Of a stretch of DNA of 64,000 nt, positions 1 to 64,000 are shown piece by piece (the first letter of the stretch is position 1; the number at the start of each line of letters is the position of its first letter). Under the pieces are notes generated by a model, which had not been told where the DNA came from, did no database searches, and worked only from the letters and a program-made list of their open reading frames with translations. The stretch spans positions 93,598,925 to 93,662,924 of the forward strand of contig OY743168.1 of the NCBI GenBank assembly GCA_963555705.1. Reading direction: 5' to 3'. The translations under genes were made by a program, and so were the position numbers. This DNA is from Ligustrum vulgare. Taxonomy: Eukaryota > Streptophyta > Magnoliopsida > Lamiales > Oleaceae.

Positions 1-449
1 AAAATCATATCAGACCTTGTACTACTGAGAATGTCGAGGTTAGACCTTAATCTTCTCATAAGAGGCTTGTTAGTCTATTAAGAAACTTCACCTATAAATT
101 GATAAATTCTATGATTTATGCTGATATTTCGGGAGAGCATATATTGGAACTCGAAATTAACATTTTTTTTTCCCTTTATATCTTGCCAAAAGAAAATTTG
201 AAGAAAAATTACACATGCGATTTTAAAACTTATTCATAACCTGCTAAGTAACACAACACGATTTGGTCGAAAAATTTTAAGTTACGCCTATATCACCGCA
301 ATTTTAGCCTTTAATTGATTTATGAGTAGCTCAACAAACAATTTTTTTTAGATGGATTAATAAAATACAAGTATGAAGTAAAAAGAGAGGAAACATTCAA
401 AGATTAACTAAGAGTAAAATACATGTGCAAGAAACGATTGATTATTGAA
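1..449. other. Intergenic, 3' flank of the GDSL gene
   Basis: AT-rich sequence downstream of the GDSL stop codon. I see no coding or repeat signature in it. It probably includes the 3' UTR of the minus-strand gene. Confidence 0.5.
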
Positions 450-1935
450 TCAGAGATCTCGGAGTTGTCTGAGGTTCATTGGAGTTACATATTTTGTGCC
501 CCCATCGAGCAATTGTTTGGCAATAATTAGGTTAGCAGCCTCACTTGGGTGATAAGGATCCCAAAACACATGCTTTTTCCTGTCCGAACACATACTAGAT
601 GTTGGCCCGCATGGAATTATCCCAGCAAACTGTCCTCCGTTTCCACAGCACGCTTTACTCGCAGTTGTAAATCCTGCACATGGTTGATCAAGAACAACAT
701 ATTGAAGAAAATTCGATCTCCATTTCTATTTCGCAACAAATTGAAATGGTTTTGCAGTTGATACTCACCATATTTAGCATAATTTGTGATCAGTTCCATG
801 ACAAGATCGTAGACATTGGCATGCACAAAAGTGGCTCCTGGAAGGTTTTCATTTAGTTCCTGGACAAGATCCTTTAATCTGGCATTGTACTGAAGTGCCA
901 ACTTATTTGGTAATTCCACACACTCATTTTCATTCAATTGATTAATGGTTTTCTGATAGGGAATGCATCCAAGGGGACCAACGTTCCCAAGTATAAACTT
1001 TCTTGCATCTAACTGGTAAAGTCTCTGCAATCGGAAAAAGCATTCAAGATCCAAAAATCGAGTTTAAGATGATGATGATAATAATCGCGTTTACATATAT
1101 ACCGTAAGCTGTCCCCTTAGATGATTGAGCATATCATCTACAAAAGCATCTGGACTTTGTGAAATTCTCGCGCCCACGGAAATCACTGGAAGAAGATAAT
1201 TGTTGAGAAAATCGTTGGATCCTATGGTGACGGAGAAAATTGATTTTCTTAAGAGGTATTCTTTTGCTTTTGATGGACCTAATAATTTATCAATTTGTTT
1301 CCTAGTGATATTGAAGTAATCAACCTGGATATCCATCGATAACCTGTTCACCTGTTAAATGTTTAAAACACATATGTTTAGGACACGAAAATAATTAAAT
1401 TTCAATAATTAGTACATTTGATGATTGTGTCCTATACTTACAAATATTCTTCCTGTAGCATTCATGATTCCACCACCTCCTGATGCGTAATTAACCCCGT
1501 ATAAGATAGTTCTTCCGGTCGTGTTTGGGGCAAGAAATGGCATCGCGTAGTGGGGTTGTCCCAACCCCTCTCCTGTACGTGAGACAAATCATGACCCTTT
1601 ATCGCTTCGATTTGTTAAAAGAACAAAAGAAGCTAATCACGTGATAGCACGAGAGAAATCTTACCAATGATGTCTCCAATGGTCCTTCCATTCGTATATC
1701 GGCCGGTGGGATTTCCTCCCGAAGCCTTAAAATCAATACCATTTGGGGGGATATTAGCCCTCGACAACGTTTGAAAATAATTGTTGTTTCCAGCATCTAC
1801 TAAGGAATCTCCAAAAATAAACGAAGCCCCCTTTTCTAAATCCTCTTGAGTTTGGCATATTCCATAACTGCTCGAATTAATCACCAAGACAACTAAAGCC
1901 AAATTGTAATAAAACTTGATTTCCATGGCTTTCAT
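450..1935 (-). CDS. GDSL esterase/lipase, five exons
   Basis: Predicted secreted GDSL-family serine esterase/lipase of 376 aa. Exons by GT-AG and frame: 1935-1665, 1572-1442, 1351-1103, 1024-769, 673-450; the phases join exactly and the length is usual for plant GDSL proteins. Residues 1-27 are a hydrophobic signal peptide. Block I reads FIFGDSLVDAGNNNY with the nucleophile Ser near residue 44. Exon 3 has the block III-type IGSNDFLNNY and exon 4 has GNVGPLGCIPYQ. Exon 5 has CCGNGGQFAG and the catalytic DPYHPSEAAN with Asp and His. The first ATG of exon 1 precedes the signal peptide directly and a TATA-like box lies about 60 nt upstream. The substrate cannot be told; plant members act on cuticle lipids, acyl esters or specialised metabolites. 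Nothing looks broken. Confidence 0.93.
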
Positions 1936-1992
1936 TAAAATCTTGAATGGCTGGCTGGTGGGTTAATCGAGAAACAAATCCTCTACTTACAC

Positions 1993-2000
1993 ATATATAA
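1993..2000 (-). promoter_or_regulatory. TATA-like box of the GDSL gene
   Basis: On the minus strand the sequence reads TTATATAT about 60 nt upstream of the ATG at 1935, a normal plant TATA spacing once a short 5' UTR is allowed. Confidence 0.5.
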
Positions 2001-3303
2001 GTGTATAGAATCTGAATTGAAATAATCAAATGAACCAAAAAATAAAAACACACTCTTAGTTGGGAAACCTGTGAAGGCGTAACTAAGTGGAATTGCATAT
2101 TGGGTTTGACCATTTTAAATTTTAAAGGATTTGGAATAGGTGGATTTTCTGGGGTTAGGTCATCAACATTTAGTGTGTATGAGCATGCCTCAACGTGCAT
2201 GGACCAAGATCAATTACTTGTGATTCAAGCAAATTCCACCCCCATTAAAGTCAAAGAGAGAGTATCACCTGTCTTATGAAGTTGAGCCTAAATTAGAAGG
2301 TTCTGGTGAAAACTTAGGTGTGAGTTGATACTTTTTGTGGAAGTTACAACTCTTGGATGTGATGCTCTAACTACACAAGAACTGTAATACAATACACATA
2401 AATTTAGTAATTATTTCGGTGAACAATATAGAATCTCTAAAGTGACGGAATATTGCATCACGTAATATATTCATTTCCATAATTGAGTTGTGGATTTGAG
2501 TTTTTATTCTTTGATTTTACCCCTATTTTATTCGTGTGATGACGGAAATGAGAAGAGAAAGCCGATTTAACAAACTTGAATCAATAAAATAATATTACAA
2601 ATAAATTCAAAAAATATTTACTATTTTTTAATCACATACTTTTAAAAATCACTATTCATTCCAAATAAATCCTTTATAAACAACATCGAATTGGGGCTAT
2701 ATCTATGTATATGTTGTTTGCACAGAATTTTAATTTGTTACTTGTTATGAAAGTTATTGGATGAAATTTTAAGAAACTAAAAGTTTGCATGTTTTATCTA
2801 CTTATTTAAACAAAAATCAGTGAAAAAATATTAAGTTAAACTTCGTTGCCATTTCTAGACATAAAGATGACAAAAAAATTCGATCCGATCCGTGGATTGA
2901 CGAATTGGATTTGGATCAGGGGTGATCCGATCCGAACCGCGATCCGATTTATTTTAAAAAATAAAAAACTTTGTAAAAAATTTAATTATTAAATCTAAAA
3001 TATATAAATTTTTATTGAATATTGCACAAATTTTCTATTTATTTTATATATATATATATATATTGTTTTGTTGTATAAATTAGATATTATAGAAGTTGTT
3101 TTATGAATTATGTATTGACTTGTTTATTATTAACGAAAATAGATGACGAAAATTTCTTAATATTTGATCCCATCTGAACTTGAACCTATCCGAAATTTAT
3201 ACTGTTTGATACGATCTGAGATCCCACGGAAGGGATTTGGATCTGCACCTATCTGCTCCGTTGCCATCACTATTCTAGACAACATTGTTTTCTAAGTAAC
3301 TAA
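2001..3303. other. Intergenic, with a GATCC-rich repeat at about 2875-3270
   Basis: Non-coding, AT-rich. About 2875-3270 is a dispersed-repeat-like block whose two ends are rich in GATCC/GGATC words (CGATCCGATCCG near 2881; GATCTGAGATCC near 3209) around an AT-rich core. It has the same architecture as the CCCAA/CGACC block in the kinase intron at 30478-30960. Nothing else is recognisable. Confidence 0.4.
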
Positions 3304-3805
3304 GGGTCTGTTTGATAACCTTAATTTTCCGTGGAAAAGGAAAAATTTTTTCAACTTTTCTACTTTATGCTGTTTGATTGCGAAAATTTTCCGCGGAAAA
3401 TATTTTCCGCAGACCCCACCCACGCGCCCCTTTTCCTTGTTTTGGTGGAAAATGTTTTCTTTGGGTTTTGGTGGTTTTTTGTTTTTCATGGTAGATGGAA
3501 AATTATTTTCGACACGTTTAATCAATTTTGTTATTGTTAATTGACTTATTTTCTTTCAAAAAATAACATTATCATCATCAAGTACAAATATATTTAAAAA
3601 GTAAAAAAAAAAATTTTTTGATTAAAATAGCAAAAAATTACTTTATTTTTCATGGAAAATAATGTCAATCAAACAATAAAAGTTGGAAAATTCCCTACTT
3701 TTTCCACCTAGAAAATTAAACCAATCAAACACATTAACTTCTAATTCCCAGGAATTCAATTCCCTAGAATTCATTTTCTTTCCACCCTCGTTATCAAACG
3801 CACCC
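3304..3805. repeat. PIF/Harbinger-like MITE with TAA target duplication
   Basis: About 500 bp. The left end GGGTCTGTTTGATAACC and right end GTTATCAAACGCACCC are inverted copies. TAA stands at 3301-3303 and again at 3806-3808, the 3-bp duplication typical of Tourist/PIF elements. An inverted relative lies at 10924-11448 and a half copy at 6852-7111. Confidence 0.75.
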
Positions 3806-3924
3806 TAAAAGAAACTTCAACATACGAAAATGCTGTTTTCAAAAATGAATCCAGACTGCCATCTCTGGGAATGCGTGATCTTACGTCTGCTAGAAGATCC
3901 TCCGCGTGAAGGGTAATATATCCC

Positions 3925-4389
3925 GTGGCACATTCGACTTCCCGGCCTCCCATAATTCCCCCAAGGGAGCAAAGTGTTTCTTATGAACATGAACCCAAGT
4001 TTTGCTCTTCATGCATGATTCTTGGGCACACGATTGCTAGTTGCTCCTTCAAACAACAAGCTGTTGCAGACACTAGTGTTAATGTAACAATGTTATTCCA
4101 GTTGAGTCAGCAATTAATAAAACTGGCCAGCAAGGAGAGCCAGATCTGGCAGTACTTAATGAAAATGTCCAGCAGGCAGAGGCATCTAAGGCTTCTGAGA
4201 CCAGTTCAACTGATCATGGGGGTCGAAGCCTCGAAGGGACAGAGCAGGATACAAATGCAGCACAAAAACCTGAATCAAGAAACTCCCTTCATAGAGGTTA
4301 CCTTTAATAAAAGATGTGGCAATAATTCTAAGGGGCAGGCTTCCAGGAACAATATCATTGCAATCAATAAGGCACAAATAGTTCCTTGA
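3925..4389 (+). pseudogene. LINE ORF1 remnant with zinc knuckle
   Basis: A translated segment contains EHEPKFCSSCMILGHTIASC, a C-x2-C-x4-H-x4-C zinc knuckle as in the ORF1 (DUF4283/zf-CCHC_4 type) of plant L1 LINEs. The N-terminal RNA-binding region is missing, and after the knuckle only a low-conservation tail follows before a stop. No endonuclease or reverse transcriptase is found next to it. I read it as a truncated LINE fragment rather than a host gene. Confidence 0.65.
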
Positions 4390-6851
4390 TGGATTAAGGT
4401 CTGAAGTTCTTGATTTTGCATCTTTAGTTTAGAGGTTTAGAGGGCTTTAATCAATAGGTATAAATCGGTAATAGCATAAAAATAGAAAAATGCTAATAGT
4501 CTTATTCCTCTTTTTGGAACATTTTCGACTCGAGCAAGTAAGCTTTAAAGATTTTTCAAACCTGGTACTCTAAATTCAATCGAATTTGGAGCTATCATCC
4601 AAAAGCTCGTTACAGGAATCAATTAGAAAAAAAAAACGGAGAGATGACTTATATATAAGACGCTAAAACATCTTTAACTTTTTTTTACTGCTTTTATGAC
4701 TCGGATAATTAAGTTTGAGGGGTTCTCTGAGCCTGGTGCCCTAAAGTCAACTAGCTTGGGAGTCACCGACCTAAAGTTTGTTACATGGGTTATATAAAAA
4801 GCAAGTAAGAAAAGGTATTGTACAAAGATGGTAAAAGACATGTGCATGAAAAGAAAAAGTCATCCAAATGAAAGAAAATATGGAATAAAATGCATGGTAT
4901 AAGCCTGTTTGATTGAGACCTTTAACATTGGAGTGTGAGGTTGGGGATGGATTACTTTTGGTCTGTTGTGCATGCCTATCTAATCATAACTGCCTTTTAT
5001 GGAAAAATGCAATATATAAATGATTAGAAACCGCGGGGAAAAAAAAAAAAAACCTCGGAATATGAGAGAAAAATAGTAAGGTTGTGATCATCCATTATAG
5101 TTGTAAGGAAAATCAAAAGAAAATAATTGTTTGACCATATGTGATTTGAGCTTATTTATGCATGATTAATCATACAGTGTTAAGTGTATTTTTACATTAG
5201 TTTGCATTTGATTTTTGGCTATTAACACACATAATGAAGTCGAGCATCGGACGAATAAAAATATTTGTATGTTCAAATTTTTTTATAAAGTGAATTGTTA
5301 ATCTGAATTGTTGAAGCGCATGGTAAATAAGTCGACAAGAACAAAAAATATTTTGTTATTTGCATTTTTATTTTATAATTTAGTTTTATTTTGTTCGAGG
5401 ACAAACAATAATTCTAAATTGGGGGTGTTGATAAATGTTTTTATACACTTATTTATATCCTAAAAGTAGGATTTATATGTTCGTTTGAGAATATTTTCTA
5501 TTGATTTCTTTATTATTTGTTTATATATCAGAAATAGTCTTAAAGTCGAGAAAACAAAAGAATTGGAGCAAAATCAAGTCAATTGGATGATAAAAGTACT
5601 AACTTGTGCAAATCAGGAGTTAATGAAGTGAATCAAAGAGCTAATTGGAATAAAAATTAAAGAAGAAATCAAATTTGGAAGAAATCAAAAATTTAGGGAC
5701 TGAATCGCATTAATAGAAAGCTGAAGGGCCTGAGCTACAATTAAACCTTGAGGACCAACTTATAGCACTTCAAAAGTTGGAAATTGTACCTTCTCGGAAT
5801 ACCACGCGATCGCATAGAGTTCAAAGGGCACGATCGCGTGAACCGTTCCAGAATGGTCAGAATGTATTTTGGATAACTCCGCGATCGCGAGCATTTTCGC
5901 TGGGCCGGGCTGTTGGGTTTTTGCATGATTTTTAGCATTATTCTCTTTCAAGTAACCTAGCCTTTGACCTAACTGATATATACATGACTTGAGGTACGAA
6001 ATTGAGGATTCCCAACTTTTTTATTACACGCTAAAACGCCGTCCAATTGTTAAGGAATCCATGCGAAGTCGAAAGCATAATTGAAGACCAAGAATCAAGA
6101 ACATGAATAGGGTGATGTCTATCCATTCTTCTCGTGAATTATTTTTAATTATGTATCTAGGCTAGGTTTCTAGTGTTAGAATTATGATGAATTTTTAATT
6201 ATTTGATTCAATGTTTTGATTTATTATTTAATTTACGCAGTTTATGGATTGCGTATATTCCATTAAATAGTAATTTATTATCATGTAATTGTTTGGCCAA
6301 CTTTTACGTAATTTTTTTGATTTTTTTCTATGTCCGAAATAGTAGAATTTCAATAGATGTTATTTAGTTGCCATAAAGTTTCATATTAGATAGAAATGTA
6401 CTCATATGCTTTGTTTTATTCTTAAGAGTGTTCACGGACCCTTTAATGATTTTCTATTTGTTTAATTATCATAGAAACATAATCAATTTGCATTTAGAAA
6501 AAGGTTTTTATGCATCGCTCGAAAGGGAACTTAAATAATTTTAGAAATACGGATATTCAAAATTCATGAATTGTATTTAAATGATTTAGTCAAAATATGG
6601 ATGGTTTGGTTAAAATGGATTTATAATTCTAACGCGTTTGTTCTTTATATTTTTAAATCAAATTTTCATCGCTTCCTTAGTTTAATCAATAGTTTAGTCT
6701 TTAAAACAAAAATTCTCAAATCAAAGTTCTCTTAATTTCGGTTAAGGAATATAATCTAAAATACAATTTACACAATCCTTGTGGCTACGATATCCGGACT
6801 ATAAGTTCACTCAATTACTTGTGCGATCCGTATACTTGCGATTAGCGAACA
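4390..6851 (+). mobile_element. Ty3/gypsy-like element, 3' part with 3' LTR
   Basis: The 3' LTR is 5429-6851 (1423 bp), starting TGATAAATG and ending GCGAACA. It is preceded by a polypurine-like stretch (AAATTGGGGGTGT) and by GTTCGAGGACAAACAATAAT, typical of the end of plant gypsy internal regions. Upstream, 4430-5428 is non-coding sequence of the kind found between pol and the LTR in Athila/Retand-like elements. No pol domains and no 5' LTR are seen. The LTR resembles the solo LTR at 42501-43920 in length and in its 3' segment (CCGGACT...CGATAT/CGATCC words). Confidence 0.65.
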
Positions 6852-7111
6852 TTGTTTATTAACTTATTTTTTCAAAAATTAATATTAATATTATCAAGTA
6901 CAAATGTGCAAAAAAAAAAAAGAAGTTAAATTTTGCTTTATTTGTGATGAAAAATAATGTCAATCAAATAATAAAACTTGAAAAAATATTCACTTTTTCC
7001 ATCTAGAAAATTAATCCAATCAAACATTTCCAATGGATATTTTTCATAAAAATAATTTTCAGACAATTTAATTTCCTGGGAATTATTTTCTTACTACTTA
7101 TTTTCCAACTT
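6213..7111. repeat. Direct duplication, copy 1 (gypsy LTR 3' half plus MITE half)
   Basis: This segment reappears at 8793-9703 almost unchanged. It spans the last ~640 bp of the gypsy LTR and the adjoining 3' half of a PIF-like MITE (6852-7111). Copy 1 has a run of about 12 A near 6909 where copy 2 has about 22. Confidence 0.85.
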
Positions 7112-8792
7112 CACTACAACAAAAAAGTCTAGTAGTGACATTTTTTTTGCTACGCGTGATGCAAGTGTCCCAATTTTTTTGACGCTTGAAAGCATAACTA
7201 AATATTGTGATGGTTTAAAGTGTCGCAAATAATTATATTCATATAAAAATAAAAATAATTAAAATTAAAATTTGTTTGTAATTTAGTGACACTTAAAATC
7301 GTTACTAAATATTATGAGGGTTCTAAGCGTCACAAATAATTATATCCATACAAAAAGTAATTAAAAAAAAAAATTATTTATAATTTAGTGACATTTAAAG
7401 CTTTCACTATCCAAAACTCACCATCCAAGCGTCACAATTTTTGTCTATTTCACTTAAGCGCAAAATTGTAAAATGTTCCCTCCAATCCCAAATTCATCTT
7501 CGATTCAAATTCTTCAAAACTCAATCCAAATTCTTCAAATTACACCAAATTGCCCAAAAATTTCTTTACAAGTTTGGATACCCTCTTTATATATTCTTTT
7601 TTCCTTCACAGTACGATTTTTCAGTGTATATCACTGATTTTACTCTCCATTTCTTGGCCCAGAGTGACTGGAAACTTCTTTCATTTCCCCTCTTTCTCTC
7701 TCTCGTACCCGTTCTCTCTTTAGCTGTACGCCTCCGTCATCTCGTCGTCGACTTCCAACCAAAAATCAAGAGCACACTTTCTCTCTTCTATTCATGCCCT
7801 AGAATCTTCGGAGATGAGAAATCGAAAATTAGGGTCGAGGTAATTGGGAATAGCAGTAGAGCCTTCTTCTGTTGCTTTGCAAACCGTAGTCTAGGGTTTA
7901 CGAATAGCATTTGGTGGTGAGTTTTAATGGTTTCTTCAAGCTTTTTGTCACTTACGCCTTCTGATTTCATCTCTACTTTCTTTTTTTCTTTTCAATTTTA
8001 GAATTCGGGTGTTGTGTAATGTGTTCCCTTCGTGATCTGGTGAGTTTCAACGGGTTTTTTTAACTGAGTTCAGTAAAATCATTTTTTAGCCGTGATCTGT
8101 GCAGTTGGATTTTTGCCGTTAGCCTGTTTTTGCTTCATTTTATGGTAAGGGAGGTGATCAATCAAACCATAAAGTCAAGGTATGTTTTTTCATTAGTAAT
8201 ACTGAGAGTGTAATTTCTTTGATATTTCTCTTTTCCTGTTTATTTCACTGTCTTAGCTATAGTAGAATGTAGCAAGTTTCATTACCAGACATGCCTCCTC
8301 TGGCAAGTAGTATTAGTAGTACAAGATGTTGATAGTTTCTTACGTTCTGTTAATTGACAGATGATGATCATGAAATGCACATATATTCTCTTTGGCCTTT
8401 GATTTGAAGATATTTTTTTATTTTTAATTTTGCAGGCTATTGAAAGCAACTCATCTTAGGAAAATCATGGAGAATAAGTTACATTGTCCCAACTACTATG
8501 TTCCGTTTTAGTGTTACTAATATCGTTGTCATTCTTGAAAAGTTTTTATTGCCGCTTCATTTTTAATTTCCTCTTTACTATTTTAAATAAAACAAGTAAT
8601 TCGACGATCATTAGTACTTCTGTATGTTAATGTATTTCTTTTACACTGCTTTACAGGTTTTTTTTATGGTTCTATATGTTAATGTATTTTGATTCTTTTT
8701 AGTTTTAGATTATAATAACTGTGTTAGTATATTTTTAACATTTTTTCTTTTGTTTATAATTGTAGCACGTTCAGGTGCTGTTTCAGCATTTT
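7112..8792. mobile_element. CACTA-type terminus followed by leader-like DNA
   Basis: The sequence begins CACTACAACAAAAAAGTC exactly where the duplicated MITE half is interrupted, the classic En/Spm (CACTA) terminus. It is followed by subterminal repeats up to 7440 (variants of TAGTGACACTTAAA and GCGTCACAAATAAT in both orientations). From 7440 to about 8460 there is pyrimidine-rich, transcript-leader-like DNA with splice-like sites but no recognisable protein; a 159-codon open frame at 7441-7920 matches nothing I know. The matching 3' terminus was not found, so the right boundary is only where copy 2 of the duplication starts. Confidence 0.6.
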
Positions 8793-9703
8793 GTTTTGAT
8801 TTATTATTTAATTTACGTAGTTTATGGATTGCGTATATGCCATTAAATAGTAATTTATTATCATGTAAATGTTTGGCCAACTTTTAAGTAATTTTTTTGA
8901 TTTTTTTCTATGTCCGAAATAGTAGAATTTCAATAGATGTTATTTAGTTGCCATAAAGTTCGATATTAGATAAACATGTACTCATATGCTTTGTTTTATT
9001 CTTAAGAGTGTTCACGGACCCTTTAATGATTTTCTATTTGTTTAATTATCATAGAAATATAATCAATTTGCATTTAGAAAAAGGTTTTTATGCATCGCTC
9101 GAAAGGGAACTTAAATAATTTTAGAAATACGGATATTCAAAATTCATGAATTGTATTTAAATGATTTAGTCAAAATATGGATGGTTTGGTTAAAATGGAT
9201 TTATAATTCTAACGCGTTTGTTCTTTATATTTTTAAATCAAATTTTTATCGCTTCCTTAGTTTAATCAATAGTTTAGTCTTTAAAACAAAAATTCTCAAA
9301 TCAAAGTTCTCTTAATTTCGGTTAAGGAATATAATCTAAAATACAATTTACACAATCCTTGTGGCTACGATATCCGGACTATAAGTTCACTCAATTACTT
9401 GTGCGATCCGTATACTTGCGATTAGCGAACATTGTTTATTAACTTATTTTTTCAAAAATTAATATTAATATTATCAAGTACAAATGTGCAAAAAAAAAAA
9501 AAAAAAAAAAAAAGAAGTTAAATTTTGCTTTATTTGTGATGAAAAATAATGTCAATCAAATAATAAAACTTGAAAAAATATTCACTTTTTCCATCTAGAA
9601 AATTAATCCAATCAAACATTTCCAATGAATATTTTTCATAAAAATAATTTTCAGACAATTTAATTTCCTGGGAATTATTTTCTTACTACTTGTTTTCCAA
9701 CTT
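8793..9703. repeat. Direct duplication, copy 2
   Basis: Second copy of 6213-7111. Here the MITE half continues normally into TCAATCAAACGGACTCTG instead of being cut by the CACTA terminus, so this copy keeps the uninterrupted state. Confidence 0.85.
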
Positions 9704-9721
9704 TCAATCAAACGGACTCTG

Positions 9722-9943
9722 AAGGTGCGTTTAATAGGTTGGGTGGAAAAGGGGGGGGGGGGAAATGAATTTTCCATGAAAAACATTTTCCCATCAACCG
9801 TGTGGGAATTTATTTTCATTGTTAGCAAGGACCACTTTTTTAATTTGGATTGAAAATACTTTCCATACAATACTTTGTAATCAAACACAAGAGGTGGAAA
9901 GCACTTTCTATTTCTTTTCCACCACCTATCAAACACACATTCA
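9722..9943. repeat. Short MITE
   Basis: About 220 bp with inverted ends: GGTGCGTTTAATAGG at the left and CCTATCAAACACACAT at the right, both continuing into GTGGAAA/TTTCCAC. It contains a run of 12 G near 9750. Confidence 0.6.
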
Positions 9944-10923
9944 CATTTGAAATAAGCCCTTATTATGATTAAAATTCAGATTATTATTTAAATTCAAATC
10001 AATAATTAATTTCAACCATATTTTCATATGAAATTCACAAATTTTCAATTATAATTTCATCGCTTTTATTAAAATTAAAATAGGTTAAAAATCCAACTTC
10101 AATCTCCATGACCATTAGAACAATGATTCCACACAAGGGTAGAAGAACATCTTTCATTTTTATTATTCTTTATTATTATTCCATAAGAACAAGTGCATTT
10201 TGTTCAATTTTTTGGCGAAAGGCTCTCCATGGATGATTCCATCACAGTCTAGATCAATTGCAATAAGGGTGATGTAGCAATCACCTCAGGATTTATCCGG
10301 TTGGGTGGGGTCTACGAGGTAAACCTCGAGGTGATTTTAGCAATTTTCTTATAATGAGGACTGCTCAATAATAGACTAAGAGCAACTTCAACAGTGATCT
10401 AAATTACGCTCTATTATGATTTACATCCTCAAAGTCGTCAGATTGATCTCCAATGACATGGTGTAAAACGGATGTAAAATAGAATTTCGGCCAAAGAACT
10501 AAAAAAAAAAACCACAATTGCATATCGTTTTACACCTCCACATGAAACAAATTTAACTTAAATTTAGCTATTAATTCATAAAATTTTGATGTGAGATATA
10601 TAATTTAAATCTAATGTATTAATTTATATTATAATTTGATTTTTTATATTAATTACACATTTTTAATTTTTTTTTCTTGACCAAATTTTAATTTTTTTAG
10701 ATTGATTTGTTTGTAATATTTATAGATATGCACAAGTAAAAAAATAGATTAAAATAAAATTTACTAGCTAAAAAATCATGCAAAAATTAAATTTAAATCT
10801 TATAATTTGTATTTGATTATTGGAGCAAAACTTTGATATAAATTTATCGGAATGTATATCAGGAAGTAAAAATGATTTTTGGGCGTAAATTATTGGAGTT
10901 GCCTAATCATAATAATTATATAA
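9944..10923. other. AT-rich intergenic DNA
   Basis: No coding potential, RNA gene or clear repeat boundary visible. Confidence 0.5.
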
Positions 10924-11448
10924 GGATGCGTTTGATAGCGAGGGTGGAATTTAGGTGGAAAGAAAATGAATTTCAGGGAATTGAATTCTGGGGAATTAAA
11001 TTCCTGGGAATTGAAAGTTTAATGTGTTTGATTGATTTAATTTTCTAAGTAGAAAAAGTGGAGAATTTTCCAACTTTTGTTGTTTGATTGACATTATTTT
11101 CCATGAAAAATAAAGTAAAATTTAGCTATTATAATATTTTTTTTTCATTTTTTAATAAACTTGTACTTAGTAATAATAATGTTAATTTTTGGGAAAAAAT
11201 AAATCAATTAACAATAACAAAAATGAACAAACGTAATAAAAATGGTATAAAATTTTCTATGGAAAATAAAACCTCCTCCTTCCTTGAAAAACGAATTTAT
11301 CCAAAATAACGAAAATATCGGATTTCGAGGCAAGTGGAAAAATGAATTCCATGAAAAACTTATGCAACCAAATAGCACAAAGTTAGAAAATCACGTGAAA
11401 AATCATATTTTTCATGAAAAATATGCGATATGCGAATCAAAGGCAGCC
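10924..11448. repeat. PIF/Harbinger-like MITE, inverted relative of 3304-3805
   Basis: The left end GGATGCGTTTGATAGCGAGG and right end GCGAATCAAAGGCAGCC are inverted copies. The internal sequence matches the reverse complement of the MITE at 3304-3805 over its first 200 bp or so. TAA precedes the left end. Small open frames inside are chance. Confidence 0.65.
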
Positions 11449-11578
11449 AAGTATCTAGTCAGAGCTCAGACTATTCAGGTCGGATTAATTAGGTAGAAGC
11501 TCGGCCAAAAGATTTTCCTCAACCCTCCAACAGTTGAAACCTTGCATCTCTAAAATCTCTCTTCTCGAGAAAAAAACA

Positions 11579-13304
11579 ATGGCCAGGAAACCAAAATCAA
11601 AACCTTCTTTTTTCAAGGTGTTGATTGGCAACTTCACTCGCCGACTGGTAATCTCCCTTTCACTCTCTTTGCATTTGCATTTGCATTTGCATTTGCACGT
11701 GCTTAGTTTTCTCCCTTTGGAGGGGATTTATCATTTATGGGGTGGGATGGAGGCTGCTGTTTATAAGTAGTGAAAATTGAGGTCTCATGCACGTATAAAA
11801 TAATAATGCCCGTTGAATTTCTCCTGTGTGTGTAGCGATTGCCGTCTCTCTTTGTGTTGAATTATGGCGAGATATTGCCTGAAAATGTCACCCTCAAGAC
11901 CGACGGTGGAGAATCATGGAACGTGAAATTAGAACAAGATGACGGGCAATATCATTTCACCCACGGATGGTTCAAATTTGTTGAAGATCTTGACCTGAAA
12001 ATGGGGACATTTCTGGTATTTCGGCTTCTTCGTAACTCCACTATTAATGTCTCAGTATATGGATTAAGTGGCTGCGACTTGGAACTTGAAGATGGTGAAA
12101 ACCAGACCGACGACTCTGAACCCGAAGAAGTGCCCCTTAGACGCCCTGCCCGCAGTTTGTTTTCTTAATTACTTCTTATTACTGTCTCTGTGTTACAAAT
12201 ATAGTCAATTATTCATTTTTTATCTGTCTCAAGAAGATTGATCACTATTTTTTTTCAATAATTCTATGTAGACATTTTTTGTAAACATTTTTAATTGACA
12301 CGGTAATATATCATTCATTGATTGATGAAAATATCTACCTCATCACTTATTTTTTATCATCCAATGAATATGTGACATGTCAAAATATCACTTTAAAATG
12401 TCTATAAAAAATGTTCCCCCAAAATCACCCTTTTTTTTTTTTTTTAGAATGATGTTAAAATTTTATGTACTGTTTTACTCTTATTTATTGTACCTTTTTT
12501 ACTTTAAATAAATTTGTATCCTTTCAATTTTATGAAAAAATACATAAATTTATTATGTGTGTATTAAGAAAAGTAAATATTTTTAACAAATTTAATTGAT
12601 ATTTCTTAATTTGCGCGAAAATGGGTTGGGACTATCTTTGACTCAGGGAGTTTTATATTTTTTTATGTTACTTATTGATTGTTTAATATTTCACGAAATA
12701 AATTAATTCTTCAATGGGTTGTTTTGTAATGTGGACTCAAAATTATTCTTTTCGTATATTAACTTTTTTGGTTCATGGGAACGGATCAAGCAAAGGGGAA
12801 ACAACCAGACTACATGACTGTGAAGAAAGAGAGACTGACTATTTCCGAGCATAAACCCGAGAGTTCTGCCGAAACAGCGAACCCACAATTCCGTTTGGTT
12901 CTGAAGAAACATCATCGATATAGACTGGTATGAAATCCTGATGGTCCTTGTAACGATTCTTTGGCCCAAATTTTGGTTTCGATGCAAGATAACACCTCTT
13001 GATCTATGTAAATGCATGTATATATATATTTGCTGATTCTCTTAGTTTTTAGACCATTTATAAGGAATTTGCCACTGAGACTGGGTTGGATAGCAAGAAA
13101 GCGGTGGTGTTGGAGGATCAGCAAGGGCGTTATTGGCCTGTTACACTGGTGTGGGCAAACGTAAAATGGTATAGGTTCGAAATGTCTACCGGCTGGTCGG
13201 AATTCCGTAAAGCAAATAGATTTGCCTTTGGGGACAGCTGCTTGTTCGAGTTCATACCTAGGAAGAACGTCATTCGGGTTACGGTGATCAAGCCTCAAAG
13301 TTAG
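11579..13304 (+). CDS. REM-like B3 DNA-binding protein, two B3 domains
   Basis: Nuclear B3 transcription factor of the REM type. Exon 1 is 11579-11647 (MARKPKSKPSFFKVLIGNFT, a typical B3 start). Exon 2 starts at 11836 (RLPSLFVLNYGEILPENVTL) and holds the rest of the first B3 domain and an acidic linker. Exon 3 ends at 12927 (NPQFRLVLKKHHRYRL) and exon 4 is 13053-13304, completing the second B3 domain. The intron falls at the same place and phase in both domains. The junction between exons 2 and 3 is uncertain: donor 12094 to acceptor 12791 keeps the frame and gives 238 aa. Otherwise exon 2 runs to a stop at 12168 and a second small gene starts at an ATG at 12775. The target DNA cannot be told; REM proteins mostly act in flowers and meristems. 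Confidence 0.75.
12265..12425. repeat. MITE-like inverted repeat inside the B3 locus
   Basis: The left arm has ACATTTTTTGTAAACATTTT and the reverse complement of the right arm has ACATTTTTTATAGACATTTT, with an AT-rich centre. It is related to the MITE split at 15899-19247. It falls in the proposed intron between the two B3 domains. Confidence 0.5.
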
Positions 13305-13389
13305 CTAGCCTATGTTTCATACCTTTTGTTTTTGTCTTGAATCCTTAGTAGTTGTAAGTTATAACAACAGCAGATGGTATCTGCTGTAT

Positions 13390-13815
13390 TTTCAAATGGG
13401 ATGATTTCCACACAATATATGTAGTTGTATTTTTGCATAAACTTTATATTCCCACACTATCATGCAATTTCAAACATGTTATCTCGGAAATGATATATTG
13501 CCCACTGACCTGTCGGGCAACTTATCATGTCCGACAACTAATGTATGTATACCGTCACGCAACATATCATGCCTAATAGTCAATGTATGTGTGCCACGTA
13601 GCATGTATATATTGCCTATAAGACAAATGGAATGATTTCTCTACACTATATGTAGTTATATATTTGCATAAACCTTGTATTTCCTTACAATTATGCAATT
13701 TCAAACATACGTTATCTCGAAAATGATGTATTGTCCACTTCAGGCAACATATCCTACCCGAAACCAATGTATGTTTGACACGTGACGATGTACATTGGTT
13801 GTCAGACAAGCTACT
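13390..13815. repeat. Diverged tandem duplication, about 235 bp unit
   Basis: 13396-13622 and 13627-13813 share the same order of words (ATGTAGTT.TAT.TTTGCATAAAC, TGCAATTTCAAACAT, GTTATCTCG.AAATGAT.TATTG, GGCAAC.TATC, CAATGTATG). They differ at many positions. No coding content. The block lies between the B3 gene and the 3' end of the WD40 gene. Confidence 0.65.
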
Positions 13816-14010
13816 GATTATTATGTATACAATTAGTACACGACTTGGTAAGTAACATTAAATACTGTTCGACAGTACAATTAATGAAATTTTCAATAAA
13901 ATTTCTTTATTTGACCATCTTGTATATCTAACTACCTTACCAGATGTGCAATTAGAGCGATCTGAAAGTTAAATTCATGCCTGTCAATTTGGCAGTGTAC
14001 ACACTTACTA

Positions 14011-15498
14011 TTAGTAGTTTCTCCTTTGGCTCACTCTGCTACCTTGTGAGGAGAGGCTATGAATTGAAGGAAATGTCTGTGGAGCATTGAAATTCTCCAC
14101 CTGGTGCGGCTGTTGCGGTACTGGTGGTTGCATGGGGGCAGCCATGGATGACACCCTCCATATCTTCACCGACTTGTCAAGGCTGCCACTGTACACAATG
14201 TGTGACTTATCACCGGCTGTTGCAGCCTTGTCCTCTTCCACGGCCAAGCATTTTACGGGTCCAGAATGCCCACTCAAGACGGATAAACAAACATGATCGC
14301 TTTCTTCCTTTCTCCACACACAAATATTTGTATCAGCTGATCCACTGAAAATTAAATTCCCAGCCGTGGCTAAGCACAAAACCGCCAGTTTATGGCCCCT
14401 CAAAACGCCGCCATGAGAGAGAAGCTTATCATTTTCCCAGAAATTAACCAGCCCGTCTGATGATCCACAGTACAAGACAGTAGCCGATAGGTGTACAGCC
14501 AAGGCTGTTACTGCACATTCTTGTTTTAACAATGTTTGTGAAAAGAAATGTTTTGTTCCTTTTCCTTGCATTTCTCTTCGCCATACTTTTACAGATCCAT
14601 CAGCTGAACCGGTGAAAACCAGCCCATCAAACCCGGCAACAACTGAGTTTACGGCATCATCGTGTGCGTTGATTGATTCCAAGCACTTGGAATCTGAAAC
14701 TCTCCAGACCTTGAAAGTTTTGTCCCACGAAGCTGAATACAGAAGGGATTTGTCTTCGTTTAGGGTCAGACATGAAATTGCATCAAAATGTTTGATCCAA
14801 ACAGAGTTGCGGTGCCTTCTAACCTCAACGTAATTGCTGGGTTTGAAGGAACTTTTTATACAAGCTTTCAATGTTGGTAATGAACCAATGCGTTTATGAA
14901 TGCTAGGATCCTTCCCGGATACCTTCCAGACCCGAATTTTACCATCCTGATGACCCGTGAAAATCTTATCACCAGCAATTATAATAGCCTTAACCAAACC
15001 ACTGTTTGATTTGAATCCAGAAAACTCTTTCTGGTTCTTCCAAACCCGAATATTCTTGCTATCTGAACCCGTATACAACAAGTCCCCTGAAGCAGCCAAT
15101 GAGTAAATGTGGCCTTCTTCGCGAACAAGGGACCCCATTAAGCCCGTGTAAGAATATTTTTCATGGTTCCCTGAAACGACATGAGAGGACCATGGAGATT
15201 TCGACAATGGAGATGATGATTGAGATTGGTCCCAAGAAGAGGCTGGAATAGAAGAATCCCAAGAGGGTCCTGATGATGGAGGGGAATATTGTTCCAATGG
15301 TGTGTTGTATGTGGGGCTATGTACCGGAGGAGGGTGGTCGTCATATGCCGGGCCGGCTTCCGATATATTGCTCAGGCGAAAGGAGTATTCTTCTTGATCA
15401 GCCTGATGATCGGATTGCAAAATCTTCCCATATGCATGTTTCTTCACGCTGTTTGATTCTGTCACCATATTGCCTGATCTTGAATTCATCACACACAA
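14011..15498 (-). CDS. JINGUBANG-like WD40-repeat protein
   Basis: Intronless, 495 aa. The first ~125 residues are low-complexity and rich in Ser/Pro/His. From about residue 130 to 460 there are seven WD40 blades, visible as recurring GH/AH...S.D.TI.VW units: LYTGSDSKNIRVWK, IFTGHQDGKIRVWK, LYSASWDKTFKVWR, VFTGSADGSVKVWR, LYCGSSDGLVNFWE, IFSGSADTNICVWR and VYSGSLDKSVKIWR. This order and the spacer KACIKSSFKPSNYVEVRRHR are characteristic of plant JINGUBANG proteins. In Arabidopsis JGB restrains pollen germination in dry conditions together with TCP4; this copy could be any paralogue of the group. No defects seen. The start is the first in-frame ATG; another Met lies four residues downstream. 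Confidence 0.88.
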   Translation of the reverse strand: MCVMNSRSGNMVTESNSVKKHAYGKILQSDHQADQEEYSFRLSNISEAGPAYDDHPPPVHSPTYNTPLEQYSPPSSGPSWDSSIPASSWDQSQSSSPLSKSPWSSHVVSGNHEKYSYTGLMGSLVREEGHIYSLAASGDLLYTGSDSKNIRVWKNQKEFSGFKSNSGLVKAIIIAGDKIFTGHQDGKIRVWKVSGKDPSIHKRIGSLPTLKACIKSSFKPSNYVEVRRHRNSVWIKHFDAISCLTLNEDKSLLYSASWDKTFKVWRVSDSKCLESINAHDDAVNSVVAGFDGLVFTGSADGSVKVWRREMQGKGTKHFFSQTLLKQECAVTALAVHLSATVLYCGSSDGLVNFWENDKLLSHGGVLRGHKLAVLCLATAGNLIFSGSADTNICVWRKEESDHVCLSVLSGHSGPVKCLAVEEDKAATAGDKSHIVYSGSLDKSVKIWRVSSMAAPMQPPVPQQPHQVENFNAPQTFPSIHSLSSQGSRVSQRRNY

Positions 15499-15898
15499 TC
15501 CTTGACCAAGTCTTTCTCAAAGGTTGATATGTAAGCACTACGAATTATTGAAGTACAATTTATCAAACGCAAATGAACTATAACTATTGCAACTAACTAT
15601 GAATGTTACGTGTAGAGGATGACATTATTTTGTGATTCATATAATGCTTCATAGCCTCCTAATTCCTAACCTTTATTTCCGGAAAACATGCGGTTTCAAA
15701 TTAGGATATTCAGTTTTGTACTGAGTAGATCTATATTTTCCTTTGGGATTTTTATTTTATTTCTAATTTCGTGTAATAAAAAATTATTTATTTTGAAAAA
15801 ATTACATTACTATTTATAATATAATTTTTTTAAGAGAAGTAAATTTTAAAAATAAACTTTTTAAACTTATGCAAAGATAAACGAAATCATTATGCCTC
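15499..15898. other. Upstream region of the WD40 gene
   Basis: AT-rich, no coding sequence. It probably contains the minus-strand promoter; no clear TATA box at a decisive distance was identified. Confidence 0.4.
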
Positions 15899-15995
15899 GA
15901 GTAATTCTAGGGAGACATTTTTAAGTAATATATTGTGATATAACGCACATACATTGGGTGGTGTAAATAACTATCTCACTACTCAGGGACGGATT

Positions 15996-18110
15996 TGTGA
16001 CAACCCGTTTTTACACTAGTCAAAAGTGGAGAAATTATTTAGTCAAAGTCAAATATTCAATTGGTCGAGTCAAATAAGGACTTAAGTTGAATAAATTATT
16101 TTATTGGGGCTTAAGTTGAATTTACAAAGCTTGAGGGTTGAGATAATAGAAAGTAGAAATTTAAAGATTTAGTTTTCAATTATTGGAAGTTAAGGACTAA
16201 ATCTTATATTATATGGAAGTTTGGGGGCTCAAATTGTAATTTTATTATTCTTATCCAATAAATAAGAGGATAAGTGAGTTCCCTCTCATTTTTTGGATTA
16301 CAAGAACCGACAGTAAGGCTGAGAGAGTGAAAAAGAGGTGAAAAATGAAAGAAAATGAAGGAAAAAGGGGAGAAAAGTCCAAGGTGATTCATTTTTCTTG
16401 AGCTCCTTTACCTTCTCTCGTCCATTCTCGAATTTCAATTGATATAGACTAGATGTTGTCCGGATTTTTTTTTTGAAATCAGCGAGAAAAGAATTGTAGC
16501 AGCAGCAAAATCGGAACCTTGACCATTTTTATCATTTTGCCTGAAGTAATTCTTTATTTGGCTGCAACACAAGGTAAGGATGGAAATTACAAATTCAAGA
16601 GTAAATGTTTAAATTTATATATTTATATAACCTTATTATGTATTTATATAATTAGAAAATTTGATGGGAAAAGAGATGGTTTGAAGTAATTAAAGAAGAG
16701 AGGGGCAGATATGGGATTTATTAGGAACACATATGCCCACCGTTTAAAATTTGTACTCGTTGAGGAATTAGGAAACATGATTAATTGTTTTATTGAGATT
16801 AATAAAGCGTGTATCTATAGTATATGAAATGAAAAAGGAGAAATTGACTAATGTTTATACAATTTGAAGTGTTCACAGAAATGTTAATTAACTTCAAGAT
16901 TGAAATTGAAAACCGTAGAGGTATTCGAAATGAATACGTGGAAATAGAATGATAGATTTTTTTATTTTTTTTAAGAATGCAGTAAACTAAAAGATATATA
17001 GAAGGATTTTTTGGGTTTTGATATCTTAATGAGATGTCGAGTTAATTATTATTTTATTTGGAATAGAATCTCGTTTTTCAGGCACTAACGAGGATATTGG
17101 AATATCTCAGCAATCAATTGAATCTTCATTTAGTACAAAGTTCTGTGAGTGGAAAAATTAAATTATTTTCACATATTGGTAAATTGTTTATATAATTACG
17201 TTAAGCGTGATTATGTGATTTATTTGTCAAATTACGTTATTATTTTGAAATATTATGAAAATATGAGATTAACGTGATTTAATTGTCCAATTACGTAATT
17301 ATTGTGAAATATTATGAGAATATTAGATTGTGGAATTACAAAGATTATATGTTGAAATAAATGTGAAAAGTGATGTGATATTGAAATCCACCAAAAAATA
17401 CACATAATTATATATTTCTTCTAGCTCACTGAGGGACTTTGACTGTGTTCTATACTACACTAAGGGGTCTTGACCGGGTATGATATTACCCTGAAGCGGT
17501 CTGACCGTGTATGATATAGTTCACGGAGGTGGTCTTAGCCGTGTTCTAGAATTGATTATCAGAGGTCATTGAGATTAGCCCATGAGGCAGACCAGATTAC
17601 ATATTATTTTCAGTGGGTACATTTTGGTGAGATTTGTTAGAGTATGGCCATACCTAGGGATTACAGACTATGTTGACAGTAGACTATTGATGTGATGTGA
17701 AAAGATATGATGTCATTATGTGAATCGCCAAGCGATATAAACTTGATTTTCAATAAAAATGTATAAATGAGAAAGTATAATTATTTTCGAAATTCTCCAC
17801 TCACTGAGCTATCAACTCATTATTTTCCCACCATTTTTTTAATAGGTAATAGTTGAGTTCTGGAAGCCTGAAGATCATGTTGATTTTGGAGCCACATTCG
17901 TATGACATGTGTAGGTTACTGTTTCACTGAAGCATTTAAATTCAGTTTGGGCCCACATTCGTTTTGAAATAAAATTATTTTTCATTATTTAGCACATGAT
18001 TGGCAGCATCAGAGTCAGCCTTGGTTGTGGGTCCGGCGTTTAGCTGGCATCCATCATCGGCGCACACCTTGTCTCGTGTCCATTAGGGTGATTCGGGGCG
18101 GGTCGTGTCA
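15996..18110. mobile_element. Solo LTR, Ty3/gypsy type, 2115 bp
   Basis: Begins TGTGACAACCCG and ends GGGTCGTGTCA. It is flanked by the perfect 5-bp duplication GGATT at 15991-15995 and 18111-18115. TGTGACAACCC starts are common in plant gypsy LTRs. No internal region remains, so it arose by LTR-LTR recombination. Confidence 0.85.
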
Positions 18111-18495
18111 GGATTCAAGATCAAAGTTCAACTAGAACGGTGATTGTTGATCGACAACCGACGCTATAATATAAGAAACTTTGAAGATAAATGTATCAAT
18201 GCATATACAGACAGACGAGCGCACAAACAAATCATGAGCCAATACTAACTCACTCTCACAGCACACAAACATGGAAAAGCAAAGTAAAAATAGTTCTATA
18301 AAATATATCAGAAAGAACTACATAGTGAGAGGAATAAAGAAAACGATACTAGAGAATTTGCAAGGACCAATTAGCATCCAATCAAAGCAATATGTGGAAT
18401 TAAACAAAAGAAAACTCTAAAAAAATTCATAACTTAACCTAATCTTATCAATTTACTCAATTAAATTTCTAACTATTTACAAATCTGAAAATTTA

Positions 18496-18670
18496 GCCCC
18501 TGTTTGACCCCCATTTTTTATATATCAAATTTATTCAACACTCAATCTCAACCATTTACTTTAGTCAAGTTTACAATTTTTGACTTTTCAAACATTTTTT
18601 AACTACACATCCTTCCAAAATTACTATTCCAAACCATAATTTTTCCTAAATAACGGGTCTCAAACAAGGG
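18496..18670. repeat. Short MITE, family with 22813-22982
   Basis: Starts GCCCCTGTTTGACCCCCA and ends with the inverted form GGGTCTCAAACAAGGG. The interior (CAAATTTATTCAACA, AACTACACAT, ACTATTC.AAA) matches the copy at 22813-22982 closely. Confidence 0.65.
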
Positions 18671-19248
18671 TTTAATATACACCATTTTATGATTTCCCTA
18701 ATTTGAAATTAAATTTACAACAAAAAATTAAACATAAACAGTTCACTAACACAACTAAATTCATATATTTTGAAAATCTAAAATTAATATACACATTTAC
18801 ATAATTTTTCCCAAATTTGAAAATTACAATTATAACTCTAAATTAACAAAAGAATATCAATTAAACAAAGTAAATGTATAATTTTTCAGCTTGCACCATC
18901 CTGACTTTGGGCCACTTTTATAGGGCCCAAATAATAATTAATAAAGTCCAATCCAAAATCATACCAAACTTCATCTTCTTTACTCGACTTCCGTTCTTCA
19001 ACTTCAACCGTCGATGCATTCACGTTAACTTGAAATTAAATTACAGAAACATATAAATCGGAAAGAAATCAAATCATAGAAACATAAATTAAATCACAGA
19101 AACTAAAAAAAACCTGATTGGTCGGCGATCTAGCGCTATCTCGACACCGGCTGGATCCGTCTCTGCCATCACTTACTTTTTTATTACCCAATGTATGTAC
19201 GTCATGCCACAATGTCACTTAAAAATGTTTCTCTAGAATTACTCTTAT

Positions 19249-19422
19249 GCCTCTATTTGGTAAACAGTTATTTATAAATATTGCTTACAAATAGTGATGT
19301 AATAACATTTCGTTGATTTATTTTTTTGAAAAGTAAAAAATGGCATTGTTGACTTTTCAAAAAATTATTTAATAAGATGTGGTCGCCTAAACGTTTATAA
19401 ACAAATTTTACCAAACAGAGGC
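19249..19422. repeat. Short TIR MITE
   Basis: GCCTCTATTTGGTAAA at the left and TTTACCAAACAGAGGC at the right are inverted repeats with one mismatch. The element is about 174 bp and AT-rich. Confidence 0.7.
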
Positions 19423-20053
19423 AACAATTTCAGTATGAATATATTTGGTTTAGCTAAAAATAGAATTTTAGTAATTTTGGTAAAAGTAAATGTGATTAAA
19501 AAGTTGATAACAAGTTTGTTTGAGATAATTTAAATAATTGAGATCAAGACCAACAAATTTTAAACATGCATTCTACAAGGTCAATAACTTTTTGTCAAAC
19601 CCATTTTATAAATTTTAATCAAAATAAAATAATCGACCCACTGTATGGGAGGTTCTTGAAATGATAGTTATGGAAACTGTGGGCTGATGGACCCATTTTT
19701 TCGGGTCAGGAGTTGAGAGGATAAAACCCTTTGGTTTAAACTGCAAACTACTAAAGCAGCCCACTGTTTCCTTTACGAAAAATAGTTTTAGGATTAAATA
19801 TTATTATTCTTACTAATATTTCCAATATGCAATCATTTTTGTTATATCAAATTAAAAATATTTTTCTTTTTATAAACAAAACAAATTTCTCTTTTTTCTT
19901 GTCAATTACATTTATCAATAAAATAATATTACACATAAATCAATAAAACTTTTCATACTTTTTTAACTAAAATTCTCCAAAAAAATTATTATTTCAATTT
20001 TTTTATTCAAATACACTATTTAAAATCAACATCAAGGCAAAATTGAACATAAC

Positions 20054-20101
<48 letters not shown>

Positions 20102-20271
20102 TCTTCTGTGAACCATTCGTTTGAAGCACTAAAGGCCAGGCCCGCATTCGAGGGTGAAACCAATAGCCCAAACATAAACCTTGGACCAAAATTTAAGAAA
20201 CTAAAGAACAAGATATATACCAGTTTTTAAACAGTATAAGCAGGCCCACAGGAAACATCACGCGCTTCTTC
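19423..20271. other. Intergenic DNA with an (ATT)n microsatellite
   Basis: AT-rich, non-coding. The microsatellite of ATT units is at about 20053-20100. The last ~150 bp are the promoter region of the small gene that follows. Confidence 0.6.
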
Positions 20272-20280
20272 TATAAATAG
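20272..20280 (+). promoter_or_regulatory. TATA box of the 97-aa gene
   Basis: TATAAATAG, a consensus plant TATA box, 45 nt upstream of the ATG at 20325. Confidence 0.7.
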
Positions 20281-20324
20281 AGTCGGTCACCTTGTGTTGC
20301 CACTCCAATTTTTCCTTGCAAGAA

Positions 20325-20618
20325 ATGGCTTTTACGCTATCAAGAAACACGCCATCTTTCTCTGAATCAGAAAAGGTGAATGAGGAGGCTGAACCCCTGG
20401 ATTCAGTCACCACCCAGCTCTTTCTCAAATCATCCTCATCTCAACGCTCGGCCCAAAGACTCGACAAAGACGTCGTCCTCAGGCGTATCCGGTACCATAA
20501 GACATTGAACAAGGTTAAGAACTCTTTACAGGCGATATTTGCACCAGAGGATGGAGGTACAGTATCAGATTATAGCGAGAAATGGCTTAAACAGGGTGAT
20601 AATTTCTCCTTCCCATGA
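20325..20618 (+). CDS. Small protein of unknown function, 97 aa
   Basis: I do not recognise this protein. Single exon, starting AAGAAATGGCT in good plant start context, with a TATA box 45 nt upstream; an in-frame ATG 33 nt earlier at 20292 has poorer context and would leave almost no leader. Residues 1-40 are Ser/Glu-rich and probably disordered. The middle is basic and likely helical (RLDKDVVLRRIRYHKTLNKV, then KNSLQAIF). The tail is acidic and ends DNFSFP. No signal peptide, membrane segment or Cys motif. The soluble composition, good promoter and normal codon pattern suggest a real gene. Confidence 0.65.
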   Translation: MAFTLSRNTPSFSESEKVNEEAEPLDSVTTQLFLKSSSSQRSAQRLDKDVVLRRIRYHKTLNKVKNSLQAIFAPEDGGTVSDYSEKWLKQGDNFSFP

Positions 20619-21885
20619 GTCACCGACTCACCGGATTATGTTATTGTTGGCTCTAGGCGGCTACAAGTGGCTTTCAATGCCTGATTCTATAGGCTATATC
20701 TCAGTGAAATGACTGCCTGGAAAATCCCAGGTCATGAGTACTCTTGAGGATTTGTATGTATGTTTAAGTAGTCTTTCTGAAATAAATTATATGTCGATTT
20801 GTTTACATCAGTGATTTCATTCCTTTCTTCTACTGAGTTATCAGGTAGCCAATCTTCTGCCATACATCCTTTAATCTCCAATGTAAGATCCCATAAGTTG
20901 AATTGAACTCAAGAATATGGTTATAAAAAAAAAACATTGACAAGATTTTATTTATTTATTTTTTCAAGAAATGCTCCCACATTTAAATCATCACTCGAGA
21001 AAAGATCTTAATCTAGTGATCTACAACCTCTCCTCCAAATACATATGTTAGAATTTGAAGTCGCATAACGAGAATTACGGTGTAAATTATAACCAATTCA
21101 AAGGAGCCAGCATGTAGTTCATCAAACATGCTTGCATATCCTACAGGCATCACAGAAACAGAGAAATGGTAACCCCTACCCCCCAAAAAGGTGAGGGGAG
21201 GGGGGGGGGGGGGGGACTGCCTCTTCAATTGATGTACAGGAAGAAAATGTCTCGATTTGATATGCATACGAAGATATCTTGCTTTAACTTAGAATGAAAA
21301 GAAGAAAAAACACGTGAGTCGAAATTTCCGCCAGAATATTAAACAACACAATTCTCCAAATCAATTTTTAATCATACATATTTTCTTTTAAACAACATAA
21401 CTCTCTAAATCAAATTTTAACCCCACATATTTTCTCTATCCACTTATCAACCAAACATCTTACCTCGAAAACATAAAAAATATATATATTTTTAAACATA
21501 AAATTTTAAACAAACAGAGCCTTAAATACATCTACAAACATGGAGTGGTTTGCTCCTACATGCCACCATCTACAACTTTTGCTAATAAAAGTGAGGTCCT
21601 ACTTCCTAGCATTTCATATCTTTATTTCCATTCCAAATAAAAAATAAAAAATGCAAGAACTAGATTGAAATTGAAACTACTTTTCAAAGTTCCATTTCTG
21701 GCAAATGATATCCTCTCCCTATATCTTGCATATTCATTTTCTTTCACTAAATACCCCCAGCTCCAGCTGATAAAATTTTTTGAGTTAAGAAAATCATCAC
21801 GAGAATGGGTTTACGGTGTCAAACGGATTTAGTTATTAGTCTCAAAGAAGACACTTTATACTCCACAGAACAAGGATCATCAACG
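20619..21885. other. Intergenic, with G-run and MITE-like debris
   Basis: Includes the 3' region of the small gene. 21200-21215 is an uninterrupted run of 16 G preceded by GAGGGGA. 21340-21525 contains two AT-rich segments of the hAT/PIF-type MITE family (AACAACA.AATTCTC.AAATCAATTTTTAA pattern). No genes. Confidence 0.5.
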
Positions 21886-22060
21886 CCGAGGGCACATGAT
21901 GCAACGGTAAAGGGCGAACCTTGTGGTAGAGGTACCTTCGTAAGGTCACGAGTTCGATTCCTAAATCTGCTTTGAACATCCGGTAATTTACCACCTCCAC
22001 ATGGCCCTAGCATAGGGATTGTGAGGGCGTTCGTGATATTGCGTTACCAAAAAAAGGGGG
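21886..22060 (+). mobile_element. tRNA-derived SINE with 9-bp target duplication
   Basis: 175 bp with a box A-like GATGCAACGGTAAAGG near 21897 and a box B GAGTTCGATTCCT at 21950-21962. It ends in an A/G-rich tail. The direct repeat TCATCAACG flanks it at 21877-21885 and 22061-22069. The layout is that of plant Au-type SINEs. Confidence 0.85.
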
Positions 22061-22069
22061 TCATCAACG

Positions 22070-23375
22070 GTATGTTCATTCAGGTCTGATGTAATTTAGG
22101 AACAACCAAGATAACTACCTAATCCTTCTCTTTGATATTGAACAATCACTAAACAATTGCAAAAGTTTACAATCTATTTTTTAAAGTAATCATTACAATT
22201 TATAAATAACATAATTTCTCAAATCATTTTTTAACCATGCACATATTTTTCCCACTTTTTAACCGTGCATTTTACCTCAAAAATATAAATAAATCAATTT
22301 ATAAATTTCTACAGTGTTACCAAACAGAATATAACGTGCTTCATATTAAAAATTTCAATCCATTGCACATTTTATGTGGTGTGTGTTGGAAACCCAAAGC
22401 AAGATCACTTTAAAGTTCAGTACAAGTGAAAATAAGATAAACATAAAAAGTGTAAGTAATAGCTGAGAAAAGTTAACAATTTAATTATAGTATTAACATT
22501 GAAGACAAATATATTGGATGTCTGAGTAGAGCAAAGTCACTAGCACTCATGGGAAGCATAAGATACTTTATTGTAAAGTGAAAACTAACAATATTTTGCA
22601 TAATTATTGCAAATATAGAATGGAAGCTGATTTGAAACAACCTATAACCTGAGGCCATTATTGGATGTATCGGGGCAAAATGTATACCACTCAACAATGT
22701 CAATAATCTGTCATAAGAAGAGCACAATTGCACAAATAATATTTGAATATTCCATCAGTTCAGACATTAATGCATGTGCAGCTCTTAACTATTTACCATT
22801 GCAAAATTTTGTGTCCCTATTTGGCCCTATTTTTTTAAAATCAAATTTATTCAACAATCAATATCAACCATCCATCTTAGTCAAACCTATCATTTTTGAA
22901 TTTTCAAACATTTTTTAACTACACATTCTCCCAAAAATACTATTCAAAACACAAATTTTTCCAAAAAATGGGGGCAAAACACACTGAAAAAATAAAACAT
23001 GTTCTCTCTTTATCTGTTCAAGCTTATTGATGAGGTGATTCAACATAATATCATAGCTAGAAGAGGTTCTAGTTTTTTAAGTCCTTTCAGGCCTTTGATG
23101 GAAAACATATATCAAGCTTGCAAGCCGGAAGATGTGGTTGGCCGGAGGTGGTGGTTGAATACTAAATAGAAATAAAATGTGTGCCCTTTCTAAGGGTTTA
23201 TATAAATAAAACCACTGGAGCTACAAGTCTTACTGAATTATGCTTGTTAGGAGCCAGCAGGCAAAACTAGATTAATAGCACGTCATATTAAGGTGTACAC
23301 TTTCCATTCATCTCCAGTCTTACTTTAGCAAGCCAGATGAGGAAAGGAAGCGTAATGCTTGGTTTGAATTGTTTA
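22070..23375. other. Intergenic with MITE 22813-22982
   Basis: 22140-22335 is AT-rich MITE-like sequence (AAATCATTTTTTAACC, ATTTTACCTCAAAAATATAA). 22813-22982 is the second copy of the MITE at 18496-18670 (starts GTCCCTATTTGGCCC, ends GGGGGCAAAAC). No coding region supported. Confidence 0.55.
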
Positions 23376-23923
23376 TGTTGGGTTTTTTGATACCCAATAA
23401 ATCCAAGCGATGATGTAAAACAGTTGTGGGAATAAAACGACACCTCGATAGATAGTTTGGCTCGATAACGACTCGGGGTCACTCGAAGTGACTTAATTGG
23501 TAGTCGCTCGTGACCTACTTGGACGGCCCATTTTGTTGTGGATATTTTGGATAAAGGCCTTGGACTTAGATAGTCGGCCCATTAGGGTGGTTGTTATCTA
23601 GTTTGTGAGTTGGGCCCTTTGGGAGTTAAGCCCAATCATGGCCTAGCCCTTTACCACCCTATAAGTCCCTACCGTTGCCATTTGGTCTGGAGTCAGAGAA
23701 AGAATTTGAACTAAAGGCTGAAAGAGGAGGAAATCGCAATTCCATTCTTGAAGCTGGCTTACTGCTGCCTTCATTGTTCATTCTTCTTCCTTGGTGATAT
23801 AGTTCATCTACATTTGGAGCAACCAAGGTTGTGTGTTTGTTGAGTCGAGCTAGATATCGAGGTGTCTTGGTGGAGTGATTAATGAGCCCGAGGTGTATCA
23901 AGGATCGAACTATATTTGCAACA

Positions 23924-23935
23924 TGGTATCAGAGC
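23924..23935 (+). other. Primer binding site (tRNA-iMet) of the gag-only copia element
   Basis: TGGTATCAGAGC directly after the 5' LTR end. Confidence 0.9.
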
Positions 23936-24862
23936 AAGGCGTGATTTAAGGGCTGAAATCGGACTAGAAAAGGGAAGAAACGGGTTGCAAAAGGTGGAAG
24001 CCGAACGAAAGGAAAGTCACTGTCCATTTTTCAAAACCCGACCTCCGGCCAACCAACCGGAACAAGACCAACACCAAAAGAACCGCCTCATCGTGGAGAA
24101 CACTCGACCAGAAGGCGGCGCAGTTCCGGCGGCTAAGACGGCGGCAAACGGCGAAAGAAAACTGTGAAAACTGGACATAAAAAGCTACATTCCTGCCAAA
24201 CGAAGAAGCTGGTGGAGAAAGCACCACCACCGGCGAACTCAGGGAGCTGAGGCGCATCTTCCAGTGTAGCGTGTTTTCCGGGGCGGCGGCGCGTGAACTC
24301 CGGCGGCGGTGCGTGCGACGGCTTCCGGCGAGGTAATTTTGAGGCAGATTTATATTTTCGATATTTTTGACATTTGGCGTTGTTAGATTTTCGTTTCAGG
24401 GTTTGGGATTTTATTTGGACGATTTTGCCCTTGGTGGTTCGAAAGTCGATTCTTGGTTGCTGTGGTGCTGAATTTGGGACAAAGTTGGCGGTCTTAAATT
24501 CGATAAAATTTCGCATCTCTCGATTTTACGGACATTGAAAAGTCCGCTATGGTAAATTGGCTGAAACTGTTTAAATTCCTGCAATAGCAAACCATCGTGT
24601 GGGTTGGTCATTAGGATTGGGGGTTGTCATTACTTGATAACCATTGCTTGTTGCTAGAATTTAGGTTTTAATTGTCTTACCTGCTTACGTGCTTGAGGTG
24701 TTAAGCTACTTTTAATTGTTTGTTCGGTCTTTTGATTGTGTATTGACGAATTTCCTATTTGTTGTGTTCTTTTGTTAATCCTGTTAGATTTCTTTTGACT
24801 TTAGGACTATTTGTTGTGGTTAATTGTCAATTTGTGATTTCTTGTTCATTTCGTGTCTTAAA

Positions 24863-25713
24863 ATGACTGCACATTTTGACTTGGGGATTTTCGATGGAAA
24901 AGGAGATTTTTCCATTTGGTAACAAAAAATGAAGGGAATTTTGGTTCAACAAAAAGTTTCAAAAGCTATTACGGCATTTATCCCCCTGATTTGTCAAAGG
25001 AACAAACAGAAGAATTAGATGAGCTTGCTTACACTTCAATTATTTTACACCTATCTGATGTTGTTTTGAGAAAAGTTGGCAAACTTAAAACCACGGAAGA
25101 ACTTTGGAAAAAGTTACAGGACTTGTATTTGCTTAAAACTACTTCTAACAAAATTTACTTACTCGAAAAAAAAATTAGCTTTAAAATGGATCCTACAAAG
25201 GATTTAGATGACAATCTGGATGTGTTTAACAAACTTGTGCAAGATATTGTTAACTGTGATGAAGAGGTGTTTGAAATGTACAAGGCCATTATTTTACTTA
25301 ATTCTATGCCTGAATCATTCAGAGAGGTTAAGAATGCAATTAAATATGGTAGGGACAACCTAACACCTGAGATTGTCCTAGATTCCCTTAGGAGTAAGGA
25401 GATGGAAATTAAGGCTGAGAAAGAGGTTAAGAAGAGTGGTGAATTGCATATGTTGAGGGGTCATTTTAAGCAAAAGTGTCATATTCAAAACAGTGGTGAC
25501 TCGAGTGATGACATGAGTGAGGATGGTGATAAGCATAAAGGTAAGAGTTGGGACAAGTCAAGGTCCAGTATGGGTGGCAAGCGATGTTTCGGCTGTGGTA
25601 AGAGTGGACACTTTATAAGAGACTGTCCAAAGAAGAAGAAAAAGGGGAGAAGTGAGGCGAATGTGATTGAGTCTAGTTATGACCCTAGTGTGATTGAGGG
25701 TGATCCTTATTGA
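24863..25713 (+). pseudogene. Copia gag, disrupted near its N-terminus
   Basis: The gag frame opens at 24863 (MTAHFDLGIFDGKGDFSIW) but meets TAA at 24920-24922. A frame change near 24965-24975 brings the body into another frame. From about 24976 it is open to 25713 and contains the UBN2/retrotrans_gag core (LKTTEELWKKLQDLY, LLEKKISFKM, ILLNSMPESF). A CCHC zinc knuckle CFGCGKSGHFIRDC and a Lys-rich tail follow. It ends DPSVIEGDPY and stop; no protease, integrase or reverse transcriptase follows before the 3' LTR. Confidence 0.88.
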
Positions 25714-27146
25714 TAGGGATCCTAGTTACTGCATGTGCATCTGCATGATCCTTTCTGTATGTGTGTGATAACTTAATTTAATGCATTGTTTTGTTTAGAA
25801 TTTCACGTTGTTTGATATGTGTTATTTTGCATGAATTTGTGTGTAATCATTTTTTGCTTAGTGTAATGTGTTGGCATGCATAGTGGGTTTGTGATGCATT
25901 AGCAGTGAGTGCGAGTGTGATTGTATGTCTTTTGGTAATGAGTGGAGTAGATGCCTGATAGTGCATTGATGAGATGTACGGGGGGTGAGTGTGACATTTG
26001 AATGTTCTGTAAATCTTCTATCTGAAAATCCTGCCCGGATGGAGTGTTAGAGACACTTTGATCACTTCTATTAGGTGGAGACCCATTATCCCTTAGGTTG
26101 AGAGAAGTGATGTATTGATAGAGGAGCATCCCATAGATTTAGGATCTATTCTTGTTTACCAGTTAGGCATGGGTGGTGACCAATCTAGTGAGCATATGTG
26201 GCGGTGTGTGTGATATGTGTTCTCGAGGAGAGAGTTACACGGAATGAGATAGGATAATTGTGTGAGGTCTTTTCATGAGGTCATTTATGCATTGTGGTGT
26301 ATATGTGTTGACCGATGTGTTTGATTAAATTGGAGTTAGTCTTATGTTCTTGTGTGAGCATGTTTGAAAAGATTTCTGTATTATCTTATGGTTATATCTG
26401 TCATCGCATGTTATATGTTCTTGATTGATTACTGTGATTATCTGTCTTCTGCTTGGATATTTTTGACCTTAGTCCTAGCGAGTAAATGGAGCAGGTATGG
26501 TGTGTGTTTCGAGTGCGAGACACGTGGTAAGGTCTGTGATTCCAATTTTATTTGGATTACCTTGATTGCGCAAGTATAAACATTGTGTTGTTTTTCTTGC
26601 AGATTGATTGGGTATCAAGGTGCAGATTTATTGGATTTTTTGATACTCAATAAATCCGGGCGATGATGTAAAACAGTTGTGGGAATAAAACGACACCTCG
26701 ATAGATAGTTCGGCTCTATAACGACTCGGGGTCACTCGAAGTGACTTAATTGGTAGTCGCTCGTGGCCCACTTGGACAGCCCATTTTGTTGTGGATATTT
26801 TGGATAAAGGCCTTGGACTTAGATAATCGGCCCATTAGGGTGGTTGTTAACTAGTTTGTGAGTTGGGCCCTTTGGGAGTTAAGCCCAATCATGACCTAGC
26901 CCTTTACCACCCTATAACCCCCTACCGTTGCCATTTGGTCTGGAGTCAGAGAAAGAATTTGAACTAAAGGCTGAAAGAGGAGGAACCACAATTCCATTCT
27001 TGAAGCTGGCTTACTGCTGCCTTCATTGTTCATTCTTCTTCCTTGGTGATATAGTTCATCTACATTTGAAGCAACAAAGGTTGTGTGTTTATTGAGTCGA
27101 GCTAGATATCGAGGTGTCTTGGTGGAGTGATTACTGAGCTCGAGGT

Positions 27147-29216
27147 GAACATGCATCTTTTTCGTTTCTTCAAAAAGACAAGTGAACTCTGTGGACATAA
27201 CAAGATCTAGCCTGTCAAAAATTCGAAAAACAAAAATGTTTTTTTAAGCCAATCTTCCTGTGAGAAAATTTCTTGCAACACATCTGCCTGCAGGGTATTT
27301 ATCTGATATGAGCGAGCCTGTGTGTGACACAGTGGAAGGCAAGACTCACCTAGAATATTCTGTCCTTCTCTTTCTAGAAGCATTCTTCTCAGATGAAACA
27401 AGCACAGCAACAACACATGCCTGCACCTGGGACAACGGGGAATTAGCACGGTCTGCACGGAGAAAGTATGTAAGCATACTTCTTATAATTAACTGCCTTC
27501 TCAATAGCTGCAACATGTTGGACAATATCATCTGGTAGGGTAGCATTCCCTTGTTAGCCTGAGACTCTTCGTCTGTTGTGATTTTTGTTTTATTCTTGGT
27601 GCTGCCATCTCTGGGTGATGGTCATGGAGTCAACTTATCGGCCCCTTTTCTACGACGTTGTTTTCCTTCATGAACGACCCTGCACAAAAAGGATAATTCT
27701 CTGTCACATACAATATGGATCCTCACTGACAATTACTGTGAGGAAATTCACATGTAAGAGCATCGTTTATATGATTCTCAAGAAGTTATCTAAAAGTACT
27801 CATAGAGATTGATGAGAAATAATGAAAACCACCAACATGAAGCATTTTAACTATCTGAAAATTCAAAGGGTACTGGCAAATCAACCTCAAGCAACCTGGA
27901 ATTATCAACAAAAAAGTTTTACAGTATCCCTTAAACCCCATTTTCAACATATATTAATTGTATAAGACCGAGTGAGAGAAGAGTATGGTAGTTCTCGGTT
28001 CAAAATAATGTTCAAACTTCAAATTCAATAAATCTTGATCAATGAGGAAATTTTGTGTGATTCTTAGTTGAACTTATGCCATTTAATTTATATCTTTTTG
28101 AGTATCAAACAAATCATTAATTAATTAAATCCATGGGAGAATGCTACATGTTCCAAGTGAAAATCCTGCCAAGCTATTCTAATTAGTGCTTCAAAAATTT
28201 ACATCTATAATCGAAACTCCTAAATTCTCTAGGAGATTTAAGCTCAGATATGAGTTCACTTTTTATCTAATTTAATGACGAATAATTCTAGTGACATTTT
28301 TAATTAACATTTTTAAGTGATAATCAAATTGAAGTCCCGTTAAAAGTCTTATGCTTGCACAATGCCGGGTAAAAAATTAAGGGTAAATGCTAACGGAAAA
28401 AACTTTTCAAATACTCTTCATTAATAACATTAAATCTTCATTACAAGTATTCCTAAAAGATGAAGATTTACAATTGCATTCAAATAAAAAAATAAATCTC
28501 ATCCCGGGCCTTATTTTCTCTTTGGACTTTCGTAATCACCTCGTCCTGTTGTATTCCCTATATTGAAGAACGAATAATACAATTTATAAGTAGTTTTCAT
28601 TTTCAATTATGCACATTTTGATTATACAGTTGACAAACATGCTCGACTGTAAACTCCTCGGGAGCAACGGTGTCGTTGTCAACTTCTCTATCCGACATTT
28701 TCCCCCAACTCTCAATTGACTTAAGGCTAGTGTTTTCTGCGGCCTTATATATGTTTAGGGGTGGGAATATTAAAAATTCAGAAGAATAGGGAGTTAAGAT
28801 GTGAAAATAGATATCTATATGGACCAAGTTAAAATGATTGTAGTACAAGTTAGGTCCAGAGACGGAGCTAGACGGGGCGGGGGTGCCGACTGGCCCCCCA
28901 ACATTTCTGGTCAATTTTTCACATATTTTTAGGTTCCGCCTTGAAACATTTGAATTTTAGAAACCCATTTTTTGTTGCTGAAGAAAACCGTTGGAATATA
29001 CCATAAACGAAACAATACGGCAATTAAAGATATTTTCCTCCCCAACAACATCATTGACCCCGTCTTCCTCCATAAATATTGTTTCTCAAGTCAACCTTGT
29101 CATATTCATCATGTCTTTTTTCTCTATAATTAAGGAGTTCACGCATTTCCAGTTGTTTTCCCTGTTGTAGTATGCAGCATGCTTGAAGCAGTTCAGTTTC
29201 TTTCCGTGTCGCAGCA
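27147..29216. other. Intergenic; flank of copia element and kinase promoter region
   Basis: 27147-27850 is less AT-rich than its surroundings and may be an old gene or element fragment, but no frame is recognisable on either strand. 28283-28330 contains a fragment of the ACATTTTTAA MITE family. 28862-28880 (AGAGACGGAGCTAG) looks like an end of the hAT-like family described elsewhere in the window. The last few hundred bases are presumably the promoter and leader of the receptor kinase. Confidence 0.4.
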
Positions 29217-32200
29217 ATGATTTTTCGCCAAATGATCATTTGCCCAGTTTTTTCAGTTTTGTTTGTTTTATCCAGTGGACAAAGTAAAAACTCGTCTCAA
29301 TGTGATCGATCTTGTGGAGTGGAGAAAAACAGTGTGCCATACCCATTTGGGTTCTCCGATGGGTGCGGGATCAAGTTGAGTTGTACCACTGGAAATATCA
29401 AAATAGGTGATTTTCTAGTCGAGAACGTGACATCAGATAATATCATAATCAATCTTCCGGCGAAATGCAACCGCTCGATTGAAGAACTCTCCAAACTCTT
29501 CGGCCCGAATTACGCCTTGACGTGGCGAAACGGACTTCTGTTGCAGAATTGCAGTTCGCCTGTCGGAGATTGCGTGATTCCCAGCATCGTCGCGAAGTCC
29601 CATTTTTCCGGGTTTGACGGGTGCGATTCCTCGCCGGATAGAATAGATTGTTATTCGGGCACTGGTGGCGGCGCGAATTTTTTAAATTATAGTGAAGTGA
29701 CGGAAAGAGGGAATTGCAGGACTTTGTTTTCGTCAATTGCTGTGGATTTGGATGAAAATGGTAAAAATAGCAGCGGTACAAGTGGAAGCAGCACGATGGA
29801 GTTGAATTTTCAGAAGGTTGAGCTGGGGTGGTGGCTGAATGGGTTCTGTAATGGAAGTAACAGTAGAAGTTGTCATCCAAACGCGAATTGCACAAAGGTT
29901 CCCTATGGAAACAGGCGGGGGTTTCGTTGCAAGTGTAATCCAGGGTATGCCGGCGATGGCTTCGCCGGCAGAGGCGCTAAAGGTTGCAGGAAAGGTTAGT
30001 CCATATCTTTTTGGAATTTAATTTATCTTTGATTCTTTAGCCTCCGTTTGGTAACACTATTTGATTTATAAACTTGTTTATTTATGATTTTGAGGTAAAA
30101 ACTAATTGTTGAAAATTGGAGAGAAAAAATGTGTGTGGTTAAAAAATGATTTGGGAAATTGTGTTGTTTATAAATATGTTTATAAACAAAAAAAAATTAG
30201 TTACCAAACGGATGCTTAGTATATAAGAAATGTGTTACGTGTAAATATTTTGGTGGACGACCTAGTTGCACTTTGCCAGTGGGAAAGGGTTGAGATTGAC
30301 CAATTCGAACACGACACTTACACGCGTCATTTGTTGGAAATTTGGAATGGTTGAACAGATTGGTTTTATGAAAATTTTGGTTTCGTAACAATTTATTGAG
30401 TATTTGTTGAACATTAAAATGCATTTAATTTCTGATTAAATTTTTGAATTATTTACGAGATTGGGATGCCTAGCCTTAGAGGTTGACAAAAACCGATCGA
30501 ATCGTTCGAATCGACCCAACTCGATTGGTTTGGATTGATTTTTCATGAAAATTGGGTTGGGATTAAGTTTTTTTTAAAAAAATTAGTCGGGTTGGGTCGG
30601 GTTGTTGTGGGTTGGATGAATAACCGACCCGACCCGACCCGACCTAATTTTTTTTTTTTTTTTTTATAAATTAATGAAACTTAACTTATTTAAATATAAT
30701 TGTACATATTTTAATTTTATTAGCAAGTATTCAATTTATTGTATTTTGAGTTATTGTAGTGTACATAATTGATTTGAATTAAAGATTGATTTATGAGTTT
30801 TTTTTCCTTTTCAAAATTTTTACTAATTGGGCCAAAGTTCAAACCGACCGACCCGATCGAAATTTGTTGGGTTGTTTTATCAACCCAATCATAGTGGGTT
30901 GAGTTCGAGTTGGGCAAAAAATCGACCCAACCCAACCCAACCCAACCCACATCCACCTCTACCTAGCCTGCTAAACTGCCTTTTTATTTGGTATTTGAAC
31001 ATGGTTAATAAATCTTGAAAGTTTTCACAGAAAAATAGATACCAAAATAGTGATCAAACATAAATATTATAAATATTGCCCCCGGGGCATAGATCATTGG
31101 TTATAAGGTGAGAGTAAGCTGAGTTCGCAGCTGAAGGGTAGGAGTTCGAATCCTACATTTGATAAAGATGAGGTTCCTTGTAAGTGCATTTAAATAACAA
31201 GTTCTCAATACTGCTCCACTGAGACACATTCCTAAATTTACATCATCTAAAAATCTTTAGGACAGGGGTTTCTAAGGTTGAAGTTCAATCAGTTGTGTTG
31301 CTCATTGGTGATTTTACTTGTTGGGTGGGGTGGGGTTGGACTTTAGAATACTTGTTACCAATATTTATGTGCAAAATATGATTTGTTAATGAGGCATTCT
31401 TTCTTAGCATTGCAAATTGCTTAACATCTCAAATGTCAACGCTTCTTGTATTGAAATCCATATTATAGTGACTAATAAGTAATATTAGAGGGAACACATG
31501 CTTATCCGGAAGTTTTAATATAATTCTGGAAGATTTGTATTTATTTAATATATGTAAAAGTCAGAGAAAAGAGAAGACATTTTTTTTTTTAAAAAAAAAA
31601 AAGGGCAAATGCATTCAACCAAGAAAAAAGATTCATTCCCCAATAAATCGACACGGGAAAATGAACCTAGGAATACAATTGTCTCAAACCTAATTACATG
31701 TAGTAAAAAAAAAGCAAACTTAGCTAACTTGTGGGCTACTCTATTCCTCTCTCGAGGGATGAAATAACAAGAACCACAATTACTACTAATCAGAAGAGAA
31801 CGAATATCACAAAATAAGTTAGCGAGAGGATTAAAACTGTCATTCGAAATCAATCCTTTAATAACATTGAGCGCATCACTCTCGACCGCCTCGATCAGGA
31901 ACCGTCTCTCAATAGCAAACTTGATACCTTCTTTGATGGTCATTGCTTCGACGGTCATAGCATCAGCAAAACAGCAAACACGAATTGAGAAGGCTACATG
32001 TACAACTCCATTAATATCTCTGAATCATCCCCCAAGCCCAATGAATCCATCTTCCCTACTGACAGCCGCATCAGTTGAGAGAATAAGTCTCCTGAACTCG
32101 AAGAAGGCCCTTTCCAGATTGCCTTGCAACTCTCCGAATCCTTCCTGGTGTCCAGCTCTTTTTTCTTCACCTCCTTAAACTCCCGGATCAACATATCGAT

Positions 32201-35200
32201 ACCCCAACTAAAGTATTCTGGTGGGAGAGTCTTCCCCCCCATGGATAAGTTCATTTCTGGACCTCCAAAGTGACCAAAGCCCAACACAAATTTTTCTCCA
32301 ACACTGAGACTGGAATTCGGAGATGCATACCTGCCAATGTCTCAGTAAAATCAGCTGCTTGGCCTGCATGAAGGGTGTCTTTCCAGAAATCCCAAACTCC
32401 CAACTGTTTCCAACAGGTTTTCGACCAAGGACACTCATCAAAGACATGGGCTGACGTCTCTTTCCCACTGCATCTCGGGCATTCCAGTTGTGCTTGAATG
32501 TGTCTGTATCTGAGGTTGTCAACGGTTGGAATGGCTTTATTGAAGATTCTCCAAACCAAATGCTTCACTCTTGGTGGAATATCCAAATTCCAAAGTTTTC
32601 CCCACCACAGCCCGAAGTCACTTCCGCTGCACTCTCCAAATTGTACACATTCATTCATCATCAGATTGTAGCCACTTTTCACTGAGAAGCGACCATCTTT
32701 CGAAAAATTCCAAATAATTTTATCCGGTACATTAGTGCCACCTGAGGGGAGTGCAAGAATCCTTGTGGAATCAATGGTCCAAAAGGAATTTTCGATGAGC
32801 TCCGTGTTCCAACCCCCACTGGCTATCTTAAGATCCGCCACCTTCTCGAGTCCATGAATCCGAGGGGTCTGGATTCTAATAGCCAACCCATCCGCCAACC
32901 ATGCATCCTCGAAAATACTCACTGAATTTCCATCTCCAATCCTCCACCGACAACCTTTGTCAATGACCTCCCGCCCCTACAAAAGACTGGACCAAATGTG
33001 GGAACAACCTGGTTTAGGAACAATCTCAAGGATGCTACAATTTGGAAAGTATTTGTTTTTAAGAACCTTACTAACCAATGAATCAGGGAATTGAAGGATT
33101 CGCCAAACCTGTTTCGCCAACAAACATTTATTAAAAATAGTAATATCACGGAATCTCATCCCGCCATTATTCTTGTTGAAACACATGGTGCTCCATTTAA
33201 CCCAGTGAAGCTTCTTGGCATTCGGGTTTCCCCCCCACCAAAATTTGGAAAAGATTTCCCGAATATCATTACGGAGGCCGATTGGAAGCTTGAAGACGCT
33301 CATGATGTAGGTGGGGATGGCTTGGAGGACAGCTTTGATCATGATTTCTCTCCCTGCATTCGAGAAGAGATTATGTTGCCAACCCTGCACCTTCTTCCAA
33401 ATTTTGTCCTTGATAGCTCCGAAAGTTTTCCTCTTGTTTCTGCCAACAACAGAAGGAAGACCAAGATAAACATCATGCTGCCTGATAGTTGGGAGGCCAA
33501 GAATGTTACCAATAGAGCTCCGTCGATCCGGGGGTACGTTTGGGCTGAAGGAGATGCTAGTTTTCAGCATATTAACTTTTTGACCAGATGACGCACCATA
33601 TTGGTTAATGAGATTTAAGATGCATTTTGAATCCTCAGTCTCGGCTTTGGAGAAGAGAATGGAGTCATCAACAAAGAAAAGATGACTGACTTGCGGGCCA
33701 CCTCATTTACACCTCATCCCCAGTAGATCCCCTCTGGAGACCGCATCCTGTAAGCTAGAGGAGAACGCTTCTACGCACAAAAGAAACAGGTATGGTGAAA
33801 TGGGGCATCCCTACCTGAGACCACGTGAGGGGATGACTTTACCTCGAATTTGGCCATTGATATTGAAGACAATCTCCGAAGTGGAGATGCAGTCCAAAAT
33901 GCAGGAGATCCAGGGTGCTGGGAATCCCATTTTAGTCATGACAACCTCGATAAACCTCCATTCGACACGATCATATGCCTTACTCATGTCAAGCTTAAGG
34001 GCCATGTGTCCTTTGTTTCGATTACAAAAAGACGTCATATTCTAGTCTTGATTTAATGTTGACTCATGTGAGCATAAGATCGAAAAAAATGACTGTTTAT
34101 GAACTCGGGAACTTATCATCGGAACTTATGAGGTTAGCAGGTCAGATTTTTGGTGTATTATTTCATTTGAAGGTAGAATTAACTTTAGAGATTTTATTTG
34201 CGAAAATTAATCATCCATGCACTGTAATTCGATTTTGAGTACTTTATAACATATATATGCATCCTGCTGATTTCTTGTTTTCTGTGTTGATGCCATTTAT
34301 CAGTTTCTGATTGCAATGCTTCAAAGTTCGTGTTGGGTAAATGTGGCCTAACTAGATTAGGCATTCTCATTGCAGGTGCTTCTTAACCCTTAACTTTTAG
34401 TTGTGCAATCTTGATTGTATCTTCTGGATACTCATCATCTTCATCTCCTATACTATAGTTTTAGAAATCATTTTTTATCTCGCACTTCCCCCAACATGTT
34501 TATAAAAGAATCTTTTACCTCAAAAGAATTTTTTTGTTTTTTTTGTTTATAAACATGTTTATAAACAATACAATTTCTCAAACCACTTTTTAATCACACA
34601 CATTTTTCTCTAAAATTTTCAACCCTTACTTTTTACCTAAAATTCATAAATAAACAAATTTATAAATCAAACAGTGTTACCGGAGGCTAGTTACATGCAA
34701 ATAACATTGAATTAAGTTCACTGTGTGCTAAATCATGCTTTAAAAACTTTTACTTAGCCTACGTTTGGTAACTGTACTTTTTTTGTTTATAAACCAGTTT
34801 ATAAGTTATATAATTTTTCAAGCTACTTTTTAAAAACACACATTTTCTCTCTTCACTTTTCAACCACACATTTTACCTCAAAAATATAAATAAACCAATA
34901 GATTCAAACATGCTTAATATTGTCTATTCTTTTTCTATTTGAAGGAATAGTTGCTGGAGTTTCACTTGTGAGTATTCTGGCTCTCGTCTGCCATTGCATT
35001 AAGAGACACTCTAGATCTTTGAAGAGTAAATTGAGTGCAAAGCGTCTGCTTTGTGAAGCTACAGGTAGCACCAGTGTCCCATTCTATCCTTATAAAGAAA
35101 TCGAGAGAGCCACAAATAGCTTTTGTGAAAAACAGAGGTTGGGAACAGGTGCCTATGGCACAGTTTATGCAGGAAAGCTCCACAATAACAAGTGGGTTGC

Positions 35201-36230
35201 AATTAAGAAAATAAGACATCGAGATCGCGACAGCATCGAACAAGTAATGAACGAAATCAAGCTTCTATCCTCTGTGAGTCATCCGAATTTAGTTCGCCTT
35301 TTAGGTTGTTGCATCGAGAATGATGAACAAATACTTGTTTACGAGTATATGCCAAATGGTACTCTATCTCAACATCTGCAAAGAGAAAGAGGTTCTATTC
35401 TACCATGGACAATACGTCTGACTATTGCCACTGAAACAGCTCATGCAATCTCTCATCTTCACTCAGCTACGAATCCTCCAATTTACCACAGAGACATCAA
35501 ATCGAGCAACATACTATTAGATTATAATTTCAATTCCAAAGTAGCAGACTTTGGTCTATCGAGATTTGGCATGACAGATGATTCCCATGTTTCCACAGCA
35601 CCTCAAGGGACTCCTGGCTATGTAGATCCTCAATACCATCAAAACTTCCACCTTTCAGATAAAAGTGATGTTTATAGTTTCGGGGTGGTTCTTCTAGAAA
35701 TCGTCACAGCAATGAAAGTAGTTGATTTTTCCCGATCTCATAGTGAGATTAATTTGGCTGCACTTGCAATTGATAAAATTGGGAAAGGTCGAGTTGATGA
35801 GATAATAGATCCATTTCTTGAGCCGAATAGGGATGCTTGGACTCTGTCTTCTGTACACAAAGTGGCCGAGCTGGCTTTCAGATGTCTTGCCTTTGATAGG
35901 GACGTGAGACCTTCAATGATGGAGGTGGCAGATGAACTAGAACAGATCAGGCTTAGTGGTTGGGCATCATTGGAAGAGAATATATGTATGGGATCTTTTT
36001 GTTCTTCACGTTCTTCACCATACCTTGGAAGTGAAAAGTCACTATATTCTATATTGAATAAAAAGTCAGGCGTGGGAAGTAGGAGATTGTTCGTTTCACA
36101 GAGGGCTGGGGATGGCCTGCCTACAATGGAGGAGACGAAGGATAGTTCACCCGTTTCTGTGCAGGACCCTTGGTTAAATGAAGAGAGCTTTCCATCAACG
36201 AGCAGCTTATTAGGAAATGTAGTTCAGTGA
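29217..36230 (+). CDS. WAKL14: Wall-associated receptor kinase-like 14 (WAKL14-type)
   Basis: Plasma-membrane receptor Ser/Thr kinase, 711 aa, close to Arabidopsis WAKL14. Exons 29217-29994, 34304-34375 and 34945-36230; phases join exactly (AAA-G/TT, GCA-G/GA). Residues 1-21 are a signal peptide. Then a GUB_WAK_bind region ([23 protein letters not shown]) and a Cys-rich EGF-like region ([20 protein letters not shown]) up to ~258. The membrane span is about 277-301, partly from exon 2. The kinase has the glycine loop [11 protein letters not shown] near 350, Lys in VAIKK near 371, [12 protein letters not shown] with Asp near 467, DFGLS Asp near 485, and [12 protein letters not shown]. All catalytic residues are present, so it should be active. 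WAK-type proteins bind pectin and signal wall state. The introns (4.3 kb and 0.57 kb) consist largely of transposon remnants. Confidence 0.93.
30040..30215. repeat. PIF/Harbinger-like MITE in kinase intron 1
   Basis: GCCTCCGTTTGGTAAC at the left, TTACCAAACGGATGC at the right, with TTA immediately outside both ends. Same family as 34757-34913 and the split element at 41755/47258. Confidence 0.8.
30478..30960. repeat. CGACCC/CCCAA-rich dispersed repeat in intron 1
   Basis: Two blocks of short GC-rich repeats (GACCCGACCCGACCCGACC near 30627; CCCAACCCAACCCAACCC near 30930) bracket an AT-rich core. The ends are roughly complementary (TTGGGTTGGG near 30553 to CCCAACCC). Non-coding. Confidence 0.55.
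31081..31260 (+). mobile_element. tRNA-derived SINE-like element in intron 1
   Basis: A tRNA-like head with AGATCATTGGTTATAAGG (box A-like) and box B AGGAGTTCGAATCCTAC at 31139-31155, followed by a non-tRNA body. It is not a working tRNA, because the arms do not pair fully and no acceptor stem closes it. Boundaries approximate. Confidence 0.55.
31580..34040 (-). mobile_element. 5'-truncated L1-type LINE, antisense in kinase intron 1
   Basis: Read on the minus strand: reverse transcriptase with [14 protein letters not shown] (33811-34038) and an FVDDS active-site box near 33670. Then RT C-terminal/connection ([20 protein letters not shown], 32977-33570), zf-RVT ([14 protein letters not shown]...[20 protein letters not shown], 32251-32922) and an RNase H-like domain ([16 protein letters not shown], 31545-31958). 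The poly(A) tail appears as a T run at about 31581-31590 on the plus strand. Several frameshifts separate the domains. The endonuclease and ORF1 are missing, so it is a dead 5'-truncated copy. Confidence 0.92.
34497..34687. repeat. MITE fragment in kinase intron 2
   Basis: AT-rich MITE-family sequence ending GTGTTACCGGAGGC, an inverted copy of the family terminus; the left end is not clear. Confidence 0.5.
34757..34913. repeat. PIF/Harbinger-like MITE in kinase intron 2
   Basis: Starts GCCTACGTTTGGTAACTG and ends TTCAAACATGC, with TTA on both sides (34754-34756 and 34914-34916). It ends about 30 bp before the exon 3 acceptor. Confidence 0.7.
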
Positions 36231-36620
36231 CTGAAGAACCCATTCTTTCGATAATTATTCAACTATAAATTATAAGCACAGCTTGTGGATGGTATTTTGG
36301 AATTGTAAAGTTTTATGTTACTTATGCGGTGAATACAAAAGGAGGTGTATTTCACATTTTACTGCTGGGAGATTTGTACTTATTAAGTTGATTGACAAAA
36401 GGTTGTATAGTCTTTATACTTTTAAACCATAATCAATCTCTCTATGCAGTATACATTTGTGATTTTATATTTTTCCATGTAAGTCTTACAGTCTTAGAAT
36501 CAAATTACTTTATTGAATGCCCAATGAATTCCAATGTTGAAGACTTGATAATGGGTATGAACCATGGAGAGTCATGGAAGTTTCACAGTATATATAAACA
36601 TTTGCACAACACCAGATGTA
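36231..36620. other. Short intergenic region between convergent genes
   Basis: Holds the 3' UTRs of the kinase (plus) and HCF164 (minus). Their stop codons are 390 bp apart. No other features. Confidence 0.6.
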
Positions 36621-38822
36621 CTAACCATGACTTCTTGGATCAACCACTTGATGCACTTTCCTGGCTTCCGCACTTGAATACTGTCCCACAACACGAGCAT
36701 GAGGTATAGCAGTTTCTCCCCGAGCAAGGGCATCAACATTCTGAAGAAAGTATTTCCTAGGAATGCGACCCACAACATTACCCTCTTCATTCCCATCTTT
36801 GTCCAGGAATGCAAAATGGGGGATACCCTCAACCCCAAACTCGTCAAGCTCTTGTTCCCACTTCGTGTTATCAACGTTCAGCATAACAAAATTAACTCGG
36901 TCCCTGAATTACCAAATTAATATTTTTAGTAAAAAATAAAGAAAGAAACTAAATAACTTGCGCCACAGCTATGAAGTAAGAATGATGCATCACAGAACAT
37001 GAGATGATATTTGAAGAACAGGGGAATTTCAGCCAGACATCTGAAGATGTATATGGAAATCAACAGAGATAAAGCTTTCATGAGTGTACAGTAAGGGAAT
37101 GCTCACTTTTAATGCCTCACGTCATCCTTTTCATATTCAAATTTACTCATTCCACCTTTCTAAAGTCATTTCATGCATCCCTATCATGTTCAAAAGTCTG
37201 GAAGACATTCAGATGCTAAACTCAAGACATAACTAAGAATATGGATTCAGAGATACGAAAACAAATTTCTGTTTACTCATATAATGGGACTAGAGAATAA
37301 AACTAAAGTGACCAGAAGTATTCATTACAGCTAGTTAACTAAATTATAAGTTTGAAAAGAACTTGAATTCAATTCCTACCGTGAACAACAGGAGCGCTAC
37401 TAAAATTAGGACATCATAGCTTTACAAAGGCTCAAGTTTTAATTTATTTATGTGCAATTCATTTTATCATTTTTGGCAGCCTGTGCAAGAGCTGAGATAA
37501 GCAGTTAATTGAACTATCTTAAATGACACACTTTCTAGACAAACTATCTACTTCACTGTTTCAAATAGACCGAATAAAAGGCAAAGGCTCAAGTATTACT
37601 AAAACTCACTTGTACTGCTGTTCGATCTTGTAGACATCAGGAGCTAATTCTCGACATACTTCACACCAATCTGCATAGAACTCCACAACAGTAGGCTTCC
37701 CATTAGAAAGAGCCTGCACAACCAGGACCCAAAGAAAAAGAATGAGGAATCACCGTAAAAAAAAATGTTTGAATACTATGAGTAGCTTCAAGATTCATAA
37801 ATTGGAAACAAGTAATAAAAAGAATCTTAATGTTGGAAAGCAGCAGTTCTTAGTGACGTTTAATTTAAACAAAAAGGCCCTTCTAAAATTCTTTTGGGAC
37901 ATCTCAATTTGATAAACATGAACGAATTTTAGAGAAGTCATGATATTAGCGCAAGATAAAAGAGATGCGGTTCCCTTGTATCATCATAAATCACAGTAAC
38001 CTCCAAAATTTTGTCCACTCTCTGAGAAATAGTAATCTAGTATCTACCGTGTACTTATGATGTGAAAATATTGCTACATGACTATTTCAAGCAAGATGAT
38101 CTGATGGTTTATACGATCATATATCAAGCAAACCTCCTCATATGGCAATCCTGCAGCAGATAGGTCTTTCAAAGATACACCAAAGTCCAGCCGTGCTGAC
38201 AAGAAAAGCCCGACAGCTGCAAGTAGAGAAACCACAGCAATCCGCCTATTCAAATTCTTGTCCGGATACTCTGGAAATTCAACAGCTACTGATGAAGCAG
38301 CTGTTTCTTTACTTGAGTTAGATGGGTTACCATCATTATCAGATTCAGGATCTACCACGACCTTTTCCTGCTCTATTTGAACGTATATTAGTCATACAAA
38401 CAACCAAACCAATATATCAGAATCGAAGCTAAAATTCTGTAGGAATTTCAAGCTGGCCGAAGGCTATACAGTATACTCTAGTTCAATTCCAGTGAATCTC
38501 GAGTTCGAACTCGATTCTAAGATCAAATTATCAAACAAACTACTACAAATTTTGGCTTTCGAGAACTAAGGTTAACAAAAACCTATATGAATAATAGAGC
38601 AACTGAAGAAATTGATAGTCAAGTAGGGGGAATTAACTAGCATACCTCTGTCGTACTGGAGTCAACTGAATTAGGGTTGCTTTGGCAGAAAATTCTTTGA
38701 TGTCTGTGAGGTGATTGTAGAGAGAAATTCACGAGAAGGGGAGATTGATAGCGGGAATGGAGATAATAGGGGCGGAGTCTGGAGAGGGCGACGGTGCTCG
38801 AAGTTGTAGCCACCCGAGCCAT
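36621..38822 (-). CDS. HCF164: Thioredoxin-like protein HCF164, chloroplastic
   Basis: 265 aa in four exons: 38822-38646, 38367-38134, 37713-37610, 36903-36621; all junctions are GT-AG and keep frame. Arabidopsis HCF164 is about the same length. Exon 1 is a Ser/Arg-rich chloroplast transit peptide. Exon 2 has an acidic stretch and one membrane segment ([20 protein letters not shown]). Exon 3 has the thioredoxin active site FYADWCEVC, with both redox cysteines. Exon 4 completes the fold with the cis-Pro segment [12 protein letters not shown]. The family protein sits in the thylakoid membrane, faces the lumen and passes reducing power for cytochrome b6f assembly. An in-frame ATG 45 nt upstream is possible, but the chosen one gives a typical transit peptide ([10 protein letters not shown]). 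Confidence 0.95.
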
Positions 38823-39449
38823 GGCAGAGAAGTGGTGGCGCTTTTCTTTGTGGAGCAAACTATTCAACGTACAACGGTTAACTAGCGGATACGGATTATT
38901 CTGATTATTTTCCTGTTTAATCCAATTTTTTTATAATTCATTTTCTAATTTTATTTTTGTGACACTTATAATAAAATCTATAATTTTTATCAACTTATAT
39001 AGAATGGTTTGAGAAAATTAATCCATTGAAAATAAAATAAAATCAATTGTGTTAAGAATTGATTGGACGATCTAAAAAAGAATGCAAAAAAAAAAAAAAA
39101 AAGCTCAAATTATTAGGATTCGGGTGCATGCTCTCATCCCGATCTCGAATTCGAACCCTACTCCCGTTCCCTACATTCTCTCTCCTCTCTTATGAATCCC
39201 TTGTAATAATAATAATAACAGTGTTTATAAAATCGAAAATCAGTTCGAACCAAAAAATACAACGGATCAAGGGTCAAAAGGTCCGAAAAATAAAATTATA
39301 CACAAAAGTAGCTCAAAACAACTAGAGGCAAAAAAATCGAAAACTGGGATTAAAAACCAGGCCAGTTCCCGATTTTCCGACCAATTTTTTACCGGCAGGT
39401 TTTTTAGGTCAACCGGACCGATTTCCTAAACATTGAATAGTAATAATAA
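38823..39449. other. Upstream region of HCF164 and AT-rich intergenic DNA
   Basis: Promoter side of HCF164; an A run lies near 39086-39102. No genes seen. Confidence 0.5.
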
Positions 39450-40277
39450 TGTTGACGGTTGAAATATGAAATATTCCAAGTCAGCAAGAAATAAGTGGAT
39501 GTTAGTTATGTAATTGAAAGTTATATGTGACAGGGGTGGACCTCAGGTCGTAATGGAAGACCCGGACTCCACGTGGGTAATAAAAGATGGTTTGTAAGAG
39601 GTGGATCCCAGATCGTGTGAATGACCTGGATTCCACGTATGATTTCTTGTATAAATATAGTATTGGCTTTGAATAGCCAAAGTTGTCTCTCCTTTTTTGT
39701 GAGCTACCCTCTCCTATATTTATAGGGAGAATGGGGTGAGCTGTCTTATTACAATATTTGACTATCTGACATAAGTACATAACTGAACTATTTGAGTTCT
39801 TGCATAGTACGAAGTAGTTGAATTTTACTTAATTTAACTATCTTTGTGCCTGAATAACTGTCTTAACTACTGTTTGACCAAGCAGCTAAGATCTTGTTCC
39901 ACTCCTATGATAACCAAGCATGGTCTGATGTTCAGATATGTCATAAGGTCAGGTCTGGTCTTCAAATAGTCTGTGACCGAGGTGGCGCAGTCAGGTCGGT
40001 AAGGTTTGTGGTGATGTATCCAGGTCGAATCTTTGTCTAGCATGACCTGGTCTTCAGGTCTTCTTTGATGCCTCAACTCTTATGGAGAGATAATGTTCAG
40101 GTCATATCATGCATGACCTGTTCTTCTTTGAATTAGGTCCACATTTTCAGTTACGTCTGAGCTCTCCTGACTGAACATGTCAGGTCATACGTCATATTTA
40201 GGTCATGCTTCATCATATGTATCATATATAAGACCATACGTCATCACCCATGTTCCACGTCAGATCATGCATCAACA
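39450..40277. mobile_element. Solo LTR, 828 bp, perfect target duplication
   Basis: TGTTGACGG start and CATCAACA end, flanked by AATAA at 39445-39449 and 40278-40282. TATA-like TATAAATATAG near 39650. The 3' half contains many copies of AGGTC/GGTCA words. No internal region. Confidence 0.9.
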
Positions 40278-40301
40278 AATAATAATAATGATAATGATGA
40301 T

Positions 40302-40347
40302 GAAGAAGAAGAAGAAGAAGAAGAAGAAGAAGAAGAAGAAGAAGAAG
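40302..40347. repeat. (GAA)n microsatellite
   Basis: About 15 GAA units immediately after the solo LTR; an apparent Leu-rich antisense frame here is a repeat artefact. Confidence 0.9.
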
Positions 40348-41754
40348 CTCAAATGATTTAAAATGTTCTAATTGTTGGGAATTTGTTGTTTTCAAGTGAT
40401 TATTCAAATATGTGTTGATCATCGATGAAGTATATAATTAAATCAATGCGAAGAGGTATTAAAAAATGACCCAAAAAAATGAGAAACTCTGTAAATTATT
40501 AGGCGTTGAGATCGCAAGGCATTAGCGTGTTGCAATCGCAAGCCAGCTAATAATTTAAGTAGATTGAAATTCTTTTGTGCCAAAACCTTGAAATAGCAAG
40601 GTGATTCCCGAGAGGCACATTTTGGTCCCTAAGGTGATTTTTTGGCACCAAAATGTATTTTTTCGTCCAAGTATTGTGAACTTTCATATATGGTGGATTA
40701 TACTATATAAAGGGTGTGATATTGTCATATTGATCATTAACAACAAGTGAGAACATCCATTTATTGTGATAAGTTTAGAGATCACTTCCATCATAACATA
40801 TACTCATTTTCTTTTTTTCTTGTTCCTCTTTCGAGTTTTCATTATGTTTCGAATATACTTGGTTGAAGGCTTGAATTAAATTAATTAAAGCCATTTGCAT
40901 CAAACCCTTAAGAATCTCAACTGAAAAGGGACAAATGTACTTTTATGACAACAATTTTCTAAAATCGTGTTCGAGCCTTTCGGTGTTTCTACATCCATTT
41001 CCAAATTTCAAGTATGATGTTTGCTTCTCATTTTGATGTGCTTTGGTTCGTGATTCTTCATATGATTTCGTCTCCAACTCTCGTGGTATGTTTATATAAC
41101 ACTAACTCCTATCTTTTATGGTGTTCTAACTTCTATCTTCTATGGATGTAATGTTTATGGATATGCACACATGAATTGTCAATCTTTTACTACTATTAAG
41201 CTCTGGGTTTGATATGAATTTTAATCCAAGTGAAAGTCAAGAATGAATTTTAATCACATATTTATGATATTCACAACTTTTAGATTACACATTTTAACAA
41301 CTTTATCAAAATCTGCTTAAATATGATTTTCATCTCTATCAAACATGACCTAAATATAATGTTTATTCATTAGATATCTTCACGCTAATTCGCAAACGAT
41401 ATCTCTTGAGCAGATAAGGTGTCTATCTCAATCCATCCCATCCATGGCTCAACTAGGCTAATAAAACCTTTTTTATTTTCACGAAACGGTTAATTTTTGG
41501 GCTTGTTTTATTGATTTATTTTTAAAAACATGAACCGAATCTCGTGAATGGCTTAGCTCGGCCAATGAGTCCACAAGCCAAAGGATCAAACCAAGTATTG
41601 TTTGTGGACACAAACCAAAAATGTGTGTATGAGGTCGAGCCGACTCCACTTGATCCATTACACACCTATCTAATACGTATCTCTAAAACTTACGGCATTT
41701 CGATAAAACACTGAGAATTTAGGCGATGCAAAATATATGATCCCTTCCTGCTTA
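40348..41754. other. Intergenic DNA
   Basis: No genes, RNA genes or bounded repeats recognised. Confidence 0.45.
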
Positions 41755-42500
41755 GCCTTTGTTCGGTAATTGTTGAGTATTGACCCAAAATAAGAAAATA
41801 ATTATTCATTTGTTTGGTGAATAAAAAGGGCCCATTAGGATATGGTTCAAATGTTTAAATGATAGGAAAAGTTTGAGAAATTGGACGTGAGCAATCGTGA
41901 GAAATTGGGAATAAAAGGAAGTAATTGGGCTTAATTTTGTGATGATAAAATGGCCCATTAGGGCATTAATAATCATACCTTTTGTTTTTTTTTTATATAT
42001 ATATAATGAGTAGCATTGTGTGCCATGAGAATCCAAAGGAAGTGAGAAAAGAATAAAAAGGTAGCAAGAGAGAGAAGAAAAAGGAGAGGAAAAAAGAAGG
42101 AGGCATGTGAGTTGACAAGTGATGTTTTGTTAACATGCATTGAGTCTTGTGGTGGAGTACACATGGGTAGAGAATGTGATTCGTCTACAATGGTGTTGAT
42201 GGCACACAACAGAGAGTTCAAAGAGATTGTTGAGGTGTATGGTGCATATAGCTTGTCATATTTAGTGTTCTCAAGATGGATTGTGCACGGGCAGTAATTG
42301 AAAATTGACTGTTTGGTGAATTCATTGTCAAATGGGAAAAGCTGGGGGATGTATTGGAAGATAATGGTACGAGTGGAGATAATGAATACATTTTCTTTCT
42401 AGTTTTGGGTAGGGAAAAGTTGTGAGAGAATGAGAGAAAAATTGTATAAGTGAGTTTCATTATCAATAAAAAGTGTTCTTCTCCCGTGGTCGTCGGCTAT

Positions 42501-43920
42501 TGATAAGTACGATTTTCGTACTTATTTTGATCACAAATTTAAACAATTGTGAGTATTTTAGAGTTTAATATTGCTTAATTGTTTATTTATTTTGATTGTT
42601 GGAAAAACTCAAATTTGGAGGAGATTGAAGCAAAATGAGAAAGTCATGTGTGGAGTATGTGAAGAAATCATTGCACAACTTTTAGTACATCTATCTCCAC
42701 GGAGCCCATAATATATCAATATAAATAAAATTGAATTTAGAGCTCAACGCAACAAACAGAGCACAAATTGAAGTTGTAAATCAAAAGTTAGGTTCGTTTG
42801 AAGTTCGATTGATGCATCAGAATTTCAACCGCGGCTGACCCGTGGTCTCCAGTTAGGGCCCTATTTGTCGCGGCCCAACCGCGGTTTGCAACCCGCGGTA
42901 GGATTTTTTTTGTGAATGTTTGGTTTTTTCCTTGATTTTTTCCATTTGTTTTCAAGCCCAACAATGATTAAAACCACTTTCTTGAATTCTAAACTATAAA
43001 AAAAGACATATTTTAACCTAGAGAAGAGTTCCCCAATTCATTATTCATTTACATTCTACAAGAAATCAAGTGGATTTTCAAGAAGCTAAAGAAGAAATCA
43101 AGATTGAGTTGAAGATTAGATCTTGGTGCAAGAATTCATTTATCTTCTCAACTTATTGCTACAATTTGGTGATGTTCTTCTTTTCACATTCTTTTTGTAT
43201 TTATTTAATTATGTGTAACTAATTATTGTTAGGGAAAACGATGTAATCTTAGTTTCATTATTCAATTTCAATTCTCATATGTTTATAATTTAATTTGATG
43301 TATTGAATTTATTTTCAATCTTAATGCATGAATTAATTGGCCACTAATTCATTGATTTTGTGGGATATTTTCATAATCCGAGAGGTGAGTTAACATCCTA
43401 GACCACGTGATAAATTTCGGCAATTTCACAAAAGGGTGGAAATACATGGTTGTGGTTGTTGTGATCTTTGTGAATTTTTGTGATTGAATGCGTTTAATTA
43501 GGGCTTATTTTGACCTAATATAGAGATATGTGGTTGACCTAATTAAATAGAACTAATTTAAACTCGATTACTCGAGAGGGGAATTTTAGATACAATCGTG
43601 AATTTGATCAAATACTACTTTAGAAAGAAAATATGAGATGAGATATTGAATACGAAAACTATAATGAATCATGAGTCCCAACACTTTTAATTCACAAAAA
43701 TAAAAATCAAACTTTTCATTTGTTTTATTTTCATATTTCATTTCTTTCACTATTTTAATAATTCAAAAGTCGCAATCTTTGAATTTATTTGTAATTTAGG
43801 AACTGCTTAATCAAAGTTAGTAATAAGTAAATTAATCCTCGTGGGATCGACATTCCGGACTCAAAAGGTCCACTTTACTACTTGTTCGCGATATCGTGCA
43901 CTTACGATATTTTCACAACA
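42501..43920 (+). mobile_element. Solo gypsy LTR inside the copia-like 5' LTR
   Basis: 1420 bp, TGATAAGTACG...TTTTCACAACA, flanked by GCTAT (42496-42500) and GCTGT (43921-43925), a target duplication with one change. It has the same length and a similar 3' end to the LTR at 5429-6851. Confidence 0.8.
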
Positions 43921-44034
43921 GCTGTCAGCTGAGCCACGTTAATTTTTTTTCTCTTTTATCCAATTATTTGTGTTTTTGGGTTTCCGCTGCTTTTGGTTGA
44001 ATTGTGGTGGGAAAATTGATTTCTCCCCAACAGT

Positions 44035-44466
44035 TAGGGGCGAAGCTAGGAATTTCATGTAGTGGGGGCGAAAAATTTTGGGTGGAGGGTGAGGCCCCCC
44101 TACCAGGGGTTTGGGGGCGGAACTCCCGAAATTTTTTCTTGAACCAAGATGATTGAAATCGAAAATTTTGAGTACAAAAATAGACAAATTAAATTTATAG
44201 ACCAATCCTTAACATCTTAGATTATTATTTTTTACATATTTTTTTGTATTTGTGTTGATTATTTATTAGAAATCGATATTATGAATAACAATTTTGCACC
44301 GATAGTTATTACTTCTACTTCCATAAAATAATAAAACAATTTATAAACTAAAATAAATATAAAATAATTATGACTTCTCATAAACAATCAATAAACTAAA
44401 ATTCAGCTTAGTTTGGAAAAAATGGGCCATTCATTCCGGCCATCATTTGGTCAATAGTTGTAGTTG

Positions 44467-44540
<74 letters not shown>

Positions 44541-44679
44541 CGGCTCAAACGATCAAATTTTAATGGGTGCAAATGTATAAAACCTCAACAGTAAACATTA
44601 TATTATATACATATTAAAAAGACTATTGCGGGTAGTGGGGGCAGTTGACCTCGCTGTCCTCACAGTAAATCCGCTCATG
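44035..44679. mobile_element. hAT-like element between copia LTR end and PBS
   Basis: 645 bp; termini TAGGGGCGAAGC and CCGCTCATG, imperfectly inverted. 8-bp duplication CCAACAGT / CCAATAGT at 44027-44034 and 44680-44687. Contains an (AT)n microsatellite at about 44469-44538. No transposase. Confidence 0.65.
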
Positions 44680-44686
44680 CCAATAG

Positions 44687-44698
44687 TGGCATCAGATC
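44687..44698 (+). other. Primer binding site of the copia-like element
   Basis: TGGCATCAGATC, two changes from the usual TGGTATCAGAGC. It is one base from the LTR end once the hAT-like insertion is removed. Confidence 0.65.
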
Positions 44699-45544
44699 TT
44701 ATGGTTTAGACACTGGGATATTGACGGTGACATGTATCAGTTTGAAGGGGAGTTGTGATGGTGATAGAGTCATACAAAAGAGTTGTGGTAATCGAGTCAC
44801 ATTGACTAATAATACTAAGGTGGAGTTGCAGTGATCGGGTTATGTAGATGTGGAACTATGGTGATCTATTCAAGTATTTATTTGTTATTAAAGTTTTTGA
44901 AGTGGCCAAGACATGTGATGTGGTTAGTAACCGTAGTAAAAAGAAGTCAAATTGTAAAGTCAAGTTGAGGAACTTTGAATTTGATTTTGTATTTTATAAT
45001 TAATTGAAGATGTGAAGAATTTTGGGTCAAAGTGAAGATTGCTGGGTATTGATCCAAAATAAGAAAATAATTATTCAGTCAAAGTTTTAATTGTTTGGTG
45101 AATAAAAAGGGCCCATTAGGATATGGTTCAAATGTTTAAATGATAAACGAGTTTGAGGAATTGGACGTGAGCAATCGTGCGAAATTGGGTATAAAAGGAA
45201 GTAACTGGGCGTAATTGTGTGATTATTAAAATGGCCAATTAGGGCATTAACAATCATACCTTTTGTTTTTATATACAATGAGTAGCACTGTGTGTCGTGA
45301 GCAGTCAAGGGAAGTGAGAAAAGAATAAAAAGGCAGCGAGTGAGAAAATAAAAGGGAGGAAAAAAGAAGGCACGCAAGTTGGCAAGTGATGTTTTGTTAA
45401 TGTTCATTGAGTGTTGTAATGGAATACATATGGGTAGAGAATGCGATTCGTCTACAATGGTGTTGATAGCACACAGCAGAGAGTTTAAAGAGATTGTTGA
45501 GGTGCATTATGTATGTTGTGTGTTATATTTAGTGTTCTCAAGAT

Positions 45545-46832
45545 CAGTGACGGATCCAGAATTTTATGTTGGACTGAGCTAGATTTTAGAAATTGCGAGG
45601 GAGGCCGATAGTGCCGGTCTTTTTATTTTCAAGGTTTAAGCGCGAACTTTATAAAGTAATCAAAATCTAATTCTCAAACAAAGTTGATTACATTAAAGTC
45701 TGAAAATCACATTCAAATTATAATAATATCATTTTTCATAAATCACATTCTAAAGCCTGAACAGATTCAAAGGCCTAAAATTACATTGACATAAATAATT
45801 ATTTTCAGAAATTGGATTCTAAAATGTATGAAAATGATTCCAATCACAAAAAATCAATAAAATCAAGAATATTGAATTAAAATTTCAGAACAAACAAAGC
45901 ATCTTCCCACAATAGAAAATGTACACAATAGAACTTCAGAATAAAACTACATGATATCACATATAATACAAAGTCAAATCAAGAAAAGTAAAGCAAATTT
46001 ATGTGTAAAGAAAATGAAACGAGATTACGATTCTCCAAACAAAGAATCAAATGGCCGCTTAAATTGAGGGTCACATTGTAACGATCCGAAAATTTATACG
46101 TCATTTACTATCCATTATGATGTAATAAAAGTGTTTTATAATTTATGTAATTATTTTGGAATGAAAAGAAAGAGAAGCGGGATTTAACGGAAGAGAAATG
46201 AAAATATTAAATAAAGAAAAGTTACGTCAAAAACGTATTTTTATGTCTATCTTCTATAGACTCGTTTGATCACTTCCAACCTCATTTGATTACATGTGAG
46301 ATATGTACAGAAAATTTCTCGGAGTGAACTTCGAGAATATGAGAACGGTTTGTCATTCTGATCAATGGATAGCACTCGGTGAATTTTTAAAGTCAGGACA
46401 GTAAAAACGGTAACCCGAAAACAGTTTTAAGTGACCAACTTCGGAAGGCTATAACTTTCTCCTCGATTATCTGTTTCTTGCGCCACAAAATGCACATTAA
46501 ATTACTTCGTGAGTACTTCGAAATAGTACCAAGAAACCAAGATTTTGACTCCGTTTGATACTTCAAATATGAGCTCAAATCGGCCTCGGCGAAACTGAAA
46601 TTTAGAAAAATTAAGCACGAGGTGTTATAAGATGAAGTCTTCCACGTTGCACCATTATCTTTATTTTATCCTATTCAGAACGGACAGATGCTCCTCATCA
46701 TTTTTCAATCTCTGCCCAGCTATTGAACATTTTGGACCGAGCTAATTCCATTTTTCTTCTTCCTTTTGTCTGTTTGGACCTTTGAAGGATTGTGCTACAG
46801 CCCAATGGGGGCCTAATGTGGATCCGCCTATG
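45545..46832. mobile_element. hAT-like element inside the copia-like 3' LTR
   Basis: 1288 bp. Termini CAGTGACGGATCCA and (inverted) CATAGGCGGATCCA. Perfect 8-bp target duplication CTCAAGAT at 45537-45544 and 46833-46840; the uninterrupted site is seen in the 5' LTR. A TGTAACGATCCGAAAATTT segment from 46078 looks like the start of a gypsy LTR fragment carried inside. No transposase. Confidence 0.8.
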
Positions 46833-47258
46833 CTCAAGATGAATTGCACACAGACAGTATTTGAGAATTGACTGTGATGGTGAATTCATTGTTGAATGGG
46901 AAAAGTTGTTCGTGATAAATTGGAAGGAAACGGTACGAATTGAGATATTGCGCATGTTGTTCTTTCTAGTTTTGGGTAGGGACAAGTTGTGAGAATGAGA
47001 GAAAAATTGTATGATTGTGTTTCTTTCATTATCAATAAAAAGTGTTATTTTCCCGTGGTCGTCGGCGCGATGTGGGTGGGAAACTGGATTTTTTCCCAAC
47101 AATACTGTGTAATTTATAAACTGATTTATTTATAATTTTAAGGTAAAAATAGTGGTTGAAAATTGGTGAGAGAAAATATGTTTGATTAAAAAATGATTTA
47201 AAAAATTGTGTAATTTATAAATTTATTTATAAATCAATATATTTTGTTTACCAAAGTA

Positions 47259-47748
47259 TTAGTACTTATTACTGAATGTCCTTGGAACCACATATTTGTT
47301 TGATTCAGCTACCGCCGACAGATTAATTTTCTCAAACTTTCATGTGATCTCATCAACTAGACCATAACCACTTTTTTGTTTTGTCCTGCCTGGATGCTTG
47401 CTCGTAGACTGCATGGAAGTACATAAAATTTCTTGTGAGTTTTGTCTGTTTTTTTTTTCGTTAGAGAACAATAAATCGAATTCCGCCCTAAAAGTTCGCA
47501 ACACTACCTTTGTTGTAAAACTAAATTATAGAAAAAATGGGGTCTAGAGTGTCAATATTATTATAGGCAGGAGTCCTCATAACACAATATCTCTATTTTT
47601 TTTTCTTTGATATTCTTGTTCTTGTGTTTATATCATAAGTCATAACATCTATTTTCAATTTGGTTCTTGTTATCGGATGCTGAATTCTTAGTTAATGGGA
47701 TGAAATTGATCGATGATATTGAAGTTAATGGTATCCTATAAAATCTGA
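47259..47748. other. Intergenic DNA
   Basis: No recognised features; it leads into the Cys-rich frame that follows. Confidence 0.4.
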
Positions 47749-48063
47749 ATGGATATGAGAAGTGAAAAATACATCAAGATTTCCAGAAAAATAAATCTTG
47801 GGATCAAAGGAAAAGAAATCAGCATGTGCCATAGAGTAAAGTTCAAGAATTATGGAAAATCTACATGTGGTGGATGTGGGAGGAGTCATTTGAAAGCCCT
47901 TTATGGCAGTATTGAAGGGGAATACTGCATGTGCCAATCTTGTTATCTCTCTCATCTGAAAATCAAGACTCGAGAATTTCATCTTCAACGACCACATCCA
48001 CAGGTGCAGATGACTAATTTCTTACGTTATTGCTTTTTTTTTTTTGGACAATATCAATTATAA
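47749..48063 (+). CDS. Possible exon of an unrecognised Cys/His-rich protein
   Basis: I do not recognise it. The first ~85 codons look protein-like: a basic N-terminus, then STCGGCGRSHLKALYGSIEG and EYCMCQSCYLSHLKIK. This gives a C-x2-C ... C-x-C-x2-C-x3-H arrangement that could bind zinc. The frame then runs into the tandem repeat that begins at 48004, so the last residues are not meaningful; a GT after AGGT near 48003 could be a donor. It may be one exon of a decayed gene or of a transposon protein. No neighbouring exons found. Confidence 0.3.
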   Translation: MDMRSEKYIKISRKINLGIKGKEISMCHRVKFKNYGKSTCGGCGRSHLKALYGSIEGEYCMCQSCYLSHLKIKTREFHLQRPHPQVQMTNFLRYCFFFFGQYQL

Positions 48064-48550
48064 TATATTTGATGAACTGAAAATTAATTTGTTGGCATAC
48101 CAAATCTTTTATTTTTTTGCAAATATTCTGAAATCCGACACGATAAGGTTAGGAATAATATTTTAAGTGTTCATTATTGTAGTATTATTATATTATTATT
48201 ACACATCATATAGTTACAGGGTATCCAATAATCATTTCATACCTTAAAACAAGGAAATGCCAAAGTTTCATGGTAGTGCAGATGACTAATTTCTTACGTT
48301 ATTGCTTTTTTTTTTTGGACAATATCAATTATAATATATTTGATGAACTGAAAATTAATTTGTTGGCATACCAAATCTTTTTATTTTTTTGCAAATATTC
48401 TGAAATCCGACACGATAAGGTTAGGAATAATATTTTAAGTGTTCATTATTGTAGTATTATTATATTATTATTATTACACATCATATAGTTACATGGTATC
48501 CAATAATCATTTCATACCTTAAAACAAGGAAATGCCAAAGTTTCATGGTA
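48004..48550. repeat. Recent tandem duplication, 272 bp unit
   Basis: 48004-48275 and 48276-48550 are nearly identical (start GTGCAGATGACTAATTTC, end AAAGTTTCATGGTA). They differ by a few bases and one extra ATT unit. Confidence 0.95.
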
Positions 48551-49167
48551 TTAAAAAATCCACCAAATTGGCCAACAAGGCAAAGATTATATTGACTGTG
48601 AACGGCTCAACTTATTAAAAAAAAAAAAAAAATGCAAAGATTATATTATAGTGCATAACTAGCCAAATTTAGACAAACCCTTCAAGTCTTTTGTCCACAA
48701 TTACAACTTTATCACTATCTTATCATAAAACGAATTTATTACTCTTTCAACATAGGTTTGATTACTGAAATCGCTAAATTCAAGCCAAATTTGGTTTCTA
48801 CGATAGAGTTTCTTTTTCTTTTTGTATTCAGAGACAGTCGCAAAATTAATTATGGTTTTTTGTTTTTCTTCTTGTAGATAAAACTACAACTTGAAGATGG
48901 TTCACTTGTTCTTTTCATAAGCTCAAGACTTTTACTCCCTTCGTTCCATGAAGGTAGACTTGCTCCTATTTTCACATAGATTAAAAAATGTAAATTAATG
49001 TGAAGGGGATTAATGAGGTATTTATTTAGGTCAATATGCTTTGACCAACAAATTAATTTTGTGGAAATATTTTTAATGCAATTATTATCCATTTATAAAT
49101 ATAAATAAAAAAAATATTTATAAATCCTCCACAAAAAAAAAGCATTCGAACAGAGAATTAATTAAAA
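48551..49167. other. Intergenic with Stowaway-like terminus
   Basis: From 48933 the sequence TACTCCCTTCGTTCCATGAA is a Stowaway/mariner-type MITE terminus; its right end is not resolved. The rest is AT-rich. Confidence 0.45.
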
Positions 49168-49168
49168 A

Positions 49169-49200
49169 CTAGTGAATCATCCCGTGCGATGCACGGGAAG
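49169..49200 (-). mobile_element. Helitron-like 3' terminus
   Basis: Read on the minus strand: hairpin CCCGTGCATCGCACGGG, seven bases, then CTAG with T as the next base, the hallmark of a Helitron 3' end inserted at AT. The body would extend to the right (49200 onward, AT-rich); no 5' terminus or Rep/helicase is seen. Confidence 0.6.
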
Positions 49201-49716
49201 AAACTTCTAAATAAAAATAATCTTATTCGAAATTAAATGAATTCTTAAACAAAATAAATAACATTTACAAATAAGAGATAAGTTCATCATTTATTAGTTT
49301 CATGTATAAACATCAACCTTTTAGGGAGAAGTCATACATGCGAAAATGATTGTGTCTGACTCTTATTGATAGTCATGGCATATGACACCATCAATGAAAA
49401 TTGTTTTTTTTTTAAATCTAATAAGTATCCTAAAATTCGAATGGCTCAACGATATCCTTAAAATAAAGAACTTGTATCCTACATTACTGTCAGATAGAAT
49501 TTGACCTTATAGAATATGATCTTCAAGTTTTGTAACAATTATTCACCATCTCCTCGAACCAAAAATTCGCCTTGCAAAATTAACACTTAAATGTAGGATC
49601 TCCAGTATTCATATACTCTAAACATTCAAACAATAGATGAAAAAGTTAATAATAGAGACCATGTATATAAAAGATAAAATTCAATATTTTGACCATTGAC
49701 AATGAAAAACAACGTG

Positions 49717-49803
<87 letters not shown>

Positions 49804-50614
49804 TTGCGAGGTTGACAAAGATATTGCATCAAATTTATGATATTTTAGGTTTTCAATATTTATACAACGTAATTATTTTCTGATTGAAATTATAGTTTAA
49901 TATTGATCATCTCAATTTTTAGTTAATTAGTAAATTGGAAGACAATTTATATATTACTGTAAAAAAATATCATAAAATCTGAATTAAAATATAGCAAAGA
50001 ATATCTTGGTATGGTTAATTACTTTTTGAAATTTTAAAATTAACAGTTAGGGCAAAAACCATTAATAATTATATCATTTCAAACAATATAGATAAATTTG
50101 TTAACCGTTAATGTTAAAAAATGTGATATGAGATTTTTTGGAATAAAAAATTAATTAAGAATTAAATGTAATTGTCATTGAAATAATTTTAATAAATAAT
50201 GCAACATAGGAAAGAACTTTAATATGTATATGTAATAAATAACTTAAAAATAGGATTTAGTTATAAAAATTTCAATACAACGTGATTTATAAAAATACGA
50301 ATGTGTATAAATTTTAGATATAATTTTAATTGAGAATTTGACATTGGATCTGTATGACTAAACAAAATATTTATCCACAAAATTAAGACCAATAAAATAT
50401 CACAATTATTATAAGAAATTAATTACGTATTAAATGTAATTATCTATAAAAATATTTAATAATCTAATAATACGCTATAAAAAAGAGCTCCAATATTTAG
50501 ATGTACTAAATACCTAAAAATAAGATTATTTATAAAAAAGAAAATTATATGTATGATGTGATTTATAATTTAGTACTCCCTTCGTCCCATAAAGATAGTC
50601 ATCTACTCATTTTC
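49201..50614. other. AT-rich DNA with (TAA)n and a Stowaway-like end
   Basis: (TAA)n microsatellite at about 49719-49803; the Leu-rich antisense frame over it is an artefact. 50569-50614 is the terminus of a Stowaway-like MITE (GTACTCCCTTCGTCCCATAA) that is cut by the LTR array starting at 50615. No genes. Confidence 0.6.
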
Positions 50615-52536
50615 TGTAGCGACCAAGAATTTTTACGCGATTAATAATTATTTTAATAGAAAATCGTGTCGCTACTATTTCACCCATTTTTATTAAGTTA
50701 ACGCCACGACGTATTCGTATAGCCAAGTCAAGAAATAATCGAGATCGTTCGATTTTAAATTAAATTCCGAATTTCTAAAAATATCTCCATTCTCTTGATT
50801 TAAAGTATATTAAGTCCAAGTACTTAATTCAATGTTATCCCAATATTTATTTATACAAAAATTATTTTTATTATTGAAATTAAGAAAATATATGCAAGCA
50901 TGAGAGGTTCCATTATATATAATAATTATGAGAATCTTAATTTAATAAATATGGAAAAGTATATGAATGAATTATATACTCCATTATATGTAATCATGAA
51001 GAGCATAATATTTGTATAAATATGGAAAAGTATATGAATGAATTATATACTCCATTATATGTAATCATGAAGAGCATAATATTTGTATAAATATGGAAAA
51101 GTATATGAATGAATTATAGACTCCATTATATGTAATCATGAAGAGCATAATATTTGTATAAATATGGAAAAGTATATGAATGGTTGATAAGATTCCATTA
51201 TATGTAATCATGAAGAGCATAATATTTGTATAAATATGGAAAAGTATATGAATGGTTGATAAGACTCCATTATATGTAATCATGAAGAGCATAATATTTG
51301 TATAAATATGGAAAAGTATATGAATGGTTGATAAGACTCCATTATATGTAATCATGAAGAGCATAATATTTGTATAAATATTGAAAAGTATATGAATGGT
51401 GCTTTACTTTAAGAAAAGGATGTGTTAAAATTAATAGAATTGAATGATTATGTTTACAATATGCCAACTTTATACATCTATTTAAACCCATCTCTTTTAC
51501 ACACAACTCTACACATATACACTTATTTCCAATCTCTTGACAAAATCCACAAGTAAGAGAAATTCAAGGTGGTCAAGAAAGTTTTGGTCCATTTACTACT
51601 ACAGTTCATTTTAATCTTTTAAAAGGTAAGTATATCTTATGTTTTTATGAAAAGTAAGTATGTTTTTATGAAAGGTAAATACACCTTATGTTTTTATGAA
51701 AAGTAAGTATGTTTTTATGAAAAGTAAGTATATCTTATGTTTTTATGAAAAGTAAGTATGTTTTTATGAAAGGTAAATACACCTTATGTTTTTATGAAAA
51801 GTAAGTATGTTTTTATGACAAGTAAGTATATCTTATGTTTTTATGAAAAGTAAGTATGTTTTTATGAAAGGTAAATACACCTTATGTTTTTATGAAAAGT
51901 AAGTATGTTTTTATGACAAGTAAGTATATCTTATATTTTTATGAAAAGTAAGTATGTTTTTATGAAAGGTAAATACACCTTATGTTTTTATGAAAAGTAA
52001 GTATATCTTATGTTTTTATGAAAATGTTTGGATCATTGCTATGAAATCAATCTCACAAGATTGTTATGGGTTCCATATGATATGTTTATGATTATGCTAA
52101 GGGGACCGGAGTTTAGTAGCGCTACACATAAGAATTCTTGCCATTTAAGTTCGGTAAAATTCTTGTGTCTCCCTATGTTTATGAGTATTTCGATCCTATC
52201 CTATGTTATGATGAAAATGATCCATATGCTTTCAAAAGAAAATTTATGCTTGGTATACTTACTGAGATTTTATAAATCTCACTCCACGATATTTACCATT
52301 TTCAGATAATTGAAGGTTCGAGGCGGTCAACATGGAAGTGGCAAAAGTGGTTAAGATTGATGAGATAATTATGTTGAATTTTATGTAAGAAAATTATGTT
52401 CTATTTTTATTCACAAATAAAATTATGGGATTCTAATTATTCTTTTGAATAATTTTACATTTCTATTTAAGTCTCGATAATATGATATGAGTCACTTTTA
52501 GTGGCACTCGAATGGTCGAGAATTCGGGTCGTCACA
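50615..52536 (+). repeat. LTR copy 1 (1922 bp)
   Basis: TG...CA ends. Contains a 71-72 bp tandem array at about 50946-51397 (unit with AAGAGCATAATATTTGTATA) and a second array of GTAAGTATGTTTTTATGAAA-type units at about 51625-52024. Because 72 is a multiple of three, the first array yields a spurious repetitive antisense frame. AT-rich TATA-like sequence near 51480 may be the promoter. Confidence 0.9.
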
Positions 52537-52538
52537 GT

Positions 52539-52551
52539 TGGTATCAGAGAC
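52539..52551 (+). other. Primer binding site, unit 1
   Basis: TGGTATCAGAGAC two bases after the LTR end; repeated at 58876-58888 in unit 2. Complementary in type to initiator tRNA-Met. Confidence 0.85.
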
Positions 52552-53339
52552 AAGAGTTTTAAAAACGATTCTGTAGATTTTTGAAATTTTATTTCTTTAA
52601 AAAAAAAAAAAACACTATTCACGTGAACAGTAAAACGACGTGCTATTCATGATGAACAGTGAACGAAATCACTATTCAATTAAAAAAAAAAATTTGAATT
52701 TTCACATGTCAAGTATGGTTATGATTTTGAAAAGTATGATGAAATTTGATGTGCGAATTTCAAGGACAAAATTCATTTTAAGCAAGGGAGTTTGTAATGT
52801 TCTGAAAATTTTATGGAATATAATTAGTTAGTGATATGATTTTTATATTGATGTCTTTGATAAATTTCTAGAAGTTCGGGGACTAAAGGAAAATAAGATT
52901 TGACGATAAAATTTTATTTGGGTTAATTAGGCCCAATCTTATGTAAAGATGCGAAATGATTAATAATAATTTTTTTTTTAAATATTTTAACTCATCACTC
53001 TACTATGTCACTCTCCACGTATTGACTCCTCGAACCAGGTATGTTATATGCTTTGCAAGTCATTTACGATTTTATTAAGACATGTTAAGTATGAAATATT
53101 CATATGTTATGAATCTTTAAGTGAAATATACATGTTGAGTATGATATGAATTGATAGAAGCCTAAATTTTAATTTATTCATTTTAATGTAGAATCATGAG
53201 ACATAGAGGATATTGATATGAATTTTGGTTCATATTAAGCTTAGTAAGATTGACTCAATTAGAAATTAAGTTGGGTTGTAACTTTGGCCCAAAATATATG
53301 GAATAATATATTAAACAAACAAAATTGATAATGAATTGT

Positions 53340-53617
53340 ACAATAATTTATCCCTTTATCACTACCTTTGTGTAAAAACAAGGGAAAAACTGTGGATGGT
53401 TATTAGTACTTCCTCTTCAAGTTTCAATTTTCGGTTCAATAATTTATCCCTTTATCACTACCTTTGCTTAAAAGCAAGGAAAAACTGTGGATGATTATTG
53501 GTACCACTCTTCAAGTTTCAATTTTCGGTTCAATAATTTATCCCTTTATCACTACCTTTGCTTAAAAGCAAGGAAAAACTGTGGATGATTATTGGTACCA
53601 CTCTTCAAGTTTCAATT
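53340..53617. repeat. Triplicated ~95 bp repeat, unit 1
   Basis: Three tandem copies start CAATAATTTATCCCTTTATC at 53340, 53437 and 53531. Copies 2 and 3 are almost identical and copy 1 is more diverged. Also present in unit 2 at about 59676-59957. Confidence 0.9.
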
Positions 53618-54478
53618 TTGAAAAAAAAAAAAAATATGATTTACGAATGATTTTCAAAATAATCTTAGTCGTCAAGTTTAGAAATGATGAGCCCTAAATG
53701 GACTTTGCATAATTGATTTTAGACATGGCACTAAGTATGAGAAGTCAACAGAAAGGACTAGATAATATTTTCGAATTATTCATCGTTTAGATTAAACGAG
53801 AAATAGAAAGTCAGTTTTATGAAGTTATGATGAGATGTTGAGATTATAAGTGATATGATTTTATTGAGATTTTTATGAGAAGAATTATGAAGTTGGAGAT
53901 TTAAAGTTTAGGCTCTTAATTATTGAGAAATAAGGACTTGATATGGTGATATTAGAAATTATGATTTGAAATTTCTATGTTGAGGAATTATGAATTGATT
54001 TTCTGGAATATTTATGATGATATTGAAGTTTGATGAAATTGTGATCAAATGTACAATTAGTTATTATTGTGAGTTATGAAGTATGCTTACGATTTGGATA
54101 AGTCCAAATTTCAAAGGAAAACTCTGCCTAGAATTTTATCGTTTGGAGTTAAGAGCATAGTATGGTATGCAATCACTAAGAGAATTGAAGTTAGACATAC
54201 AAGTTCATTTACATCACAAACGAGATTTAGTAGATGATAACAGAGATATTATTATTTTCTCATAAGGAGAACACACAAGAGTCACCCTAGAAAGGAAATA
54301 CATGAAAACACGCAAAAGCAAAAGAAAGCAACATGGGAAATTCCTCAAATTGAGAGATGTGTTTCCGGAGTAGCCGTATCCTACCACCTCTGACCTTTTG
54401 AGGAAATAAAGAAACCTTCAAAAATGTGTGTTTCGAGAGTAAGAATACTCCGTACTCTACCCCCACCTATTCTAAGAT

Positions 54479-55132
54479 TCATAAAGTTAAGTTTACATTA
54501 ACCGGACTCCATTTTCGCTTGATTCCCCTTCCTTGCGACCAATCTATCTTAACCCCTGCTGGATCTTGTATTGAGATATATGACTGCAGCTTATCCAGTA
54601 GTTCATCAATAGTAGGAGCAGAAATAAGGAGTCTTCTGAAAAATGGAGAGATGAATCCCTGTTCCACAGCATAATCAAGAAAGGTTAACAAGCCATCAAA
54701 GAAATTGTTAACATTCAGAAGCCCAATAGGCTTAGTATGGAGATCTAGTTGAGCCCACGAGGTAATGTTAAAGATTTCTTCTAAGGTACCAAAACCTCCG
54801 GGCAGGGCTATAAAGGCATCAGAACCATATAGCATACAAGTTATGCGTTCATGGATGGATAAGGTTTGAACTTCATGCCCTCGTGTTTTTCCTGCAACAT
54901 CTACCAAAGGGACAGGTATGACACCGATTACTTTTGATTTCTCTGCAAGAGCAGATTGGGAAACACAACCCATTAGACCACTGCTACCACCCCCATACAC
55001 AAGAGTGATACCTTTTTCCCCCAGTTTCTTTCCAAGATCTACGGCCGCTTCTAGATAACTGAAGCCTTTCCCCACTTTTGATCCACAAAATACACAAATA
55101 GTTTTGATCTGTCGAAGTTTTGGTGCTTCCAT
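54479..55132 (-). CDS. LOG-type cytokinin riboside monophosphate phosphoribohydrolase, unit 1
   Basis: 217 aa, intronless, antisense to the retroelement. LOG enzymes release active cytokinin bases from their riboside 5'-monophosphates in one step. The Rossmann-like fold starts KTICVFCGSKVGK, followed by LVYGGGSSGLMG. The diagnostic LPGGFGTLEEIF (PGGxGTxxE) is intact with its Glu, and the HER segment keeps the Arg. It continues WAQLDLHTKPIGLLNV and FDGLLTFLDYAVEQGFIS, as in plant LOGs. Plant LOG genes usually have several introns; their absence points to capture through cDNA. Unusual: the MH(Q/E)RKAEM segment of plant LOGs reads IHERITCML here, and the C-terminus is basic (GRGIKRKW). The frame is fully open, so a functional protein is possible. 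Confidence 0.92.
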   Translation of the reverse strand: MEAPKLRQIKTICVFCGSKVGKGFSYLEAAVDLGKKLGEKGITLVYGGGSSGLMGCVSQSALAEKSKVIGVIPVPLVDVAGKTRGHEVQTLSIHERITCMLYGSDAFIALPGGFGTLEEIFNITSWAQLDLHTKPIGLLNVNNFFDGLLTFLDYAVEQGFISPFFRRLLISAPTIDELLDKLQSYISIQDPAGVKIDWSQGRGIKRKWSPVNVNLTL

Positions 55133-55206
55133 CTTTGATAGTATAGAAGAGAAAACTTACGAAGAAGATGTGATTTTGGGATGCCTGAACTATGAAATAT
55201 GTTTGG

Positions 55207-55215
55207 CTATTTAAA
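55207..55215 (-). promoter_or_regulatory. TATA-like box upstream of LOG, unit 1
   Basis: TTTAAATAG on the minus strand, 75-83 nt upstream of the LOG ATG; the same at 61543-61551 in unit 2. It suggests transcription of LOG independent of the LTR promoter, which drives the opposite strand. Confidence 0.5.
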
Positions 55216-55577
55216 GCCGGAAAAACTTACTGTTTTTCATTGATTCTGAAAAAGTAAAGATTTACTTTTGACAAAATCGGCCAACTTTTGACTGTTTTAC
55301 CAAAGATATCACCTTTCGGTGATTTATTTCCAGCTTTATCAAACCTCGAGAAAGGAAAATATATTTATTTCCAGCTTTATCAAAACTCGAGAAAGGAAAA
55401 TATATTTTATTTCCAAAACGCGTGAAAGAAAACAGCAAAATATTTTAAATGTGTATCAAGAGATTTACCTTATATCATTGATGAACTGCCAGAAGCCTCA
55501 TTTTGTAAAACAGACTGGCAAACAGGATCTTTTGCTATTATATTTTGGAGACTATAACGATTTTTGTCCCCGTTAAA

Positions 55578-56021
55578 CTAAGCGTATAAGGAGAAAAGTT
55601 CACGTTGCACATAACCACTTGGGTGCGTCTCAAGAGTCAGTCGAATATCATCCAAAGACTCCTTACTCAGTCCACCCTTTATGAATTTGATTTTATCATC
55701 CCGATTAGTAGAAGAATATCCTACTGTTTTGCAACGAGTATCACAGTTCCAACGAGCACATTTGTAGCAACCATTCAGCCTTTTTGCTCTTCGTTTCTTT
55801 GCGATTGTGCTTTTGCCTAAACCAGGCATGTGCTTTGGAAATGTCATAGGTAATTCACCAGATAGTCGAACCTTTGCTTCGATCAACCAGCGAACATCTT
55901 CTGAAACACCATGAGCCATCAGCAACCTCAATCTTTCGAGTCTTATTCGATAAATTTTCCTCAGATCATTCATTGGAAGACTGGAATAATACTTGCGAAT
56001 GTTTGTAAGAATGATATCCAT
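55578..56021 (-). CDS. Arg/Lys-rich Cys-finger protein, viral nucleic-acid-binding-like, unit 1
   Basis: 147 aa, antisense to the element, 445 bp upstream of LOG on the same strand. The N-terminal half is helical and basic (RLERLRLLMAHGVSEDVRW). The middle has a basic run KKRRAKRLNG followed directly by a Cys finger C-x2-C-x4-C-x3-C (CYKCARWNCDTRC), then a tail. The combination of a basic patch and a four-Cys finger in a small protein resembles, by pattern only, the nucleic-acid-binding proteins of carlaviruses and related plant RNA viruses (Pfam Carla_C4 / Viral_NABP). This is from memory of the family layout, not a search. It could instead be an unrelated zinc-finger protein. Open throughout in this unit. 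Confidence 0.5.
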   Translation of the reverse strand: MDIILTNIRKYYSSLPMNDLRKIYRIRLERLRLLMAHGVSEDVRWLIEAKVRLSGELPMTFPKHMPGLGKSTIAKKRRAKRLNGCYKCARWNCDTRCKTVGYSSTNRDDKIKFIKGGLSKESLDDIRLTLETHPSGYVQRELFSLYA

Positions 56022-56907
56022 GTTTTGATGGATCTAACCTCTTCCCAGCATGAACTATTTAAAAGCATTAAGGATCGGAGGAAATCCGCGTGATATTGAT
56101 TCCAGCAAGAAAGCGCGGAATAGAATAATGGAAAAGAGGGAACAAGAGTTATGCGCCGTTTACTTTCTTGATAAAAGGAAGATTTGATGATGACGGGATT
56201 TGAGATATGGAATATTTTCTTGGATTTTGGGTACTGATATTTTGATATAATAATCAAGGTATAGAAATAATACGGGGATACGTGAAAGTGAAATAAGGAC
56301 TGTATTGAATCAGGATTAATAAGTTTGTGCAAGTGAAAGGAATACCTTACGGGAAATGTTATGATATTTGAGTTAAGAATTTTAATTATTTGGGAGATAT
56401 TTGTTTATTGAATTTTGCAGAAATTTTGGGTTACAAATATTGGAAAGATAAACTGATGATTATGTTGATATGTGAATAACATGTTTGGGTATATTACATA
56501 GAGAATATTCAGGTAATCGTTTTAATTATTTTGGGATATTTGGTGATAAGAAGAAATGACAAATTATTATGGTATGATATGTTAGTAAAGATTTATTGAA
56601 ATTTTAGAGATATTAATACGAATATTTGAGGTTACATGATACGATGATAAGTGACAGGTTACATGAGTACTACAAGATATGATGAAATATCACATACGAT
56701 TGGGAATTTTCATTTTGATTCAGAAGAATTTATGAGTAGACATATGTCTATTATTGATAGAAAAGTTCATGTCTTAAGAAAACAAATTGATGCATTTAGT
56801 CAAAGTCCAGTGGATTAAATATGGTTGGGTTAAATATGGTAGCGATGATGCTACATAAGAAGAAGAAGAAGAGATTCTGATTAAGTGTTCAGAAATCATA
56901 AGATCAA

Positions 56908-56951
56908 GTAAGTTTAATTTCGAGGACGAAATTATTTTAAGGGGGTAAGTT
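56908..56951 (+). other. Polypurine tract region before LTR 2
   Basis: TTCGAGGACGAAATTATTTT then AAGGGGGTAAGTT immediately upstream of the LTR start at 56952, typical of plant gypsy elements; repeated at about 63244-63287 in unit 2. Confidence 0.75.
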
Positions 56952-58873
56952 TGTAGCGACCAAGAATTTTTACGCGATTAATAATTATTTTAATAGAAAA
57001 TCGTGTCGCTACTATTTCACCCATTTTTATTAAGTTAACGCCACGACGTATTCGTATAGCCAAGTCAAGAAATAATCGAGATCGTTCGATTTTAAATTAA
57101 ATTCCGAATTTCTAAAAATATCTCCATTCTCTTGATTTAAAGTATATTAAGTCCAAGTACTTAATTCAATGTTATCCCAATATTTATTTATACAAAAATT
57201 ATTTTTATTATTGAAATTAAGAAAATATATGCAAGCATGAGAGGTTCCATTATATATAATAATTATGAGAATCTTAATTTAATAAATATGGAAAAGTATA
57301 TGAATGAATTATATACTCCATTATATGTAATCATGAAGAGCATAATATTTGTATAAATATGGAAAAGTATATGAATGAATTATATACTCCATTATATGTA
57401 ATCATGAAGAGCATAATATTTGTATAAATATGGAAAAGTATATGAATGAATTATAGACTCCATTATATGTAATCATGAAGAGCATAATATTTGTATAAAT
57501 ATGGAAAAGTATATGAATGGTTGATAAGATTCCATTATATGTAATCATGAAGAGCATAATATTTGTATAAATATGGAAAAGTATATGAATGGTTGATAAG
57601 ACTCCATTATATGTAATCATGAAGAGCATAATATTTGTATAAATATGGAAAAGTATATGAATGGTTGATAAGACTCCATTATATGTAATCATGAAGAGCA
57701 TAATATTTGTATAAATATTGAAAAGTATATGAATGGTGCTTTACTTTAAGAAAAGGATGTGTTAAAATTAATAGAATTGAATGATTATGTTTACAATATG
57801 CCAACTTTATACATCTATTTAAACCCATCTCTTTTACACACAACTCTACACATATACACTTATTTCCAATCTCTTGACAAAATCCACAAGTAAGAGAAAT
57901 TCAAGGTGGTCAAGAAAGTTTTGGTCCATTTACTACTACAGTTCATTTTAATCTTTTAAAAGGTAAGTATATCTTATGTTTTTATGAAAAGTAAGTATGT
58001 TTTTATGAAAGGTAAATACACCTTATGTTTTTATGAAAAGTAAGTATGTTTTTATGAAAAGTAAGTATATCTTATGTTTTTATGAAAAGTAAGTATGTTT
58101 TTATGAAAGGTAAATACACCTTATGTTTTTATGAAAAGTAAGTATGTTTTTATGACAAGTAAGTATATCTTATGTTTTTATGAAAAGTAAGTATGTTTTT
58201 ATGAAAGGTAAATACACCTTATGTTTTTATGAAAAGTAAGTATGTTTTTATGACAAGTAAGTATATCTTATATTTTTATGAAAAGTAAGTATGTTTTTAT
58301 GAAAGGTAAATACACCTTATGTTTTTATGAAAAGTAAGTATATCTTATGTTTTTATGAAAATGTTTGGATCATTGCTATGAAATCAATCTCACAAGATTG
58401 TTATGGGTTCCATATGATATGTTTATGATTATGCTAAGGGGACCGGAGTTTAGTAGCGCTACACATAAGAATTCTTGCCATTTAAGTTCGGTAAAATTCT
58501 TGTGTCTCCCTATGTTTATGAGTATTTCGATCCTATCCTATGTTATGATGAAAATGATCCATATGCTTTCAAAAGAAAATTTATGCTTGGTATACTTACT
58601 GAGATTTTATAAATCTCACTCCACGATATTTACCATTTTCAGATAATTGAAGGTTCGAGGCGGTCAACATGGAAGTGGCAAAAGTGGTTAAGATTGATGA
58701 GATAATTATGTTGAATTTTATGTAAGAAAATTATGTTCTATTTTTATTCACAAATAAAATTATGGGATTCTAATTATTCTTTTGAATAATTTTACATTTC
58801 TATTTAAGTCTCGATAATATGATATGAGTCACTTTTAGTGGCACTCGAATGGTCGAGAATTCGGGTCGTCACA
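56952..58873 (+). repeat. LTR copy 2 (1922 bp), shared by both units
   Basis: Same sequence and length as LTR copy 1, including the 71-72 bp array (about 57283-57734) and the GTAAGTATG array (about 57962-58361). It serves as 3' LTR of unit 1 and 5' LTR of unit 2. Confidence 0.92.
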
Positions 58874-60814
58874 GTTGGTATCAGAGACAAGAGTTTTAAA
58901 AACGATTCTGTAGATTTTTGAAATTTTATTTTTTTAAAAAAAAAAAAAAACACTATTCACGTGAACAGTAAAACGACGTGCTATTCATGATGAACAGTGA
59001 ACGAAATCACTATTCAATTAAAAAAAAAAATTTGAATTTTCACATGTCAAGTATGGTTATGATTTTGAAAAGTATGATGAAATTTGATGTGCGAATTTCA
59101 AGGACAAAATTCATTTTAAGCAAGGGAGTTTGTAATGTTCTGAAAATTTTATGGAATATAATTAGTTAGTGATATGATTTTTATATTGATGTCTTTGATA
59201 AATTTCTAGAAGTTCGGGGACTAAAGGAAAATAAGATTTGACGATAAAATTTTATTTGGGTTAATTAGGCCCAATCTTATGTAAAGATGCGAAATGATTA
59301 ATAATAATTTTTTTTTTAAATATTTTAACTCATCACTCTACTATGTCACTCTCCACGTATTGACTCCTCGAACCAGGTATGTTATATGCTTTGCAAGTCA
59401 TTTACGATTTTATTAAGACATGTTAAGTATGAAATATTCATATGTTATGAATCTTTAAGTGAAATATACATGTTGAGTATGATATGAATTGATAGAAGCC
59501 TAAATTTTAATTTATTCATTTTAATGTAGAATCATGAGACATAGAGGATATTGATATGAATTTTGGTTCATATTAAGCTTAGTAAGATTGACTCAATTAG
59601 AAATTAAGTTGGGTTGTAACTTTGGCCCAAAATATATGGAATAATATATTAAACAAACAAAATTGATAATGAATTGTACAATAATTTATCCCTTTATCAC
59701 TACCTTTGTGTAAAAACAAGGGAAAAACTGTGGATGGTTATTAGTACTTCCTCTTCAAGTTTCAATTTTCGGTTCAATAATTTATCCCTTTATCACTACC
59801 TTTGCTTAAAAGCAAGGAAAAACTGTGGATGATTATTGGTACCACTCTTCAAGTTTCAATTTTCGGTTCAATAATTTATCCCTTTATCACTACCTTTGCT
59901 TAAAAGCAAGGAAAAACTGTGGATGATTATTGGTACCACTCTTCAAGTTTCAATTTTGAAAAAAAAAAAATATGATTTACGAATGATTTTCAAAATAATC
60001 TTTGTCGTCAAGTTTAGAAATGATGAGCCCTAAATGGACTTTGCATAATTGATTTTAGACATGGCACTAAGTATGAGAAGTCAACAGAAAGGACTAGATA
60101 ATATTTTCGAATTATTCATCGTTTAGATTAAACGAGAAATAGAAAGTCAGTTTTATGAAGTTATGATGAGATGTTGAGATTATAAGTGATATGATTTTAT
60201 TGAGATTTTTATGAGAAGAATTATGAAGTTGGAGATTTAAAGTTTAGGCTCTTAATTATTGAGAAATAAGGACTTGATATGGTGATATTAGAAATTATGA
60301 TTTGAAATTTCTATGTTGAGGAATTATGAATTGATTTTCTGGAATATTTATGATGATATTGAAGTTTGATGAAATTGTGATCAAATGTACAATTAGTTAT
60401 TATTGTGAGTTATGAAGTATGCTTACGATTTGGATAAGTCCAAATTTCAAAGGAAAACTCTGCCTAGAATTTTATCGTTTGGAGTTAAGAGCATAGTATG
60501 GTATGCAATCACTAAGAGAATTGAAGTTAGACATACAAGTTCATTTACATCACAAACGAGATTTAGTAGATGATAACAGAGATATTATTATTTTCTCATA
60601 AGGAGAACACACAAGAGTCACCCTAGAAAGGAAATACATGAAAACACGCAAAAGCAAAAGAAAGCAACATGGGAAATTCCTCAAATTGAGAGATGTGTTT
60701 CCGGAGTAGCCGTATCCTACCACCTCTGACCTTTTGAGGAAATAAAGAAACCTTCAAAAATGTGTGTTTCGAGAGTAAGAATACTCCGTACTCTACCCCC
60801 ACCTATTCTAAGAT

Positions 60815-61468
60815 TCATAAAGTTAAGTTTACATTAACCGGACTCCATTTTCGCTTGATTCCCCTTCCTTGCGACCAATCTATCTTAACCCCTGCTGGAT
60901 CTTGTATTGAGATATATGACTGCAGCTTATCCAGTAGTTCATCAATAGTAGGAGCAGAAATAAGGAGTCTTCTGAAAAATGGAGAGATGAATCCCTGTTC
61001 CACAGCATAATCAAGAAAGGTTAACAAGCCATCAAAGAAATTGTTAACATTCAGAAGCCCAATAGGCTTAGTATGGAGATCTAGTTGAGCCCACGAGGTA
61101 ATGTTAAAGATTTCTTCTAAGGTACCAAAACCTCCGGGCAGGGCTATAAAGGCATCAGAACCATATAGCATACAAGTTATGCGTTCATGGATGGATAAGG
61201 TTTGAACTTCATGCCCTCGTGTTTTTCCTGCAACATCTACCAAAGGGACAGGTATGACACCGATTACTTTTGATTTCTCTGCAAGAGCAGATTGGGAAAC
61301 ACAACCCATTAGACCACTGCTACCACCCCCATACACAAGAGTGATACCTTTTTCCCCCAGTTTCTTTCCAAGATCTACGGCCGCTTCTAGATAACTGAAG
61401 CCTTTCCCCACTTTTGATCCACAAAATACACAAATAGTTTTGATCTGTCGAAGTTTTGGTGCTTCCAT
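60815..61468 (-). CDS. LOG-type cytokinin-activating enzyme, unit 2
   Basis: Predicted protein identical to the LOG copy at 54479-55132 (217 aa), again intronless and antisense, with the same upstream TATA-like box at 61543-61551. All motifs described for copy 1 are present. The lack of any amino-acid difference shows the duplication is very recent or the copies are being homogenised. Confidence 0.92.
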   Translation of the reverse strand: MEAPKLRQIKTICVFCGSKVGKGFSYLEAAVDLGKKLGEKGITLVYGGGSSGLMGCVSQSALAEKSKVIGVIPVPLVDVAGKTRGHEVQTLSIHERITCMLYGSDAFIALPGGFGTLEEIFNITSWAQLDLHTKPIGLLNVNNFFDGLLTFLDYAVEQGFISPFFRRLLISAPTIDELLDKLQSYISIQDPAGVKIDWSQGRGIKRKWSPVNVNLTL

Positions 61469-61913
61469 CTTTGATAGTATAGAAGAGAAAACTTACGAAG
61501 AAGATGTGATTTTGGGATGCCTGAACTATGAAATATGTTTGGCTATTTAAAGCCGGAAAAACTTACTGTTTTTCATTGATTCTGAAAAAGTAAAGATTTA
61601 CTTTTGACAAAATCGGCCAACTTTTGACTGTTTTACCAAAGATATCACCTTTCGGTGATTTATTTCCAGCTTTATCAAACCTCGAGAAAGGAAAATATAT
61701 TTATTTCCAGCTTTATCAAAACTCGAGAAAGGAAAATATATTTTATTTCCAAAACGCGTGAAAGAAAACAGCAAAATATTTTAAATGTGTATCAAGAGAT
61801 TTACCTTATATCATTGATGAACTGCCAGAAGCCTCATTTTGTAAAACAGACTGGCAAACAGGATCTTTTGCTATTATATTTTGGAGACTATAACGATTTT
61901 TGTCCCCGTTAAA

Positions 61914-62357
61914 CTAAGCGTATAAGGAGAAAAGTTCACGTTGCACATAACCACTTGGGTGCGTCTCAAGAGTCAGTCGAATATCATCCAAAGACTCCTT
62001 ACTCAGTCCACCCTTTATGAATTTGATTTTATCATCCCGATTAGTAGAAGAATATCCTACTGTTTTGCAACGAGTATCACAGTTCCAACGAGCACATTTG
62101 TATCAACCATTCAGCCTTTTTGCTCTTCGTTTCTTTGCGAAGGTGCTTTTGCCTAAACCAGGCATGTGCTTTGGAAATGTCATAGGTAATTCACCAGATA
62201 GTCGAACCTTTGCTTCGATCAACCAGCGAACATCTTCTGAAACACCATGAGCCATCAGCAACCTCAATCTTTCGAGTCTTATTCGATAAATTTTCCTCAG
62301 ATCATTCATTGGAAGACTGGAATAATACTTGCGAATGTTTGTAAGAATGATATCCAT
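61914..62357 (-). pseudogene. Cys-finger protein, unit 2, with premature stop
   Basis: Second copy of the protein at 55578-56021. A single base change turns the first Cys codon of the finger (TGC) into TGA at 62103-62105, so translation would stop after 84 residues and lose the whole finger. A nearby two-base change also replaces Ile with Phe before the basic run. The rest of the frame downstream is otherwise like unit 1. Confidence 0.85.
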
Positions 62358-63287
62358 GTTTTGATGGATCTAACCTCTTCCCAGCATGAACTATTTAAAA
62401 GCATTAAGGATCGGAGGAAATCCGCGTGATATTGATTCCAGCAAGAAAGCGCGGAATAGAATAATGGAAAAGAGGGAACAAGAGTTATGCGCCGTTTACT
62501 TTCTTGATAAAAGGAAGATTTGATGATGACGGGATTTGAGATATGGAATATTTTCTTGGATTTTGGGTACTGATATTTTGATATAATAATCAAGGTATAG
62601 AAATAATACGGGGATACGTGAAAGTGAAATAAGGACTGTATTGAATCAGGATTAATAAGTTTGTGCAAGTGAAAGGAATACCTTACGGGAAATGTTATGA
62701 TATTTGAGTTAAGAATTTTAATTATTTGGGAGATATTTGTTTATTGAATTTTGCAGAAATTTTGGGTTACAAATATTGGAAAGATAAACTGATGATTATG
62801 TTGATATGTGAATAACATGTTTGGGTATATTACATAGAGAATATTCAGGTAATCGTTTTAATTATTTTGGGATATTTGGTGATAAGAAGAAATGACAAAT
62901 TATTATGGTATGATATGTTAGTAAAGATTTATTGAAATTTTAGAGATATTAATACGAATATTTGAGGTTACATGATACGATGATAAGTGACAGGTTACAT
63001 GAGTACTACAAGATATGATGAAATATCACATACGATTGGGAATTTTCATTTTGATTCAGAAGAATTTATGAGTAGACATATGTCTATTATTGATAGAAAA
63101 GTTCATGTCTTAAGAAAACAAATTGATGCATTTAGTCAAAGTCCAGTGGATTAAATATGGTTGGGTTAAATATGGTAGCGATGATGCTACATAAGAAGAA
63201 GAAGAAGAGATTCTGATTAAGTGTTCAGAAATCATAAGATCAAGTAAGTTTAATTTCGAGGACGAAATTATTTTAAGGGGGTAAGTT

Positions 63288-64000
63288 TGTAGCGACCAAG
63301 AATTTTTACGCGATTAATAATTATTTTAATAGAAAATCGTGTCGCTACTATTTCACCCATTTTTATTAAGTTAACGCCACGACGTATTCGTATAGCCAAG
63401 TCAAGAAATAATCGAGATCGTTCGATTTTAAATTAAATTCCGAATTTCTAAAAATATCTCCATTCTCTTGATTTAAAGTATATTAAGTCCAAGTACTTAA
63501 TTCAATGTTATCCCAATATTTATTTATACAAAAATTATTTTTATTATTGAAATTAAGAAAATATATGCAAGCATGAGAGGTTCCATTATATATAATAATT
63601 ATGAGAATCTTAATTTAATAAATATGGAAAAGTATATGAATGAATTATATACTCCATTATATGTAATCATGAAGAGCATAATATTTGTATAAATATGGAA
63701 AAGTATATGAATGAATTATATACTCCATTATATGTAATCATGAAGAGCATAATATTTGTATAAATATGGAAAAGTATATGAATGAATTATAGACTCCATT
63801 ATATGTAATCATGAAGAGCATAATATTTGTATAAATATGGAAAAGTATATGAATGGTTGATAAGATTCCATTATATGTAATCATGAAGAGCATAATATTT
63901 GTATAAATATGGAAAAGTATATGAATGGTTGATAAGACTCCATTATATGTAATCATGAAGAGCATAATATTTGTATAAATATGGAAAAGTATATGAATGG
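63288..64000 (+). repeat. LTR copy 3, truncated by window end
   Basis: Identical start (TGTAGCGACCAAG) and the beginning of the 71-72 bp array from about 63619. Whether the array ends here or continues cannot be seen. Confidence 0.9.

Follow-up and report, generated by a model that had tools for sequence, protein, structure and literature searches.

The end of a 64-kb stretch of the Ligustrum vulgare genome (the whole stretch analysed, here called the window) raises the question of why a retrotransposon should carry an intact LOG-like gene in reverse orientation. The last part of the window is occupied by a young LTR-element tandem composed of three internal regions and four LTRs (C1:93649539-93671011 in its own genome), of which the first unit spans 50615-58873 (Table 1). 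The initial annotation had delimited the element as 52537..56951, which is the internal region only, although the description as an LTR retrotransposon with an antisense LOG stands. Its account of LTR ends, primer binding site (PBS), polypurine tract (PPT) and missing gag/pol is borne out: the first two LTRs are identical, no gag/pol was found in the window element, and none of 14 complete copies has an ATG-started sense frame of at least 120 aa between its LTRs. The element has the features of a LARD (large retrotransposon derivative), with two LTRs, a PBS, a PPT, a target-site duplication, and internal regions of 4,237-4,751 bp (14 complete copies), which exceed 4 kb and are free of gag/pol. 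The PBS-like GTTGGTATCAGAG is presumably of the initiator-tRNA-Met type; the window PBS is TGGTATCAGAG, and not of the TGGCGCC type that is a mark of the Athila lineage.

Table 1. Features of the LTR-element array at the end of the window (window positions).
Feature	Position	Strand	Remarks
5-bp flank TTTTC	50610..50614	.	Recurs beyond the array's last LTR, outside the window
First LTR, TGTAGCGACC...GTCGTCACA	50615..52536	+	Holds two tandem-repeat arrays
PBS-like GTTGGTATCAGAG	52537..52549	+	Directly 3' of first LTR
94-bp tandem repeat	53341..53619	+	Internal region
GAGTACGGAGT...ACTCTCGAAAC motif	54430..54457	-	After LOG
LOG-like frame, 217 aa, without introns	54479..55132	-	Pfam PF03641 E 3.5e-33; PGGFGTLEE
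TATA-like CTTTAAATAG	55207..55216	-	83 bases ahead of LOG; conserved in L049
41-bp tandem repeat	55322..55415	-	Between NABP and LOG
Viral_NABP/Carla_C4-like frame (zinc-finger protein; NABP)	55578..56021	-	Pfam match; stops at codon 148
TATA-like TTTAAATA	56056..56063	-	42 bases ahead of NABP; at -41 in L049
Polypurine tract GAGGACGAAATTATTTTAAGGGGG and bases to LTR	56921..56951 (about)	+	Purine run with GGGGG; precedes second LTR
Second LTR	56952..58873	+	Zero differences from first LTR (50615-52536)
LOG of second tandem unit	60815..61468	-	Intact, frame open
NABP of second tandem unit	61914..62357	-	Stops at codons 85 and 148
Third LTR	63288..64000	+	Ended by window edge

LOG is cargo, as initially proposed, but it does not travel alone: it is the second gene of an antisense pair whose first member, NABP, had been missed. 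The explanation that we consider fairly probable as a whole is that of a LARD with a selected antisense NABP-LOG cassette, which would derive from an Athila-like donor and aid transposition.

The element and its cassette are present in hundreds of near-identical copies in the plant genome. LOG is open and 99-100% identical at all 150 scored places of its own 1.38-Gb genome, which upholds the claim that an intronless LOG has been amplified as retroelement cargo and leads us to reject the idea, also entertained in the initial annotation, of a single passenger restricted to this locus. The NABP frame is likewise open in 150/150 scored places, and on C1-C3, 13 of 20 NABP places are accompanied by a LOG place among those listed, always the same distance away. 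Seventeen loci yielded the 14 complete copies; both frames are open in every one of them, and their LTR pairs show 28 differences in 27,342 sites (0.10%). An assembly artefact was rejected, as 13 of the 14 have their own 5-bp flanks matching on both sides.

Both frames are kept under purifying selection as they move with the element in these hundreds of copies. Relative to an older related element, L049, in which both are also open, dN/dS for the two genes is 0.15-0.27 (LOG dN 0.010, dS 0.067; NABP dN 0.043, dS 0.179), figures based on one element pair whose divergence is uneven along its length (2-15%), so that recombination may have shaped it. Nonsynonymous changes in this pair lie below the neutral expectation for LOG (N:S 5:10, p 0.0005-0.003) and for NABP (N:S 16:14, p 0.003-0.025). 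Among the dispersed copies of the burst, for which the initial annotation proposed a dN/dS calculation, N:S by itself does not reach significance (LOG 11:8, p 0.06-0.16; NABP 5:4, p 0.12-0.23). These counts are consistent with both frames being neutral passengers that hitch-hike and are open merely through the recency of the burst, as are the slight LTR divergence, the broken LOG in 4 of 19 copies picked via NABP, and the truncation of all three NABP copies in the window array; NABP reaches at least 183 aa elsewhere in the genome, compared with the stop at codon 148 in the window copy. The within-burst counts and the broken and truncated copies also weigh against the explanation that we favor. 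Neutral hitch-hiking is nevertheless improbable given the low dN/dS against an older element with open frames, the occurrence of an open pair in L051, a stretch of this genome with Athila-like features, at 51% and 63% protein identity, and the single clade that LOG forms across eudicots. Selection at the amino-acid level also speaks against the antisense unit acting as RNA, through dsRNA with the element's genomic RNA or through masking, with its coding capacity incidental; parts of PMC7264820 discuss a role of this kind for the antisense ORFs of plant LTR elements, but the same genes occur in sense elsewhere, and we regard it as very improbable here.

The LOG frame itself is as first described, 217 aa in antisense with an intact PGGxGTxxE motif. 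One continuous frame aligns with residues 12-208 of Arabidopsis LOG3, and the gene is therefore free of introns there; the only host LOG analysed is divided among seven pieces, and so is not the intronless parent that, in the initial annotation, would make retro-capture superfluous. Plant LOGs are its nearest relatives among solved structures. The tree of LOG proteins, to which that annotation looked for a host donor, places 112 of 119 rows in one clade (support 99/98) that includes proteins from several eudicot orders.

The catalytic Arg96 and Glu119, PGGxGTxxE and Trp are retained, and these residues, the contrast between an intronless element gene and a split host gene, and the purifying selection on LOG are what would be expected of an active cytokinin-activating enzyme captured from host mRNA, which would benefit the element by raising cytokinin dosage, for example in meristems. 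The adenine/prenyl pocket, however, is altered: the equivalents of Lys100 and Glu125 of CgLOG are Ile97 and Asn122, and the Lys is missing in 111 and the Glu in 112 of 116 alignment rows, a sample biased to kin since its rows are the best matches of the window protein. In CgLOG, alanine swaps of AMP-binding or catalytic residues, S19A excepted, nearly abolish activity (passages of PMC4979012, from which the residue roles are taken, that of Glu125 being deduced there from structure). Plant LOGs sharing critical residues can vary in activity according to an extract of PMC11593424, so residues alone do not settle the substrate. With pocket residues changed in most of the clade, the label 'cytokinin-activating' is doubtful. 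Capture from host mRNA by the window element is also unnecessary, because one LOG clade extends over several eudicot orders and the same genome holds a sense NABP-LOG pair, and we consider the cytokinin explanation rather unlikely.

The window NABP scores 33.5 bits against PF05515 (curated cut-off 23) and matches PF01623 as well; 31 of 32 NABP family members match PF05515 (E 0.01). The similarity is confined to profile positions 135-202 of 227, about 65 residues, and does not extend to the whole protein, and a single AlphaFold2 model is poor (mean pLDDT 58). Neither NABP nor the LOG protein matches the TRP28 domain of the Retand-type antisense ORF at E 10. The Viral_NABP/Carla_C4 match is what an endogenous viral element, integrated directly into the retrotransposon, would show. 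No further viral gene was seen beside the cassette, though, the sense copies occupy retroelement settings, and LOG is closest to plant structures; moreover, three scans of viral contigs, with the NABP frame, the NABP alignment and the LOG frame as respective queries, gave 0 loci, although flexiviruses may be missing from these contigs because IMG/VR was the only source. Direct viral integration is thus extremely improbable.

The sense relatives bear on the origin of the cassette. In L051 the pair lies in sense, with the same gene order, with a PBS of the TGGCGCC type on one side and an Athila-like PPT on the other, and a 551-bp repeat (99.5%) is present on its two sides. The GAGTACGGAGT...ACTCTCGAAAC motif is found 3' of the L051 PPT too, and in variant form within the NABP coding region. 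A second locus, L050, has a sense NABP downstream of integrase, the integrase end of pol being present. Because a same-genome stretch with an Athila-type PBS and PPT contains the pair in sense, the cassette has probably moved between retroelement lineages and been flipped. Several features of L051 and its kin count against the explanation that we favor: L051 is truncated, its side repeat having no TG start or CA end; there is no pol between its PBS and NABP; Ser and Gln occupy the two catalytic positions of its LOG; and 3 of the 9 closest L051-like NABP places have an internal stop. No reverse transcriptase was seen in L051 or the window element. Four tandem places on C13 are listed among L051-like NABP places. 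The abstract of the survey by Steinbauerova et al. (2011) reportedly names two Athila-like elements.

Our best reading of these sequences is that the cassette would be a selected accessory module, joining a silencing-suppressor-like protein to a LOG-fold nucleotide hydrolase. The carrier would be a non-autonomous LTR retrotransposon (LARD), with NABP and then LOG as the only conserved genes found in it, into which the block would have passed in reverse orientation from an Athila-like element. Each gene may have its own LTR-independent promoter, with a TATA-like box at -42 (NABP) and -83 (LOG); the two matches to CTTTAAATAG represent a single site that recurs in the second tandem unit, and finding two of them therefore lends no support. 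NABP could dampen RNA silencing or serve as a transcription factor, as its flexivirus relatives do (portions of PMC12172455 and PMC12115993), and LOG would hydrolyse a nucleotide 5'-monophosphate, its base specificity probably being changed. Both proteins would promote expression and transposition of the element, with gag/pol proteins supplied by another element. More tentatively, NABP-LOG might be a portable counter-defence module that crosses unrelated LTR lineages, flips and drives amplification, in which LOG, its catalysis retained but its base pocket remodelled, would act outside cytokinin metabolism by destroying another nucleotide (e.g. in immune signalling), NABP would block silencing, and NABP would have been exchanged between flexiviruses and retroelements; we think this wider possibility unlikely.

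Plant Ty3/gypsy elements with LOG have been published before: section 12 of PMC9289625, citing Steinbauerova et al. 2011, describes LOG-like extra ORFs in Citrus and P. trichocarpa consensuses. Those elements carry a LOG (YgdH) domain like that in the window, but in the window the carrier is a LARD whose PBS differs, its LOG is antisense and paired with NABP, and it occupies at least 150 near-identical places; that section names no NABP or Carla_C4 domain. A term search on LOG/NABP domains in retroelements found nothing in the available text of PMC13317346, and no report of NABP in retroelements was found in the open-access PMC literature, which does not prove that none exists. The plus-strand virus sequences reported in part of PMC3136472 include a betaflexivirus replicase-like sequence. 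NABP is reminiscent of the nucleic-acid-binding/cysteine-rich proteins of carla-, allexi- and mandariviruses in its PF05515 and PF01623 region (PMC12172455 and PMC12115993, in part). It differs from them in being retrotransposon-encoded, matched over about 65 residues and without visible viral neighbours. The anti-silencing VANC proteins of Arabidopsis VANDAL elements are different from NABP. The likeness would lie in transposon-encoded counter-silencing, proposed here for NABP (extracts of PMC10398659 and PMC5735166). Maize Bs1, as cited in PMC7264820, is similarly an LTR element with a transduced host coding sequence, but such transduced genes are, in the parts of that source drawn on here, as a rule sense-oriented and present in one or a few copies.

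Grande, RIRE2 and Retand are parallels in layout, in which antisense genes are conserved close to the 3' LTR, with Grande gene23 transcribed from its own promoter (passages of PMC7264820 and PMC11963269). Their antisense ORFs have other or no known domains (TRP28 in Retand) and an origin called unknown, whereas the window genes are recognisable and have a sense counterpart. Antisense accessory genes are common in plant LTR elements, and the sections of the review PMC7264820 used here describe their origin and function as unknown; the present element has two identifiable genes on which selection is measurable, with a sense counterpart in the same genome. Since the predicted silencing suppression and nucleotide hydrolysis are directly testable, the NABP-LOG pair offers a tractable entry to the role of accessory genes in plant retrotransposons.

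The window element, 50615-58873, is the first unit of an array of tandem LTR elements that starts inside the window, as seen from sequence comparison within it. The LTR ends, PBS and PPT claimed by the initial annotation were all found: the LTR pair has zero differences, and the PBS-like site (TGGTATCAGAG) and the G-rich PPT are in place. In the surrounding genome the array comprises four LTRs and three internal regions, with TTTTC flanking it on each side. All three units carry an intact antisense LOG frame; the second antisense gene, the zinc-finger frame NABP, is interrupted by a stop at codon 148 in each unit, and in units 2 and 3 also by one at codon 85. This non-autonomous element (LARD) frequently forms tandem arrays with shared LTRs in the Ligustrum genome (also window 50615-64000); two on contigs C22 and C23 have NABP places spaced by 6.6-6.7 kb, and contigs C1-C3 contain at least eight neighbouring LOG pairs less than 8 kb apart. 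Elsewhere in the window are a WD40 protein (92% identity to Olea europaea) and, with identities read from frames, a receptor-kinase-like gene with a LINE-like frame between its two parts.

Positions of features in the window, the surrounding genome and the related elements L049 (older), L050 and L051 (both with sense NABP)
Feature	Position	Strand	Remark
First LTR pair	window 50615-52536, 56952-58873		
Third LTR	window, starts 63288		
NABP frame	window 55578-56021	antisense	Viral_NABP 33.5 bits, cut-off 23
LOG frame	window 54479-55132	-	217 aa
Tandem array	C1:93649539-93671011		
Tandem array	C22:1306460-1326780		four NABP places
Tandem array	C23:10311325-10338630		five NABP places
LOG of L051	L051:1837-2670	-	278 codons
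FKPFLDVKPEEDVS-like peptide	L051:2618-2670	-	
FKPFLDVKPEEDVS-like peptide	L050:2348-2400		
GAGTANGGAGT...ACTCTNGA[GA]AC	window 55627-55668, 54430-54457	-	
GAGTANGGAGT...ACTCTNGA[GA]AC	L049:5412, 6572		
GAGTANGGAGT...ACTCTNGA[GA]AC	L051:3636, 4895, 4944	reverse	
Receptor-kinase-like gene	window 29187-36230		extracellular part 29187-29999, kinase part 34902-36230
LINE-like frame	window 32251-33702	reverse	

LOG is amplified as retroelement cargo, as had been proposed: a protein search of the Ligustrum genome gave at least 150 places, all 150 scored being 99-100% identical and stop-free. Copy counts are lower bounds, with scoring covering the best candidates only. C1-C3 hold 116 of these 150, and among the matches listed LOG copies occur on contigs up to C23, in keeping with the chromosome number of Oleaceae. 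The LOG DNA search scored at least 40 candidates, all at 99-100% identity, with the 901-base query matched in full by 4 of 40 and over 873 bases by 36. The NABP search likewise gave at least 150 places (150 of 150 scored without stops, identity 99-100%), and the two lists combined by contig give at least 259 distinct places, as 125 of the NABP places are on contigs other than C1-C4, and the LOG list has just 16 entries there. Among the matches listed, 13 of 20 NABP places on C1-C3 have a LOG place at -1098/-1099 or +889. Some 139 further NABP places, LARD-type by frame length, match the L050 NABP query at 66-68% and may overlap the 150.

Fourteen of 17 loci (L012-L028) are complete; 5-bp flanks match in 13 of these, and the remaining copy adjoins a PPT and is therefore part of an array. 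Their LTR pairs show 28 differences over 27,342 sites (0.10%), which marks the sampled copies as young. LOG (217 aa) and NABP (183-199 aa) are open in all 14, although the loci were chosen by LOG DNA identity, which biases the LOG figure and the NABP figure less so. LOG was located in 19 of 20 cassettes chosen by NABP identity, with an early stop in three and a one-base gap in one.

Variants are sparser in LOG (19/654 sites) than between the genes (24/445; Fisher p 0.04), and burst-internal N:S is under the neutral ratio, not significantly, for LOG (11:8) and NABP (5:4). The older element L049, host of the L026 insertion, shares PBS and PPT motifs with the window element and has both genes open, with LTRs diverged from the window type and an own LTR pair differing by 0.95% (25/2,631 sites). 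Between the window element and L049, dS and dN are 0.067 and 0.010 for LOG and 0.179 and 0.043 for NABP, with non-coding divergence of 4-15%; nonsynonymous changes fall below codon-based chance in LOG (5:10) and NABP (16:14; p < 0.03 each, either substitution model). Both elements carry TTTAAATA at -83 of LOG and -42/-41 of NABP. The two exact CTTTAAATAG in the window are one site repeated in two tandem units, so that only position and conservation argue for own promoters.

The Carla_C4 match of the window NABP is exactly at the profile cut-off; among 32 family members, the window protein included, PF05515 is matched by 31 and PF01623 by 28 (E 0.01). Among the named relatives are proteins from Populus, Orobanche, Striga, Xanthoceras and Acer. 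The viral-profile similarity spans ~65 residues around the zinc finger, and with a match so limited NABP and the viral proteins are only probably of common descent, in either direction. Past the NABP stop the frame goes on with a FKPFLDVKPEEDVS-like peptide in L051, where it extends into LOG, and in L050; the protein match P0190 carries the peptide without an intervening stop. This continuation points to either read-through of the stop or a fusion since lost.

A genome_contigs scan with the NABP alignment yielded one locus, L050, ordered as a pol end with integrase (rve, H2C2), NABP in sense, and a PPT of what we take, from motif and sequence, to be the Athila-like lineage; LOG is absent from this plant-like contig. 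L050 (DAIEQH010000041.1) is filed as a bacterial Nomurabacteria MAG, yet looks like plant retrotransposon DNA. When the Ligustrum genome was searched with L050 NABP, a distinct class at 70-73% ranked top (the first nine rows, three with one internal stop). One of the nine, L051, has a TGGCGCC-type PBS, followed by a 264-aa frame with no Pfam match above cut-off, and at the other end an Athila-like PPT, upstream of which NABP and LOG lie in sense and in the same frame with a single stop between them. A 551-bp stretch ahead of the PBS repeats past the PPT at 99.5% identity, as LTR parts would, and has no TG/CA ends; L051 is thus truncated. It also lacks pol and is non-autonomous like the LARD. 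Between the window element and L051, protein identity is 63% for NABP and 51% for LOG; NABP precedes LOG in both, and relative to the PBS and PPT the pair points the opposite way in the two. After LOG in the LARD, and after the PPT in L051, comes a GAGTACGGAGT...ACTCTCGA motif (local score 34, reached by 1 of 500 shuffles, the region having been chosen after the motif was seen). The GAGTANGGAGT...ACTCTNGA[GA]AC motif, a possible cis-acting RNA signal, sits in the NABP coding region, 3' of LOG and past the L051 PPT, and is absent from L050.

With residue roles from the reference CgLOG (PMC4979012), we compared 116 rows: the window LOG and 115 of 120 matches (190-235 aa), all best matches of the window protein. 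The catalytic Arg is retained in 109 and the catalytic Glu in 114, Thr in all and Trp in 115. The CgLys100 position holds Met/Ile/Leu in 110, Lys in five and Thr in one, and the CgGlu125 position has Glu in just four. In a tree of 119 rows, 112 form one clade (support 99/98), with named members from Reevesia, Diplodiscus, Populus, Primulina, Parasponia and Diospyros; outside it are Arabidopsis LOG3 and LOG8, one bacterial LOG and the four rows that have Lys as well as Glu. Reevesia pubescens proteins from many chromosomes, in one clade, account for 38 of the 120 listed matches (within P0034 to P0113), perhaps reflecting another large amplification. Residue-based LOG function calls for caution, because plant LOGs with identical critical residues can differ in activity (PMC11593424) and the L051 LOG is open yet has Ser and Gln at the two catalytic positions. 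An intronless host LOG, which would make retro-capture needless, was not what we saw: the one strict-pattern match in the Ligustrum genome has seven exon-like pieces and the canonical MHQRKAEM.

The LOG cargo is real, and as retroelement cargo LOG is largely known in kind; the abstract of a 2011 survey reportedly mentions two Athila-like elements similar to LOGL4. PMC9289625, which cites that survey, describes a YgdH/LOG domain in Gypsy consensuses from two Citrus species, and also from P. trichocarpa when one filter is off. Antisense ORF origin and function are called unknown in PMC7264820, and literature searches on NABP in retroelements found nothing relevant. Within the reach of these searches, the new points are the NABP partner, a large LARD burst whose antisense pair is under selection, the sense-oriented counterpart and the altered LOG pocket.
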